The notes under the pieces were generated by a model. The model worked only from the letters and a program-made list of their open reading frames with translations. It had not been told where the DNA came from and did no database searches. A program made the translations under genes and the position numbers. From positions 1-55,456 of the IMG/VR virus record IMGVR_UViG_3300025674_000051: 55,456 nt of DNA; one strand, written 5' to 3'. Source of the DNA: a virus. Below are positions 1 to 55,456 of the stretch, piece by piece (the first letter of the stretch is position 1; the number at the start of each line of letters is the position of its first letter).

Positions 1-480
1 GCCGTTGCGATCCAATACCTTGTATTCACCCCAAGCACGTTTAGTTATAGGCTTGTCCCAGTTTTTTAGAATCCAACTACTGCTGTTCTTTTTATCTTCG
101 CCACCGACTCCAAATACAAACTCTACGTCAGGATGATTGCCATATATTTTTTGTTCTGGTATTTCGCCATCAACTCTATCGCCGCCGTTTGCAACAATAA
201 GTTTACCTGTAGTAGTTTGTAAAAGGTAACCTATGGCATTACTTGTTCCGCCTGTATCATCGTCTTTAACAGGGATAACACTATCTACCATATCTAGATG
301 TTTAACTATGCTTGCTCGTTCATCAAAAGGCATAAATGCTCTGCCTTTTTTATTTATAAGCCACTGGTCGCTATTAAGCCCTACCACTAGTTTATTACCT
401 AGTTTTTTTGCTGCTTTAAAATATTCAATATGTCCGCTGTGTAAAGGATCAAATCCACCGGTTACTAATACTGTAGTCAT
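1..480 (-). CDS. Nucleotidyltransferase (HxGH family) apparently fused to a mannose-isomerase-type cupin, partial
   Basis: The gene starts at ATG 480-478 and runs off the left edge, so only 160 residues are visible. The N-terminus TVLVTGGFDPLHSGHIEY carries the HxGH signature (residues 14-17) of cytidylyl/adenylyltransferases such as the RfaE C-domain, GlmU-unrelated TagD and similar enzymes that make NDP- or CDP-activated sugars or polyols. The fold continues to about residue 130 (NSDQW, MPFDERASIV, ANGGDR). At about 145-160 the sequence ITKRAWGEYKVLDRNG resembles the opening strand of the cupin domain of type II phosphomannose isomerase/GDP-mannose pyrophosphorylase. I infer a two-domain sugar-nucleotide enzyme; the cupin call depends on only about 16 residues. 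It is last in the visible gp32-uvsX-uvsY-methyltransferase series, 7 bases after the FkbM-like gene. Confidence 0.75.
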   Translation of the reverse strand, partial: MTTVLVTGGFDPLHSGHIEYFKAAKKLGNKLVVGLNSDQWLINKKGRAFMPFDERASIVKHLDMVDSVIPVKDDDTGGTSNAIGYLLQTTTGKLIVANGGDRVDGEIPEQKIYGNHPDVEFVFGVGGEDKKNSSSWILKNWDKPITKRAWGEYKVLDRNG

Positions 481-487
481 ACGGTAT

Positions 488-1114
488 TTAATGTTTCCAA
501 CCAAATATGTAATCTTTTCTGACATTAGTAATTTCGTATGCACCAAATGATTTTAAATATTTTCCAGCACATTCATTTGTGTCTGCTTGCTGTTCGCATA
601 CTATTATTGGTTTGTATTTTAGTATTGTATCCATTGCACCTTTTAGTACTTCTAACTCATGTCTTTCGCAATCGATCTTTAATAATCCAAACTTAGGTAA
701 ATCTAAATCATCTAATCTTTTTATTTCAATGTTTCCTTTACCTATATTACTTACAAAACTACCACCTGTGTTTTCGCTATCGTAGACCATTTCAACTTTG
801 TCGTTTACACTTCCTAATGCAAACCGATTTATTGTTACCGGTAATCCCTGTACATTTTTTTCTAAGCAACTGTATACTTGTTCTAAAGGTTCGAAAGCTA
901 TTACATTTTTAAACTTTTTGGTTAAAGGCCTTGCCCACAATCCTACATTTGCTCCAATATCAATAGCGAGATCAAAATCTGTTACGTATTTGTAAGCTAC
1001 ATTTCTAACATCATCTTGGTATTCTGGTGGACCACCTTTTTTAACTCTTTTTGTTATTAATCTTTCAAAGTGATCATCTGTTTTAGGCATCCAATAGTCA
1101 TAAACTTTTTTCAT
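488..1114 (-). CDS. FkbM-family SAM-dependent methyltransferase
   Basis: This 208-residue protein has the class I methyltransferase motif I as LAIDIGANVGLWARPL (about residues 49-64), followed by the FkbM-type acidic loop VIAFEPLEQVYSCLEKNV. Later segments (LLKIDCERHELEVLKGA, then PIIVCEQQ) match the FkbM family, which methylates hydroxyl groups on sugars or polyketides. In phages such genes usually sit in glycan or surface-modification clusters. The start ATG overlaps the stop of the upstream methyltransferase by four bases (ATGA), implying translational coupling. The next gene downstream is a sugar nucleotidyltransferase, so a role in modifying a sugar is plausible. The substrate cannot be read from the sequence. 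Confidence 0.85.
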   Translation of the reverse strand: MKKVYDYWMPKTDDHFERLITKRVKKGGPPEYQDDVRNVAYKYVTDFDLAIDIGANVGLWARPLTKKFKNVIAFEPLEQVYSCLEKNVQGLPVTINRFALGSVNDKVEMVYDSENTGGSFVSNIGKGNIEIKRLDDLDLPKFGLLKIDCERHELEVLKGAMDTILKYKPIIVCEQQADTNECAGKYLKSFGAYEITNVRKDYIFGWKH

Positions 1115-1665
1115 ATTTTTTCCAATATCACAATATACTTAACAACATGTTTTGGCGGTCCTTTTTTGACAGGAGCGTGTCTTTCCTTTATTGTTTCGAA
1201 TATAATTTTCCACCCGTCTAATGCTTCAATTTTATTTTTCCACCATGTGGGATTTTCAACAATCAAATGCGCATTGCGACCATCGCTAAGTGCTTTTTTT
1301 GCAGGATGACATGCAATTAAATGATATTGATAACGTGTTGATCTAGATGATAAATCTTGTAACGTTTCGTCAATAAGATCAGGTTCAATATGTTCTAGCA
1401 CATCACTGCTATAAGTCAGTTCGACTTTTTCTGGTAAAGGGTAAGGGAATGTCGCAGGATCGTATGTATATAATTTTATTTTTGGATATTCTTTTTTTAT
1501 AGTATCACTAGTAAGACCTTTGCCAGCGCCAAAATCTAAAAAACTTTTAATATTGTGTTGTTGAATTAAGTTATGTACAACTTCAGGAATATTTCTATTT
1601 TGACCAAAAGTTTTTTTACTATGTAGAACTTTTAGTTCTTCTAAATATTCATGTGAATAAGACAT
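1111..1665 (-). CDS. Class I SAM-dependent methyltransferase
   Basis: A 184-residue protein with motif I KSFLDFGAGKGLTSDTI (about residues 39-55), a motif II-like YTYDPATFPYP, and the motif SSDVLEHIEPDLIDETL typical of Methyltransf_11/23 small-molecule methyltransferases. The acceptor is unknown. It follows uvsY by 9 bases with a usable Shine-Dalgarno (AAGGAAAATAT before ATG) and overlaps the FkbM-like gene by four bases, so the two methyltransferases and the nucleotidyltransferase form one translationally linked unit at the end of the recombination block. No early or late promoter box was found directly before it. Confidence 0.8.
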   Translation of the reverse strand: MSYSHEYLEELKVLHSKKTFGQNRNIPEVVHNLIQQHNIKSFLDFGAGKGLTSDTIKKEYPKIKLYTYDPATFPYPLPEKVELTYSSDVLEHIEPDLIDETLQDLSSRSTRYQYHLIACHPAKKALSDGRNAHLIVENPTWWKNKIEALDGWKIIFETIKERHAPVKKGPPKHVVKYIVILEKI

Positions 1666-1674
1666 ATATTTTCC

Positions 1675-2130
1675 TTATAAAGTTGCGTCTTCCATTCCTG
1701 CAACTCTTAACTTTACAATATTAGTTATCTGCCATTGCTTTTGATCAAGTGCTTTAAGGACGCCCAGCCATTTATTTCTTACTAATGCAAACTCGTTAAT
1801 AATCATTTCATAATCACAAACATCTTTTTCACCATCTACATATTTTTCTACGTCACGACTACTTAACGAACGTTGATAGTTTTCAAGATATTTTTTAAAA
1901 TATGAGCTGCGTAGTTTTCGCAGCTCAATATTCATGTATTCTAAGATTGCTTCAATCTCTTGAAGTTGGTTAAATCGGTGTTCAACAATGCCTGGCATTG
2001 TTGCTGCTTGTTTTTCAACATTTCCAATAAGTTTGACTTCTGTTTTAGCAGTTGCTAATTCAGCTTCAAAATATTGTATTGCAGCAGGTATCTGACCGAT
2101 ATCTCTGCTTACACTGCTGTACCACCCCAT
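1675..2130 (-). CDS. uvsY: UvsY recombination mediator
   Basis: In T4, UvsY loads the UvsX recombinase onto gp32-coated single-stranded DNA. This 151-residue protein (T4 UvsY is 137) matches the family pattern: an N-terminal helical region, LEYMNIELRKLRSSYFKKYL at about 64-83, then SSRDVEKYVDGEKDVCDYE and LVRNKWLGVLKALDQKQWQI, ending RVAGMEDATL. It lies directly downstream of uvsX and a small acidic ORF, only three bases after the latter, in the same transcription unit as gp32. This order fits joint expression of the three recombination proteins. The identification is by family-pattern recognition and gene context. Confidence 0.85.
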   Translation of the reverse strand: MGWYSSVSRDIGQIPAAIQYFEAELATAKTEVKLIGNVEKQAATMPGIVEHRFNQLQEIEAILEYMNIELRKLRSSYFKKYLENYQRSLSSRDVEKYVDGEKDVCDYEMIINEFALVRNKWLGVLKALDQKQWQITNIVKLRVAGMEDATL

Positions 2131-2133
2131 ATA

Positions 2134-2355
2134 TTAATCCCAGTCATCGTCTTCGTAATCGCCGTCGTCGTCTAAATAATATTGAATTGCGCTGTCTAGA
2201 TCTTTGTCATTGCCTAAAGCTTCTTTTAAAGTAATATCGTCAACGCCATAGTCAGCCAGCAGATCAATAAACTTTTCTGCTGCTATTTCTACTTGTTTTT
2301 TGTCTAAGTTTGGTTTAAACAAGTTCCAGATATCAACAATCTGATCTTCATTCAT
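2134..2355 (-). CDS. Small acidic conserved hypothetical protein between uvsX and uvsY
   Basis: A 73-residue protein with predicted helices (EDQIVDIWNLFKPNLDKKQ, AAEKFIDLLADYGVDDITL) and an extremely acidic tail (YYLDDDGDYEDDDWD). I do not recognise a named family. The start overlaps the end of uvsX by eight bases, and uvsY starts three bases after its stop, so it is almost certainly translated with both. An acidic C-terminus on a small protein in a recombination operon could bind DNA-binding partners or mimic DNA, as the acidic tail of gp32 does in T4. That is inference only. Confidence 0.7.
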   Translation of the reverse strand: MNEDQIVDIWNLFKPNLDKKQVEIAAEKFIDLLADYGVDDITLKEALGNDKDLDSAIQYYLDDDGDYEDDDWD

Positions 2356-3442
2356 TCTCGGTTAACTCCTCGTTATGATCAATCACAACTTCTTCGTCGG
2401 TTGCGTTAGCGATATTTACCATTTGTGCTTCTTTTGCCGGTAAATCGGCCATGATCATTTCGAGTAGTTCACCTGTCCAGTTCTTACGATATTCTAGTGT
2501 TTCATTTCCATCGCTATCAATATACTTGTAGCGATTGCCTTGTTTTTCAAGTAATCCTTTTGCTTCTAACAAATCAAACATACCTGAATATGGATCCATT
2601 CCTGTTTCATACGGAATCTTAACTTGTACTGCTTCAAATGGTTTAGCATAACGTGTTTTCATAACTTTACACGCTGCTCTAATACCATTTACTGTGCTGG
2701 TTTTGTTGCCTTCTGCATCTTCTTTTAGTTTTAGTTTTTTCATTGCTACAACCATAGAACTTGCATACACAAAGCCACTGCCACCTGAAATCTTATCGTC
2801 AGGATCAAACATATCTTGCGATGCATATGTGTGGTTAGTAACACACATACCTACGTTGTATGAACCAAACATATTAACACAGTTAGTTACAAGTGCTTTT
2901 AGTGCCTTAGCCTTACGACCCATGTCACCTTTCATGTCACCTGCTTCAAACTGATTAACTTCAGTTGGTGACATAAGCATACCTAATGAGTCAACTACAA
3001 ACAATACTTTAGGACGATCTGCTTCATCCATAGAACGATAATCATCCATGAACGTACTAATAGTTTTAGCAACATCGTCAATCATTGCCATGTTAAGTTT
3101 AAGTAACTTATCGTCACTACAATCAACACCTAATGCTTCTAGCCATGTTTGGTCTAATGCATTTTCACTGTCAATAAGCACAACAAAGATACCTTGTTCT
3201 TGTGCTGACTTTACAATGTTACCAGACACAATGTAAGATTTACCTGCACCAGATTCGCCTGCAAATACACTTACTTTGCCTAGTGGAACACCTTTGCGGA
3301 AATTACCGCTGAGTAGATAGTTAAGTGCATAGTTGCCTGTGCTGATCCAATCTTGTGGATCATTAAAGCCTGCACTCATACCTTTAATAGATTTTGTTAA
3401 TGAGTTTCGAAACTTTGAAGGATCGAATGCTTTAGTAGCCAT
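2348..3442 (-). CDS. uvsX: UvsX RecA-like recombinase
   Basis: A 364-residue strand-exchange ATPase (T4 UvsX is 391). The Walker A motif is AGESGAGKS at residues 61-69, Walker B is KVLFVVDSLGML, and loop regions follow with KISGGSGFVYASSMVVAMKK. The C-terminus is acidic (EEVVIDHNEELTENE), as in other RecA-like proteins. The start has a good Shine-Dalgarno (AGGAGATATGT before ATG). It follows the gp32 gene after a hairpin of terminator type at 3470-3489, so its expression probably depends on read-through from the gp32 promoter. It acts with gp32 and UvsY in recombination-dependent replication. Confidence 0.95.
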   Translation of the reverse strand: MATKAFDPSKFRNSLTKSIKGMSAGFNDPQDWISTGNYALNYLLSGNFRKGVPLGKVSVFAGESGAGKSYIVSGNIVKSAQEQGIFVVLIDSENALDQTWLEALGVDCSDDKLLKLNMAMIDDVAKTISTFMDDYRSMDEADRPKVLFVVDSLGMLMSPTEVNQFEAGDMKGDMGRKAKALKALVTNCVNMFGSYNVGMCVTNHTYASQDMFDPDDKISGGSGFVYASSMVVAMKKLKLKEDAEGNKTSTVNGIRAACKVMKTRYAKPFEAVQVKIPYETGMDPYSGMFDLLEAKGLLEKQGNRYKYIDSDGNETLEYRKNWTGELLEMIMADLPAKEAQMVNIANATDEEVVIDHNEELTENE

Positions 3443-3469
3443 ACATATCTCCTATTCTAAAAAGCAAAG

Positions 3470-3489
3470 GAAAGGGCCGAAGCCCTTTC
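3470..3489 (-). terminator. Stem-loop terminator after gp32
   Basis: On the minus strand an 8-bp stem GAAAGGGC/GCCCTTTC closes a TTCG tetraloop. It is followed after CTTTGC by TTTTT and lies two bases after the gp32 stop codon. UUCG-closed GC stems are typical of efficient terminators or mRNA stabilisers. The U run is offset, so partial termination that lets some transcripts enter uvsX is likely. Confidence 0.65.
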
Positions 3490-3491
3490 TA

Positions 3492-4478
3492 TTATTGATT
3501 TTGGCGTGCTCTGATCATTGCAAGAATGTCTTGTGCACCACCGGCTGGCGCTGCTTCTGCCGCTGCTTCTTCGTTTGATTTAAAAGGAATATCATCTTCA
3601 ACTGCTGCTGGAGCAGGAGCAGGTGCAGGTGCTGCTGATTGCGGAGCAGGTGTCGGCGTTGATGCTGCTACTGGATCACCAGTTTTTGCTTGCATACCTG
3701 CTGGGCGGAAGTATTGACTCCAACGATCAGAATCATATGCTTCACCATCTACACTTGCTTCAAACATTTCAGTAAGAACTTTTAGTTCTACTTCGCCTGG
3801 CTTTTTAGGTAGGAAGTCATTTAAGTTAAACAATCCATGATTGTTAACTGCTGACATCTCTGCGTCACCTAGTGGACGCTCTCTACGAGCCCAGTTACTT
3901 GCGCCGTAGTCTGCGTAACCACCTTTGGAACCTTTTGACAAACGGAAATCAACACCCGCAGTATAATCTGTTGGTAGTTCTTCCATGTCTGGATCCATAA
4001 GTGCTGCTTTGATTAGTTGGAAGATTTGTGGACCAATAATGAATCTACGAATTGGATTCTCTGGTTGTGAATCTTCTTTTAGTGGATCATCAACAACAAA
4101 GCCTTGGAAGATGTAAGAACGTTTTTTCCAATACTTACGACCCATATCTTCTAGACTTGGATCTTTGAACCAGCCACGCACCTCTGAAAGGATTGGACAT
4201 GATTCGCCATACATTTCCATGCATGGAACTTGTACTTGTACTGGACGTGAATCTGTTTCACCTTTCACACCAGCAAATGGAAGTTTAATCATCAAACGTT
4301 CTTTCCAAAAGAAAGTGTTTGAATCGTCGCCGTCAGGCAAAAAGCGTAACGTTGCTGTATCGCCTTCTTTCATATTCCAAAATGGGTAAATTGCGTTATC
4401 GCCGCCGCCGGTGCTTGTACCAGCTGTACGATTTTCTTGTTCTTTGAGCTTTGCTCTGATTTCTGCTAATGATGCCAT
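3492..4478 (-). CDS. 32: gp32 single-stranded DNA-binding protein
   Basis: A 328-residue protein. The N-terminus (SLAEIRAKLKEQENR) matches the cooperative-binding region of marine T4-like gp32. The OB-fold core includes ATLRFLPDGDD, FFWKERLMIKLPFAGVKG and RSYIFQGFVVDDP. Only two cysteines (86 and 94, PCMEMYGESCPIL) remain where T4 gp32 has a His-Cys3 zinc site, so the zinc module looks incomplete. Residues about 265-300 form a Pro/Ala-rich linker, then an acidic segment (VEDDIPFKSNEEAAAEAAP) precedes the C-terminal helix. It starts after AGGAGGCATAACT and is preceded by both a sigma-70-type and a late-type promoter box. It coats ssDNA for replication, recombination and repair. Confidence 0.92.
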   Translation of the reverse strand: MASLAEIRAKLKEQENRTAGTSTGGGDNAIYPFWNMKEGDTATLRFLPDGDDSNTFFWKERLMIKLPFAGVKGETDSRPVQVQVPCMEMYGESCPILSEVRGWFKDPSLEDMGRKYWKKRSYIFQGFVVDDPLKEDSQPENPIRRFIIGPQIFQLIKAALMDPDMEELPTDYTAGVDFRLSKGSKGGYADYGASNWARRERPLGDAEMSAVNNHGLFNLNDFLPKKPGEVELKVLTEMFEASVDGEAYDSDRWSQYFRPAGMQAKTGDPVAASTPTPAPQSAAPAPAPAPAAVEDDIPFKSNEEAAAEAAPAGGAQDILAMIRARQNQ

Positions 4479-4539
4479 AGTTATGCCTCCTTATATTGCC
4501 TATGTTCTATGTGCCTTTTATGTGTAGCACATGTTTATT

Positions 4540-4568
4540 ATACTACACAATATTATTTATCTTGTCAA
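4540..4568 (-). promoter_or_regulatory. Early sigma-70-type promoter of gp32
   Basis: Reading the minus strand, TTGACA (4568-4563) is followed after exactly 17 bases by TAGTAT (4545-4540). An overlapping TATAAT (4542-4537) would require a 20-base spacer. It lies about 60 bases before the gp32 start. The same TTGACA-N17-TANTAT layout recurs at 16922-16950 and 27844-27872. Confidence 0.65.
4554..4561 (-). promoter_or_regulatory. Late promoter box GATAAATA upstream of gp32
   Basis: GATAAATA matches the T4-type late box. It overlaps the last codons and stop of the 4557-5291 gene and lies inside the spacer of the early promoter. In T4, gene 32 is expressed through early, middle and late periods, which fits having both kinds of site. 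Confidence 0.55.
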
Positions 4569-5291
4569 CAAGAATTTCCAATCTTTTTCATTTTTATCAA
4601 ATTTTACAAAAGGTTGTCTATTGATTGTAAAAAGTTTTTCATTCTTGTGATATGATAAGTTCCAAACTTTTTTATATTCCGGTTGCATAGCTCTATTTGT
4701 AACAAAGTTAATACCCGGCTGTGTATATGTTATAGTAACCTTTCCTAGCTTGTCAATATTCATAAGTTTTTCCCATTTTTCTTGAGGTGTATTGTGAAAA
4801 AAATGCATTTTTGTTAAAGTACAATATGTGTCAAACAGACTTGGTGTACTTTCTAAACACTTGTTCGCATCTAGTAAAAATGTAAGTAAACAGTTATCTC
4901 TTTGATAATCGAGCATTGCCATTCTAAAAAACCCCGGATGTATATCAAGCATTGAATGATTTGGAGAAATTGTTATAGGAGAATAATACTCATTGACTTG
5001 CGTATGAAAAAAATAATGTAACTTTGATATTTGCCATAATGGATCGTCATCAACCCAAGTGCCGCTTCTATTATCTATAGTTTTTTCATGATAATCGTGA
5101 TTTATTAAATTGTTTTCTATTTGAGCAGCTAATGCTGTAAGAACATCAAACCGATGCCGTTTAGGTGTCCATTTGTTAGGTATATTGTCTAAAAATCTTT
5201 TTTTTGTTATTTTAAATAAAACTAAATCATTGTTTTTTAACGCTTGTTTTAGCGCACTGTAAGAATAGGGAATTTTACTACCAGCATACAT
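4557..5291 (-). CDS. Hypothetical protein, 244 aa
   Basis: I do not recognise this protein. It is rich in aromatic, His and Asn residues, with segments such as WVDDDPLWQISKLHYFFHTQ, SMLDIHPGFFRMAMLDYQRD and TITYTQPGINFVTNRAM. No membrane span, signal peptide or nucleotide-binding motif is visible. The C-terminus is Lys/Asp-rich (VKFDKNEKDWKFLLTR). It begins 9 bases after a strong terminator hairpin and has no clear promoter or Shine-Dalgarno of its own, so expression may rely on read-through. It is the last gene of the structural block before the gp32 promoter. A host-surface or small-molecule enzyme is possible but unsupported. Confidence 0.65.
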   Translation of the reverse strand: MYAGSKIPYSYSALKQALKNNDLVLFKITKKRFLDNIPNKWTPKRHRFDVLTALAAQIENNLINHDYHEKTIDNRSGTWVDDDPLWQISKLHYFFHTQVNEYYSPITISPNHSMLDIHPGFFRMAMLDYQRDNCLLTFLLDANKCLESTPSLFDTYCTLTKMHFFHNTPQEKWEKLMNIDKLGKVTITYTQPGINFVTNRAMQPEYKKVWNLSYHKNEKLFTINRQPFVKFDKNEKDWKFLLTR

Positions 5292-5294
5292 GTA

Positions 5295-5329
5295 AAAAGG
5301 GGGCTTATCTATTTGTTTATGATAAGCCC
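5295..5329 (-). terminator. Rho-independent terminator
   Basis: A 9-bp stem GGGCTTATC/GATAAGCCC with an 11-base loop is followed by CCTTTTT on the minus strand. Its 5' arm overlaps the last sense codons of the 5317-6897 gene, and the TAA stop lies in the loop. It closes the gp17 transcription unit. Confidence 0.8.
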
Positions 5330-6897
5330 GCTAATGCCTTTACTCGTTCTGTTTCTGGATATCTTGATTGTGCTATTTCTTCAGCCTGACGTTGCGCAAC
5401 CATTGATTCTACTTTTTGCATAAACTTAGCAGCTGGTTCTACATATTGCGGACCATAATCTTTTTCTACCATAGTAAGAACTGCTGTTTCGCCTTTAGGA
5501 AATGTTCCGTTTTCTCTATCAAAGTAAGATAGAATGAACTCTCCGATTGGTGTTTTTTCTTTTTTTGGTTGTTGTGGTTGATCCATTGGTTCCATGCCTT
5601 GTGGGCCTACTTTTACATCCATTGTGTCGTCGTCTGATTCAAGTGCATCAGGTACTCCGTTGCCATTTTTGTCAACCCACCACGATCCTGTTTCATCATG
5701 TGAATCGTGTGGACAATCGCAACCTTCTTTACAGTTATGCATTTGGCATCCACAATCTTTGCAATGATAGTTTTGATATCCTGCCATATGTCCTTCGTTT
5801 ATGTCTGAAAACTGTCCCATTAACTTTTCTATTGCTGTTTCAAACATATCATTTAATGTTTCTTCGATGTTATTAAATGTTGTATTTTTCTTTTTTTCTA
5901 TACTTTGTATATTCAAGTTGTCAGGGCCTATTTCTTCTATTATGCCGTTGCCTATCAAGTTATATATGTATGGAAACACATCTTTTAGTTCTTCGTTAAA
6001 CTGTTTAACTGTAAGTTGTTCTACCCATGCATCTTCAATGTCTGTTGGTACATCTTCTAATACTGGTGAAACAAAGTTTTCAAATGTTTCTTTGTAGTAA
6101 GTATATTTTTGTAGGTTTGCAATTTCTTTTTTTACGTCTTTTACTCTGTTATTTACAATATCCATATACTCGCTTAATGCTTCTGCCATAACACTTTTGC
6201 GATTCATATATGTTTTGAATTTTCCTAAACTTGCAAGCTCTTCGCTTAATCCTGTAATATATCTACCAAAATCATCAAACGCATGACCACCTTCACTTAC
6301 ATGTAAAGCTAATGCTCTAGCACCTTGTAAATGTTTTACTGGATATTTAAACTTTTCACCTTCTGGGGTTTCTACAAATATAGATGAAATATTTTTTAAT
6401 CTATTTTCGCCTTCTCCAATAGGTGCAGAATGTTTTATTGTAACTTTTGCATTGCCTATTTTTTGAAAACTAGTTTTATTTGTACCATAAATTTTTGATT
6501 CTGCCATAGGATTTTCCTCGTTGCGATTTGTTGATAGATAGTTGTAATCTCTTTTTGATAAGTTTGATTTGTTTATATCTCTTACATCAAACTTTAACAT
6601 TCTTTTTTTTGCAAAGAATCTAAGTTCTTTTAAAAAGTTATACCAGTTGTCTTGAGAGCTTTCTGCTTGATTATCTACAAAATCTCTAGCTACAATAACA
6701 GCTAATCCTTCTTTTGGATCTAAACTAACACTAACTTTTCCTAATGATACACTGTCTGCAACAAAATCAAAATCAAAGTATCTAGCTTCTTCTGGAACAT
6801 TTGTAACCTGTCCATTTTCATCACCAATTGTTACGCTTTCAAAGCGTCCTCTAATCTTGTTAAAAAGATCTCTTGATATTACGTCAAACTTATTCAT
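5317..6897 (-). CDS. Conserved virion-associated protein with His/Cys cluster and Asp-rich calcium-type loop
   Basis: A 526-residue protein placed directly after gp17. I recognise the N-terminus (MNKFDVISRDLFNKIRGRFE) as a type seen in marine T4-like phages but cannot name a function; it does not look like the portal. Residues about 130-260 include IGEGENRLKNISS and a segment with HVSEGGHAFDDFGRY. Residues 378-400 form a dense His/Cys cluster (HCKDCGC, CKEGCDCPHDSH). At 409-420, DKNGNGVPDALE matches the Asp/Asn-rich calcium loop of thrombospondin-type-3 or EF-hand repeats. A Pro/Gln-rich linker and a helical C-terminus follow. An in-frame TTG at 6912 could extend it by five residues, but ATG 6897, five bases after the GATAAATA late box, is the better start. 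Confidence 0.7.
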   Translation of the reverse strand: MNKFDVISRDLFNKIRGRFESVTIGDENGQVTNVPEEARYFDFDFVADSVSLGKVSVSLDPKEGLAVIVARDFVDNQAESSQDNWYNFLKELRFFAKKRMLKFDVRDINKSNLSKRDYNYLSTNRNEENPMAESKIYGTNKTSFQKIGNAKVTIKHSAPIGEGENRLKNISSIFVETPEGEKFKYPVKHLQGARALALHVSEGGHAFDDFGRYITGLSEELASLGKFKTYMNRKSVMAEALSEYMDIVNNRVKDVKKEIANLQKYTYYKETFENFVSPVLEDVPTDIEDAWVEQLTVKQFNEELKDVFPYIYNLIGNGIIEEIGPDNLNIQSIEKKKNTTFNNIEETLNDMFETAIEKLMGQFSDINEGHMAGYQNYHCKDCGCQMHNCKEGCDCPHDSHDETGSWWVDKNGNGVPDALESDDDTMDVKVGPQGMEPMDQPQQPKKEKTPIGEFILSYFDRENGTFPKGETAVLTMVEKDYGPQYVEPAAKFMQKVESMVAQRQAEEIAQSRYPETERVKALAGLS

Positions 6898-6902
6898 ATA
6901 GT

Positions 6903-6910
6903 TATTTATC
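6903..6910 (-). promoter_or_regulatory. Late promoter box GATAAATA, 5 bases before ATG
   Basis: GATAAATA then ACTAT then ATG (6897). The box overlaps the gp17 stop codon (TGA at 6911-6909). By T4 spacing, transcription would begin at or within the start codon, and there is no Shine-Dalgarno. Confidence 0.7.
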
Positions 6911-8489
6911 AATAATTACTACTTACAAAGATAGGCATTGGCATATCGTAACTATCTTCGGCTTCAATCTGAACAAAAGTATTATATATTTTTGGATCCC
7001 AATCTTTCATAACACTAATCATCCTTAATGCTAATAGAACAGCACTTATTAAATCGTCGTGAGCACCGGGCTTTGCTTGGTAACTACTTCCTGTTGCAAC
7101 AAAACCTTTAAGTTCAGAAATAAGTGGTTTACTTCTAATAACCATTTTATCGTTTTCTACCATAGTTTTAAGTCTTGCACATGCAGTCACTTTACTACTA
7201 TGTGTTGTATTAAATCCTTTGCGGAATTTACGAACATGTCCTTTTCGCATTGGTTCACTTATAAACATACCAGGTATATTTTCTTCGCCAAAATCATTAA
7301 TAACAATAAGTGCAGCTTCACCTAGTCCATTGTTTTCTACACTCCAATATAAGCCGTTGTCACTACCACGCTCATCTCTAAGATACTTGCATATATCTCT
7401 TAGTACTCTTACTTGTCCTGGTATACCTGTTGTGTTATGTTGCCACTCAGCAACTTGTTCGTATGTAGGCAATTCTATAACTTGTATTGCAGAAAAATCG
7501 CCACCGGTGCCCATACTAGGGTCTAGTGCAACTGCATAGTTATACTTAGGATTTGGTTTTTTATACCATCTTGTTTGTCCATGACTTATTAAAGGAGATA
7601 CTCCTTCCAAGACAGCAAGTTTTAAACTATTAATCAAAGTTTCATCATAAACTAAAAACTCACAACCGTATTCACGTCTAAACTTTTCTTCGCCGATGCG
7701 TCCAATTTCTTCCTTTTTCCATTTTTCGTCTCGATCAGGATGTTGCCACCAATCTGCTCTAAATGAATGAAAGCCATTTATGCCAACTTCATTTTCATTA
7801 CCATATTCGTCAAATTTGTCTTCAGCTTGCTTCCATATAGTTGCAAATGTATCCTCATCAGAGTTAGGTGTACTTGTAATAATAGCACGACCACCAGTTG
7901 CTAGTGTAGGTGATATTGAAGTCCAAAACTCTTCCGCAATATTAGGTTGCACAAACGCAAACTCGTCACAGTATAGTAGCGAGATAGACAAACCACGTCC
8001 TGTGTTGCCCGTTGTTGTTTGACTTATAATACGTGAGCCATTTTCAAACTCTATGCTACCTTTGTTGTAACTTGTAACACCTGCTCTAATATAATCTGGA
8101 CAAGTTTCATATACATATCGTATACGTTGCATGATTTCTTGAGCACCTGTGTATTTGTGAGCAGCAATAAGAATAGTTTGATCTGGATTAAACATTGCAT
8201 ACCAACACAAATAGATACTAGCACAAGTTGTTTTACCTGTTTGTCTCGGCATCATGTTGATATTAAATCTATATCTATGATATGATTCTAATAATCCAAG
8301 TTGATAATCATAGGGATCAAAAAGTAGTTTACCTTTTACAGGATGTTGTATGTTTGCAAAATGTTTTGCAAAGTACAAATAACCAGTATCGGTATTCATA
8401 CAGGCAAGAAGATCTTGTACTTGATCTTCGGTAAATGTTTCTTGTTTGTTGGCTTTTTTTATTAATACGCCGTCTAATGACTTACTCAT
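6909..8489 (-). CDS. 17: gp17 large terminase subunit (ATPase-nuclease)
   Basis: This is the DNA-packaging motor and headful nuclease. Taking ATG 8489 as the start gives 526 residues; an in-frame TTG at 8504 would add five. Walker A is PRQTGKTT at 81-88, in the motor style of T4-like terminases. Walker B with its catalytic acid is LLYCDE at 171-176, and the coupling motif ITSTPN follows. The RNase H-like nuclease starts near YAVALDPSMGTGGDFSAIQ. Later acidic sites include YWSVENNGLGEA and GAHDDLISAVLLAL. It sits downstream of a terminator and has its own AGTAAATA late box four bases before ATG. gp16 lies three genes upstream. Confidence 0.96.
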   Translation of the reverse strand: MSKSLDGVLIKKANKQETFTEDQVQDLLACMNTDTGYLYFAKHFANIQHPVKGKLLFDPYDYQLGLLESYHRYRFNINMMPRQTGKTTCASIYLCWYAMFNPDQTILIAAHKYTGAQEIMQRIRYVYETCPDYIRAGVTSYNKGSIEFENGSRIISQTTTGNTGRGLSISLLYCDEFAFVQPNIAEEFWTSISPTLATGGRAIITSTPNSDEDTFATIWKQAEDKFDEYGNENEVGINGFHSFRADWWQHPDRDEKWKKEEIGRIGEEKFRREYGCEFLVYDETLINSLKLAVLEGVSPLISHGQTRWYKKPNPKYNYAVALDPSMGTGGDFSAIQVIELPTYEQVAEWQHNTTGIPGQVRVLRDICKYLRDERGSDNGLYWSVENNGLGEAALIVINDFGEENIPGMFISEPMRKGHVRKFRKGFNTTHSSKVTACARLKTMVENDKMVIRSKPLISELKGFVATGSSYQAKPGAHDDLISAVLLALRMISVMKDWDPKIYNTFVQIEAEDSYDMPMPIFVSSNY

Positions 8490-8493
8490 AAAG

Positions 8494-8501
8494 TATTTAC
8501 T
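8494..8501 (-). promoter_or_regulatory. Late promoter box AGTAAATA before gp17
   Basis: AGTAAATA followed by CTTT and ATG (8489). It is a one-base variant of the late consensus, extended as AGTAAATACT. It lies at the end of the U tract of the preceding terminator. No Shine-Dalgarno precedes the ATG. Confidence 0.55.
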
Positions 8502-8502
8502 C

Positions 8503-8529
8503 AAAAAAATAGCGCCTGCGGGCGCTATT
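8503..8529 (-). terminator. Strong rho-independent terminator
   Basis: A 9-bp stem AATAGCGCC/GGCGCTATT with a 4-base loop is followed on the minus strand by a seven-T run. It lies 14 bases after the stop codon of the 8544-9371 gene and separates that unit from gp17. Confidence 0.88.
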
Positions 8530-8543
8530 GAGTTCTGGGGGAA

Positions 8544-9371
8544 TTACATTTTTACGCAGTTATCCACACGCTTGCCACCTTTCATTTTGGTGCCCATGCG
8601 CTTGTAGCCTTTCCAGCATACTTTGCCGTCTACGCCTTTTTGTTTTTCTTCTGGCAGTGTAGTGTAGCTAGGCTTTCCACACTCACTGCATGTCGACTTT
8701 TTTTCGTTTAAAGCTGCCCATAAACGATCTTTGATAGATGCTGTTTCCACAGCTGGATCTTTTACACGAATTGCTTTCATGTCTTTTTGACGATGCAAGT
8801 CATCACCGCTTGGAAGCATATCCGGTGTGTCCATATATTCTTCTTCTGGCTCGTTAGCATATGCTTCGTCCATATCTCCCATATAATCTTCAATATATTC
8901 TTGAGCCCTCTGCATTATCATGTCAAACTTATCACTGCCGCCATCTTGATCAGCCATAGCATCTGCCATTTCTCCGGCAGCATCCTCTATATTACCTTGT
9001 TTGATTAATGCACCTACTTTAGCAACGTCAGGTTCGCCATAGTACATCATATCTGTATCCATTTCGTCTACAAACTTAGCAATCATTGACGCAACTTTAG
9101 GATCAGCATCTTCTTCAATACTTTCTTCTGGAGCAGGCATCATAGGTGCATCTTGCACATTATTTACACTACCGCTTGTTATTGCTTGCAGTGCCATTAG
9201 CACTTTTGCCATTTGTGCAGTATCGTCTAACTTGATACTGATTTCGCCACCTTGTGCGCCCATGCCGTTATCCATTCCCATTGGAGGACATTCTGCGATT
9301 GCTGATTCCTGCAATGTTTTCTTCTCAACATTGTCGAAACCTTTCAAGATGTTTAACATTGCATTATCCAT
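8544..9371 (-). CDS. Acidic conserved structural-type protein with C-terminal Cys module
   Basis: A 275-residue protein, strongly acidic through residues about 75-200 (EEDADPKVASMIAKFVDEM, EDYMGDMDEAYANEPEEEY), suggesting a helical scaffold-like or core-associated region. The last 53 residues are basic and Cys-containing: CSEC, then VCWKGYKRMGTKMKGGKR and a final NC. This WKGY-GTKMKGGKRV-NC module recurs in structural proteins of marine T4-like phages and resembles a small zinc ribbon. It has a clear Shine-Dalgarno (AGGAGATTATT before ATG), follows the 179 aa gene by nine bases, and ends at a strong terminator. Function is not known. Confidence 0.7.
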   Translation of the reverse strand: MDNAMLNILKGFDNVEKKTLQESAIAECPPMGMDNGMGAQGGEISIKLDDTAQMAKVLMALQAITSGSVNNVQDAPMMPAPEESIEEDADPKVASMIAKFVDEMDTDMMYYGEPDVAKVGALIKQGNIEDAAGEMADAMADQDGGSDKFDMIMQRAQEYIEDYMGDMDEAYANEPEEEYMDTPDMLPSGDDLHRQKDMKAIRVKDPAVETASIKDRLWAALNEKKSTCSECGKPSYTTLPEEKQKGVDGKVCWKGYKRMGTKMKGGKRVDNCVKM

Positions 9372-9380
9372 AATAATCTC

Positions 9381-9920
9381 CTAGCTTAATACAGCCTTGT
9401 TGTTCATTTTATCATCAGCAGGTGTTTCTGCTTTGTAATCTTTATCGCCATCTTCTTTTTTGGCTTTTTCCAGTTCTTTGAGCAAGTCCATTACTCTTGT
9501 ACTGCCAACATCTGCTTGAGCACTTTCTCCGCCCATGTCTTCTTGTGTTAGCATTGTTTCGTATTCAGTGTCCTCTTTCTTTTCTTGATAAAGTTCTTGA
9601 GGCTCTTCAGGATTTCTTACAATAACATGGCTTGCAGGTACATCACAGCATTGTGCAATATATTCTTGTATTGCATCAGTTGTTGTTGGATATTTTACTT
9701 CTGCATCCCAGTAATACACATCAATATTTTCTAACTGTGGAAAATCTAATGGGCGTTCTTGAATAGGTGTTTTTTTGGCTTTGCTCCAACTTGCAACACT
9801 CCATTTTTCCATGCACTTGCGAATTTGTTCTTCGCATGTTTTACCGTAGTCACCTGCTACTCCAATTTTCCATGCATATGTTCTATGCGATTCTGTTAAT
9901 AACTCTTTAATACTTTTCAT
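9381..9920 (-). CDS. Conserved hypothetical protein, 179 aa
   Basis: The N-terminus MKSIKELLTES resembles the opening of many small cyanophage virion or core proteins. Residues 14-110 look like a compact alpha/beta domain (YAWKIGVAGDYGKTCEEQI, ENIDVYYWDAEVKYP, YIAQCCDVPASHVIVRNP). The C-terminal third is charged and probably disordered (LLKELEKAKKEDGDKDYK). I cannot assign a family. It lies between gp16 and the acidic Cys-module gene and has its own late box 21 bases upstream, inside the end of the gp16 gene. A Shine-Dalgarno-like AGGATCC lies 7 bases before ATG. A packaging or capsid-assembly role is inferred from position alone. Confidence 0.65.
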   Translation of the reverse strand: MKSIKELLTESHRTYAWKIGVAGDYGKTCEEQIRKCMEKWSVASWSKAKKTPIQERPLDFPQLENIDVYYWDAEVKYPTTTDAIQEYIAQCCDVPASHVIVRNPEEPQELYQEKKEDTEYETMLTQEDMGGESAQADVGSTRVMDLLKELEKAKKEDGDKDYKAETPADDKMNNKAVLS

Positions 9921-9940
9921 TGTAAGGATCCTATTATATA

Positions 9941-10438
9941 CTATTTATCACTATCGATACCTTTTAGACGTTCTAACAAGCTGTTTCTATCAGTAACTAC
10001 AAACCCTTCTCCGCTAGTAAATCCATCTGTACTGCCAGAATCTTTGTCCATTTTTTCTTTTTTAAGTTGTAGTTCAACCATTTTTAATTTTTTATCTAGT
10101 TTTGCAACTTTGGCATCTAGATTAGTTTTTAACATAGTTCCTGCAACTTCAAATACTCTACCACTATAACGACTTTCGACATTCATACCTAAATCCATTA
10201 GATCCTCGTATGCCTGCATGGCTTTATCAGCAACTTCGTTTAATTCTTTATCAGCAAGTTCACCTAACCCTTTTACTTGAGGTAATGCAGCAGAAATTTT
10301 ATCTAGTTCATTTATGTCTCTAAATGTTTCTTCTACAGATGGCATTGAGACTTTTGAAGTTTTATTTTCTTCTACTATTTTTTTATTTTCTGGTAAATCA
10401 AAAAGATTTTCAAGTTTTTTTGTCATAATAATATCCAT
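9941..10438 (-). CDS. 16: gp16 small terminase subunit
   Basis: A 165-residue protein (T4 gp16 is 164). The central region matches the T4 gp16 pattern: LPQVKGLGELADKELNEVAD, AYEDLMDLGMNVESRYSGRVF, then a long coiled-coil LDAKVAKLDKKLKMVELQLK. The small terminase oligomerises through this helical core, recognises viral DNA and stimulates the gp17 ATPase. Two starts are possible: ATG 10438 or ATG 10426 (MTKKLENLF), and the second has a weak GGA seven bases before it. The late box GATAAATA lies 13 bases upstream of the first ATG. It follows gp4 and precedes two unknowns and gp17, a loosened version of the T4 16-17 order. Confidence 0.85.
   Translation of the reverse strand: MDIIMTKKLENLFDLPENKKIVEENKTSKVSMPSVEETFRDINELDKISAALPQVKGLGELADKELNEVADKAMQAYEDLMDLGMNVESRYSGRVFEVAGTMLKTNLDAKVAKLDKKLKMVELQLKKEKMDKDSGSTDGFTSGEGFVVTDRNSLLERLKGIDSDK
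9942..9949 (-). promoter_or_regulatory. Late promoter box GATAAATA embedded in the gp16 stop codon
   Basis: The last two codons and stop of gp16 read GAT AAA TAG, so the box itself encodes Asp-Lys-stop. It would drive the 9381-9920 gene. Confidence 0.65.
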
Positions 10439-10451
10439 TATATGCTAGTAT

Positions 10452-10459
10452 TATTTATC
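10452..10459 (-). promoter_or_regulatory. Late promoter box GATAAATA before gp16
   Basis: GATAAATA with continuation ATACTAG lies between the gp4 stop (10464) and the gp16 start. Confidence 0.7.
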
Positions 10460-10463
10460 TACA

Positions 10464-10898
10464 TTACCTAGTGCCGCTGTGGAAAATATCTTGTTCTGTG
10501 ACTACTCTAAATGTAATTTTGTTTTGTTTGCAATACGAATGTGCTGCTGACCATTTTGCATGATTTAATAATACATGAGCTTTGTTTTTTTGATTGCGGC
10601 CTGCGTTTTCCATAGTCATTTGATTACTAGGTTTTACTTCAATAAGTTCTGCTTTTTGCCTACCATTAGCATCTACATATGCAATAAAAAAATCAGGAAC
10701 ATATATTGTTTGTTTTCCAGTGAATGGATTTCTATATGGTATTTTTATTGCTTCGCTTGCCCATTTAGTAACACTAGGATGTTCATCACAAAACTTCATA
10801 AATGCAAACTCCCAACTACTTCTATAAGTTGGAGTTCTGCCACCTACATACTTTTCAGGATTCTTAATACTATATTTGCCTTGGGCCCATTTTGCCAT
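10464..10898 (-). CDS. 4: gp4 head completion protein
   Basis: A 144-residue protein (T4 gp4 is about 150) with the diagnostic segment TYRSSWEFAFMKFCDEHP at residues 24-41, followed by KIPYRNPFTGKQTIYVPDFF and AELIEVKPSNQM. The pattern E ... D-F-F ... E-V-K resembles PD-(D/E)XK nucleases, and the T4 protein seals or trims packaged DNA at the head vertex before tail joining. The start overlaps the upstream stop codon by one base (TAATG). The gene therefore forms a coupled unit with the 121 aa and 340 aa genes, transcribed from the late box at 12291-12298. Confidence 0.85.
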   Translation of the reverse strand: MAKWAQGKYSIKNPEKYVGGRTPTYRSSWEFAFMKFCDEHPSVTKWASEAIKIPYRNPFTGKQTIYVPDFFIAYVDANGRQKAELIEVKPSNQMTMENAGRNQKNKAHVLLNHAKWSAAHSYCKQNKITFRVVTEQDIFHSGTR

Positions 10899-11263
10899 TA
10901 CTCAATGATATTCCTTTCTTCAAAGGATACATTAACATTGTCTTGTTTAAATCCCAAAACACTTATTTTGTTTCTATTATTATTTAAAATAGCAGTAACT
11001 AATCCTGTCAGTTTTACTTTATCAAGATTTTTTAATGATTCTAGTAAATCAAATACTGGTTTGCCTTCTGCTTTAGCTTGACTTAGTACCAAAGTTCCTG
11101 TACTTATACTAGCTTGTTTATCAAACCCTTTGCTTTCAAAAAAAGAGATTACTGCATCAACATCATTGCTTGAAAAATTTATACTATCTTTTCCATAGTT
11201 AGAAAAAAAACTTTTTGTTTGTCCAGCACTATCTATTTGAGAAATATTTTTTTCGTAACTCAT
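10898..11263 (-). CDS. Small conserved virion protein, 121 aa
   Basis: MSYEKNISQIDSAGQTKSFF followed by NDVDAVISFFESKGFDKQA resembles a small protein conserved next to gp4 and tail-tube genes in marine T4-like phages. I know no experimental function. The middle is helical (STGTLVLSQAKAEGKPVFDL, LTGLVTAILNNNRNKISVLG). The gene directly abuts the stop of the 340 aa gene and overlaps gp4 by one base, so it is made together with tail and head-completion proteins. A neck, baseplate or head-tail connector role is inferred from position only. Confidence 0.7.
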   Translation of the reverse strand: MSYEKNISQIDSAGQTKSFFSNYGKDSINFSSNDVDAVISFFESKGFDKQASISTGTLVLSQAKAEGKPVFDLLESLKNLDKVKLTGLVTAILNNNRNKISVLGFKQDNVNVSFEERNIIE

Positions 11264-12286
11264 TTAAATAAACCTTTTTATAATAGCAGATGTTATATTT
11301 TGTGCATCTTGATTTTTTGGAAAAATATAGTTTGCAACTGTGTTGCTTATAACATTTTCTACAATATTAGGTGCTTGACCTGGATTAGATAATACATTAG
11401 ATGCATTTACAACCACATTAGATCCAAAAAGTTTTTGGTTTGTAGCTAAACTTTGACTGCCTAATAAAGCATTATCTCTACCATTTATTGAACTTGTTAT
11501 AGTTGCTTGTCCTAAAGGACTAGGAGTTTGATCATATCTATAATCTCCAAATCCTGCAGGTATATTTCCAATATCTGTTCTATTTACATCCATAATAACT
11601 GCTTCGTAACTTATTCTCATTCGATTTGTTGCAAACTCAGATCCTTGACTGTTAACTTCGTCATGATCCCAAGATTCTATAATAGGATTAATCAATGTAA
11701 AACTTGTTGATGTTGGTGTTAAATCGTTTGTATGTAACTGAAAAATTTGAATACTTGTAAAAAAGTTATCTGCCTTGTTAGGACGATCTAATCCAAACTT
11801 ATATCGCATAACTTCGCCATTATCGTATGAGCTATTTAAACCGTTGTTTCTAAGGTATGCAGGATCAGTAACTGGTGGAGATGTGTCAACTCCGTGATTA
11901 GCATCAGAGTAATAATAATCAAAGTATTTTTGAAACAAAAAGTTAGTAAGGTTAGCACTATCATCGTGCCATAACATATTGATTGGATCGTATTGAACAC
12001 CTGTTTGTATAACTTTTTTTCTATTATATTGATTTAGTGTTTCGGTGCGCATTTGATAACCAGGTAAATCACATTGTTTAACTAAAAGATGCATTTCTCT
12101 TTTAGCAACATTATCTAAACCATTTGTTGTTAATATAATATTTTCATTTATATTTAATACAACATGATAAAGATGTTTTAACTTAGGAGACAAACGCATA
12201 TTACCATCAACAAACACACGAGCTGCATGTTGATAATCTCTAAGTGTACTTCCTGTTACATTGTTTGCAAAGTTATATTGAGCCAT
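11264..12286 (-). CDS. Tail-tube-like protein, candidate baseplate tube initiator (gp54-like)
   Basis: A 340-residue protein. Residues about 38-130 carry a tube-fold-like pattern: YHVVLNINENIIL, REMHLLVKQCDLPGYQM, NQYNRKKVIQTGVQYDPINM, then FLFQKYFDYYYSDANHG. Later, RMRISYEAVIMDVNRTDIG fits the closing strands. T4 gp54, which nucleates the tail tube, is 320 residues and shares its fold with gp19, so gp54 is the best guess; a gp48-like role is the alternative. It is adjacent to gp19 but separated by a terminator and has its own late box four bases before ATG. No Shine-Dalgarno is present. Confidence 0.65.
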   Translation of the reverse strand: MAQYNFANNVTGSTLRDYQHAARVFVDGNMRLSPKLKHLYHVVLNINENIILTTNGLDNVAKREMHLLVKQCDLPGYQMRTETLNQYNRKKVIQTGVQYDPINMLWHDDSANLTNFLFQKYFDYYYSDANHGVDTSPPVTDPAYLRNNGLNSSYDNGEVMRYKFGLDRPNKADNFFTSIQIFQLHTNDLTPTSTSFTLINPIIESWDHDEVNSQGSEFATNRMRISYEAVIMDVNRTDIGNIPAGFGDYRYDQTPSPLGQATITSSINGRDNALLGSQSLATNQKLFGSNVVVNASNVLSNPGQAPNIVENVISNTVANYIFPKNQDAQNITSAIIKRFI

Positions 12287-12290
12287 ATAG

Positions 12291-12298
12291 TATTTATC
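12291..12298 (-). promoter_or_regulatory. Late promoter box GATAAATACTAT, 4 bases before ATG
   Basis: GATAAATA-CTAT-ATG (start 12286). The extension CTAT matches the T4 late-promoter extended consensus. With T4 spacing the transcript would begin at the start codon. Confidence 0.75.
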
Positions 12299-12318
12299 TT
12301 GTATATTAAATGCGTATA

Positions 12319-12350
12319 AAATAAAAAAGCAAGGAAAACTCCTTGCTTTT
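12319..12350 (-). terminator. Terminator between gp19 and the gp54-like gene
   Basis: An 11-bp stem AAAAGCAAGGA/TCCTTGCTTTT has a 4-base loop and a further T-rich run (TTTTTTATTTT) on the minus strand. It is A/T-flanked on both sides but convergent use is unnecessary here. Confidence 0.85.
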
Positions 12351-12376
12351 TATTATGCCAATAGTTTTTGTAAACC

Positions 12377-12985
12377 TTAGCCGCCGACGCCGGTAACGTT
12401 GTTTGTTAACGGTCCGTCTATTGTGACATCATTTGGGTTTTGGATTGCGTTATCATATTGAATATTTAAAGTGATTGATACAGGATCATTGTTTGCATAT
12501 GCTAAAGTATTATAGTTTACTTCAGTTACATAGCAACCAAAAAGTGCCCAAGTATCTAGTGTTCTTTCTTCAATAGCACCATTACCGCCGTCAAGAATAT
12601 CAATGTCCATTCTAAACTTATAATCTTGTCCTGATACCGGTGCTGCTTGTTCTGCAAAGTCAAACTGTTTTTGTATCTGTGCAGATACAGCAGCTTGAAC
12701 ATTATTTGAAACATCGTCTCTTAAGTTAAGTGTGACAGGATTCCATGTGTGTTTACCTGCTAAGTTAACCTTTGAGTTGTAAATTTCAATTGGCATGTTT
12801 TCAAATGTTAAGTTTGGTCTAGTTACGTCAATAACTTGCTTTGTAAGCTCATAGTTTGGCGGTGTACCTGTACCAAAGTTGATAAGTCTAACACGGAAAC
12901 GATATTGTAGTTTTGGCATTAGTAAGCCTTCGTTACTATTTGCTCCTGCGTTAGGTACTGTAATTTTATTTAAACCTATTGACAT
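12377..12985 (-). CDS. 19: gp19 tail tube protein
   Basis: A 202-residue protein with the features of marine T4-like gp19: LMPKLQYRFRVRLINFG at the N-terminus, LTKQVIDVTRPNLTFENMPI, then YNSKVNLAGKHTWNPVTLNL and ISVTLNIQYDNAI-like closing strands (actual text VSITLNIQYDNAI). Hexameric rings of gp19 stack to form the inner tube of the contractile tail. It lies just downstream of the sheath gene, separated by a hairpin, with its own late promoter and an AGGAG Shine-Dalgarno. The order sheath then tube matches T4 18-19. Confidence 0.93.
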   Translation of the reverse strand: MSIGLNKITVPNAGANSNEGLLMPKLQYRFRVRLINFGTGTPPNYELTKQVIDVTRPNLTFENMPIEIYNSKVNLAGKHTWNPVTLNLRDDVSNNVQAAVSAQIQKQFDFAEQAAPVSGQDYKFRMDIDILDGGNGAIEERTLDTWALFGCYVTEVNYNTLAYANNDPVSITLNIQYDNAIQNPNDVTIDGPLTNNVTGVGG

Positions 12986-13005
12986 ATTATACTCCTATTC
13001 ACAAG

Positions 13006-13013
13006 TATTTATC
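13006..13013 (-). promoter_or_regulatory. Late promoter box GATAAATAC before gp19
   Basis: GATAAATACTTGT is followed by AATAGGAGTATAAT and ATG, giving a conventional leader of about 20 bases with a Shine-Dalgarno. Confidence 0.8.
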
Positions 13014-13018
13014 ATATT

Positions 13019-13042
13019 AGGGGGTTATTTTATAAACCCCCT
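13019..13042 (-). terminator. Hairpin between gp18 and gp19
   Basis: An 8-bp stem AGGGGGTT/AACCCCCT with an AT loop lies 11 bases after the gp18 stop. No U run follows on the minus strand, so it may attenuate or stabilise the 3' end more than terminate. Confidence 0.5.
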
Positions 13043-13053
13043 ATTTAATGATA

Positions 13054-16000
13054 TTATAAACCTGCAATCTCTCCTGTATTTTTAAGGCGAAGCGGAATGT
13101 AAATAAACTCTACTGCCTTAGTTGGTTCGATAGCAATATCTACATATAGTTCGTTTCTATCAATTCTTGCTGGTGTGTTGTTTGTTGTATCACAAACAAC
13201 TAAGAAGTCTTGAATAGCTCTTAAACTTTGTAGTTCTAGCATTAAACTTTCTGTTGCTGCTTTAATCTCATCTCTAGTAAACTTATCATTAGGTTCAAAG
13301 ATATAAGGTTTAGCAAGTTTTTTCAGTTGCGAACGTAAGTAAACAACTAGTCTTGCAACATTAACACGGTCTAATGCACTTGCATTTCTTGCACGAGTTT
13401 TTTGTCCATAAACTACTAAACCTGCGCCGTTTAAGAAAGTAATAGGGTTAACATTGTTTTCATAAAGGATGTTTCTTTGTCCTTCATTTAATGCAATACT
13501 TACAAACTCACCTTCGTTGTTGATATAACCAGTTGCAGTTGCGTTAGTTACGCCACCACGTCTAGTACCTGCTGGTGCAAACCATGGATAAGCAACTTGG
13601 TCATTTAGAGCAATAGTGCGTAGTGCAATGTGCGATGCTGGAACAACAATGTTGTTGCCTGCGTTGTCACTTGTGAATCCACTTGGATAGTAAACACCCA
13701 AATATTCATCACTTGTTACTAGACCATTTTTATCATCTTCTGCTGAAAGATTTTTGTTTGTTGCCCACTCGCTTAGTGATGTTGTATCACTTTTTAGTCT
13801 CATTGGCGAATCGCCTACAACAAATGCTGTCAATCCTCTATCAGTATTTAATGTGATCATTTCACCGATTAGTTCTGGATAACCAGGTGTTGCAATCAAG
13901 TTAAACACATTTCTTTCGTCATCACGGATGTCGTCATTGTTATTAACTGCTGCCTGTAGTCCTTGTACAACAACTTTACGTTGTGCATTACGTCCAAAGC
14001 TACCTGAACCATCTAGGTTGTTTGCACTTTCTGTAACCCAACGGTTTGCAAAGTATCCTGCCATTGATTCATCGCTGGCACGAGCATTAGTATCATCAAC
14101 ATCAATGTAGTTACGCTCATAACGTTTAACATTAAATCCACTTCTACGTGTGTTCCATAGCAGCATACCTTTTGGATATAGTGCTGGATCTGGAGCATCT
14201 GGATCTAAGTAGTTGCTTGATAGTAGATCTGCAATATCACCTGCGTCTTCACTGTTTGCACCTGCTGTGTTGTAACGTGCATCTGCAAATAGTACACCAT
14301 TTTCGGTTGTTTGATCTGTTTTATCTAGCAATACCCATTTGCTACTAGTACCGTTGTATCTGTAAACAGCTGGATAGTTTTCTAAATCTGCTGTGCTTAC
14401 CCAAACATCTCCATCAACAAGTCCTGATTTATCTGACTGCTCAGTTGGTTCACTTGCACTTACAATAGGACCTGCTGGATCTGCGTCAGTGTATTCATTT
14501 TTCAAACCAACCCATGTTGTACCATTATGTACCATGATGTCTACTTCATCAACAACACTGCTATACCATAGAGCGCCTTGTGCTGGGGTAGTTGTTGGCT
14601 CGCCATCTTTTGCTGTATATGATAATACATCCCAGTTACTTGCCATATATTCTAATGGAGTACTACTTGAGTCTGTGCCTGGCTTATAATAAAGATTTTT
14701 TGTGCTTGCTGTATTAGTAGCCACGTAAGGAGTAAAGATAGTGCCAAAAGATCCGTCAGTATCTGTAATACGAATATCTCCTCCTGTATTATGACTTACT
14801 ACAACACGATTATCACTTGAAACGCTTGCACGTACATTTGTTAATCCAGTTGCGTTAATAGCACTTGCCATTGCTTCTGCATCAGATGCATTTCCTGTTG
14901 CTGTCCATGAAACAGTTGCATTAGTAAACGCTGCGCTGTTTACACGGGTTTCTTGTAAAGTAAACGTATAAGTAGCAGCACCAAATTTACCTGTACCTAC
15001 AACAGAACTAGTAACTGTAGTTGCACCTGCATTTGCACGTCTGTACAACTTAAAGTTTGCTAGTTTATCTGTTGCTTCAGATGTATTTGGCATTGTATAA
15101 ACAGTACCAACTGCAATGTTTAATCCGCCTCCGGTGCTATCTAATCCATAAATTGCATCAGCATTTGTATTGTAGATTGGTGCATCTACTTCTGACCACT
15201 CATCTGATGTTGCATTGTAAGTTTTAACAAGAATGTTTGCACCATTGTTTGGTGTGCTTGTTTTAAACCATACACTACCTGTTGGGCGTGGCGTTGTATC
15301 TGATGATTTCCATTCTGGAACAGATGTATGCTTTGCTATAGCAAGTTGAGGAACAGCACGTTCTGTACCGTCTGCAGGTAATCCTAATGCATTTAATGTT
15401 GCATCATCGCCGTAAATAGCAACAGTACCTGAAGCAGCACCTGTATAAAATATGTGTAGGAATCCACTAACTGCCTCGGCTGTTAATCCAGAAATACCAG
15501 AGGCATTAATATCGTTTACTACTGTTGTTAATGTAGTACCACTCATTGTGATATCTACTTGGTCGCCTGTGCTATCTCCGCCTAAATCTACAGTGATAAC
15601 TTTTCCTGAAGTAACAGTTGGATTGTTAACAGTACCTTTTAAAAACGGATGACTTGCTACCCAATCTGGTGAACCAACATTTACCCAAGTACCTGATGAG
15701 TTTTTATACCATAATGTATTAGTTGTTGTTACTGCAACTAGGGCGTAATCTCCATTAATACCAACAGAACCCTTTGGAGTGTAATCTTCGCCTGCATAAT
15801 CAACAACTTTTGTTGTGTCTGTTATTACAATAGGTTCTTTATTAGTAAATGATTGTCCACCTGTTGTAGATGCAGCTTCGCCGTTCCATTCAAAAATACC
15901 ATAGTTTGAATCATTAGTATCAAACCAATAAGCACCATCGAGTGGTTTTCCTGCTGTAGGTGTTGAACTTGCAGTAATAGCATTTAAATCAATATCTGCT

Positions 16001-16335
16001 CTAACTACATATGCTCTATTTGCAACACCTAAATAACTATATGCTGCTTGTAAACCATATTCGTTTTGTTCGCCCCCATTAATAGAGTTGTTATTAGCAT
16101 CTGTATAAAATAGTGGATCACCAAAAGTTTCTGCAAGCTCTCTTTGTGAACTCATCACATAAACTTTACCTGCATTGGCTTTTGTTGTACCAGGCGCTAT
16201 ACCCGTACCGCCTGGATTTGTTTTGTTTTCCTTTGTAGCTACAAAGATAAGCGGTGTTGTGCCTGGTTCAGCTGGAGTGTAAAAACTCTCGTCAATAACC
16301 GAAACCTGAACACCTGGTGATGTTAATCCTGCCAT
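13054..16335 (-). CDS. 18: gp18 tail sheath protein, enlarged
   Basis: A 1093-residue sheath subunit (T4 gp18 is 659). The conserved N-terminus GLTSPGVQVSVIDESFYTP and YLGVANRAYVVRADIDL and the conserved C-terminus (SALDRVNVARLVVYLRSQLK, LQSLRAIQDFLVVCD, KAVEFIYIPLRLKNTGEIAG) define the contractile core. Between residues about 125 and 690 lies a large insertion with at least five copies of a short Gly-Trp module (for example DGAYWFDTNDSNYGIFEWNG and DGDVWVSTADLENYPAVYRY). The insertion would project from the sheath surface. It has an AAGGAG Shine-Dalgarno and a GCTAAATA late box. Confidence 0.95.
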   Translation of the reverse strand: MAGLTSPGVQVSVIDESFYTPAEPGTTPLIFVATKENKTNPGGTGIAPGTTKANAGKVYVMSSQRELAETFGDPLFYTDANNNSINGGEQNEYGLQAAYSYLGVANRAYVVRADIDLNAITASSTPTAGKPLDGAYWFDTNDSNYGIFEWNGEAASTTGGQSFTNKEPIVITDTTKVVDYAGEDYTPKGSVGINGDYALVAVTTTNTLWYKNSSGTWVNVGSPDWVASHPFLKGTVNNPTVTSGKVITVDLGGDSTGDQVDITMSGTTLTTVVNDINASGISGLTAEAVSGFLHIFYTGAASGTVAIYGDDATLNALGLPADGTERAVPQLAIAKHTSVPEWKSSDTTPRPTGSVWFKTSTPNNGANILVKTYNATSDEWSEVDAPIYNTNADAIYGLDSTGGGLNIAVGTVYTMPNTSEATDKLANFKLYRRANAGATTVTSSVVGTGKFGAATYTFTLQETRVNSAAFTNATVSWTATGNASDAEAMASAINATGLTNVRASVSSDNRVVVSHNTGGDIRITDTDGSFGTIFTPYVATNTASTKNLYYKPGTDSSSTPLEYMASNWDVLSYTAKDGEPTTTPAQGALWYSSVVDEVDIMVHNGTTWVGLKNEYTDADPAGPIVSASEPTEQSDKSGLVDGDVWVSTADLENYPAVYRYNGTSSKWVLLDKTDQTTENGVLFADARYNTAGANSEDAGDIADLLSSNYLDPDAPDPALYPKGMLLWNTRRSGFNVKRYERNYIDVDDTNARASDESMAGYFANRWVTESANNLDGSGSFGRNAQRKVVVQGLQAAVNNNDDIRDDERNVFNLIATPGYPELIGEMITLNTDRGLTAFVVGDSPMRLKSDTTSLSEWATNKNLSAEDDKNGLVTSDEYLGVYYPSGFTSDNAGNNIVVPASHIALRTIALNDQVAYPWFAPAGTRRGGVTNATATGYINNEGEFVSIALNEGQRNILYENNVNPITFLNGAGLVVYGQKTRARNASALDRVNVARLVVYLRSQLKKLAKPYIFEPNDKFTRDEIKAATESLMLELQSLRAIQDFLVVCDTTNNTPARIDRNELYVDIAIEPTKAVEFIYIPLRLKNTGEIAGL

Positions 16336-16366
16336 ATTTTTCTCCTTAGGATTATAATTATATTAA

Positions 16367-16374
16367 TATTTAGC
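16367..16374 (-). promoter_or_regulatory. Late promoter box GCTAAATA before gp18
   Basis: GCTAAATATTAAT lies 32-39 bases before the ATG, with the Shine-Dalgarno TAAGGAG between. The C-T-A-A-A-T-A form also occurs at 17736-17742. Confidence 0.65.
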
Positions 16375-16384
16375 AGGTATTGAT

Positions 16385-16401
16385 AAAAACCACCGGTTTT
16401 T
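16385..16401 (-). terminator. Terminator-type hairpin after the dNMP kinase gene
   Basis: A 7-bp stem AAAAACC/GGTTTTT with a 3-base loop lies six bases after the kinase stop. The 3' arm supplies the T run. It would separate the early kinase transcript from the late gp18 transcript. Confidence 0.6.
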
Positions 16402-16406
16402 AGCGG

Positions 16407-16916
16407 TTATATACGTCTATTATGTAGAAAAAATATTAAATCATTTGTCCAAAATTCTAAGTCTGCTAATGTTCCATTATTATCTATATAATAATCAGCC
16501 ATCCAAGGTTCTATACTCATAGAGTCTTTTGATTCAGGCGGCAAATAATCACTACGATCTACCCAAATAGCATAGTCAAATACACCTGTATTTTTCATTG
16601 CAAAAAATTCACGTTTATTTCGCAAGCCGCAATAGATATCGTGTGCTTTGAAAATTTCTCTACCTAGTTTTGCAGCATCAGGATAGTTATAATCACAAAT
16701 AGCATTATACCATTCTGCTCTATGATTGTGCCTGTCGTTATAACATTCTTCTTCTGAAGTGTAGTTATATTTCTTTTTCAACATATCATAGATAAAAAGT
16801 TTAGAGCAAAATGCACTACTACTTTCAAAACTATATCCGTGTTTATCTCTTAATATTTCGCAGAGGGTATCTTTACCGTGTCTGCCATGTCCAACAACTA
16901 ATAACTTTTTTCGCAT
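16407..16916 (-). CDS. Deoxynucleoside monophosphate kinase-like P-loop protein
   Basis: A 169-residue protein with P-loop GHGRHGKDT at residues 9-17, the form found in phage dNMP kinases (T4 gene 1, T5 dnk). Further features are the helix KLGREIFKAHDIYCGLRNKR (a likely substrate or lid segment) and FDYAIWVDRSDYLPPES, a Walker B-like strand with an acidic partner. Such enzymes convert dNMPs from degraded host DNA to dNDPs. It is placed between neck and sheath genes but has its own sigma-70-type promoter, so it should be expressed early. A terminator hairpin follows. No Shine-Dalgarno precedes the ATG, and the predicted transcription start falls at the start codon. Confidence 0.75.
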   Translation of the reverse strand: MRKKLLVVGHGRHGKDTLCEILRDKHGYSFESSSAFCSKLFIYDMLKKKYNYTSEEECYNDRHNHRAEWYNAICDYNYPDAAKLGREIFKAHDIYCGLRNKREFFAMKNTGVFDYAIWVDRSDYLPPESKDSMSIEPWMADYYIDNNGTLADLEFWTNDLIFFLHNRRI

Positions 16917-16921
16917 AAGTT

Positions 16922-16950
16922 ATATTACATTGATTGCATATATTTGTCAA
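16922..16950 (-). promoter_or_regulatory. Early sigma-70-type promoter of the dNMP kinase gene
   Basis: TTGACA (16950-16945), 17-base spacer, TAATAT (16927-16922). The -35 box overlaps the TGA stop of the upstream gp13 gene. The start ATG (16916) is five bases beyond the -10 box. Confidence 0.8.
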
Positions 16951-17711
16951 CCTATTGTAAATGCATATCCTGTGCCACCTGGAACTGCTAGTGCAACTTC
17001 TGCTTCTAGTTTTTCCATTTCAGACTGGGCTTCTGCTTTAAGACTCGCTCCATTAAGGCTAGTACCGCCTTGAGGACCTGCGATAGTAGCGAACTTTTCA
17101 CGTGCCTCTCCTAACATATATTTGCAGGCAGCAAGAGTGTAATCTTTTATCCACTGCTTTGCAATGTAATCTTTTAACAATTCACTGTCGGGTCTGTAGT
17201 TATAGCATTCTAATAGCACTTCTTCACCACCACGTGGACGTTGTAAAATAGTAAGTTTTTTTGTAGTTGAGTTCCATGTAAATTCTATAAAACTACCAAA
17301 CATTCTACCAACTAGTTCTTGCTGTTGGGCAAAAAGTTCATATGTAGCAAGACCTCCCATGCCTGAACCTGCTAGTAGATATGTATTTGTATAAGCTAAG
17401 TTAAATGGTTCATATAATGTGCCTCCGTCACCGCCGCCACTACGTGAACCAACGCTTCTACGAAATATCTGATTTACTTCTACAACTTCGTTTGGTAATG
17501 TGTATTCATTGGTATCTTCAACTAGTATTAAGCTAACATAACTTTCTTCAACACTATGATCACTACGCATTCTAAATCTAGTTAATGCTTTAGTTAATCC
17601 AGTTTCATAATGTATTGGATCAAGTTCGACATCAACCATGCCTCCGCCTAAAAATGCGTGTACATAATCAAATACTTCTTGTTTTTGGGTAACTAAGTTA
17701 TTATCTGCCAT
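16947..17711 (-). CDS. 13: Neck protein, gp13-like
   Basis: A 254-residue protein. The architecture matches phage neck gp13: an N-terminal helix pair (KQEVFDYVHAFLGGGMVDVE, ETGLTKALTRFRMRSDHS), a strand with TNEYTLPNEVVEVNQIFRRS, then FIEFTWNSTTKKLTILQRPR and a C-terminal helix bundle (DYIAKQWIKDYTLAACKYML, AEAQSEMEKLEAEV). gp13 helps form the neck that caps the filled head for tail attachment. It starts at ATG 17711 with a GGAG Shine-Dalgarno and a CATAAATA late box. gp14 and gp15 lie immediately on its other side, transcribed in the opposite direction. Assignment to gp13 is by pattern and neighbourhood. Confidence 0.7.
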   Translation of the reverse strand: MADNNLVTQKQEVFDYVHAFLGGGMVDVELDPIHYETGLTKALTRFRMRSDHSVEESYVSLILVEDTNEYTLPNEVVEVNQIFRRSVGSRSGGGDGGTLYEPFNLAYTNTYLLAGSGMGGLATYELFAQQQELVGRMFGSFIEFTWNSTTKKLTILQRPRGGEEVLLECYNYRPDSELLKDYIAKQWIKDYTLAACKYMLGEAREKFATIAGPQGGTSLNGASLKAEAQSEMEKLEAEVALAVPGGTGYAFTIG

Positions 17712-17727
17712 TTTTTATCTCCATTTG

Positions 17728-17735
17728 TATTTATG
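17728..17735 (-). promoter_or_regulatory. Late promoter box CATAAATA (leftward, gp13)
   Basis: CATAAATACAAATGGAG lies 17-24 bases before the gp13 ATG. It directly abuts the rightward box at 17736-17742. Confidence 0.7.
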
Positions 17736-17742
17736 CTAAATA
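17736..17742 (+). promoter_or_regulatory. Late promoter box CTAAATA (rightward, gp14)
   Basis: CTAAATA-TACAT-ATG. Exactly five bases separate the box from ATG 17748, so position +1 by T4 spacing is the A of the start codon. Confidence 0.65.
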
Positions 17743-17747
17743 TACAT

Positions 17748-18902
17748 ATGCCAAGACTTAGTTTATATAGACCAAACAAAACAGCCGATTACGAGTTTTT
17801 AGATAAGGTTATCTATGAACAGTTTAGTGTTGGCGGAACAGATCTTTTTGTACACAAATACCTCGGTACAGAAAATCCTAGTGAGGATGATGCCACAGCT
17901 GATCAACCTCGATATGATAATATCAAAGAAACAAATATTCAAGACATGTTGTTTTTAGAAAATCGTGATAGAAAATACGATAAAGATATTTACACAATGA
18001 GAGGTATCTATAATGTATCAGATACTGATTTTAATCTTAGTCAGTTTGGATTATTTTTAAGTAATGATACATTGTTTATAACTATACATCAAAATGCAAG
18101 TGTAAAAACACTAGGTAGAAAAATAATGAGCGGCGATGTTATTGAGTTGCCACACTTAGCAGACGAATATGCACTTAATGATTTCAGTGTAGCATTGAAA
18201 AGATTTTATGTTGTTGAAGATGTAAACAGAGCAGCAGAAGGCTTTAGCCAAACTTGGTATCCTCATTTGTATAGATTAAAATGCAAACAAATGGTAGACA
18301 GTCAAGAGTTTAAAGATATTTTAGATTTACCAGCTGGAGATGAAGAGGGTAACACTTTAAAAGATTTGTTAAGCACCTTTGAAACTGAAATGCAAATCAA
18401 TAATGCAGTTGTTGCTCAAGCCGAGGCTGACGCTCCAAATAGTGGAGCAAATACAAAACATTTATACACATTACAAGTTGACGACCAAGGGCGTCCAGAG
18501 CTACAAACAGTAGATGTAACAGACTTAGATGCATCAACTACTATGGAAGCAGATAGAATAAACAAAGCACCAGAAAGAACTGGATATACAGGTTACTTGC
18601 TAGGTGACGGTATACCTCCTAACGGAGAAGCATTTGGTAGTGGCATATCTTTTCCAACAGATACTCACATTGGAGACTATTTTTTAAGAACAGACTTTTT
18701 GCCAAATAGATTATTTAGATACGATGGAAGTAGATGGGTTAAAATGGAAGATGCAGTTAGACATACATTGTCAAATTCAGATACAAGAAATACACAAAGA
18801 ACTGGTTTTGTTAACAATACAAAAGAAAGCAATATTGCAGGCGATGTTGTAAAAGAAAGACAATCACTAAGTAAAGCTCTAAAACCAAAGGCAGATAACT
18901 AA
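17748..18902 (+). CDS. 14: Neck protein, gp14-like
   Basis: The protein starts MPRLSLYRPNKTADYEFLDK (384 residues from ATG 17748; an upstream in-frame ATG at 17733 lies inside the promoter). Residues 60-180 match marine gp14: DMLFLENRDRKYDKDIYTMR, FNLSQFGLFLSNDTLFI, GDVIELPHLADEYALNDFSV, and FSQTWYPHLYRLKCKQ. T4 gp14 is 256 residues; this one has about 130 extra residues, including an acidic helical stretch and a Gly-Trp module (THIGDYFLRTDFLPNRLFRY, then DGSRWVKM). With gp13 it builds the neck. Its stop overlaps the gp15 start (TAATG), so the two are coupled. It is one of only three genes on the plus strand. Confidence 0.8.
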   Translation: MPRLSLYRPNKTADYEFLDKVIYEQFSVGGTDLFVHKYLGTENPSEDDATADQPRYDNIKETNIQDMLFLENRDRKYDKDIYTMRGIYNVSDTDFNLSQFGLFLSNDTLFITIHQNASVKTLGRKIMSGDVIELPHLADEYALNDFSVALKRFYVVEDVNRAAEGFSQTWYPHLYRLKCKQMVDSQEFKDILDLPAGDEEGNTLKDLLSTFETEMQINNAVVAQAEADAPNSGANTKHLYTLQVDDQGRPELQTVDVTDLDASTTMEADRINKAPERTGYTGYLLGDGIPPNGEAFGSGISFPTDTHIGDYFLRTDFLPNRLFRYDGSRWVKMEDAVRHTLSNSDTRNTQRTGFVNNTKESNIAGDVVKERQSLSKALKPKADN

Positions 18903-20389
18903 TGCAACATTTTTATGATGGACAAATAAGACGTTACATAACACAAATTGTAAGATTAATGAGTGGGTTTACATATAAAACAAATGATGGTACTATTTCT
19001 TCTATACCTGTAATGTACGGAGACTTAACTAGACAAGTTGCAAATATTATTAGAGACAACAGTGAAAACAAAATGCCAAGTGTGCCACGTATTTCTGTTT
19101 ATGTTACAAGTTTAGAGATGGACAGGACACGTTCTAGTGACGCTACTTTTGTAAGTAAGATGAACATTAGAGAACGTGCATACGACAGCAGTAATAACGA
19201 ATATTTAAATACTCAAGGCAAAAACTATACTATAGAACGTGCGATGCCAAGTCCGTATACATTAGGAGTTTCTTGTGATATTTGGTCCAGTAATACTGAT
19301 CAAAAACTACAGATATTAGAGCAAATATTAATGTTGTTTAATCCTAGTTTAGAAATACAAACAACCGATAACTACATCGACTGGACAAGTCTCAGTGTAG
19401 TAAACTTGGATAGAGTAAGTTTTTCAAATAGAACAATACCTGTTGGCATTGATAGTGAAATAGATGTTGCTACACTAGAATTTAGCACTCCGATATTTAT
19501 TAGCCTACCTGTTAAAGTTAAAAAGCTAGGTGTTGTGACAAATATTATTGCTAATATTTTTAATGAAGCTACAGGAAGTATTGACTTAGGACAAAGCATG
19601 CCTGAACTAAACGCTTATAGCGAAACTCCTCATCCAATAGAAAAGGTTACCGACAAAGATCTAAATACTACTACAAGGATAGACGATGTGACAAACAACA
19701 GAGTAACAACATCTACAACATTTAGAGATTATGGAGTTTATGTACTAGGGAATACAGTACAACTTATTGATGGTAGAGATGTTGGAGTAGTAAACTGGAG
19801 AGAAATTATCGAGTCTTATCCAGGCCAATATGTAGCTGATGTTTCTCGAATAACTTTAAGGAAAAATAATACTGATAGTTTAATTGTAGGAACATTTACA
19901 TTAAATGCTTTAGATGAAACAAAAATAACAGTAAACTGGGACACAGACACTTTACCTACAGGCGATATTATTGCAGGTCCTGCAAGAGATACAAATAGTT
20001 TAACAAGTATTGATAAAATAGTAGATCCTTCAAACTACAATCCGTCTAACGACAAAGTAAGTGGCTTTAGAGTTTTAATATTAGGAGATATTAATCCTAG
20101 TGAAAATGTAGGACAGGATGTAGGAGAAACGCCTTACAACTTTGTATATGACGGTCCTGATGCATGGAAAAACAACGACGGTAACGATTTTGTAGCAAGT
20201 GAAAATGATATTATTGAATGGGATGGTGCAAAATGGAATATTATATTTGATGCAAGCGAAACCAGTGCAGTAACTAACACACAAAATCTTACAACGAATA
20301 TAATATATTCATGGACTGGTATAGAGTGGATACAAGCCTACGAAGGCGAATATTCACATGGGAACTGGAATGTTCAGTTAGGCGGATAA
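18902..20389 (+). CDS. 15: gp15 tail terminator/sheath stabiliser-like protein, C-terminally extended
   Basis: A 495-residue protein. The first 240 residues match the T4 gp15 plan (272 aa): FYDGQIRRYITQIVRLMSGF, SSIPVMYGDLTRQVANII, then VPRISVYVTSLEMDR, TIERAMPSPYTLGVSCDIW and QKLQILEQILMLFNPSLEI. gp15 caps the completed tail and joins it to the neck. The additional 250 residues are beta-rich and end in two Gly-Trp units (NDIIEWDGAKWNIIF, YSWTGIEWIQAYEGEYSHG) like those in gp14 and gp18. It is cotranscribed with gp14 by a one-base stop/start overlap. Confidence 0.8.
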   Translation: MQHFYDGQIRRYITQIVRLMSGFTYKTNDGTISSIPVMYGDLTRQVANIIRDNSENKMPSVPRISVYVTSLEMDRTRSSDATFVSKMNIRERAYDSSNNEYLNTQGKNYTIERAMPSPYTLGVSCDIWSSNTDQKLQILEQILMLFNPSLEIQTTDNYIDWTSLSVVNLDRVSFSNRTIPVGIDSEIDVATLEFSTPIFISLPVKVKKLGVVTNIIANIFNEATGSIDLGQSMPELNAYSETPHPIEKVTDKDLNTTTRIDDVTNNRVTTSTTFRDYGVYVLGNTVQLIDGRDVGVVNWREIIESYPGQYVADVSRITLRKNNTDSLIVGTFTLNALDETKITVNWDTDTLPTGDIIAGPARDTNSLTSIDKIVDPSNYNPSNDKVSGFRVLILGDINPSENVGQDVGETPYNFVYDGPDAWKNNDGNDFVASENDIIEWDGAKWNIIFDASETSAVTNTQNLTTNIIYSWTGIEWIQAYEGEYSHGNWNVQLGG

Positions 20390-20397
20390 CTATTTGT

Positions 20398-20832
20398 ATG
20401 AAAAAGATAGTTTGCAGCGGTACATTATTTTATACTTTAAATACAAATAGGTTTTTATTTTTACACAGAACTAGTAGTAAGCACCACAATGTTTGGGGAT
20501 TAGTTGGAGGCACCAACGAAAAAGAAGAAACTCCTTGGACGGGATTGCTTAGAGAAATCGAAGAAGAAATAGGGTTTGTACCAGATATTAAAAAAACTAT
20601 TCCTCTTGAAACTTTTATTAGTAAAGATGAACATTTTCATTTTCATACATACTTGTGTGTAGTAAATGAAGAGTTTATTCCAAATTTAAATAAAGAACAT
20701 GATGGATATTCTTGGGTAAGTTTTGGTAAATGGCCAAAGCCATTACATCAAGGATTAAGTAATACACTAAAAAATAAAACAAATCAAAATAAACTTTTAA
20801 CTGTTTTTGAAGTTATCAAACTGTTGTCTTAA
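20398..20832 (+). CDS. Nudix hydrolase
   Basis: A 144-residue protein from ATG 20398. A complete Nudix box (G-x5-E-x7-REUxEExGU) spans residues 38-60 with the sequence GTNEKEETPWTGLLREIEEE and then IGF. Nudix enzymes hydrolyse nucleoside diphosphates linked to another moiety, such as oxidised nucleotides, NDP-sugars or capped RNA. It follows gp15 by eight bases without a clear promoter. Its last 36 bases overlap, in antisense, the 3' end of the glycosyltransferase repeat gene. Being next to a glycosyltransferase block makes an NDP-sugar substrate conceivable, but phage Nudix proteins are varied and the substrate cannot be read. Confidence 0.88.
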   Translation: MKKIVCSGTLFYTLNTNRFLFLHRTSSKHHNVWGLVGGTNEKEETPWTGLLREIEEEIGFVPDIKKTIPLETFISKDEHFHFHTYLCVVNEEFIPNLNKEHDGYSWVSFGKWPKPLHQGLSNTLKNKTNQNKLLTVFEVIKLLS

Positions 20833-23800
20833 CCAATTAAAGTCGTTGATTTTACGCAGTTCTTCTAGATTGCCTCTATTTGCTTCGCCGTATTCTTTAC
20901 CAGCTTTAGCGCCAGCAACACAGATTTTGCCAAACGGTTTATCTTTACCTCTTGTACACCAAGCATTTAATCTAAACTCAGTTTCTTCGTCAAGTTGTCC
21001 ATCAATAGCTCTTGCACTCAGTTTTACACATTCACGGAAAGCACTACGCCATGTGCTAAACTCATCTGTATTAAACTTGGTAATATTAGATACCCTATTA
21101 ACAGTTTTAAATAACGGACTAATACTTGTAGTCATATCAGGCTTGCTTGTATCCATATTAAGTGTTAAATCTCTCGGTAATAGTTTTACAGCACCATAAC
21201 CGTATATTAATCCGTTGATTGGATTTTGCGACTTCCACACATGCACAGTTTTTCTACTATCAGGGTCATATGCTGGTACATAGTAATCAAAGTTAAAGTT
21301 GTCTACTATTTCTGCATCAGCATCTACAATCCAAATCATATCTGTAGTACATTGTTTTGCTGCTTCAATGTGAGCTGCGTGAATACCTTCAACACCATGT
21401 ATGCGTTTTGCTCTTGGAAAACGTTCTAACAAACTTGCATAGTTATTATCTGCTTGTTCTTCGTCTTTGCTGATAAACACAATATCATAAGATTTAGGTT
21501 TACTAGCGACAATTTCATATTGTTTTTTGTGTGTTAAAAAACGCATATTAATTTCACGTTCTGTAATAGGAACTTTTTTACTTACAAGACTGATACCGTC
21601 CCATGCATTACCATTTTTAAACACATGATTAGTTTCTCTCTCAAACCATTGATTATGTGTAAAATAAGTTTCAAAGTTAAAATCTTTAGAAACAACAACT
21701 TCAGGTGGCACCATCCAAAACATCTCTGTAGAAGATTCTTTAATAGCACGTTCATAATCACTGTAAGTGTTTATTACAAACTTGTCATATTTAACAGGAC
21801 CACTGGCAACAATGTTCCATTCTTTTCTTTTAGCAACTAGTCTGTGCTCAATCTCTTTTTGTGTTAAAGGTGAACGTTTTGTAAGCAGGAACAATCCATT
21901 ATGAAAATCTTCATTATTTACTCTATGTATAAATGTATGATTGATATTTCTATCATAGCTGTTATGATGACTAAAATACATAGATAAGTCAAAGTCATTG
22001 TTTATTTTTATATTAGGAGTGGTTGCCCAAAACATTTCAGTGCTTGAATCTTCAATAGCTTCAAGATAATCATCATATGTTTCAATGTTAAATATATCAT
22101 ATTGTTTAGGCTTACTCGCTACTGTTTCCCATTTTTTACTATTTGCATAAAATCTATTTTCTACTTCTTTTCTAGTAACAGGATTATTTTTACTAAACAA
22201 TACAATACCGTCATAATGTTCGCCGTTTAAAAATACATGATTTGTTTCTCTATCGTACTTGTTATCATGTGAAAAGTATGTGTCAAACTTAAAATCTAAA
22301 ATATCTATGTCGCTAGGAACACCCCAAAACATTTCAGTTTTACTAGTATCTAATGCAGTTAAATAATCATTATAATTATCAATGGTAAACTTGTTGTACA
22401 TTATGGGTTTACTTGCAACAGTATTCCATTCTTTACCTGCAAGCAAGTGTCTATGCTCAACTTCACGTTGTGTTAATGGTCTATGCTTGCTAAACAAAAA
22501 TAATCCATTGCGTAGTTTTTTATCACCAACTTTGTGAATAAAACTATGATTTTGTTTTCTATCATAATCATAATCGTGGCTGAAGTAAATGTTAAAGTCA
22601 AAATCGCTTGTATCTATGTTATTACTGCATCCCCAAAACATTTCAGTATTAGACGATTCTAATGCATTAACATAATCCATGTAAGTTTCAATATTGAACT
22701 TATCGTACACAACTTTTGTACTTGCTTCAATATCCCATTCTTTAGCGTTTACTATATGTCTATATAATATTTCTTTTTCAGTAACAGGTGTATGTTTACT
22801 GAGTAAAAACAAACCATTATACATTTTTTTGCCATCTACATTATGAATAAATGCATGATTTGTTTTACGATCGTATTCATTATTCCAATCAAATACTATA
22901 TCAAAATTAAAATTATCAGTACTAATGTTGTGTGTGTTGGCCCAAAATAACTCTGTTTTAGCATTATCTAAAGCGTCTAAATAGTCTTCATATGTATCAA
23001 TATTGAATATATCGTATTGTTTAGATTCACTTAAAATAATATCCCATTCTTTTCTTTTTACAATATGTTTATGTTCAACTTCTTTTTCTGTAACCGGAGA
23101 ACGTTTACTGTAAAGTATTACTCCATTATAACTTGTTTGATTACCTTTGTGTAAGAACTGATGGTTAGTGTTTCTGTCATACTCGTTGTCATGAGTAAAA
23201 TATATGTCTAAAGGAGCAAGTAGCTTTGTATAACTGGACAAACCCCAAAACATTTCTGTTTGACTTTTACTAAATGCTTCAACATAATCGTCATATGTGT
23301 CAATAATAAAACTGTCATATTGTTTTGCTTTTGTGCAAGGACTTTTCCATTGTTTCACATCTATGATATGTCTATATTCGATTTCTTTACTTGTAATAGG
23401 TTTGTTAATACTTAGAAGAAAAATACCATTATACTTGTCATCACAATGCAAAAAGGCATGATTCATATTTCGATCAAATACGTTGTCATGACTAAAATAC
23501 AAACTATAATCAAAGTTAGAATCATCAACGTTTCTAGACGTAGCCCAAAACATTTCTGTTGTTGAGTTATCTAATGCTTCAAGATAATCGTCATAACTTT
23601 CAACAATAAACTTATCATAAGTTTTTGGTTTACTTCCTACAATATCCCAATACTTACATTCAGCAATGTGTCTATATTGGATTTCTTTTTCTGTAACAGG
23701 TTTGTTTATACTCATTAAAAACAAACCATTATATAGTTTTTTTTCTTTTACCTCATGAATAAAAGCGTGATTAGTATTTCTATCATACTCGTTATCATGT

Positions 23801-26800
23801 GTAAAATAGATATTAAAATCAAAGTTACTTGTGTCAATATTTTTACTTGTCATCCAAAACATTTCTGTTTCGCATGTATCCATTGCAAACTTGTAATCTT
23901 GCCAGCTATCAACTGTGTAAACTTCGTATTTTTTAGGTCCACTTGCAACAATATCCCATTCTTTTCGATTTACTAAAAACCTGTGTTCTACTTCTTTTTT
24001 ACTAATAGGACAATGTCTACTGATTAAAAATAAACCGTTATAATATTCTTTACCATCAACTACATGTTTAAATGCATGATTTATTTTTCTGTCATACTGA
24101 TTGTCATGACTAAAATAAACACTTGAAAAATCAAAATCACTAGTATCAATATTAGCACTACTCATCCAAAACATTTCTGGACCGTTATTATAAAATGCCA
24201 TTTCGTAATCTTCAAAACTATCCACAATATACAAAGGATATGTGATAGGCTTACTTGCTATTGTTAGCCATTCTTTAACATCGATGATGTGTCTATACTC
24301 TAACTCTTTGGGTGTAATAGGCGAATGCTTACTTAATAAGAATAATCCGTTGTAGAGAATATTACCATCTACGCCATGAGCAAATGCATGGTTGTGTGTT
24401 CTGTCATATGTATTATCATGAGTAAAATAGATACTAGAAAAATCAAAACTACTTGTGTCTATATTTTCACTATCTGCCCAAAATAACTCTGTTGTGCTTT
24501 TTTCAAGTGCAATTTTATAATCTTCATATGTTTCGATTATAAACTTGTCATATTGTTTTGCACCACTTGCAACAATATCCCAATGCTTTACATTTATTAA
24601 ATGTCTGTACTCAATTTCTTTTTCAGTAACTATACAGTTCTTTGAAAATAAAAATATACCATTGTAAAAATCTTCATTGTCTACTCTGTGAATAAATGCA
24701 TGATTAATATTTCTATCATATGTATTGTCATGAGAAAAGTATAAATCTTTTACCATGCCACTGTAAAAATCGACATTATTACTAGTTCCCCAAAACATTT
24801 CAGTTTTAGATTTTTTTAATGCATTAATATAATCATCATATGTTTCTATTACAAACTCGTCATAGATTACAGATCTACTTGCAACAACATTCCATTCTTT
24901 TTTCTGTATTAAATGTCTGTGTTCTATTTCTTTTTGAGATATAACTGAATGCTTACTTAATAACCATAATCCGTTGTATAACTCTTTATCGTCTACTTTA
25001 TGAATAAATGCGTGATTTGTTTTTCTATCATAAACATTACTGTGTTCAAAATAATGATTAAAATCAAAGTCTATTGAAATATTAGGTGTAGTTGCATAAA
25101 ACATTTCAGTTTTAGAGTTTTCTAATGCAGTAAGATAATCGTCATAGGTTTGGATAGTAAATACATCGTAAGGAACACTACCGCTTAAAACAATATCCCA
25201 TTCTTTACGTTTAGCAACAAACCTATGTTCAACTTCTTTTTTTGTAAGTTTTTTATTTTTATTAATCAAATATATACCAGTTCTAAACATTTCTCCATTT
25301 ACAGCATGTAAAAAACTGTGGTGTTGATTTCTATCTATAACACTATGATAGCTGATATAAAAGTCTTCAATAACATCATAATCTAGGATATTGAGATTTG
25401 CACTGCTCATCCAAAACAAATCTGTTGTTGTATTTTCTATTGCATCTAAGTAATCTTGGTAGTTGTCTATTTCAAAAATATCATAAGATTTTGGAAAACT
25501 TGCAACAACATTGTGCTCTTTCTTTTTTACAAAAAATCTATTGTTTATTTCTTTCTCAGTCAATGATACATTTTTACTAAGCAAAGAAATACCGTCATAC
25601 ATATCATTGTTCAAAAATACATGCGTGATGTTTCGATCGTACTGATTATGATGATCAAAGTATAGATTAAATTCAAAATCCGATTTAACAACAACATCAT
25701 CTGGCACTGCCCAAAACATCTCTGTTGAACTACGCTCTAATGCTAGTTTGTAATCATCGTAGTTATTGACTACAAACTGATCAAACTTTTTTGGGCGGCT
25801 TGCTACCACCTCGTGTTGTTTTTTGTTTGTATAAAATCTATGATTAAACTCTTTTTCAGTAACTTTTGCATTTTTTGAAAACAGAACTATACCATCATAC
25901 TCTTTATCATTTAAGAATACATGATTTATATTGCGATCGTATTGTATGTGATGATCAAAATACAAACTAAAATCAAAATCATCGTTAACATCTACATCGT
26001 CTGGAACATACCAAAACATTTCGGTTTTAGAGTTTTCTAATGCACTTAGATAATCTTCATAATTTTTAATACTGAACTTATCGTACTGTATAGGATTACT
26101 TGCTAATATTTTTACTTCTTTTTTGTTTACATAAAATCTGTGTTTAACTTCTTTTTCAGTAAGTTCATAGTATTTTGGTAATAGTAAAATACCATCTTGA
26201 CTGTCACCATTTCTAAACATGTGTGCATATTTGTGGCTCCAATCGTCGGGTTGATATGAAAACTTAAAAATAGGTGTAACGTCAACATCGTCAGGAACTA
26301 TCCAAAGCATATCAGTATCGCTTAGAGCTTGGGCAGTTTCTATTTCATCTACACACTGAGCATGAGGAAATCTTTCTAAAAGTTTTTTATACTGAATAGA
26401 ATCTTCTTGACCAATAAAAAACAAGTCAAACTTGTCTTTTCCTTGATAAACATCATACACTCCAGCAATGTGTTCTTGTTTCTCTTTTAACTCTGTAGTA
26501 AATCTAGTTGGACATAGTTTACACCATTCGTATGATTTTATTCTATGACTAGATTTATAAACATAAGGAAAAACTTGTACTTTTCCTTTTAATATAGGTT
26601 GAAAATATAATGGAAACGAATCTAGTATGTCTAAATCTTCATGAACAATCCATACCCAGTCTGCTTGGTCTTTGTATTGCAGTGCTTGTGTTTCGTCCTC
26701 TGGATTTGATGTTCTATGTATAGGCCATGTTTTTAAAAAATGATTTTTTAAAACATCTTGTGAATTATAAACTTTTTTTCCAAACTTTTCAAACTTATCA

Positions 26801-26814
26801 AATGCTGTGCTCAT
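20797..26814 (-). CDS. Giant 2005 aa glycosyltransferase-like protein with 15 tandem repeats
   Basis: Residues 1-243 hold two divergent units (WIVHEDLDI; then FPHAQCV and WIVPDDVDV). Residues 244-1775 are 15 tandem units of 99-105 residues, each with Y-D-x-F, DYxxALexs-TEMFW, YFsHdNxYDRxxNHxFxH, YNGlFLlSK, KEIEHRH and W-(D/N)-I-VAS. Residues 1776-2005 form a different terminal domain (RFPRAKRIHGVEGIHAAHIE, WIVDADAEIVDNF, then WRSAFRECVKLS) that looks like a GT-A-type glycosyltransferase with a DxD-like DAD. The repeats look like copies of the first half of that domain. The DxD-type acids are kept mainly in the first units (PDDVDV) and mostly replaced later (SSANID, TTPNIS). The start overlaps the upstream glycosyltransferase stop (ATGA). 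Confidence 0.85.
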   Translation of the reverse strand: MSTAFDKFEKFGKKVYNSQDVLKNHFLKTWPIHRTSNPEDETQALQYKDQADWVWIVHEDLDILDSFPLYFQPILKGKVQVFPYVYKSSHRIKSYEWCKLCPTRFTTELKEKQEHIAGVYDVYQGKDKFDLFFIGQEDSIQYKKLLERFPHAQCVDEIETAQALSDTDMLWIVPDDVDVTPIFKFSYQPDDWSHKYAHMFRNGDSQDGILLLPKYYELTEKEVKHRFYVNKKEVKILASNPIQYDKFSIKNYEDYLSALENSKTEMFWYVPDDVDVNDDFDFSLYFDHHIQYDRNINHVFLNDKEYDGIVLFSKNAKVTEKEFNHRFYTNKKQHEVVASRPKKFDQFVVNNYDDYKLALERSSTEMFWAVPDDVVVKSDFEFNLYFDHHNQYDRNITHVFLNNDMYDGISLLSKNVSLTEKEINNRFFVKKKEHNVVASFPKSYDIFEIDNYQDYLDAIENTTTDLFWMSSANLNILDYDVIEDFYISYHSVIDRNQHHSFLHAVNGEMFRTGIYLINKNKKLTKKEVEHRFVAKRKEWDIVLSGSVPYDVFTIQTYDDYLTALENSKTEMFYATTPNISIDFDFNHYFEHSNVYDRKTNHAFIHKVDDKELYNGLWLLSKHSVISQKEIEHRHLIQKKEWNVVASRSVIYDEFVIETYDDYINALKKSKTEMFWGTSNNVDFYSGMVKDLYFSHDNTYDRNINHAFIHRVDNEDFYNGIFLFSKNCIVTEKEIEYRHLINVKHWDIVASGAKQYDKFIIETYEDYKIALEKSTTELFWADSENIDTSSFDFSSIYFTHDNTYDRTHNHAFAHGVDGNILYNGLFLLSKHSPITPKELEYRHIIDVKEWLTIASKPITYPLYIVDSFEDYEMAFYNNGPEMFWMSSANIDTSDFDFSSVYFSHDNQYDRKINHAFKHVVDGKEYYNGLFLISRHCPISKKEVEHRFLVNRKEWDIVASGPKKYEVYTVDSWQDYKFAMDTCETEMFWMTSKNIDTSNFDFNIYFTHDNEYDRNTNHAFIHEVKEKKLYNGLFLMSINKPVTEKEIQYRHIAECKYWDIVGSKPKTYDKFIVESYDDYLEALDNSTTEMFWATSRNVDDSNFDYSLYFSHDNVFDRNMNHAFLHCDDKYNGIFLLSINKPITSKEIEYRHIIDVKQWKSPCTKAKQYDSFIIDTYDDYVEAFSKSQTEMFWGLSSYTKLLAPLDIYFTHDNEYDRNTNHQFLHKGNQTSYNGVILYSKRSPVTEKEVEHKHIVKRKEWDIILSESKQYDIFNIDTYEDYLDALDNAKTELFWANTHNISTDNFNFDIVFDWNNEYDRKTNHAFIHNVDGKKMYNGLFLLSKHTPVTEKEILYRHIVNAKEWDIEASTKVVYDKFNIETYMDYVNALESSNTEMFWGCSNNIDTSDFDFNIYFSHDYDYDRKQNHSFIHKVGDKKLRNGLFLFSKHRPLTQREVEHRHLLAGKEWNTVASKPIMYNKFTIDNYNDYLTALDTSKTEMFWGVPSDIDILDFKFDTYFSHDNKYDRETNHVFLNGEHYDGIVLFSKNNPVTRKEVENRFYANSKKWETVASKPKQYDIFNIETYDDYLEAIEDSSTEMFWATTPNIKINNDFDLSMYFSHHNSYDRNINHTFIHRVNNEDFHNGLFLLTKRSPLTQKEIEHRLVAKRKEWNIVASGPVKYDKFVINTYSDYERAIKESSTEMFWMVPPEVVVSKDFNFETYFTHNQWFERETNHVFKNGNAWDGISLVSKKVPITEREINMRFLTHKKQYEIVASKPKSYDIVFISKDEEQADNNYASLLERFPRAKRIHGVEGIHAAHIEAAKQCTTDMIWIVDADAEIVDNFNFDYYVPAYDPDSRKTVHVWKSQNPINGLIYGYGAVKLLPRDLTLNMDTSKPDMTTSISPLFKTVNRVSNITKFNTDEFSTWRSAFRECVKLSARAIDGQLDEETEFRLNAWCTRGKDKPFGKICVAGAKAGKEYGEANRGNLEELRKINDFNWLRQQFDNFKNS
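21490..26085 (-). repeat. Fifteen in-frame tandem repeats of about 300 bp
   Basis: Units encode residues 244-343, 344-443, 444-548, 549-650, 651-754, 755-858, 859-962, 963-1065, 1066-1165, 1166-1266, 1267-1369, 1370-1472, 1473-1571, 1572-1675 and 1676-1775. The copies have diverged in both DNA and protein, so the array is not a recent slippage product. Motif positions and unit borders (Y-D at the start, VAS near the end) are kept throughout. Confidence 0.95.
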
Positions 26815-27413
26815 TTTATATCTTTTAACCTAAATGATTTTGTGCCGTAATGTGCTATTTCTTGACTTAAACTAGCATCAACATATATTTCAAAACCAGC
26901 GTCATTTGCATTTTTACAGAAAAAAATGTCTTCACCGCTTAAATCTTTTGTATCTTCATTATACAAGTATTGATGCCATGGTTTAGAAATATATTTATAT
27001 ACGTGTGTTTTCACAAGCATACAACCCATTCCTACACCAAATACTTTATGTATTCCATTTTGTGCATCTAATCTAGAATCCAAGTTGTTTGCATCTGTAA
27101 ATGCAGTGCTTTTATAAGGAGGCACTCTAGTGCTATATGCTGCTGCAACAATGTCTTTGTCGTGTTCTAAGAGTTTATTCACTGTTGCAGTTGGAATGTG
27201 CATATCACTGTCTAACCACATAATATGAGTAGCATTATATTCTAATGCCTGATCTACTAATGTATTCCTTTGTTGCGGTATGACAGAACCTAAATTGATA
27301 TAAACTTTAAAATCTATATTATTTTTTGTTAACAAAGAAGAAATATTAGATAAGCTAAGTGCAAACCCTGCATGAACATTGTCTCGTGCAGGAATACATA
27401 ATGCTACTTTCAT
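26811..27413 (-). CDS. Glycosyltransferase, GT-A/family 2-like
   Basis: A 200-residue protein. VALCIPARDNVHAGFALSL is the opening nucleotide-binding strand, IPQQRNTLVDQALEYNATHI leads into MWLDSDMHIP with DSD at residues 68-70 (metal and nucleotide-sugar binding). FGVGMGCMLVKTHVY and GEDIFFCKNANDAGFEIYVD give the acceptor-side Glu-Asp motif. These are the standard features of small phage GT-A enzymes that transfer a sugar from an NDP donor. It overlaps its neighbours by one base (TAATG) and four bases (ATGA), so it is translationally coupled with both. Unlike the giant downstream protein, it looks catalytically complete. The acceptor (DNA, lipopolysaccharide or virion glycan) is unknown. Confidence 0.88.
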   Translation of the reverse strand: MKVALCIPARDNVHAGFALSLSNISSLLTKNNIDFKVYINLGSVIPQQRNTLVDQALEYNATHIMWLDSDMHIPTATVNKLLEHDKDIVAAAYSTRVPPYKSTAFTDANNLDSRLDAQNGIHKVFGVGMGCMLVKTHVYKYISKPWHQYLYNEDTKDLSGEDIFFCKNANDAGFEIYVDASLSQEIAHYGTKSFRLKDIK

Positions 27414-27820
27414 TAAACGATTTCTTCAGAAATAGTATCCAAGTTAAGTTGTTTTTCAGCACCAATGGTACTTTCGTTAAGATCTCTTGCTTTTGCCACT
27501 GCAATTTTTACTGCTTCTTTAAAATCACTAGCAGGAAGAGAACTCATTACGACCATGTTTTCTGGTTGTACTTTTCCTATTGTTAACAGATCTGCTGCTG
27601 CTTTATGTGCAATAACATTAATCCAGTGAATTCTGTCATCTTGTTCTAAACGCTCGGGATGACAAACTTCTGCTTCAGACTCGCCAGCAAGAATAAGTTC
27701 TACAATATTGTTATAAAGATCTTCATCTTCAATTTTTAGTGTATCTAGTTTTGCAAGTTTTCTAGATTTTGTGTACTCAGTGGCAAGTTCGACATTGAGT
27801 ATTTGATATTTTGAATACAT
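27413..27820 (-). CDS. Hypothetical protein heading the glycosyltransferase operon
   Basis: A 135-residue, acidic, mostly helical protein (YQILNVELATEYTKSRKLAK, NNIVELILAGESEAEVC, WINVIAHKAAADLLTIG, DFKEAVKIAVAKARDLN). I do not recognise a family; no catalytic motif, membrane span or signal is seen. It is the first gene after a strong sigma-70-type promoter, with a GGAG Shine-Dalgarno close to ATG 27820, and it is coupled to the glycosyltransferase gene by a TAATG overlap. A partner or regulator of the glycosyltransferases is a guess from position. Confidence 0.65.
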   Translation of the reverse strand: MYSKYQILNVELATEYTKSRKLAKLDTLKIEDEDLYNNIVELILAGESEAEVCHPERLEQDDRIHWINVIAHKAAADLLTIGKVQPENMVVMSSLPASDFKEAVKIAVAKARDLNESTIGAEKQLNLDTISEEIV

Positions 27821-27843
27821 ATATACATCTCCATTATTTTTAT

Positions 27844-27872
27844 ATAGTATATAACTTAGTTTGTTTTGTCAA
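27844..27872 (-). promoter_or_regulatory. Early sigma-70-type promoter of the glycosyltransferase operon
   Basis: TTGACA (27872-27867), 17-base spacer, TACTAT (27849-27844). A leader of about 18 bases containing GGAG precedes ATG 27820. Confidence 0.82.
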
Positions 27873-27879
27873 GTAAAAA

Positions 27880-29904
27880 TTATGGTATCTCATAACTATG
27901 TAGATAACCGAGGTTGTCTCTTAAAATAAGTGCTGTACCATTACCGTTGACATCCATTCCTGTTACACCTTGAATATACCAAGGTAGCGTAAAAGTAGCA
28001 GTTATACTAGCACTATTAAAACTCCAAGCAGTTGGTACTGTTATTTGATAAATTTGACATCTATAGAGTTGTCTAGTTTGATAATATTCTGGATTATAAG
28101 TCACCCAAAATGTTAATCCATCATCTGACATAGCAAAACATCTTGCAAAACGACCAAGATTTGCGCTTATACCTGTAATATTAACTAAGTTGAGCGAGCT
28201 CCAAAAACTTGCTGCACTTGGACTGCTCATAACACTGCTTGTACCTCTATAAATTGTTAGAGTTTGTGCGGAAGAAGAGCCCTGTATGTATGCATAATGA
28301 ATGTAAGGATAAGAGGTTAAGTATGTTGGACTGTATGAAACAAATCTTTGAACTTTAAAATCAGTTACAGGTAAAGTAGACCCTATTGTTCTAGTGCTAT
28401 AACTACCACTTATACCATTTTGTATAGTTCCCGCACTATTTGTGCGTCTATACATCAAGTAGTAAACGCCATTATAGTTATATGCTTGTGCTATCCCTAT
28501 GCCACTTATTGGATGCATCTGCATACTTAATACATTTTGGGCTGTTGTAGAACTAAATATAGTTGGCATTGTTGCGGTATAAGTCCACGCTCCCATAGCT
28601 TGTCCAGCACTAATAGTTGAAAAATCATAAGCAGTAGCCATGTCTTGTTCAACATATTTTCTATTAATGATCGATATAAATGCTGTACCATCTCCATTCC
28701 AGCATACACCGCCTTCAGTATAAGGCAAACTGGTTGGATTTAAACCAGTGTAATGACTAGCACTACCGGCGTCATCATAATGGTACATGCTTAAATGTGC
28801 CCCACTATGTCTAGCAGGTTTGTTAGTTTTATTATTAAAAGTACTAACGTCCCATGCTGTACCTAAAGTGTATTGTGAAACGTAGGCACCATAAAACCCA
28901 GGTGCGCCAGAGATAGCCTTTGTGCCAGTAGGATCCATTGTAAATGGTAATATTCTTCCATAGCTTCCTAAATCAGGTCCTCCATTTTGGCTAGTAGTAG
29001 TACTATTTTGCCAGTCAAACCATGCCTGTCCACCATGTGTTTTCATATCTACAGTTTTACCACTGATTCCACTACCCCAAAAATGTATACCATCGTCAGC
29101 AAAACCTCCAAAGGTATATGATGTAGAGGTATTGTCAACTATTCCAACTAGATTTGGAAACCCTCCATTGTCTAATCCAGAAATCGTATAAGGCGATTGA
29201 CCTGGCATTGTTCTATAAATTTCCCAAGAGCATTCTTTTGTAGATTTTTCACCCATGTAACAGAACATATAACCCGAATCTCTCCATGCTAGGCCATTTC
29301 TTTGATAGCCTGAACTGCGTTGCATATCGGTAAACGTTTCATCAGGCGTTGTACTAGCAGTTGAAGGATCAAAAGCTGTTGTAAGGTTTCTAACTATAGC
29401 ACCTTGTATATTAAAGCCTAGAGTGGATGAATGCTGAGTAAGCATTTTTGTACCAGTGTCGTTGAAATCTATTGCATGAGCACCTTTGTTTGTAGGTTCA
29501 GCAATATAAATGTCCGGTACACCGTCACCAACTAAACTTGTAAGATCATAGGGATTAGGAATATTCCAGATGAGAGTCTCTTCGCTACCTGAACTGCCTT
29601 GCCAAGATACAGCTAACTTTTGCCCTCCGTCTACCCAAGCACAATTGTAAACACCTGTATGACCTAAATAAAGATAAGGCACCGGCTTGTTTACTACACC
29701 ACCGCCGGGTACCAACGAAGCTACTTGCCAGTTATTTCCACTGTTTGTCAAACCTCCAAATGCAGCACTCATAGCAATAGTATTTCCAACAGCAATCCCA
29801 ATGTAAGAACCCAGTACACTCATAACAATAGGAGTTCCGCTTGCACTAAAATAGTTGCGTATTTCTGTCATTGTAATTTGAGATCCGGTGGGAGGTAATG
29901 CCAT
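27880..29904 (-). CDS. Virion-type adhesin with propeller-like repeats
   Basis: A 674-residue protein. The N-terminus ALPPTGSQITMTEIRNYFSA is the attachment-type start seen on many phage tail-associated proteins. The rest contains about seven spaced D/N-G-T motifs that mark blades of a beta-propeller: FNDTGTKMLTQHSS, WRDSGYMFCYMG, FADDGIHFWGSG, MDPTGTKAISGAP, WNGDGTAFISIIN, MSDDGLTFWVTYN and NGNGTALILRDN. The intervening text (WDVSTFNN, AYDFSTISAG) is typical of such blades. A receptor-binding or glycan-binding role is plausible. It follows the giant fibre gene and a hairpin. It is preceded by a perfect sigma-70 consensus and has an AGGAA Shine-Dalgarno. Confidence 0.7.
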   Translation of the reverse strand: MALPPTGSQITMTEIRNYFSASGTPIVMSVLGSYIGIAVGNTIAMSAAFGGLTNSGNNWQVASLVPGGGVVNKPVPYLYLGHTGVYNCAWVDGGQKLAVSWQGSSGSEETLIWNIPNPYDLTSLVGDGVPDIYIAEPTNKGAHAIDFNDTGTKMLTQHSSTLGFNIQGAIVRNLTTAFDPSTASTTPDETFTDMQRSSGYQRNGLAWRDSGYMFCYMGEKSTKECSWEIYRTMPGQSPYTISGLDNGGFPNLVGIVDNTSTSYTFGGFADDGIHFWGSGISGKTVDMKTHGGQAWFDWQNSTTTSQNGGPDLGSYGRILPFTMDPTGTKAISGAPGFYGAYVSQYTLGTAWDVSTFNNKTNKPARHSGAHLSMYHYDDAGSASHYTGLNPTSLPYTEGGVCWNGDGTAFISIINRKYVEQDMATAYDFSTISAGQAMGAWTYTATMPTIFSSTTAQNVLSMQMHPISGIGIAQAYNYNGVYYLMYRRTNSAGTIQNGISGSYSTRTIGSTLPVTDFKVQRFVSYSPTYLTSYPYIHYAYIQGSSSAQTLTIYRGTSSVMSSPSAASFWSSLNLVNITGISANLGRFARCFAMSDDGLTFWVTYNPEYYQTRQLYRCQIYQITVPTAWSFNSASITATFTLPWYIQGVTGMDVNGNGTALILRDNLGYLHSYEIP

Positions 29905-29924
29905 TATTTTTTCCTATTTTATCT

Positions 29925-29953
29925 ATTATAACAAATATTTTTACATGTGTCAA
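29925..29953 (-). promoter_or_regulatory. Perfect sigma-70 consensus promoter
   Basis: TTGACA (29953-29948), exactly 17 bases, TATAAT (29930-29925). The leader to ATG 29904 is about 14-15 bases with AGGAA. This is the best promoter match in the window. Confidence 0.88.
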
Positions 29954-29954
29954 T

Positions 29955-29976
29955 AGTAAGGACTTGCGTCCTTACT
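29955..29976 (-). terminator. Hairpin after the 3926 aa fibre gene
   Basis: A 9-bp stem AGTAAGGAC/GTCCTTACT with a GCAA tetraloop lies directly after the stop codon. No U run follows, and the early promoter starts two bases further on. It probably stabilises the 3' end or gives weak termination. Confidence 0.55.
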
Positions 29977-30351
29977 TTATTTATTTAACAAGTCTTTCAC
30001 CATTTGTTTAAGTTGATCTATTTCTTCCTGTTGTTCTTTGATAGCTTCGATTAAAAGAGGAACCATTTTTTCATACTTGACTGTTAAGTAATCTTCTCCT
30101 GACTTACTTCCAATGTCATCTCCTGACTGTTCATCGTATTTTCTATCAAACGGTGCATAAGTAACAGCTTGTGGTAATACTTTTTGAACTTGTTGTGCTA
30201 GTACACCCGCATCGTTAACTTTTATACTTGGATTAAATCCTAGTTCTTCTACTTCGTCAATCCAATCATAATGCACACCTTGTAGTTGTTTGACTTTATC
30301 AAGAGCATTTTCAATAGGACGAATATTTGTTTTCAATCTTTCATCCGATGA
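29977..30351 (-). other. Peptidase S74 (endosialidase-type) chaperone domain
   Basis: Residues 3803-3926 of the giant fibre. The signature is SSDERLKTNI, then LDKVKQLQGVHYDWID, GVLAQQVQKVLPQAV, YLTVKYEKMVPLLIEAIKEQ and the terminal coiled coil. In studied fibres this domain trimerises the stalk and then cuts itself off before the Ser. Confidence 0.88.
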
Positions 30352-33300
30352 ATAAGCTGTGACTTCGCCTGTTGCTGTAAACGATGCTGCAACATCAACA
30401 GTGGTGTTGTTACAAGTTAGTCGAGTACTACCATTGTAATATAATCTAAAGTAACTGTTTCTTACAGTCAAGAAATGTGCTTCGTTGTCAACATCGTTAT
30501 ATAGATATGTATTTGAACCACCATCGTGCATTAATACTATGCGTCCGTCAATGCTGTAACCTTCATAGCCGTTTATGCCGGAACCACTTGTTTGTATAGT
30601 ACCGTAGTCACCTGTAACATTGGTAATACCTCTAGTAGCATCAACATATGTTACTCCATCTACACGTAAGTTACCAGGTGTATAAACACCGTTTGTAAAT
30701 TCACTAGCATTGTTCAAGCGCAAATAACCGTCATTATAATCTGCACTTAAAGCAGTTCTATTATTAAATGCAATACCTCTGTTGTCGCTAGTAGAATTAC
30801 CAGTAAAATCGATAATATCGTCACTAGTGCTTGTGTAATCATAAGTTGCGCTTGCTGTATCATCTGCATCACTGCGTATAAATGATCCACTATCAATGCC
30901 ATCGATGGTGTCAGCATCAAGTCCCGATCCGGACCCTGTATTACCGCTATGCCATACAGTCCATGTAGTACCGTCGGTGTACGTCAAACCGTTTGTACCA
31001 TTTCCTATATCCACTCTACTACCGTGTTGATCACTTGCAAGTCTTAGTGTACCACCGTTAACAAACTGCATGTATGCACGGCGTGTTGCACCTTGATACC
31101 ATCCAATATACGGTGAGTTAGTTGTTGTAGGAGCAACAATTTTAAACACTTCGCCATCTTTTTGGAAAGTGATTTGACCTGTGGCAGTATCATCAGCATC
31201 ACTGCGTAAGAAACTAAGACTGTCTATTCCGTCAAGTGTATCAGCACTAACATTAGTCAATCCAGAACCGTTACCAGTAAATGTGCTTGTACCAATATTA
31301 ATATCACCAAAGTTGCTAGTAATACTACCTGCGTCTAATGCACCAGTTCCTGTTAAGTTACTGTATGTTCCATCAATACGTGCGTTTGCTACTGTACCAC
31401 TTGCAAGATTAGTTGCATTTAGATTTGTAACACTAGCACCATCACCTGTGATAGTACCTGTTACACTTAGATTGTTTTGAACAGTTGTGGTAGTGTTGTT
31501 AACTTCAAGTCTTTCGCCTCCTCCGGTTACAACACGCCATTGATCTGCTGCATGGAATTGCAAATATGTATCTACATCGTCTTTTGAAATAATTTGATCA
31601 TCTAATGTTAAGTCTGTAACACCTGTGATATTATTATTATTAAAACTGGTTGCACCTAGACTTACTGTACCAGTTGCAGTCAAGTTTGAAGAACCAATAT
31701 CAATATTACCAAAACCACTTGTGATGCTACCGCTGTTGAGTGCACCTGTACCAGTAATACTACCCTGGTGTTGTGTTACACTACTTGCAGCAATTCTACC
31801 ATCCGGTACTGTACCGCTGCTCAAGTTACTTGCATTTAGTGCTGTTAGGTTTGTACCTACACCACTATATCCAGTTGTACCTGTAAAGTTGAAAGTAGTT
31901 GTGCTCACTGTCAAGTTTACACCAGGTATTTTCAAACTGTTGTTGCTGCTGTTACCGATAACCATTTGGTTACTTGTTGTGTTTGCATCAGTTTCAACAT
32001 TATAACCAATCAATATGTTGTTTGAACCAGTTGTCAGTGTATCACCTGAGAACGCACCAATAACAGTATTGTTATCTCCTGTTACCAGTTCTAGTGCTTC
32101 AATACCGACACTGGTGTTGTAGTTACCAGCTGTACTGTTTGACTGCGAACTTTTACCAACTGCTGTGTTACCTTCACCTGCATTGGTTCTTTGCTCCATT
32201 GTATTTGCACCAACTGCTGTGTTGTTGCTCACAGTTGTTACAGCGTTTAATGCATTGTAGCCTAGTGCAGTATTTCTGTCACCTGTTAGTCCTCCTGCAA
32301 ATGTAGCATCACCAATGCCTGTGTTAAACTGTGCACCCGAACCAATGCTGCCGCCTTCACCAAATACTAGGTTAGTTGCTTCACCTTGATTACCTCTACC
32401 AATTCTATGACCGTTTACAGTAATATCACTGGTAAATGTTTTACCAGCCTGGCTAGTTGGTAATCTACCGTCCGGAACAGTACCACTTGTAAGTTGTGTA
32501 GCATTTAGTGCTGTAATGTTTGCACCATTACCATAGAAGCCGTCTCCTGTGTAAATCTTTTTAGTAACACCTAAACCGCCGCCAACACGCACAGCACCAC
32601 TAGTACTATTGCTTGCATCACTAGTATCACTAAATGTTTTTACGCCTGCCATTGTTTGGTTACCGCCTAGACGTGCACCTTGTACAGTTCCTGTTGTAAG
32701 CTGACTTGCATTTAAATCTGTAAGTCCACTACCGTTACCAGTAAATGTACTTGTGCCAATATTAATATTACCAAAACCACTTGTAATGCTACCTGCATTC
32801 AGTGCGCCTGTGCCTGTTATACTTAATTGATGCTGAGTAACATTGCTTACAGCAATACGAGCATCATCTAGTGTACCACTATCAATGTTACTTGCTGCAA
32901 TACTACCATTAAAGTTATCAGCATAAACTGCACCACCAACACCTAGTCCGCCTGTAATAACTACCGCACCTGTGCCTGTACTTGTAGCACTTGTAGTATT
33001 GGTTACTGTTGTCAGACCGCTTGCTGTAAGTGTTGTAAATGCACCTGTTGACGGTGTTGTTCCGCCAATTGGAACTCCATCAATAGCAGGAATAGTAAGA
33101 GTCCCGTCAATTGTAACATTTCCTGTGACATCAATATCATCTGCAAAGTTAACACTGCTTGTAGCTGCACCAATGTTTATAGCTGACGCACCCCCACCGA
33201 AATTAATCGTTGTAGCATTTGCATTCATAATGTTGCTAGTTGCTGTGTTTGTAGTAATGTCGCCACCGTCGACATTTAAATCACCATCAACATCTAAATC

Positions 33301-36300
33301 ATTGTTGATACTGGTTGTACCAGTTGTTGCACCAAGGTCAAGAGCTGTTGCATTTCCAAATGCGTTAATTGTTGTTGCATTTGTATTCAACAAGTTAAAT
33401 GTAGTTTGATTAGTTGTAATATCACCGCCATCAACATTAAGGTCTAAATCAATATCTAGATTGTTGTTAACACTTGTTGTACCAGTAGTTGCACCGATAT
33501 CAATTGCAGTAGCAGCACCACCAAAGTTAATAGTTGTTGCAGTATCATCAAACAATGCCATTGTAGTGCTTGCTGCTTCGATACCTGTAGTAAATTCAGG
33601 AGAAGTGCTTAAAACAAATACACCTGTACCTGTTTCATCACTAAGAACGCCAGCTAATTGTGCACTAGTTGTTGAAGCAAATTGATTTAGTCCTGTTTCA
33701 GTTCTTGCTAATGTACCACTTGTTGGCAATGTAACACTTGTATTACCTGTTGTTGTTAGTCCTAAAGTATGCGCACCAGTATGTGTAAAATTACCACCTA
33801 ATGTGATAGTTTTGCTACCATTGTTAACACCTGTACCACCGTATGTTGGATCAATGGTTGTACCTTGCCATACACCTGTATTAATTGTGCCAAGTTGCTG
33901 TAAACTACTATTAACAACTGTTACACCTATAGTTGTTGAACTTAAAATATCATTACCGTCAATGCGGAATTGTTTTCCGCTTGCAAGTTCAAAGTTCTCA
34001 CTGCTTGTCCAACTATCAGTTGAGTTAACCCAAATAATAGTCTTATCAGTTGCACCTTTAAGTGTAATACCTCCGCCATCTGCTGTTGTATCAGTTGGAC
34101 TTGCAACTGCACCTAGTTCAATATTTTTGTCGTCTACACTAAGTTCAGTTGTGTTAATTGTAGTTGTTGTACCATTTACTGTAAGGTCGCCTGATACAGT
34201 TAAGTCGTTGTTAACAGTTGTAGTACCTGTAGCTGCACCAATACTAACAGTTGTAGCATCACCACCAATATTTACAGTAGTAGCATTTGCATTTACAATA
34301 TTAAATGTAGTTGCATTAGTTGTAATATCTCCACCATCTACATTTAAATCAAGATCAATGTCAACATTGTTGTGCACAGTTGTGGTACCTGTTGCAGCAC
34401 CAATTTCAACTGTGGTTGCATCACCACCCATGTTAATTGTTGTAGCAGTATCATCTAATAGTCCAACTGTAGTTTCTGTTGTGCTAATTGTATCGTTTAC
34501 TTCAACTTCGCCGGTAAATGCTGCTTTACCATTTGTGTCAATTGTTAATCGTGTAGTTGAAGTTTGTGCTACTGCACCGCTTGTACCAACTTCACCTGTT
34601 TTGATAATAACACTACCGCTTGTTGCGTTACCTGTACTGATACCGCCTTGTATAGTAATGTCACCGCCGCCAATGTTTGTTCCTAAACCGCTTTCACCTT
34701 TGATTACTGCACTAACAGGCGATGCTCCTGTAACTGCACTACCAAATACAACATCACGATTTCTAATAACCATTGTGTTGTCTTTGGAAATAGTACCTTG
34801 TACTACTACATTTGCTGCTGTTACTAGGTTATCTGTCCTAATAGTAAATGAAGTTGCATCTGCTGTTGCACCACTTACTGGCCATGTACCATCCAAGTTT
34901 GTAACATTACTACCAGATATAATTATTGTATCGCCTACTCTAACACCTAATGTTTCTGGAGTATAGGTAAATGTCAATGTTGTGCTTGTTAGAACTGTAC
35001 CAGTAGTATTAGCACTTATGAACACTTCAGTGTCAGTTACACCTGTAACAGTGGTATTAGCTGGAATACTGCCACTGCCTGTAACAATCATACCATACTT
35101 AATACCAGTAGTGTCTGAGAAGACAAGAGCTGCTTCTCCATTACCTGTAGCATCACTAGTATCTACATTTATACTTGCTAAATTAACAACTACATCTCTA
35201 CTTGCTGTTGCTTCATAGTCTAAAGCAAAACTTGTTATAGCTCTACTATCAGAACTTTTACCAATTTTTACATTTTCAGCATCGCCGCCGAGTTCCAATG
35301 TTGTAACATTGTTGTTGTACACTTGACCGAGTGCGTCACTGCTTGAACTCAACTTTGCCGAACCAACATCTAAGCCTTCTGCAAGATCAAGTGCTGTGCC
35401 CCATTCGGGTGTAGTACCGTTTGATTTAAGGAATGTGTTTGCTCTACCAATGTTTAGTGTATTCAAACTACCTGCAGATTGTGCATAAATCAAATCGCCA
35501 ATGGCATATGTACCGATGTTAGTACCACCTCTACTTACAGGTACAAGGCTTGTAAGGTTGTTAGGGTTTAGGAAGTATGCACTGTCTAAACTATCAAGTG
35601 TACCAGCATCAATAACACCATCTTTAATAAACACTTCGCCCGAACCGTCAGAATTAACATCAAATTGTGTTTGTAAGAATTTACTCACACCTAATGTTGA
35701 AAATGTTCCACCAACATTTAGATCCGTGTTTGCAATACCAATGTTAACTGGATCTCCGTAATATTCTCCTGCTGTATTCAATCCTGTTAGTGTAATTGGG
35801 TTGTCGGTTGTTGCAGCAACTTTGATTGTTTGAACAACATTTTTATATGAACTATCGCCAAATAGTGCACTTTCGCTATTTGCAACACCCGATGCCGCAA
35901 GTCTGCTTGGCGAAATTGTACCAGAAATAATATTTTCTGCGTCAATGTTTGTAACAGCAAGTGTGTTCCAGTTTGCTTTTAATCTACTTGAAGTATTAAC
36001 AATAGCATTAACTTGAACATTGTTTCTAATAATTCTTGCACTACCAACACCATTTGCATCAATATTTCTTGCATTGGTTACAAGTCCATTGATACTGCTT
36101 AATGCATCACTTCTAAGTGCGTGAATTGTAAACGAGTTTGTTGTTACACTACCTACAAAGAATCGTGAACCACTTGCAATTTCAACACCATTAACATCTG
36201 GCAGCACATTAGATGTTGACCCGTCATCAAGTGAAACCATTCTAATAGCGTCACCAGTTGTAAATCCGTGATTGGCTACAACCATACTATTGTCAGTTAA

Positions 36301-39300
36301 GTTAACAGTGAATCTTGTAATGTTATGGTTGTTGTTAGCTGGTGTTGTTAAGAATGTAATTTGTGTGCCTAAGTTAAAATCGTCATACAACTCTATGTTG
36401 TCATTGTCAACAACTTTGACATAATAAACTTGATTGTTTAACAATCCGCCGATAGCAACATTCGCTAATGTGTCGTATGTTACAGGATCACCATTTGAGA
36501 ATCCATGAGCAGTAATAGCAATTCTACTATCAGTGTAATCAACTGCACCGCCTGCACCGTCAGAACCTGCTAAGAAGTTATGACTAATTGTATCATCAAA
36601 GTTAATATCGTTTGCATTTTGCACAGCAGTATTATCTTCAACAAAGTCAATACTTGAGCTACTTGCAACAAACAATTCTCCGCCTAATATGTTTACATAG
36701 GCTCTATCTTCAATTGCACTAATCTCAATTTGGAAGCCACTACCTGTGCCGCCTATGTCACTTGTATTAGCACCTAACAAGTCGCCAGCAACATATCCAG
36801 TACCGCCTCTAGTTAAGTCAACATCTGTAACAGCACCTGCTGTGACTGTAATGTTAGCTTTTGCACCTGTACCAGAACCTGAAATACTTGTCAATGAAAT
36901 ATTTTCGTAGATTAGACTTCCTGTAGTAGGTGTGTACAAGCTACCGCCAGTAATGTTTGCATTGTCTACACTAACTGCAATACCTTCTCGTGTTTCAGTA
37001 ACAGCACCTTGTGCGTTACCGTCTGCTGATGTAACAATGGTTCTAGCAGTACCACTTACTGCTTTTGTTGACTCATTGTCTCCTGTGTTCGTAATAGTAA
37101 AAGTAGTTGCACTAGGTACACTTAACACAAGACCGTTTTGATTATATGTTTCGTCTCCAGATACAATAACATTAACATTGTTATCAACATTTAAATTATG
37201 TGCGCCACTAGTTGTAATAGTTGCAATGTTTCCTGATCTTGCAACATTTGTCACAGTTGCACTTGTAAATGTATAAGTATCGTCACTATCAAGAATTAAG
37301 AACTGACTTGAGTTTGAGCTACGCAAGAAGTAGTTATCGATAATTTCACTGCTTAAACCTTTAGATGCAATATTTTCGCCAGAGTCTACACCGTTAATAA
37401 AAATGTTCCCTGCACTAACCTCCCACGGATCACCGGTGCTGTCATCAGTTTTATCCCATGCTTCTCCTTGTGTTGTAACAAGAATGTTAAGACTGTTTAA
37501 AAAATCACCTTTAGCATAACCGATAGCGCCTGTAACACCTGGTTGTGTAATAGTGTCACCGTCGCTTGCACTTACAGTACCAGACAGTGTAAGTTCTACC
37601 TGTTCATATTCTTCTGTACCAATGTCACCTGCTTTCAAGTCAACTGCTGGAATATCTTCGACTTGGTTTAGTCTTGATTGATATCCTTTGGTATTTGTGT
37701 TTGTAAACTGTCTAGTGGCAGGAATCAAGTCTGCGTTTAACTGTCCGTTAACATTGAGCTGTACAATAGCACCTGGAACAGCAGCCGAGCTAACTGTTTT
37801 GTCAATAAACCCACCTAGTCTGTTTGATAAGAAGCTTCTTACTGCAAGCTGTGTGCTAATACGAGTATCTTTTGCACCACCAATTTCGTTATCACCTAAG
37901 TTAACATCTGTTGAAATTTCTTCAATAGCAACATCACTAACACTCAATTTCAATGCATCAAGTTCGTCCACCTGCACTTTGTTTCTAAAGGTAATGTTAC
38001 CAGTTCTGTTAAACGCTGTAATAAAGTCACCAACTTTAAAGTCACCAAGTTCGTTTGTACCTGATGAGTAGCAACGTCCTGGCAGTTCTTCAAACTGTTC
38101 GTATTCTTCTCTAGTGTTACCGCCGTTCTGTGGTAATGCGTTATAATCTGTACCTGAACCTGCATATTCCCAAGTATGTGCAGATGAGTTAACAATACTT
38201 GGTCTATGGAACCAAAGTTGTTTCTCTGGCAAGTTTACTAGATTTGTGATACTACTACTACCGTCAGTTGCTGTTATTGAGAATGTAGCTGTACTTCTAT
38301 TTGTTACAGCACTAACTTCGTTAATACCAATACTTGTGTTTGGTGTATCACTGTGATCTTCTGTAATAGTACTTGTTGCATCAAATTGAATACGAAGAAC
38401 ACTTGATCCAACGGTCACTTGTTCAATACTAACTGTCAATTCTCTTTCAGCAGGAACCCATTTGCTAACAATTGCACTATTATTGCTTGCACCTGTTGTA
38501 CCTTGAATTGCTCTACCTGGAACAAAGTTATAACTTTCTGCTCCAGATTCTAAGATAAGTTTTTGGTATGTAGTATGCGAAGCTGTAACTTCTTCAACAA
38601 AGAATTCTATAATATTTGCTAGAAATTTATGAGTGCCTGTGTTACTAAAGTTGCTAAAGATTGTTGCGTCAAATTCACCACTATCGTCATTTGTTAGTGT
38701 AAATTCATTTTCGTCAATTAGTTTGATATAATATGTTTGTTCATTATTCAAACCACCAATTGTTGTATTTCCATTATTATCGTAGATAACTTTTTGTAAG
38801 TTTGTAAAGCCGTGACCTGTAATTGTAAAAATTCCAGTTGTTACATTAAGTGCTGTCGCTGCATCAAATGTAGTTTCGTCAGGTGTTGGAATAAAGTCTA
38901 GTGTTACATCGCCTTCACTACTCACATCGTTTGGATTTGGAATCGAATCTGGATCTCTAATAATGTCTGTGATGATATCAAATCTACTTTGCACAAAATC
39001 TTCAACTGCGGTAGTGATCTGTCCGTAACCTGTGATTTCTGTGTTTGAAAGAGTTGCTGCTTGCTGAATAGCCTTAATAGTTTGTAGCTCTTGACCTGAA
39101 ATTAAACTTCTAGAACTGTCTGCAATATTCGCTGTAAAATAACTCAAACCTGCGTTTCTTGAATATCTATTACCAGTGTCCCAAGTATCTTTTGCTACTG
39201 CTTCAACTATTAGTTTTGTATCACGCAAACATTTACTTTGATCATAGACAAAGTTATACCACATGCCTGCATCAATTTGTTCATTAATATATTTTGTAAC

Positions 39301-41757
39301 TCTTTGAGCAATATTAACTGCACCAGCTGAGTCAATTCCTAATGCATTGTTTGCATCTGCAACAAGAGCAGGTGATGGCCAAGATGTATCTGGTTCGCTT
39401 CTTACAATTTCGCCGCCGTCGTTATCAATGTGATCAACAACAACTTGTATAAGTGCTTCTGCTTGTGTGCTTGCTGCTGCACTACCTGCTGTGCCACTTG
39501 TATCTTGTGTTTCTGTGTTTCCACTTGAAACTGTGACAGTATTTTCTAATACAACATCACCTATAACATCTTTCAGTCTACCGTATGCAGCAATTGTTTC
39601 TTCTTTTTTACCTGTACCGTACTGTGCAGTTGTACCAACAAAATATTGGAATGCAGCATCTCTAGTAAGCAAGTTACCACCGTATGTTAAATCGTAGATA
39701 AGTGCATCAATGATTAAAGAAATATCTTTTTCGCATTTAGTTGCATTGTATGTAAAATCTGTTGCAAATGGTGATGTACCTGCAGCAACTTGAACTGCAA
39801 TCCATGCTGTAACTTCTTTTTTGATAAACTGTTTGTTTGCAAGCAATTGTTGCACAGCATTAGCATATCCTGCATCACTAGCATTACCTGTACCAGAACT
39901 TGGTGTTGGATATACAAATGTATCTGCAATTTCTCCAGGAACATCGTTACTACTACCATTTGTAATAATGTCAATTACTTCGTCCCATAGTGCATTTGCT
40001 CTACTAATAGCAGTTGCATCAGTAAGTGTTGCAGCGGTAAATGCCTTTGCTTGTGTAAATGATTCTACAGTTTGATCTCTTTGATCATTTATAACAGTGT
40101 CACTTGTTCCATTGTAATATTTTATTGCACTTGATATAGTTCTGTAATTACTATTAAACATGATATCATAGCGTATAGAATCTAGAATAAATCTTACATC
40201 TCTTCTACATTTTTCTTCATTGTATGTAAAGCCTGCCCATATATTGCTTGTTGCTGCGCTAACTTGACCATTAATCCAAGTAATTGTATCATTAGCAATA
40301 GCATCTCGTTTACTCAAAAGAACATCGTATGCTTCTTTATAACCCGGTTCTCTAAATCTTAAAACAAATTCTTCAACTGGTGCTGTTCTGTTTAATCCCA
40401 CCATTGTAATTGTTTGCTTGCCTTCAAATGCACCAGTACTTGTGACAAATGCACGGTCAAATTCAAACGCCTTCGGTGAATAGCCAGATGAACGCAAAGC
40501 ATATAAACCAAAGTTTGTAGCAGAGTTGGTAATCGAACAATATCCGCCTGATTGTGTATAAACACCGTTAAGTAGGAAGATTTGGAAACAGCTAACGATC
40601 TGTGCATAAGCATCGTTTAGTAGTCGCCAACCTGTACCACCAAACGAAAGCATGGTATATGCGTTAGCAACCATTGATTTACCTTGTTCAGGTATAGCAC
40701 CAATAACTGGATTCTCAGCTTCAATATTATATTGGGGCACATTGGGGCTGTTAACCAATGCACCGTCAATCTTAGCACCACTACCGCCTAAGAACGAAAT
40801 AATCGAACAGTTCTGTGTATACGGAGATGTAACAATAGTTGGTTTTGTATTTGGCAAGTTTGTATATTCAGCACGGTCGGTTACATCAGTAGCATCAGGA
40901 TCGTCAAATGTTGTAGCATAGTCCCATGTGATCAACGGAACAAAGTTAGCGTCAACACCATCTCTAAAGGTAAATTCACCAAAATAACATGCGTTTCTTA
41001 CACGCAACATGTCAAGGTTAGCATTAGCAGGACGAATAATACATCCACGCAAACCGTCACCTTTGATAACAACGTTATCTGGAACAATAATCGGGTTGTC
41101 TTCTGTGTAATCACCAACCGCAACTTTAATATTAACACGAGTATTTGTTAGTGTACCGTCTACATTATAAACAATAGCACTTGCAAGTTGACAGGCTCTC
41201 TTAACAGTTTTAACCGGAGCAGTTTGTCCATCGTTAGTGTCGTCGCCTTTTTCGGCACTAACATAGATAACATTACCACCAAACAAGTCTGAATCAACAA
41301 ATTCTAATTGTCCTGTAGCATCTGTTCTAAGTAATTGACCTTTTGTACCAGCAGTCAGAGGCAAAGTAAGATTGTAGCTAGTAGGAAGGGTATCTGGTGC
41401 TTTTAAACTAATTCCGTCTTCACCAGAAGCAGTAAGTTCTCTAAATGTAATGCTAGTTGCATTTTCCATGTCAATTGCTTCTTTAATGTTCATACCTTCG
41501 TTGGTAATTGTCATCTTTTCTGAGTCATTGACTGTAAATGAAATTTCAGCTGATGTACTGTCGCCAGCATCATCTACTTTAATTTCACTGTTATTTTCAA
41601 AAATTCTTTTTGTAATATCTTGAACTGTGTTGTCATCACGCAGTAGGAATACTTTACCGTCTGCTGTGTTAATTGCCAATTCACCTGATTCAAGTTGAGA
41701 AACTATAGGCTGTTTTCCAGCCACACTACTACGCTTGTGTCTAATCTTTGTTGCCAT
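29977..41757 (-). CDS. Giant tail fibre protein with C-terminal S74 intramolecular chaperone
   Basis: A 3926-residue protein. The N-terminus (TKIRHKRSSVAGKQPIVSQL, then ESGELAINTADGKVFLLRDD) is the virion-anchoring start common in marine T4-like fibres. Next comes a pectate-lyase-like beta-helix (NVIYVSAEKGDDTNDGQTAP, VVIKGDGLRGCIIRP), then three KC-x-(R/K)-D repeats, long beta-rich passages, at least five ATTIN-GG-AT repeats, GSGLT-LNAS-L-GTV-R repeats and a collar of NTAVG repeats. The last 124 residues (from 3803) begin SSDERLKTNIRPIENALDKV and form a peptidase S74 chaperone, whose Ser is the self-cleavage residue in known members; a coiled coil ends the protein. It has an AGGAGG Shine-Dalgarno and a late promoter. 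Confidence 0.92.
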   Translation of the reverse strand: MATKIRHKRSSVAGKQPIVSQLESGELAINTADGKVFLLRDDNTVQDITKRIFENNSEIKVDDAGDSTSAEISFTVNDSEKMTITNEGMNIKEAIDMENATSITFRELTASGEDGISLKAPDTLPTSYNLTLPLTAGTKGQLLRTDATGQLEFVDSDLFGGNVIYVSAEKGDDTNDGQTAPVKTVKRACQLASAIVYNVDGTLTNTRVNIKVAVGDYTEDNPIIVPDNVVIKGDGLRGCIIRPANANLDMLRVRNACYFGEFTFRDGVDANFVPLITWDYATTFDDPDATDVTDRAEYTNLPNTKPTIVTSPYTQNCSIISFLGGSGAKIDGALVNSPNVPQYNIEAENPVIGAIPEQGKSMVANAYTMLSFGGTGWRLLNDAYAQIVSCFQIFLLNGVYTQSGGYCSITNSATNFGLYALRSSGYSPKAFEFDRAFVTSTGAFEGKQTITMVGLNRTAPVEEFVLRFREPGYKEAYDVLLSKRDAIANDTITWINGQVSAATSNIWAGFTYNEEKCRRDVRFILDSIRYDIMFNSNYRTISSAIKYYNGTSDTVINDQRDQTVESFTQAKAFTAATLTDATAISRANALWDEVIDIITNGSSNDVPGEIADTFVYPTPSSGTGNASDAGYANAVQQLLANKQFIKKEVTAWIAVQVAAGTSPFATDFTYNATKCEKDISLIIDALIYDLTYGGNLLTRDAAFQYFVGTTAQYGTGKKEETIAAYGRLKDVIGDVVLENTVTVSSGNTETQDTSGTAGSAAASTQAEALIQVVVDHIDNDGGEIVRSEPDTSWPSPALVADANNALGIDSAGAVNIAQRVTKYINEQIDAGMWYNFVYDQSKCLRDTKLIVEAVAKDTWDTGNRYSRNAGLSYFTANIADSSRSLISGQELQTIKAIQQAATLSNTEITGYGQITTAVEDFVQSRFDIITDIIRDPDSIPNPNDVSSEGDVTLDFIPTPDETTFDAATALNVTTGIFTITGHGFTNLQKVIYDNNGNTTIGGLNNEQTYYIKLIDENEFTLTNDDSGEFDATIFSNFSNTGTHKFLANIIEFFVEEVTASHTTYQKLILESGAESYNFVPGRAIQGTTGASNNSAIVSKWVPAERELTVSIEQVTVGSSVLRIQFDATSTITEDHSDTPNTSIGINEVSAVTNRSTATFSITATDGSSSITNLVNLPEKQLWFHRPSIVNSSAHTWEYAGSGTDYNALPQNGGNTREEYEQFEELPGRCYSSGTNELGDFKVGDFITAFNRTGNITFRNKVQVDELDALKLSVSDVAIEEISTDVNLGDNEIGGAKDTRISTQLAVRSFLSNRLGGFIDKTVSSAAVPGAIVQLNVNGQLNADLIPATRQFTNTNTKGYQSRLNQVEDIPAVDLKAGDIGTEEYEQVELTLSGTVSASDGDTITQPGVTGAIGYAKGDFLNSLNILVTTQGEAWDKTDDSTGDPWEVSAGNIFINGVDSGENIASKGLSSEIIDNYFLRSSNSSQFLILDSDDTYTFTSATVTNVARSGNIATITTSGAHNLNVDNNVNVIVSGDETYNQNGLVLSVPSATTFTITNTGDNESTKAVSGTARTIVTSADGNAQGAVTETREGIAVSVDNANITGGSLYTPTTGSLIYENISLTSISGSGTGAKANITVTAGAVTDVDLTRGGTGYVAGDLLGANTSDIGGTGSGFQIEISAIEDRAYVNILGGELFVASSSSIDFVEDNTAVQNANDINFDDTISHNFLAGSDGAGGAVDYTDSRIAITAHGFSNGDPVTYDTLANVAIGGLLNNQVYYVKVVDNDNIELYDDFNLGTQITFLTTPANNNHNITRFTVNLTDNSMVVANHGFTTGDAIRMVSLDDGSTSNVLPDVNGVEIASGSRFFVGSVTTNSFTIHALRSDALSSINGLVTNARNIDANGVGSARIIRNNVQVNAIVNTSSRLKANWNTLAVTNIDAENIISGTISPSRLAASGVANSESALFGDSSYKNVVQTIKVAATTDNPITLTGLNTAGEYYGDPVNIGIANTDLNVGGTFSTLGVSKFLQTQFDVNSDGSGEVFIKDGVIDAGTLDSLDSAYFLNPNNLTSLVPVSRGGTNIGTYAIGDLIYAQSAGSLNTLNIGRANTFLKSNGTTPEWGTALDLAEGLDVGSAKLSSSSDALGQVYNNNVTTLELGGDAENVKIGKSSDSRAITSFALDYEATASRDVVVNLASINVDTSDATGNGEAALVFSDTTGIKYGMIVTGSGSIPANTTVTGVTDTEVFISANTTGTVLTSTTLTFTYTPETLGVRVGDTIIISGSNVTNLDGTWPVSGATADATSFTIRTDNLVTAANVVVQGTISKDNTMVIRNRDVVFGSAVTGASPVSAVIKGESGLGTNIGGGDITIQGGISTGNATSGSVIIKTGEVGTSGAVAQTSTTRLTIDTNGKAAFTGEVEVNDTISTTETTVGLLDDTATTINMGGDATTVEIGAATGTTTVHNNVDIDLDLNVDGGDITTNATTFNIVNANATTVNIGGDATTVSIGAATGTTTVNNDLTVSGDLTVNGTTTTINTTELSVDDKNIELGAVASPTDTTADGGGITLKGATDKTIIWVNSTDSWTSSENFELASGKQFRIDGNDILSSTTIGVTVVNSSLQQLGTINTGVWQGTTIDPTYGGTGVNNGSKTITLGGNFTHTGAHTLGLTTTGNTSVTLPTSGTLARTETGLNQFASTTSAQLAGVLSDETGTGVFVLSTSPEFTTGIEAASTTMALFDDTATTINFGGAATAIDIGATTGTTSVNNNLDIDLDLNVDGGDITTNQTTFNLLNTNATTINAFGNATALDLGATTGTTSINNDLDVDGDLNVDGGDITTNTATSNIMNANATTINFGGGASAINIGAATSSVNFADDIDVTGNVTIDGTLTIPAIDGVPIGGTTPSTGAFTTLTASGLTTVTNTTSATSTGTGAVVITGGLGVGGAVYADNFNGSIAASNIDSGTLDDARIAVSNVTQHQLSITGTGALNAGSITSGFGNINIGTSTFTGNGSGLTDLNASQLTTGTVQGARLGGNQTMAGVKTFSDTSDASNSTSGAVRVGGGLGVTKKIYTGDGFYGNGANITALNATQLTSGTVPDGRLPTSQAGKTFTSDITVNGHRIGRGNQGEATNLVFGEGGSIGSGAQFNTGIGDATFAGGLTGDRNTALGYNALNAVTTVSNNTAVGANTMEQRTNAGEGNTAVGKSSQSNSTAGNYNTSVGIEALELVTGDNNTVIGAFSGDTLTTGSNNILIGYNVETDANTTSNQMVIGNSSNNSLKIPGVNLTVSTTTFNFTGTTGYSGVGTNLTALNASNLSSGTVPDGRIAASSVTQHQGSITGTGALNSGSITSGFGNIDIGSSNLTATGTVSLGATSFNNNNITGVTDLTLDDQIISKDDVDTYLQFHAADQWRVVTGGGERLEVNNTTTTVQNNLSVTGTITGDGASVTNLNATNLASGTVANARIDGTYSNLTGTGALDAGSITSNFGDINIGTSTFTGNGSGLTNVSADTLDGIDSLSFLRSDADDTATGQITFQKDGEVFKIVAPTTTNSPYIGWYQGATRRAYMQFVNGGTLRLASDQHGSRVDIGNGTNGLTYTDGTTWTVWHSGNTGSGSGLDADTIDGIDSGSFIRSDADDTASATYDYTSTSDDIIDFTGNSTSDNRGIAFNNRTALSADYNDGYLRLNNASEFTNGVYTPGNLRVDGVTYVDATRGITNVTGDYGTIQTSGSGINGYEGYSIDGRIVLMHDGGSNTYLYNDVDNEAHFLTVRNSYFRLYYNGSTRLTCNNTTVDVAASFTATGEVTAYSSDERLKTNIRPIENALDKVKQLQGVHYDWIDEVEELGFNPSIKVNDAGVLAQQVQKVLPQAVTYAPFDRKYDEQSGDDIGSKSGEDYLTVKYEKMVPLLIEAIKEQQEEIDQLKQMVKDLLNK
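29978..29985 (-). promoter_or_regulatory. Weak candidate late box AATAAATA
   Basis: AATAAATA overlaps the last codons and stop of the fibre gene (AAT AAA TAA). It could give late expression of the 674 aa gene in addition to its early promoter. AT-rich coding ends produce this string easily. Confidence 0.3.
32040..32330 (-). repeat. NTAxG repeats in the giant fibre
   Basis: Repeated units such as NTALGYNALNAVTTVSNNT, NTAVGANTMEQRTNAGEGNT and NTAVGKSSQSNSTAGNYNTS, then NTVIGAFSG and NILIGYN. This hexapeptide-like collar is common in trimeric phage fibres and bacterial adhesin heads. Confidence 0.75.
33150..34480 (-). repeat. ATTIN-GG-AT beta repeats in the giant fibre
   Basis: At least five imperfect units of the form (A/D)TATTIN-x-GG-x-AT-x3-IGA-x-TGTT-x-V-NN, often followed by LDIDLDLNVDGGDITTN. 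The repeats can also be seen in the DNA around 33230-33560 and 34180-34460. Confidence 0.8.
39150..40240 (-). repeat. Three KC-x-(R/K)-D repeats in the N-terminal part of the giant fibre
   Basis: Units KCRRDVRFILDSIRYDIMF, KCEKDISLIIDALIYDLTY and KCLRDTKLIVEAVAKDTWD, each followed by about 130 residues of helical sequence. The same family occurs ten times in the 3101 aa fibre. Confidence 0.8.
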
Positions 41758-41803
41758 TAAGGCTGCCTCCTATTTAGGTACGGGTCAAGTTAAAAACGCC
41801 CAA

Positions 41804-41838
41804 ACTACACGATAGAAATCGTTGTATAGTTATTTATC
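41804..41838 (-). promoter_or_regulatory. Late promoter and leader of the giant fibre gene
   Basis: GATAAATA at 41838-41831 continues as ACTAT. The leader to ATG 41757 is about 68 bases, longer than elsewhere, and starts with an imperfect hairpin (ACAACGAT, TTCT, ATCGTGT). AGGAGG lies 8-13 bases before the ATG. Confidence 0.72.
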
Positions 41839-41857
41839 ACAGGAGTAAAATGGCGGC

Positions 41858-44800
41858 TTAGAACTCGCCGCCATCTATGGTATCTGTCCAAATTGGTGTG
41901 TCATCGCCTGAATCTGTGACAGTTAGTATTTGGAACGATGTGCTAATATCGCTGCTGCCTGCTGCATCAGTAACTAGTAGTTGATTAGATCCATTACCGT
42001 ATACAATACCATTTGTAACAAAATTACTGCGTCCAGTACCACCATACTGTACTTCTAAGTCAGTTGTAAGTGTTAGTGTTCCCACTTCTGCATTTGTAAC
42101 AGTAATTTTGTTGTTAATACTATCGATGATCTCTGTACTATCATCTGCAAAAACACTTCCTCTAAATCCAGATGCATCCAAAATACCAGTTACAGTTAAG
42201 TCTTCGTCAACCTGTAAGCTAGTTTTAACAGTTGCTAATGTTTCACTTAATCTAAATTTTTCAGTAACAGCACCTGCAGACATTGTGCTAAACACCATGT
42301 CAAAGTCTTCTTGTGTACCTGTTATATCTTGTACAATACTATCAATTTGTCCACCTGTTTCAAAGTTGGCATTTGTTGTTTCAACTTCAAATTTCATACC
42401 AACACCAACACCTGCAACTGGTGTACCGCTTACACTATGATGAGCCAGTGTTACTGGATACACAATGTCATCTGCTGCACTATCTGGTGCATTTGAAACA
42501 ATTTTGAAATCATCAGGTGTTTCGATTGTGCCTGCTTTAATCAATAACTTATCAGTGTACAAATCTGTTAATTGCAGTGTTCCAGTTGTATCACCACCAA
42601 TAAATCCTTGTACAAATACATTTTCAGCAACACCTACACCACCTGCAATTGTTAGTGCACCTGTGTCGAATCTGTAACTAGTGCTGGTGTTTGCAATATC
42701 AACTTGTACTGTAGAATCAATATCTAAATCAGTGTTTGTTAACAGCATTCTTTGAGTGCCATTTGTGAAGAATTCTAATTGATCTTCATCCGAACCTGGT
42801 GTTGTTTCAGGTCTTATAAATGTGTCTTGGTCAACATCTTTTACGCCACCTAGTGATCCCCAGTTACTGCCATCGTATCCTTCAAACAAATTATCTTCAG
42901 AATTGAAGCGTATTTGACCAGTTGCTGCTGCTGTTCTTTCAGCAGTAGTACCAACTGGCAATTGAATGCTTGCAGTACTGTCAAAAATGAATATTTCATT
43001 GTTGAATGTGATTGTACCAGTACTTGCACCTATTGTAATATTATCAGCTGCACCAAATGCTTCAATAGTTTGAATGTTTTCATTTAACAATGTAAATGTA
43101 CCACTATCAACTCTTGTGCTAATACTTGTGCCGTTAACTTCAAGATTGTTTTCAGCAATAATATTTCGTTGTGCAGTGATATCCAATCCTGCAAACAGTG
43201 ATTTTTCTAAGCCAATACCGCCTACAACTTGCAATGCACCTTCTGTAGGAGCAGTTGCTTCTGATGTGTTTGCAATGCTTACAAACGGAGTCCCACCAAT
43301 TGCAATCTCTTCACTGCCGTTAGTTGTTTTGACATTCAAGTAAGGAGATGATGCTTGTCTAATTGTAAAAGATTCTGCTGTATTATCAGGAATATTAAAG
43401 TCTGCATCACCTGAAACATTTAATGTATCTAGTACAGCATCGTCACCAAATGTTAGTGAACCGTCAACTTGCATGTCTCCTGTAACAAAAACATTGCCGT
43501 CAATACCCACACCACCTGATACAACCAAGGCACCTGTTGTTGCACTTGTTGATTCAGTGGTATTTTGAATTTTTACCACTGGATTTGCACCAAACAGCAC
43601 TTCTTCTGTGCCGTCAGTTGTATTCAATTTAAAATAACTGTTTGCACCTTCTAGTATTTCAAATGCACCTGTAGTAGAATCATATACATTGTATGTTGCA
43701 TTTGCATTGACTGTAAGTGTGTCTACAACACTATCATTTGTACCAATAGTAACACTACCGTCAACATCAAGAGCTCCATTAATTAATGTGTCATTATAAA
43801 CTCTTAAATCACCTCTTACATTGAGATTTTTCTCAATGCCCATACCGCCTTCTATCACCAGTAAACCGCTATCTGGGCTGTTTGATTGAGTAGTGCCTTC
43901 AAATGTTATACTTGTTATAGTATCGTCTAAACGGAATGCTGTTGTGCTTAGATTCATTCTTTCTAAGCCATCAGTAACAAAACTTAGTTCATTTTCGTTT
44001 GAACCTGGAGAGCTTTCTGCTTCGATGTATGTGTTACCATCAACATCTCTAACACCGCCTAGTGTGTTCCAAGCAATACCATCGTAGCCTTCAAAAATAC
44101 CCAAGTCTGTGTTGAAGCGAATATAACCTTCTTCTGGTACACTTCCTCTTTCACCTGTTGTACCGGTTGGTATTTTCATATTATAGCTACTAGTAAATCT
44201 AATGTAATCATTGTTAACAATAAAGTTACCAGGTACAATACCCGAACTACCAAGTTGAATTTCTGTAGCATCACCGAACGCATTAACTGTTCCGGCAGTG
44301 TCATTAAACAAGCTCAAGTTTGCACTATTAGTGCTAACAATACTACCTTCAAAGAAAATATCTCCGCCGACGTTTAAGTTTTTACCAACACCTAAACCGC
44401 CGCCTACAACTAAAGAACCGTTGGTTTTATCTGTACTTTGTGATGTATTTAGAATTCTTATAACAGGCACATTACCAAATGCAACTGTTTCTTGTGCATC
44501 TCTAGTATCTATAGTAATGTAATCTTCAGTGTTCATTGTAATGTTGAACGCTTGTTGTAACTCGTCAGGTATAGTAATATCAACATCACCAACAATAGTT
44601 GTATTTCCACCTATATCTAGTGATCCTCCAACTATAACATCATGCCTAATTTCTGTGGTGCCCACTCCGTTAGCACCAATCGTTATAGAAGTTGCGCCGC
44701 CTGCAAAGTTTACAAAACTCGCATTGTCGTTGACAAGATTAACTATAGTAGATGTAGTGGTAATGTCGCCGCCGTCTACTGCAATATCCTGTTCAAATAC

Positions 44801-47800
44801 AACATCAGCTTCAACAGTTCCGCCTGTTAGCTTATTTAAATACCTATTTGTCAAGTAGTTTACAACTGCTGTTTGAGTTGGAACAGTATTTTGGTCTGCT
44901 GCACCTGTGCTTGCTGTTAGGTCACTGTTGTTACTAACTTCTTTAAGTTCCACACCTACAGGAATATTAAATCGTCTGAATGGTCCAATGGCAGCAATAC
45001 CTGATAGATTGATTTCTTCAGCGTTAAGTGTAATAGATCCTGTAAGTGCATTAACATTAAAATAGTTACCAACTTTAAAGTTACCAATTTGGTCAACAGT
45101 ACCGCCGGCAAAAACTTTACCATTATTAGTTTCAACAAACTCGTTTGCTGCTATAGGAGATCCACCAAAGAATGGAAGAGCATTATATGTAATACCTGCG
45201 CCTACATATTCAAATGCATGACCCGAAGTACTAACTGTACTTACTCGTTGCATACTGCCAAGAGTACCCTCTTGTACAGCCACTATACCTGGGAATAATG
45301 TAAGGTCTGCAACTCCACCGTATTGTGCATTTAACAATCTAATACTTTCGTCTTCGATAGCTTGTAAGTCATTAAGTATAGTTGTTCTTTGTGTTTTTAC
45401 AAGAGATGTAAGTCCTAAGTTGTCATAGTCGTGGTCAATTTCATATGGAAGATATGTAGTGCCGCCTAGTAGTATAACATCAGCAATCTTGTTTACCATA
45501 TTATTTGCATATGCTCCAGAAGTTGCACTTCCTCCTATTGTTCCATAAGTTTGCGTTTCAGTTGTACCAGATGATGCTGTAACTTTTAGGTTTTGAGCAA
45601 CACTTTCTAACACTTCACCTAGGTGTCTGTAAGATAGTTCTGTTATCGATTCTTGTCCTGCAATGACTGCATTACTGTAATAGGCTTCTGCTGCTCTACG
45701 TGTTTGCTTGTTACCGCCAAAGAGTGTATCATAAACTGCTGCATCTACTATGTATGCAGTATCTCTTTCACATTTTTCAACATTGTAGCTAAAAGAAATA
45801 ATATTATCGGTAATAAACGTAATAGTGTCTGATTTTATATTTTCAATATTATTTTCTAAACTATTACATACTTCATTTAATCCAAATTCGATCCAATCTG
45901 TATCTGGATTGCTATTTGATGGAGTAGTTTCTAAACCTGTTGAATCGCTAATAGCAGTAATAACAATATCAAATAATGCTCCTACTTCTTCACTTTCTGC
46001 AGATGAACCATATAATCCTGTTAGGTTTTGTGGTTCAGGATTTCCTGTTTCAGGAACAACTGCTGCACCTTGTACGACTTGTATTGCTACATCACGTAGA
46101 TGTTCAAGTGCATCTTGAGTTTCTCCTGTTTGTCCATATATTTGTATTACTCCATCGTCAAAGTAAGATCTAGTGGCTATTAGTACACTTCTGTTGCCTA
46201 AATAAAGAACATCGTGAGTAACAGCATCAATCAAATATCCTGTATCTCTTCTGCACTTTTCTTCACTATAACTGAACCCATTTAGTACTGTGTTGATGTA
46301 GTTAATGTTATCGTCTAATATTGCAGTTCTGTTAGTTTCTATTAAGGTTTTGCTTGTTAAAAGATTAGAAGTATTCCATGTATCGTCTAATGCTTCGTCG
46401 GCTGGCAATAACTCTAAAGTATTTGCTTTTACTACATCTCTAATAATATTAGCAAGTTCTGTTGATTTATTTGCTTCTTCACTTGATACAAGTCCAGCAG
46501 ATGTATCTTGCCCCGAGTATGCTTCAAGTAAAACATCATATGTGATAAGACCAAGTTGTTCCATAGCATTGCCTGTAGCAGTCCTTTGGTCTGCTGGAAG
46601 TTGACTTGTAGTACCAACAAAATATGCTTTTGCTGCTTCTTTTGTTGCAAGATTTGTGTTATAGTTTAGGTCATGACTTATAGCATCGATAATATAACCT
46701 AGGTCTCTACGGCATGTAGCTTCATTATATACCAATGTTGGTTCATTAGCTCTAATCCATAATATAACTTCATCTTCAATAAGTTTTCTATTGTTTTGTA
46801 CTTGTATTCTAGCATTTGTATGATCAATATTATTACCAGTTGATGTCCATGTTAATGCATCAGCATTTGCAGATCCATTGGTTAAAATATCTATTACTTC
46901 ATCAAATGCTGCACTTACTGCTGTGATACTCGGACTGTCTGATAATACAGCTAATGTTTGTGTTTTTAATCTTGTAACTGCGGCTATAGTTTCCACCAAC
47001 TGATCCGAAATAACAACACTTGATTGAGCTCTACGATATGATAACCCATTTAATACAGCCCAATAGTTTGTTCCTAATGTAAGATCTTTTATTATACCAT
47101 CTAAAATTAATCCACTATCTCTTCTGCATTTTTCGCTGTCATAGATAAAATATTGGTTGTTAATATGTAATACTGTTTCTTCTATTAAAAAGTTTTTATT
47201 ATCTTGTAAAAGTCTTGCTGTATCTATTCTTTCTTGACTTGCAGGAGTTGGTGACGGATAAGTTGTACCTTCGCTAGGTTCAACATCGTATTCTACAATG
47301 TTAAAAAAGTTTTCAAAACCTTCTGTTATACGAGTTGTAGCTGTAGCATTTGTAGTAACATATGACAATGCAGTATCTCTAACATATCTCATTGCCATTA
47401 TAGTTGCAGGGTTTTGATTTACATTAAAGTAGTTTGCTGTTGCTCTTTTGTATGCTTGAGCAGCAACTATCATATTATGATTAGTTCCTAATCTTGCATC
47501 TCTTAAAACAGCTTCTAATATTAACTCAACATCTCTTTGACACTTATCTTGGTCGTAAGTAAAAGCTGGATAGTTTGCAAGAACAAAATCTGTTGTTTCT
47601 CTACCTAATGATTGTCTTGAACCATATACTGTTATACCTGCAACTTCTACATCATTTGATGCCCAAGTTAAATCTGGTAACACTTGAGTTTCAAGATTGT
47701 CTAGATCTCCATCATTAAGAACATCTATTATTATTTGCACTAAAACGGAAGCTAAGTTTGCTTGTGTACCTGATGCTGGAGCACCAGTAGTATCTTGAGT

Positions 47801-50800
47801 TTCATCATTTCCATTAGATCTAACAACTGCTCCTTCAAGTATAATTTGACTTACAACTGTTTGCAATCTTTCATATGCGGCTATTGTTGCAGTCACTTCT
47901 GCACTGTCAGTTCCTAACTGGTTTACTGTACCTACAAAATAAGATTGAGCACATATTCGAGTTGCAGAATTGCCGCCATACATAATATCATATGCTAGTG
48001 CATCAACAATATATCCTACATCTCTTTTACATTTTCTTTCATTGTAGCCATTACCATTATCGTAAACGCTAGGATAGTTTACATTAACATATGCTGCTAT
48101 TTCTTCTTGGATAAACTTTCTATTTGCTACAAGTTGTCCAACTGCATTTGGTAGATTTGAACTAGCACCAGTTGGTGTTGGATAACTTAATGTATCTGCG
48201 TTAGTGATGTTTACATCGATTTCTTCTAATACATCAACTTTGATTGCAGGCATATTATCTTGCCAGTTATTAAATGCGTATATAAGATTTTGATCTGTAA
48301 TGTGAGCTATACTTGGCTCTGTTAGTGTTGGTAAAGCCGAAGTACTACCTGCTTCAAGAACGTCTATTACAATTTGTACTAATGACCCTACTTCGTCAAC
48401 TTCAGACGATGATGCTGGATTTGTAGTTACTTGCTGACCTGAATATGTTTCTAATATTATGTTTTGCATAATATTAATCAATTCGTTATAAGCATCAATA
48501 GTTGCTGTTACTTCGTCTGTGCTTCCTAGTTGACTTACTGTTCCAACAAAGTAAGCATCGGCTGCTCTACGTGTAGCAAAGTTGCCTCCGTATTGTACGT
48601 CAAAACACACTGCATCTGTAATAAACTTTACATCTCTTTCACATGTTGCACTATCGTATGTTAAACTTGGGTAATAAGTTGCAATCCATGTTGTTAACTC
48701 AGAAGCAATATAATCTCTGTTAAGTTGTAGTAGTTCTCTAGCGTATCTTTTGTTTACATCAACACCAGGATCTGTATATGTTATTGCATCTACTACATTA
48801 GCATCTTGACTACTATCAGCATTAGAAATAATATCAATAATTTCATCAAATGCAGCTTCACTTCTAGTTACTGCTGTGTTGCTTAATGTCATATATGTAT
48901 TTGAGGCAATATCTTTCATGTATTGATATGTGCGAATAGTTTGTTGGAACTGGCTGCTTAAAACATATGCACTTGGTGCCCTTTGATAACTCAATCCTGT
49001 TGTTACTGCATTATAGTTAGTATTAAGTATAACATCCCACGCAACACTATCTACAACATATCCAATATCTCTTTCACATTTATCTTTATTAAAGTTTAAG
49101 CCTGCAAAAATATCCAAAAACTCTGTAAACAAGTTATTAACACGAGTTACTGCTGTTGGTGATCCTGAAACAGCACTAATAGCTAAAATACTATCTCTGG
49201 TATTTTCAAATGTTGCTTTTGAAACTTCATATTGAATATCTGACGAAACTTTACTAGCATTTGCTCTCGCATAACTTAGTGCAGCAAATATTGTTCTAAC
49301 ATTACTTCCTGTTGCAAGATCGTAACCTATAGCTTCAACTAATAGTTCTGTGTCTCTTTCACATTTTGCTTGATTGTATGACAGATTAGAAAACTGATTA
49401 GAAATATAGTTTGTTAGTTCGTTAACTATAAAATCTTTATTTGCAACAATGTTATCTGCTGCTGCTCTAGTACCTTCGTCTACTAGTGTATTAGTTCCTA
49501 AATCAATGTCAGGTGCAGCAGTGCTATCTCCTTGATTTAGATAAGACACTATTTCTGCAAAACGTTCTATTATAAAATATCTTGCATCTTCGTTAAGTGG
49601 GTCACTGTCAGGTATACGAGCAAGCATTTCGTCTCTAGCTGCTTCAATGCCATATATAGTTGGAGCAAGTTGTGCTGCAATAACTTTATTTGCTCTTGCA
49701 CGTAAATAGCTTCTACCAGCTGCTAACGATTGATAGTTTGTTCCTAATGCTAAATCTCCAACTACAGCATCTACAATACGTCTAACATCGCGTCTACATA
49801 CTGATTCGTTGTATATAAAAGGTTGTGTGGTAATATTAGTATTTGTTACATAGTATCCTTGTGAATCACCTTCAAAAGTTATTATACTACCAGTCTGAGG
49901 TATATCTCTTAATCCGTTTACAGTAATAACTTGATTAGTCACAAGATTAGCAGTAGCAGTTGCAATAACATCATAGCCGCCGCCAACTAGACTAACATTT
50001 GGCACTCTATCATAACCACTACCTTGATCTGTAATAGTTATAGCGGTAATTTGTCCTGTTGTAGCGTCTAACGATGCTGTGCCTGTAGCTGTAACACCAT
50101 TTATATCACCTAGTGGCGGATCTATTACAACAGTCGGTGCAGTAGTATAGTTAGCACCAGTATTGTTCATAGTAATACTACCCACACTTGAATAATAATC
50201 TTGGATTGGTCTAGCGGTGGTAAAGACTTTGTCAAATACACCGTCTGCAATAATAGCATATGTACCAAAGTCACTAACTGAGTTTGAAATACTTAGATAA
50301 CCACCTTTGGTTGCTTGGAAGCCAACTCTTGTAAAAACAGAGAAGCAGCTAACAATCTGTGTATAACCTTCGTTTGTAATATGGAACCCAATACCACCTT
50401 GTGCAATTTGTGTAAATGCATCAGCAACAAAAGATTTGACTAAGCTGTCAGGATGATATTGATTGCCATCAACTAGCATACCGTTGCCGCCACCTGTGGT
50501 ATTAACACGTTTACCTAAAGGAACATTTGGATCATTTTCAATAGGTCTAGCGCCAGGGTTTACACCTTCAATTTGAACAGTTTCAAAAGGTATAAATTCA
50601 GTACCGTCATTAAGCCAAGGACCGTTCATGTTAGTGCAGTTTTGTACATATGGTGAAACAGTTACAAGTGCATTTGGTTTAATCTCAGCGCACCAACCTG
50701 GATCACGCAATGCTCTAAATGTAAGTTGGAATAGATAACATGCATTATCCATAAAAAATATTGTTTGTGTATTATTTTTTGGATATATTTGTGTATTACG

Positions 50801-51163
50801 TAAACTATCACCTCTAACTGTTTGACGAGCTTTAAGAGTAATAGGATTTTCTTCATAGTAATCTCCAGGAGCAACTTGTATAGTTGCACCAGCAGGAGCA
50901 GCATCAACTGCTGCTTTTACAGTTCTTTTTGCCTGTCCTGGTCCAGCACCTGTTCCTGTATTAGAATCATTACCTTCTAAGCTAACGTAGTATACAAGTT
51001 GGTTTGTTGCGCCTGGACTATTTCCAGTAACATTTAAGTTTCCATCAATCCTTACTTCTTTACCTGCTAACGGTTTTATGTCAATGCTACCATCAGCATT
51101 TAATACAAAAGACTGATCTTTAACTTTTCTTTCGTGTAATATCTGCTTCTTTAAATACTTCAT
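41858..51163 (-). CDS. Giant tail fibre-like protein with ten KC-x-RD repeats
   Basis: A 3101-residue protein. An N-terminal segment (YLKKQILHERKVKDQSFVLN, then GSIDIKPLAGKEVRIDGNLN) precedes a pectate-lyase-like beta-helix (YYVSLEGNDSNTGTGAGPGQ, APGDYYEENPITL, TVRGDSLRNTQIYP) paralogous to that of the 3926 aa fibre. Ten helical repeats of 120-190 residues follow, each opening with Y-(N/D)-x3-C-x-RD-x3-(I/L)-x-(D/E)-A. The C-terminal third alternates beta modules with motifs such as LVVSGGVGIDGNVFV and GYIRFNTDLGIFEGYDG. No S74 domain is present. It overlaps the 110 aa gene by one base (TAATG), so it belongs to the operon from the late box at 52989-52996. It is probably a fibre partner of the 3926 aa protein. 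Confidence 0.88.
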   Translation of the reverse strand: MKYLKKQILHERKVKDQSFVLNADGSIDIKPLAGKEVRIDGNLNVTGNSPGATNQLVYYVSLEGNDSNTGTGAGPGQAKRTVKAAVDAAPAGATIQVAPGDYYEENPITLKARQTVRGDSLRNTQIYPKNNTQTIFFMDNACYLFQLTFRALRDPGWCAEIKPNALVTVSPYVQNCTNMNGPWLNDGTEFIPFETVQIEGVNPGARPIENDPNVPLGKRVNTTGGGNGMLVDGNQYHPDSLVKSFVADAFTQIAQGGIGFHITNEGYTQIVSCFSVFTRVGFQATKGGYLSISNSVSDFGTYAIIADGVFDKVFTTARPIQDYYSSVGSITMNNTGANYTTAPTVVIDPPLGDINGVTATGTASLDATTGQITAITITDQGSGYDRVPNVSLVGGGYDVIATATANLVTNQVITVNGLRDIPQTGSIITFEGDSQGYYVTNTNITTQPFIYNESVCRRDVRRIVDAVVGDLALGTNYQSLAAGRSYLRARANKVIAAQLAPTIYGIEAARDEMLARIPDSDPLNEDARYFIIERFAEIVSYLNQGDSTAAPDIDLGTNTLVDEGTRAAADNIVANKDFIVNELTNYISNQFSNLSYNQAKCERDTELLVEAIGYDLATGSNVRTIFAALSYARANASKVSSDIQYEVSKATFENTRDSILAISAVSGSPTAVTRVNNLFTEFLDIFAGLNFNKDKCERDIGYVVDSVAWDVILNTNYNAVTTGLSYQRAPSAYVLSSQFQQTIRTYQYMKDIASNTYMTLSNTAVTRSEAAFDEIIDIISNADSSQDANVVDAITYTDPGVDVNKRYARELLQLNRDYIASELTTWIATYYPSLTYDSATCERDVKFITDAVCFDVQYGGNFATRRAADAYFVGTVSQLGSTDEVTATIDAYNELINIMQNIILETYSGQQVTTNPASSSEVDEVGSLVQIVIDVLEAGSTSALPTLTEPSIAHITDQNLIYAFNNWQDNMPAIKVDVLEEIDVNITNADTLSYPTPTGASSNLPNAVGQLVANRKFIQEEIAAYVNVNYPSVYDNGNGYNERKCKRDVGYIVDALAYDIMYGGNSATRICAQSYFVGTVNQLGTDSAEVTATIAAYERLQTVVSQIILEGAVVRSNGNDETQDTTGAPASGTQANLASVLVQIIIDVLNDGDLDNLETQVLPDLTWASNDVEVAGITVYGSRQSLGRETTDFVLANYPAFTYDQDKCQRDVELILEAVLRDARLGTNHNMIVAAQAYKRATANYFNVNQNPATIMAMRYVRDTALSYVTTNATATTRITEGFENFFNIVEYDVEPSEGTTYPSPTPASQERIDTARLLQDNKNFLIEETVLHINNQYFIYDSEKCRRDSGLILDGIIKDLTLGTNYWAVLNGLSYRRAQSSVVISDQLVETIAAVTRLKTQTLAVLSDSPSITAVSAAFDEVIDILTNGSANADALTWTSTGNNIDHTNARIQVQNNRKLIEDEVILWIRANEPTLVYNEATCRRDLGYIIDAISHDLNYNTNLATKEAAKAYFVGTTSQLPADQRTATGNAMEQLGLITYDVLLEAYSGQDTSAGLVSSEEANKSTELANIIRDVVKANTLELLPADEALDDTWNTSNLLTSKTLIETNRTAILDDNINYINTVLNGFSYSEEKCRRDTGYLIDAVTHDVLYLGNRSVLIATRSYFDDGVIQIYGQTGETQDALEHLRDVAIQVVQGAAVVPETGNPEPQNLTGLYGSSAESEEVGALFDIVITAISDSTGLETTPSNSNPDTDWIEFGLNEVCNSLENNIENIKSDTITFITDNIISFSYNVEKCERDTAYIVDAAVYDTLFGGNKQTRRAAEAYYSNAVIAGQESITELSYRHLGEVLESVAQNLKVTASSGTTETQTYGTIGGSATSGAYANNMVNKIADVILLGGTTYLPYEIDHDYDNLGLTSLVKTQRTTILNDLQAIEDESIRLLNAQYGGVADLTLFPGIVAVQEGTLGSMQRVSTVSTSGHAFEYVGAGITYNALPFFGGSPIAANEFVETNNGKVFAGGTVDQIGNFKVGNYFNVNALTGSITLNAEEINLSGIAAIGPFRRFNIPVGVELKEVSNNSDLTASTGAADQNTVPTQTAVVNYLTNRYLNKLTGGTVEADVVFEQDIAVDGGDITTTSTIVNLVNDNASFVNFAGGATSITIGANGVGTTEIRHDVIVGGSLDIGGNTTIVGDVDITIPDELQQAFNITMNTEDYITIDTRDAQETVAFGNVPVIRILNTSQSTDKTNGSLVVGGGLGVGKNLNVGGDIFFEGSIVSTNSANLSLFNDTAGTVNAFGDATEIQLGSSGIVPGNFIVNNDYIRFTSSYNMKIPTGTTGERGSVPEEGYIRFNTDLGIFEGYDGIAWNTLGGVRDVDGNTYIEAESSPGSNENELSFVTDGLERMNLSTTAFRLDDTITSITFEGTTQSNSPDSGLLVIEGGMGIEKNLNVRGDLRVYNDTLINGALDVDGSVTIGTNDSVVDTLTVNANATYNVYDSTTGAFEILEGANSYFKLNTTDGTEEVLFGANPVVKIQNTTESTSATTGALVVSGGVGIDGNVFVTGDMQVDGSLTFGDDAVLDTLNVSGDADFNIPDNTAESFTIRQASSPYLNVKTTNGSEEIAIGGTPFVSIANTSEATAPTEGALQVVGGIGLEKSLFAGLDITAQRNIIAENNLEVNGTSISTRVDSGTFTLLNENIQTIEAFGAADNITIGASTGTITFNNEIFIFDSTASIQLPVGTTAERTAAATGQIRFNSEDNLFEGYDGSNWGSLGGVKDVDQDTFIRPETTPGSDEDQLEFFTNGTQRMLLTNTDLDIDSTVQVDIANTSTSYRFDTGALTIAGGVGVAENVFVQGFIGGDTTGTLQLTDLYTDKLLIKAGTIETPDDFKIVSNAPDSAADDIVYPVTLAHHSVSGTPVAGVGVGMKFEVETTNANFETGGQIDSIVQDITGTQEDFDMVFSTMSAGAVTEKFRLSETLATVKTSLQVDEDLTVTGILDASGFRGSVFADDSTEIIDSINNKITVTNAEVGTLTLTTDLEVQYGGTGRSNFVTNGIVYGNGSNQLLVTDAAGSSDISTSFQILTVTDSGDDTPIWTDTIDGGEF
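45700..49850 (-). repeat. Ten cysteine-containing KC-x-RD helical repeats
   Basis: The repeat openings lie near 49790, 49360, 49070, 48640, 48030, 47540, 47120, 46710, 46250 and 45770. Examples are ESVCRRDVRRIVDAVVGD, QAKCERDTELLVEAIGYD and VEKCERDTAYIVDAAVYD. Each unit keeps one Cys, an Arg-Asp pair and a later x-G-x-N-x5-A-x3-Y motif. Confidence 0.88.
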
Positions 51164-51495
51164 TATACTTCCAAATAACTAATAGTTGCACTAAGTTTGT
51201 CATCGTCGGGGCTGTTTAATATCACCCTATCACCTTCTTCTAATATTAATCTTTCAACATTAAAAGTAAATGTTTCTTGCGCAGGTAATGAAACATTGTT
51301 CAATACTAGATTGGTACTTGACTTAACTCCACCAGATCCTTTAATAACATACATATTAAAAGAACTGTCGTTTATACTATTAGTTGATGTTCCGTAGTTA
51401 CAAACTAGTAAGGTGGTTATAGCATACTTTTTACCAGCCGGAACTGATAATGCAGTTGTATCTGTTGATAGTATTAATACGTTGTTTATTGCCAT
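51163..51495 (-). CDS. Small beta-rich virion protein, 110 aa
   Basis: The N-terminus AINNVLILSTDTTALSVPAG and the alternating hydrophobic pattern (YAITTLLVCNYGTS, SFNMYVIKG, TFTFNVERLILEEGDRVILN) indicate a single beta-sandwich. Small proteins of this type accompany fibre genes in marine phages, but I know no assigned function. It has a GGATT-type Shine-Dalgarno, lies 11 bases after the 344 aa gene, and its stop overlaps the start of the 3101 aa fibre. A fibre connector or cap is inferred from location. Confidence 0.65.
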   Translation of the reverse strand: MAINNVLILSTDTTALSVPAGKKYAITTLLVCNYGTSTNSINDSSFNMYVIKGSGGVKSSTNLVLNNVSLPAQETFTFNVERLILEEGDRVILNSPDDDKLSATISYLEV

Positions 51496-51506
51496 AATCT
51501 AATCCT

Positions 51507-52541
51507 TTAAAAAATAATACTGTAGAGTAATGCTTTGTTCCTACTAATAAGTTCGTCGTTTGTGCTATTTTCGTTTATAAAAAATATACCAGTTCCGCCG
51601 TCAGCCTCGCTTTTAGAATATAACTTAACTCCATCAGAAGGTGCTAACGGATCTGTTATTTTTTCAAATTGAACAGGAAAGTTTGTTATAATAGAACCTG
51701 TACCGTTTGCAGATATCCTTGTATCACCATTTAGGTTTGTTGTTCCAAAGTTTCCTGTTGAAAACTGATAGTCAAATATTTCAGCAAATGCTGTTTTAAA
51801 CGATGCATTGATTATGCCATCAATACTTATTTCAACTTTACTAATAGCTTGGGCAGGATCATCTGCATCATATGCTGTAACTCTTGTATCTGAGTCTTGT
51901 AAAGCAGCAATCCTATCTGAATAGTTAAATGCAAGATAACTTTTAACATAATCTTTAACACTACGAATATTTGGTATAATATCATCATCAACCGGTTGTG
52001 CTAATCTGTCTGGTGTGCTTGGATTATATATGATTAAGTTAGTGCCAGCATCGTATTGAAAAATTTGTTTTTCATAATCAGTAGTGCCTGTTACACTTAC
52101 ATACCCTGTTCCATTTTCACCAAGTAAGTACAGATTTTCGTTAGGATCTGCTTTAATACTTGCAACATGTATACCTACAAGATTTCCATTAGCCTCAGCA
52201 AAACTAAATGCTCCGGGCTGTGTATCATTGCCACCTGCATCAATAGTAGTTAGACTTTCATTCCACAGTAGTTGTGCGTCTGTTAGAGAACCACGATCAA
52301 TAATTAAACCAGCAGTTGTAAGACTAACACCTGCGCCAGTCTCGCCGCTATTAACTGTGATAGTGTTATCAGAAACAACCAAATCTGACGAACCAACTGT
52401 TGTTGTTGCACCTAATACATTTAAGTTACCATTAATAGTAACTGTACCTGTGCTATCAACAGTATCAAAAGTAAAGTTTCCACCAGGGGCAATCCTTACT
52501 TTGTATTCGCTAATCTGATCATACTGCTCTAACTTTAACAT
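51507..52541 (-). CDS. Short fibre-like structural protein, 344 aa
   Basis: The N-terminal 130 residues (TVTINGNLNVLGATTTVGSS, then DLVVSDNTITVNSGETGAGV) use the same beta module that recurs in both giant fibres. The middle contains DYEKQIFQYDAGTNLIIYNP and a helical DIIPNIRSVKDYVKSYLAF, and the C-terminus has IFFINENSTNDELISRNKAL. It is probably a short fibre or a fibre adaptor at the tail. Its Shine-Dalgarno AAGGAGAGATAG lies before ATG 52541. It sits in the operon 117 aa, 344 aa, 110 aa, 3101 aa. The family is recognised only at module level. Confidence 0.7.
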   Translation of the reverse strand: MLKLEQYDQISEYKVRIAPGGNFTFDTVDSTGTVTINGNLNVLGATTTVGSSDLVVSDNTITVNSGETGAGVSLTTAGLIIDRGSLTDAQLLWNESLTTIDAGGNDTQPGAFSFAEANGNLVGIHVASIKADPNENLYLLGENGTGYVSVTGTTDYEKQIFQYDAGTNLIIYNPSTPDRLAQPVDDDIIPNIRSVKDYVKSYLAFNYSDRIAALQDSDTRVTAYDADDPAQAISKVEISIDGIINASFKTAFAEIFDYQFSTGNFGTTNLNGDTRISANGTGSIITNFPVQFEKITDPLAPSDGVKLYSKSEADGGTGIFFINENSTNDELISRNKALLYSIIF

Positions 52542-52551
52542 CTATCTCTCC

Positions 52552-52905
52552 TTAGATAGCAGTTAATCTAAGTAGCGATTCAGTTGAGTCGTCTTCTACA
52601 GTCCATGTATAACGATTGTTGTCATAATCTACCGCTGTTCTATTGAAAAGTTTTTTAACTGCAATAGCACCGCCGCCTGCGCCGATTCCAATAAGCTGTG
52701 CTTCGTTGTCAGCACTTGGTGCAGCTTGTACTAGTCTGCATACTGCTGTTGTAGATCCTGCATCGTTTGAACAGTTAAACTTATTTGTGCCACGTTGTGA
52801 TAAAATATAACCTTCAATTAATGATGTACTATAAAATCTGATTGGTATTTTTGGTGTTGCTCCTCCGGTTACACCGAAGTATCTTTTATTTACTGGACGT
52901 CCCAT
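52552..52905 (-). CDS. Conserved structural-type protein, 117 aa
   Basis: MGRPVNKRYFGVTGG is a start found on a small conserved protein of T4-like marine phages. The body is beta-rich with Cys at two positions (FNCSNDAGSTTAVCRLVQAA) and a glycine patch GIGAGGGAIAVKK, ending YTWTVEDDSTESLLRLTAI. Its function is unknown to me; the adjacent fibre operon suggests a virion component. It has an AAAGGAG Shine-Dalgarno and a structured leader of about 80 bases from a late box. It heads the fibre operon. Confidence 0.7.
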   Translation of the reverse strand: MGRPVNKRYFGVTGGATPKIPIRFYSTSLIEGYILSQRGTNKFNCSNDAGSTTAVCRLVQAAPSADNEAQLIGIGAGGGAIAVKKLFNRTAVDYDNNRYTWTVEDDSTESLLRLTAI

Positions 52906-52996
52906 TGTTTTTTCTCCTTTGTTGACGTTCTAAGTCTACGCGGTGGGTACCGCATAAGTCCTCAAAGAGGTTCTCCTCTTGACATAAGTATTTATC
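52906..52996 (-). promoter_or_regulatory. Late promoter and structured leader of the fibre operon
   Basis: GATAAATAC at 52996-52988 is followed by two small hairpins (AAGAGG-AGAA-CCTCTT and GCGGT-ACCC-ACCGC) and then AAAGGAG before ATG 52905. The second and third hairpin arms are separated by only a few bases. An ATG three bases after the box opens a seven-codon frame that ends at TGA. Confidence 0.7.
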
Positions 52997-53026
52997 CTTT
53001 TCGTAAAAATGGGTTATAATGTCCAC

Positions 53027-53056
53027 AAAAAAAGGCCTGCTAAAATATAGCAGACC
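53027..53056 (-). terminator. Rho-independent terminator of the small RNA
   Basis: A 9-bp stem GGTCTGCTA/TAGCAGGCC (one G-U pair) with a 5-base loop is followed by seven T on the minus strand. Confidence 0.92.
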
Positions 53057-53082
53057 TTTCTCTAATAATATGATAGGTTGGA

Positions 53083-53139
53083 TTAAGGATTACCAACAAT
53101 CGCCTTTGTAGATCCTTCCATAAAAGCGAAGCCTAGCAT
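53083..53139 (-). CDS. Possible 18-residue microprotein inside the small RNA
   Basis: The frame reads MLGFAFMEGSTKAIVGNP and stop. The composition looks protein-like, and the same frame stays open for ten codons upstream of the ATG (back to TGA) without another start codon. A weak GGAAG lies about 10 bases before ATG. No homologue is known to me, and chance is possible. Confidence 0.3.
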   Translation of the reverse strand: MLGFAFMEGSTKAIVGNP

Positions 53140-53279
53140 CGGATAGTTACTTCCAAAAACACATCTTCAAGTCTCCTTGCTCATGCGCTGTCACTACAAC
53201 TACTAGCCAAGTTACTGCCTCTACCAAGCAGCGTTTCCTTGCACTATCTAACTCAGACCGTCGTCTTTGTTATGTTTAT

Positions 53280-53308
53280 AATATAGCAAAAGAATACACA
53301 GAGGTCAA
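53280..53308 (-). promoter_or_regulatory. Sigma-70-type promoter of the small RNA
   Basis: TTGACC (53308-53303), 17-base spacer, TATATT (53285-53280). It lies just after the stop of the oxygenase-like gene and points into the gene-free region. Confidence 0.72.
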
Positions 53309-53316
53309 CCACTTTT

Positions 53317-53883
53317 TTATTTTTTTTCTATTAAATCTATTGCAACACTAATTCTTTCATTATCAGTTTTGTTTATAGTTGTTGAATGTAATAACCAGGC
53401 TGGAAAAAATACAATCTGTCCTGGTATTGGTTTTATTTTGTATATACTTCCTTGATCAATCCATCTACTTGCATCTATTGCTGGATTAGGACTATAAAGA
53501 GCAAGATCTCCATCTTCGCCATTAGTTTGCACATAGTAAACACAGGATATGTCAGCATCTCTGTGATTGTGAGGTGTTATTACTTCTCCTGGTAACGTTT
53601 TGGTTATCCAAGCAGTGTCTATCTCAAAATTTAAAATCTCACTTTGCACTTCATTTAGGTACTTTGATAAATGTTTTTGCATAACTGATTTAAAAAACTC
53701 AAAATCTCCATGCTCAAAAAAGTTATCATACAAGTGTGTAATCTGAACATCGCTTTCTAATCCAAAATCACTGCCTTTGATAAAATCAAAATCTGTGTTT
53801 AACATTGTTTGTTCTATTAAAGTTTGTTCCTCTATATCTACTTGAGATACATATATAGGAACTGAAAATATATTTTGTTTCAT
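53317..53883 (-). CDS. 2OG-Fe(II) oxygenase-like protein
   Basis: A 188-residue protein. The core reads TPHNHRDADISCVYYVQTNG (from residue 104), with H107 and D109 as the likely HxD iron ligands, then PIPGQIVFFPAWLLHSTTIN with H166 as the distal His, and R177 (NERISVAIDL) for 2-oxoglutarate. This is the pattern of the putative oxygenase family PF13759, frequent in marine T4-like phages. Targets are generally unknown; protein or nucleic-acid hydroxylation is possible. The start overlaps the SGNH-like gene by four bases (ATGA), so the two are cotranslated. It lies between gp23 and the small RNA. Confidence 0.85.
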   Translation of the reverse strand: MKQNIFSVPIYVSQVDIEEQTLIEQTMLNTDFDFIKGSDFGLESDVQITHLYDNFFEHGDFEFFKSVMQKHLSKYLNEVQSEILNFEIDTAWITKTLPGEVITPHNHRDADISCVYYVQTNGEDGDLALYSPNPAIDASRWIDQGSIYKIKPIPGQIVFFPAWLLHSTTINKTDNERISVAIDLIEKK

Positions 53884-54482
53884 TTTACAATCTCTTTTAA
53901 AAAACTTGCTGTTTTTTTATGCCATTCTGGTCCAGGATGCTCGTTATCCAGTGCTTTGTAATCGTTAGTGTAAGGATTTTGATAAAAGTTTATATCTTTT
54001 AATTCTTTAAGTTCAATGTTTCCAAAGTCTACACAAGTTTGTATTGTATTTTTGTGTAGTTTATCAAGTGTTTTCATATAATATAAAGTTTTATATTTAG
54101 AATCAAGGTAATCTAACTTAGAATCTTCTTTTAAATAAGACTGATAAAAACTAATATTATCTATATTAGGATTTAAGTTAGTTCCATGTATATTTTGATA
54201 AAACAAAAATCTTGAATAACCAGTCCACATAACAATAATAATATCATTTTTTTGCCATTGATCGCAATCGTCTATTATATTTTGGAATATTTTTTGATTA
54301 CTATTGCCGCCAGCGCCTTTGTTTTTGCAAATCATTCCTAACTCAGTTGATAAAATACTTGGCCAACTGTATTTGCTTGTTTTATATTCGTCAAAATCCC
54401 AATCGTTGTTTTCAAATATACTGTTATCTTCTAAACACGAACCTTGTGTCCAACTACAACCATATGTCCATAGTGTTTTCAT
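53880..54482 (-). CDS. SGNH/GDSL hydrolase-like protein
   Basis: A 200-residue protein from ATG 54482 (an in-frame GTG at 54497 would add five residues). Block I is TLWTYGCSWTQGSCLE with Ser 10 as the candidate nucleophile. Block II is KGAGGNSNQKI, block III IIIVMWTGYSR, and block V HPGPEWHKKTA near the C-terminus with His. These blocks define SGNH-fold esterases and acyltransferases that act on glycans or lipids. Similar proteins with a GCSFT-type block occur in many marine phages. It begins just after the gp23 terminator and is coupled to the oxygenase gene. No clear promoter was found. Confidence 0.72.
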   Translation of the reverse strand: MKTLWTYGCSWTQGSCLEDNSIFENNDWDFDEYKTSKYSWPSILSTELGMICKNKGAGGNSNQKIFQNIIDDCDQWQKNDIIIVMWTGYSRFLFYQNIHGTNLNPNIDNISFYQSYLKEDSKLDYLDSKYKTLYYMKTLDKLHKNTIQTCVDFGNIELKELKDINFYQNPYTNDYKALDNEHPGPEWHKKTASFLKEIVK

Positions 54483-54497
54483 AAAACTATATATCAC

Positions 54498-54524
54498 AAA
54501 AAAAGGCCCCGTAGGGCCTTTTTT
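54498..54524. terminator. Bidirectional-looking terminator after gp23
   Basis: An 11-bp stem AAAAAAGGCCC/GGGCCTTTTTT with a 4-base loop lies 20 bases after the gp23 stop. T runs occur on both strands, and on the minus strand it ends gp23 transcription. Confidence 0.92.
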
Positions 54525-54544
54525 ATTATTATAAAAAATATAAC

Positions 54545-55456
54545 TTAGCTGAAGCTTAGGTTACCTGAAGTAACTTCTACTTTTTCTAGGTAGTCAGCTG
54601 CGTTACCAAGTGACGAAGCTGTGTTTGATAGTTCCACATAACCGTAACGAGTCATGAAGCTCACGACTGGCTCGAATGTATCTGGATCTAGAACAACACC
54701 ACTGCTCATTAACGGAATGTATGGGCAGTAGAACGCTGCTGCGTCTGATTCTGATGAACCTTTGTAACCAACAAGTACATCGTCGTCGTCTGCATATGTG
54801 TTAACATAAATGCGCATTGCGTTGTTTAGTGTACCAACCATTTTTGTGTTTGTTGGTGCTTCAAATGAACCTTCAGTTGTACGTGCAAACGCTGAAGTTG
54901 TTGCTGATTGTAGTACAGTTAAGATTGCTGGTGATACAACTGCCCAGTTACCTGCACCACGGCGTGTACGCTGTGCAATGCGGTTTGCTGCACGGTTAAC
55001 TAGAACCGCTAGTGCTGCATGTTCGTCACCGACGAATGTTGCTGTACCAGAAACTGCTGCTTGGTTGTATGTATCTGTACCTGTGCCTGCTAGTGTGCTT
55101 AGGCTACGTAGTACTTCTTGGTCGATTTCAGCAGTAATCTCTTGAGCAAGTGCTGCCATGATTTCTGCTTCTACGTCGATACCATGCTGTGACTGAGCGT
55201 CTTGAGCTGCTTCGAATGTCCAACGTGCGCTTAGTTTGCGTGATTTGGCTTCGACTGTTTGCTTTAAGATCTGAATGCTTAGTCTGTTACCACGAGCGCC
55301 TTCAAGTGCTGATGTTGCTGCTGCTTTATCGTCAGCTGCACCAGAATAACCTTCAGCAATTTTGAATGGGCTAAGAGCTTCATCACCTGCTGCGGTATCT
55401 GTTCCACTTGATGAGTTGAATGCGTCTGCATAACGAACTCTCAATGTGTGGATTTG
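54545..55456 (-). CDS. 23: gp23 major capsid protein, C-terminal part
   Basis: The frame is open to the right edge, so 303 C-terminal residues are visible and the true start lies outside. Diagnostic text: IHTLRVRYADAFNSS, EALSPFKIAEGYSGAADDK, RLSIQILKQTVEAKSRKLSA, then RWTFEAAQDAQSQHGIDVEA, EIMAALAQEITAEIDQEVL and PIMSSGVV-like text (here IPLMSSGVVLDPDTFEPVVS). This is the standard gp23 sequence of marine T4-like phages, the hexamer-forming shell protein. A strong terminator follows. Codon use appears more GC-rich than the neighbours, as expected for a highly expressed gene. Confidence 0.96.
   Translation of the reverse strand, partial: QIHTLRVRYADAFNSSSGTDTAAGDEALSPFKIAEGYSGAADDKAAATSALEGARGNRLSIQILKQTVEAKSRKLSARWTFEAAQDAQSQHGIDVEAEIMAALAQEITAEIDQEVLRSLSTLAGTGTDTYNQAAVSGTATFVGDEHAALAVLVNRAANRIAQRTRRGAGNWAVVSPAILTVLQSATTSAFARTTEGSFEAPTNTKMVGTLNNAMRIYVNTYADDDDVLVGYKGSSESDAAAFYCPYIPLMSSGVVLDPDTFEPVVSFMTRYGYVELSNTASSLGNAADYLEKVEVTSGNLSFS

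What the first reader, a model, noticed from the sequence alone, without database searches (positions are those of the whole stretch)
53027..53308. Orphan small RNA between the capsid/accessory genes and the fibre operon
A 411-base gap holds a sigma-70-type promoter and a strong intrinsic terminator enclosing about 245 bases with no standard gene. It is transcribed on the same strand as its neighbours but as a separate unit, probably early. T4-like marine phages have few described small RNAs. It may regulate host or phage mRNAs.
Basis: partly seen in the sequence, partly recalled or inferred. Interest (0 to 1): 0.75.

Follow-up and report, generated by a model that had tools for sequence, protein, structure and literature searches.

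The report
Stand-alone phage manA-type structured RNA
The gap holds a real, conserved, intricately folded phage RNA that belongs to a known but unexplained family (manA RNA), and its own promoter, its own terminator and its changing neighbours suggest that it is a free-standing RNA rather than the gene-control leader it has been filed as.

Summary
The 411-nt gap holds an extended -10 sigma-70 promoter (53308-53280), about 245 nt without a conserved ORF, and an intrinsic terminator (53059-53027).

The RNA is not an orphan. It is a divergent manA RNA (Rfam RF01745): 42.8 bits, E 8.5e-10, 50 of 55 consensus pairs kept. This is below the curated cut-off (55.2), but a 74.5%-identical relative at the same place scores 59.0. 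Across 36 homologues 21 of 50 pairs change on both sides (0 of 500 shuffles reach this).

Rfam calls manA cis-regulatory. Here it is a separate unit. The terminator arm shows no antiterminator complementarity to the RNA (mean z 0.12, 35 loci). The downstream fibre operon has its own late-promoter motif (GATAAATA) and its own leader, a freshwater-2-type RNA. Elsewhere in phages manA lies between tRNA genes, 8-18 nt from a tRNA, 4 nt after a tmRNA, or between convergent genes.

Best reading: a free-standing folded RNA acting in trans. That placement is well supported; its molecular job is inference. In many cyanophages manA still lies just upstream of a same-strand gene, so a cis role there is not excluded.

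'Orphan' is wrong, and mRNA regulation by pairing is unsupported.

The parts
53280..53308 (-). Extended -10 sigma-70-type promoter TTGACC-17-TATATT with TGC before the -10 box
   Evidence: conserved at fixed distance in relatives
53067..53268 (-). Divergent manA RNA (RF01745 positions 1-192)
   Evidence: 42.8 bits, E 8.5e-10; 50 of 55 consensus pairs; covariation in 36 homologues
53028..53272 (-). Inferred primary transcript, about 245 nt (start inferred from the -10 box, end from the terminator)
   Evidence: inference
53144..53196 (-). Span of a loop-loop interaction inside the RNA: UAGU (53196-53193) with ACUA (53147-53144); 100% paired in 36 sequences, one pair A-U to G-C in 7
53027..53062 (-). 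Intrinsic terminator hairpin and U-run, just after the manA fold
   Evidence: present with different sequences in relatives
52988..52996 (-). Late-promoter-like GATAAATAC of the downstream fibre operon
   Evidence: GATAAATA stands in front of several other minus-strand genes in the window
52903..52971 (-). freshwater-2-type RNA (RF02980), leader of the 117-aa gene
   Evidence: 48.6 bits, E 5.1e-8 (cut-off 49.9); syntenic relatives above cut-off
52552..52905 (-). 117-aa MGRPVNK... gene, first of the fibre operon; no Pfam or PHROGs match
53317..53883 (-). Upstream neighbour: 2OG-Fe(II) oxygenase-like protein, 188 aa
54545..55456 (-). Gp23 major capsid protein (cut off by the window edge), followed by its own terminator-like hairpin at 54499-54524

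Best explanation
A divergent member of the manA RNA family, made as its own transcript of about 245 nt from a host-type (probably early) promoter and ended by a constitutive intrinsic terminator. It folds into the manA architecture (a closing stem, several hairpins, a loop-loop contact) and most likely acts in trans as a folded free-standing RNA, by binding a protein, a ribonucleoprotein or another RNA, rather than by switching the next gene. Shown: the fold, family homology, conserved promoter and terminator, independence of any one downstream gene. Inferred: expression, timing, action in trans, and the binding partner, which is unknown.
For: Family: 42.8 bits, E 8.5e-10 in the window. Relatives at the same site score above the cut-off: L009 85.3, L034 63.7, L010 59.0, and L010 is 74.5% identical to the window over the whole length. 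50 of 55 consensus pairs are kept. 21 of 50 pairs vary on both sides, 0 of 500 shuffles, and sliding the partners destroys the signal. Stand-alone unit: promoter at the RNA's 5' end in 6 of 10 clusters against 0.11 expected, and by eye in several isolated cyanophages and pelagiphages. A terminator hairpin was found at 35 loci, of varied sequence and with gaps of 11-83 nt, and its 5' arm has no more complementarity to the RNA than chance (mean z 0.12). The next operon has its own late motif and leader. Contexts where a 5' leader is impossible or unlikely: between tRNA-Pro and tRNA-Thr (L116), 8-18 nt from tRNA genes on the same strand in several further loci, 4 nt after a tmRNA (L159), and gp32 then manA then a convergent gene (L162, L164, L165, L168, L170, L173).
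Against: No transcript data were available. In cyanophage-type loci the next gene is on the same strand in 43 of 47 clusters, often within 20-100 nt, and a terminator was detected in only 8 of 48, so a cis role there is open. The strong conservation of the fold is equally what a riboswitch aptamer would show. Metagenomic contigs may contain assembly errors, though the contexts recur.
Confidence: 0.68

Rival explanations
1. A cis-acting riboswitch or attenuator: manA is the aptamer, the hairpin at 53059-53027 is its expression platform, and ligand binding decides whether polymerase reads on into the freshwater-2 leader and fibre operon.
For: Published view of manA as a riboswitch candidate in 5' UTRs (PMC2864571). 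The window RNA lies upstream of a same-strand operon, and most cyanophage copies lie 20-100 nt upstream of a same-strand gene.
Against: No antiterminator complementarity at 35 loci, and terminator sequence and spacing vary freely. The downstream operon has its own late motif and leader. The family also sits in tRNA arrays, after a tmRNA and in front of convergent genes.
Confidence: 0.17
2. A base-pairing regulatory sRNA that silences host or phage mRNAs.
For: Own promoter and terminator, and a size typical of sRNAs.
Against: The RNA is held in a conserved, covarying fold almost throughout. The unpaired conserved parts are short and differ between manA clades. No target search was run.
Confidence: 0.1
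3. A processing, stability or insulating element in longer transcripts (3' end of capsid, gp32 or tRNA transcripts) with no job as a free RNA.
For: Often directly after gp23 or gp32, or between tRNAs.
Against: Own promoter at its 5' end in the window and most relatives. The elaborate conserved fold is far more than a stability hairpin needs.
Confidence: 0.04
4. Chance: a promoter-like and a terminator-like sequence around a meaningless spacer.
For: Plain promoter and terminator scans of the region are at the level of shuffles.
Against: Conservation, covariation and family match.
Confidence: 0.01

Closest known systems
manA RNA motif, Rfam RF01745 (Weinberg et al. 2010, PMC2864571)
   Same: Full-length match, the same helices in the same order, GACG-loop 5' hairpin, 3' hairpin with GGUA...UCC, marine T4-like phages
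   Different: Scores below the curated cut-off; own promoter and hard terminator; not a 5' leader of a metabolic gene; contexts in the clade contradict the cis-regulatory label
ROOL and GOLLD RNAs (PMC12286853)
   Same: Structured phage RNAs of unknown function, often near tRNA islands, free-standing
   Different: Much larger (GOLLD often over 800 nt), unrelated sequence and fold; oligomer formation not tested for manA
freshwater-2 RNA, Rfam RF02980
   Same: Leader of the next gene in the window and relatives
   Different: A separate element behind the terminator and the late motif, not part of the manA unit
T4 stable RNAs C and D in the T4 tRNA cluster (own knowledge, not tested)
   Same: Small stable phage RNAs of unknown function among tRNAs
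   Different: No sequence comparison made

Membership tests
manA RNA (RF01745) | Score at or above the curated gathering cut-off (55.2 bits) | tested here: not met
   42.8 bits, E 8.5e-10. Homology rests on L010 (59.0 bits, same locus, 74.5% identical to the window) and L009 and L034 (85.3, 63.7)
manA RNA (RF01745) | Consensus secondary structure | tested here: met
   50 of 55 consensus pairs canonical in the window; 21 covarying pairs in 36 homologues, 0 of 500 shuffles
manA RNA (RF01745) | Loop-loop pseudoknot (marked 'pseudoknot?' by the authors) | tested here: inconclusive
   A 4-bp UAGU/ACUA contact is 100% paired with one covarying pair; that it is the pseudoknot drawn by the authors could not be checked
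manA RNA (RF01745) | Located in the 5' UTR of the gene it controls (functional label cis-reg, not structural) | tested here: not met
   Terminator, late motif and a second leader lie between it and the next gene; other members between tRNAs or in front of convergent genes
Riboswitch | Ligand-dependent alternative structure | not testable with these tools
   No antiterminator complementarity; ligand binding not testable
freshwater-2 RNA (RF02980), the leader at 52903-52971 | Score at or above the gathering cut-off (49.9) | tested here: not met
   48.6 bits, E 5.1e-8; seven syntenic relatives above the cut-off
Free-standing phage RNA | Own promoter and terminator, independent of any one neighbour gene | tested here: met
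Free-standing phage RNA | Discrete transcript | not testable with these tools
   No RNA-seq available

The most novel reading that the evidence does not exclude
manA RNA as a whole is a free-standing phage RNA family, comparable in habit to ROOL and GOLLD, that has been misfiled as a cis-regulatory riboswitch candidate since 2010; the window shows a new divergent clade of it with an explicit promoter-RNA-terminator gene between the capsid and fibre operons.
Probability: 0.55. Interest if true: 0.65.

Novelty: new variant of a known kind. Interest (0 to 1): 0.5.

Why it matters
manA has been a riboswitch candidate without a ligand. If it is a free-standing RNA, a search for a metabolite that controls the next gene asks the wrong question. 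The clade described here gives cleanly bounded copies with promoter and terminator, and isolated cyanophages that carry manA (P-HM2, P-SSM2, P-SSM3 and others) make it testable from infection RNA-seq. It also adds a clade that the current Rfam cut-off misses.

Tried and rejected
Rfam at the gathering threshold on the window: no hits, so a threshold-only search misses this. BLAST of the RNA against isolated phages: only short chance-level matches, the best a 25-nt promoter-like stretch in P-SSM3; three relatives used as queries gave one short match in pelagiphage Mosig or nothing. Protein-coding reading: no conserved ORF. tRNA or tmRNA in the window: none. Antiterminator: none. First column choice for the pseudoknot was off by one and was redone. 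Literature: nothing on freshwater-2 RNA in the held library; the P-HM2 infection RNA-seq paper does not mention the two ORFs annotated over manA in its main text, and supplements could not be read. No structure prediction or base-pairing target search was run.

Full report
What was checked. Simple scans of the region find no more promoter-like or terminator-like sites than shuffles do, so the single-sequence evidence is weak, except that the extended -10 form occurs only twice in the window with 0.08 expected and that the 246-nt RNA folds 4.6 standard deviations better than shuffles. The case rests on comparison.

Identity. The window has no Rfam hit at the curated cut-off, but a permissive search finds manA RNA (RF01745) over the full model at 53067-53268 (-), 42.8 bits, E 8.5e-10. 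Relatives at the same place, upstream of a homologous 117-aa gene, score above the cut-off: L009 85.3, L034 63.7, L010 59.0 bits. L010 is 74.5% identical to the window over the full length, so family membership follows by homology although the window itself falls short of the cut-off. Fifty of the 55 model pairs are canonical in the window. With this structure, which was derived from Rfam and not from these sequences, 36 homologues show 21 pairs with changes on both sides, 75 such cells and 90.9% of cells paired; 0 of 500 shuffles reach these values, and sliding the partners by one base drops pairing to about 42%. RNAalifold on its own finds 17 covarying pairs. A four-base loop-loop contact is paired in all 36, one pair changing from A-U to G-C in seven; the original authors drew an uncertain pseudoknot in manA (PMC2864571), and whether it is the same one could not be checked.

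Unit structure. Pattern scans gave 59 distinct copies, mostly of two manA clades, in IMG/VR. Grouped at 95% they are 10 clusters; in 6 of them a TTGAC...TAnnnT promoter stands at the fixed place, 0.11 expected. A hairpin with a U-run follows at 35 loci. Its sequence and its distance (11-83 nt) vary, and its 5' arm pairs with the RNA no better than with shuffled RNA (mean z 0.12), which speaks against an attenuator. Behind the terminator lies GATAAATAC (52988-52996), a T4-type late-promoter motif (own knowledge of T4 late promoters) that in this window also stands in front of several other minus-strand genes, then a freshwater-2-type RNA (48.6 bits, cut-off 49.9; seven syntenic relatives above it), then the fibre operon. 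The order is therefore: upstream genes; promoter, manA, terminator; late motif, freshwater-2, fibre operon.

Other contexts. In L116 manA lies between tRNA-Pro and tRNA-Thr. In cyanophage-type loci a tRNA on the same strand lies 8-18 nt away in seven further loci, L195, L227, L257, L287, L289, L297 and L302; at the cluster level 4 of 48 are tRNA-adjacent, with a tRNA density of 1.6e-5 per base in the loci held. In L159 manA starts 4 nt after a tmRNA. In six loci (L162, L164, L165, L168, L170, L173) it faces a convergent gene, and in the two read in full (L165, L170) the gene before it looks like gp32; P-TIM68 also has an opposite-strand next gene. In five cyanophages (MED4-213, P-HM1, MbCM1, P-RSM4, S-SSM5) it follows gp23 directly, as in many window relatives, while the window's own gp23 is closest to jumbo phages Phosso, Vibrio 2.275.O and PA5oct. 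In P-HM2 it precedes gp32, in P-SSM2 it follows regA, and in P-SSM3 it follows pstS. A promoter-like TTGACA/TATAAT pair precedes it in several of these. Such shuffling of neighbours, with the RNA kept, is what a free-standing RNA gene shows.

Against. Among 48 cyanophage-type clusters, 43 of the 47 with a next gene have it on the same strand, often within 100 nt, and only 8 have a detected terminator. Phage genes are mostly co-directional, so this is weak evidence for a leader, but it leaves a cis role possible there. No transcript data could be consulted; the P-HM2 RNA-seq paper does not discuss this region in its main text.

Mechanism. Shown: fold, homology, conserved promoter and terminator, independence of neighbours. 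Inferred: early transcription by the host-type promoter, a stable product of about 245 nt, action in trans through the folded surface. The partner is unknown. ROOL and GOLLD, structured phage RNAs often found near tRNA islands and shown to form RNA-only cages (PMC12286853), are the nearest analogues in habit, not in sequence.

Verdict. Observation confirmed, interpretation partly supported. A new divergent variant of a known family, with evidence that the family's cis-regulatory label should be re-examined.

Noticed in passing
L159:2640-3200 (IMGVR_UViG_3300020416_000009): Phage-encoded permuted tmRNA (RF04321, 80.7 bits) whose tag reads by eye ANDNFAPVNYALAA, 4 nt upstream of manA RNA.
   Followed up: partly
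L159, L160, L162, L164, L168, L173 next to manA: A second conserved RNA-like element (CTTAATAARC...GGGACCACGGTYAGTYCC), before manA in some loci and after it in others, next to a tmRNA, a gp32-like gene or an hsp20-like gene; no Rfam match at E below 0.1 in L161, L162 and L164.
   Followed up: partly
NC_015280.1 PHM1_121, NC_015284.1 PHM2_011/012, NC_015289.1 SSSM5_127: Hypothetical proteins annotated on top of manA RNA, probably spurious genes.
   Followed up: no
L009:3475-3525 and L055:4465-4512: Glutamine riboswitch aptamers a few hundred bases or less upstream of manA RNA.
   Followed up: no
window 29925-29953 (-): The only other extended -10 sigma-70-type promoter of this strict form in the window, between the 3926-aa and 674-aa genes.
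   Followed up: no
window 29977-41757 and 41858-51163 (-): Two neighbouring giant fibre-like ORFs of 3926 and 3101 aa.
   Followed up: no
L195, L227, L257, L287, L302: tRNA-Asn 8-18 nt downstream of cyanophage-type manA RNA on the same strand.
   Followed up: partly
L314, L315, L316: Exact manA core pattern in two gammaproteobacterial MAG contigs and a Prochlorococcus genome contig; whether these are phage sequence was not checked.
   Followed up: no
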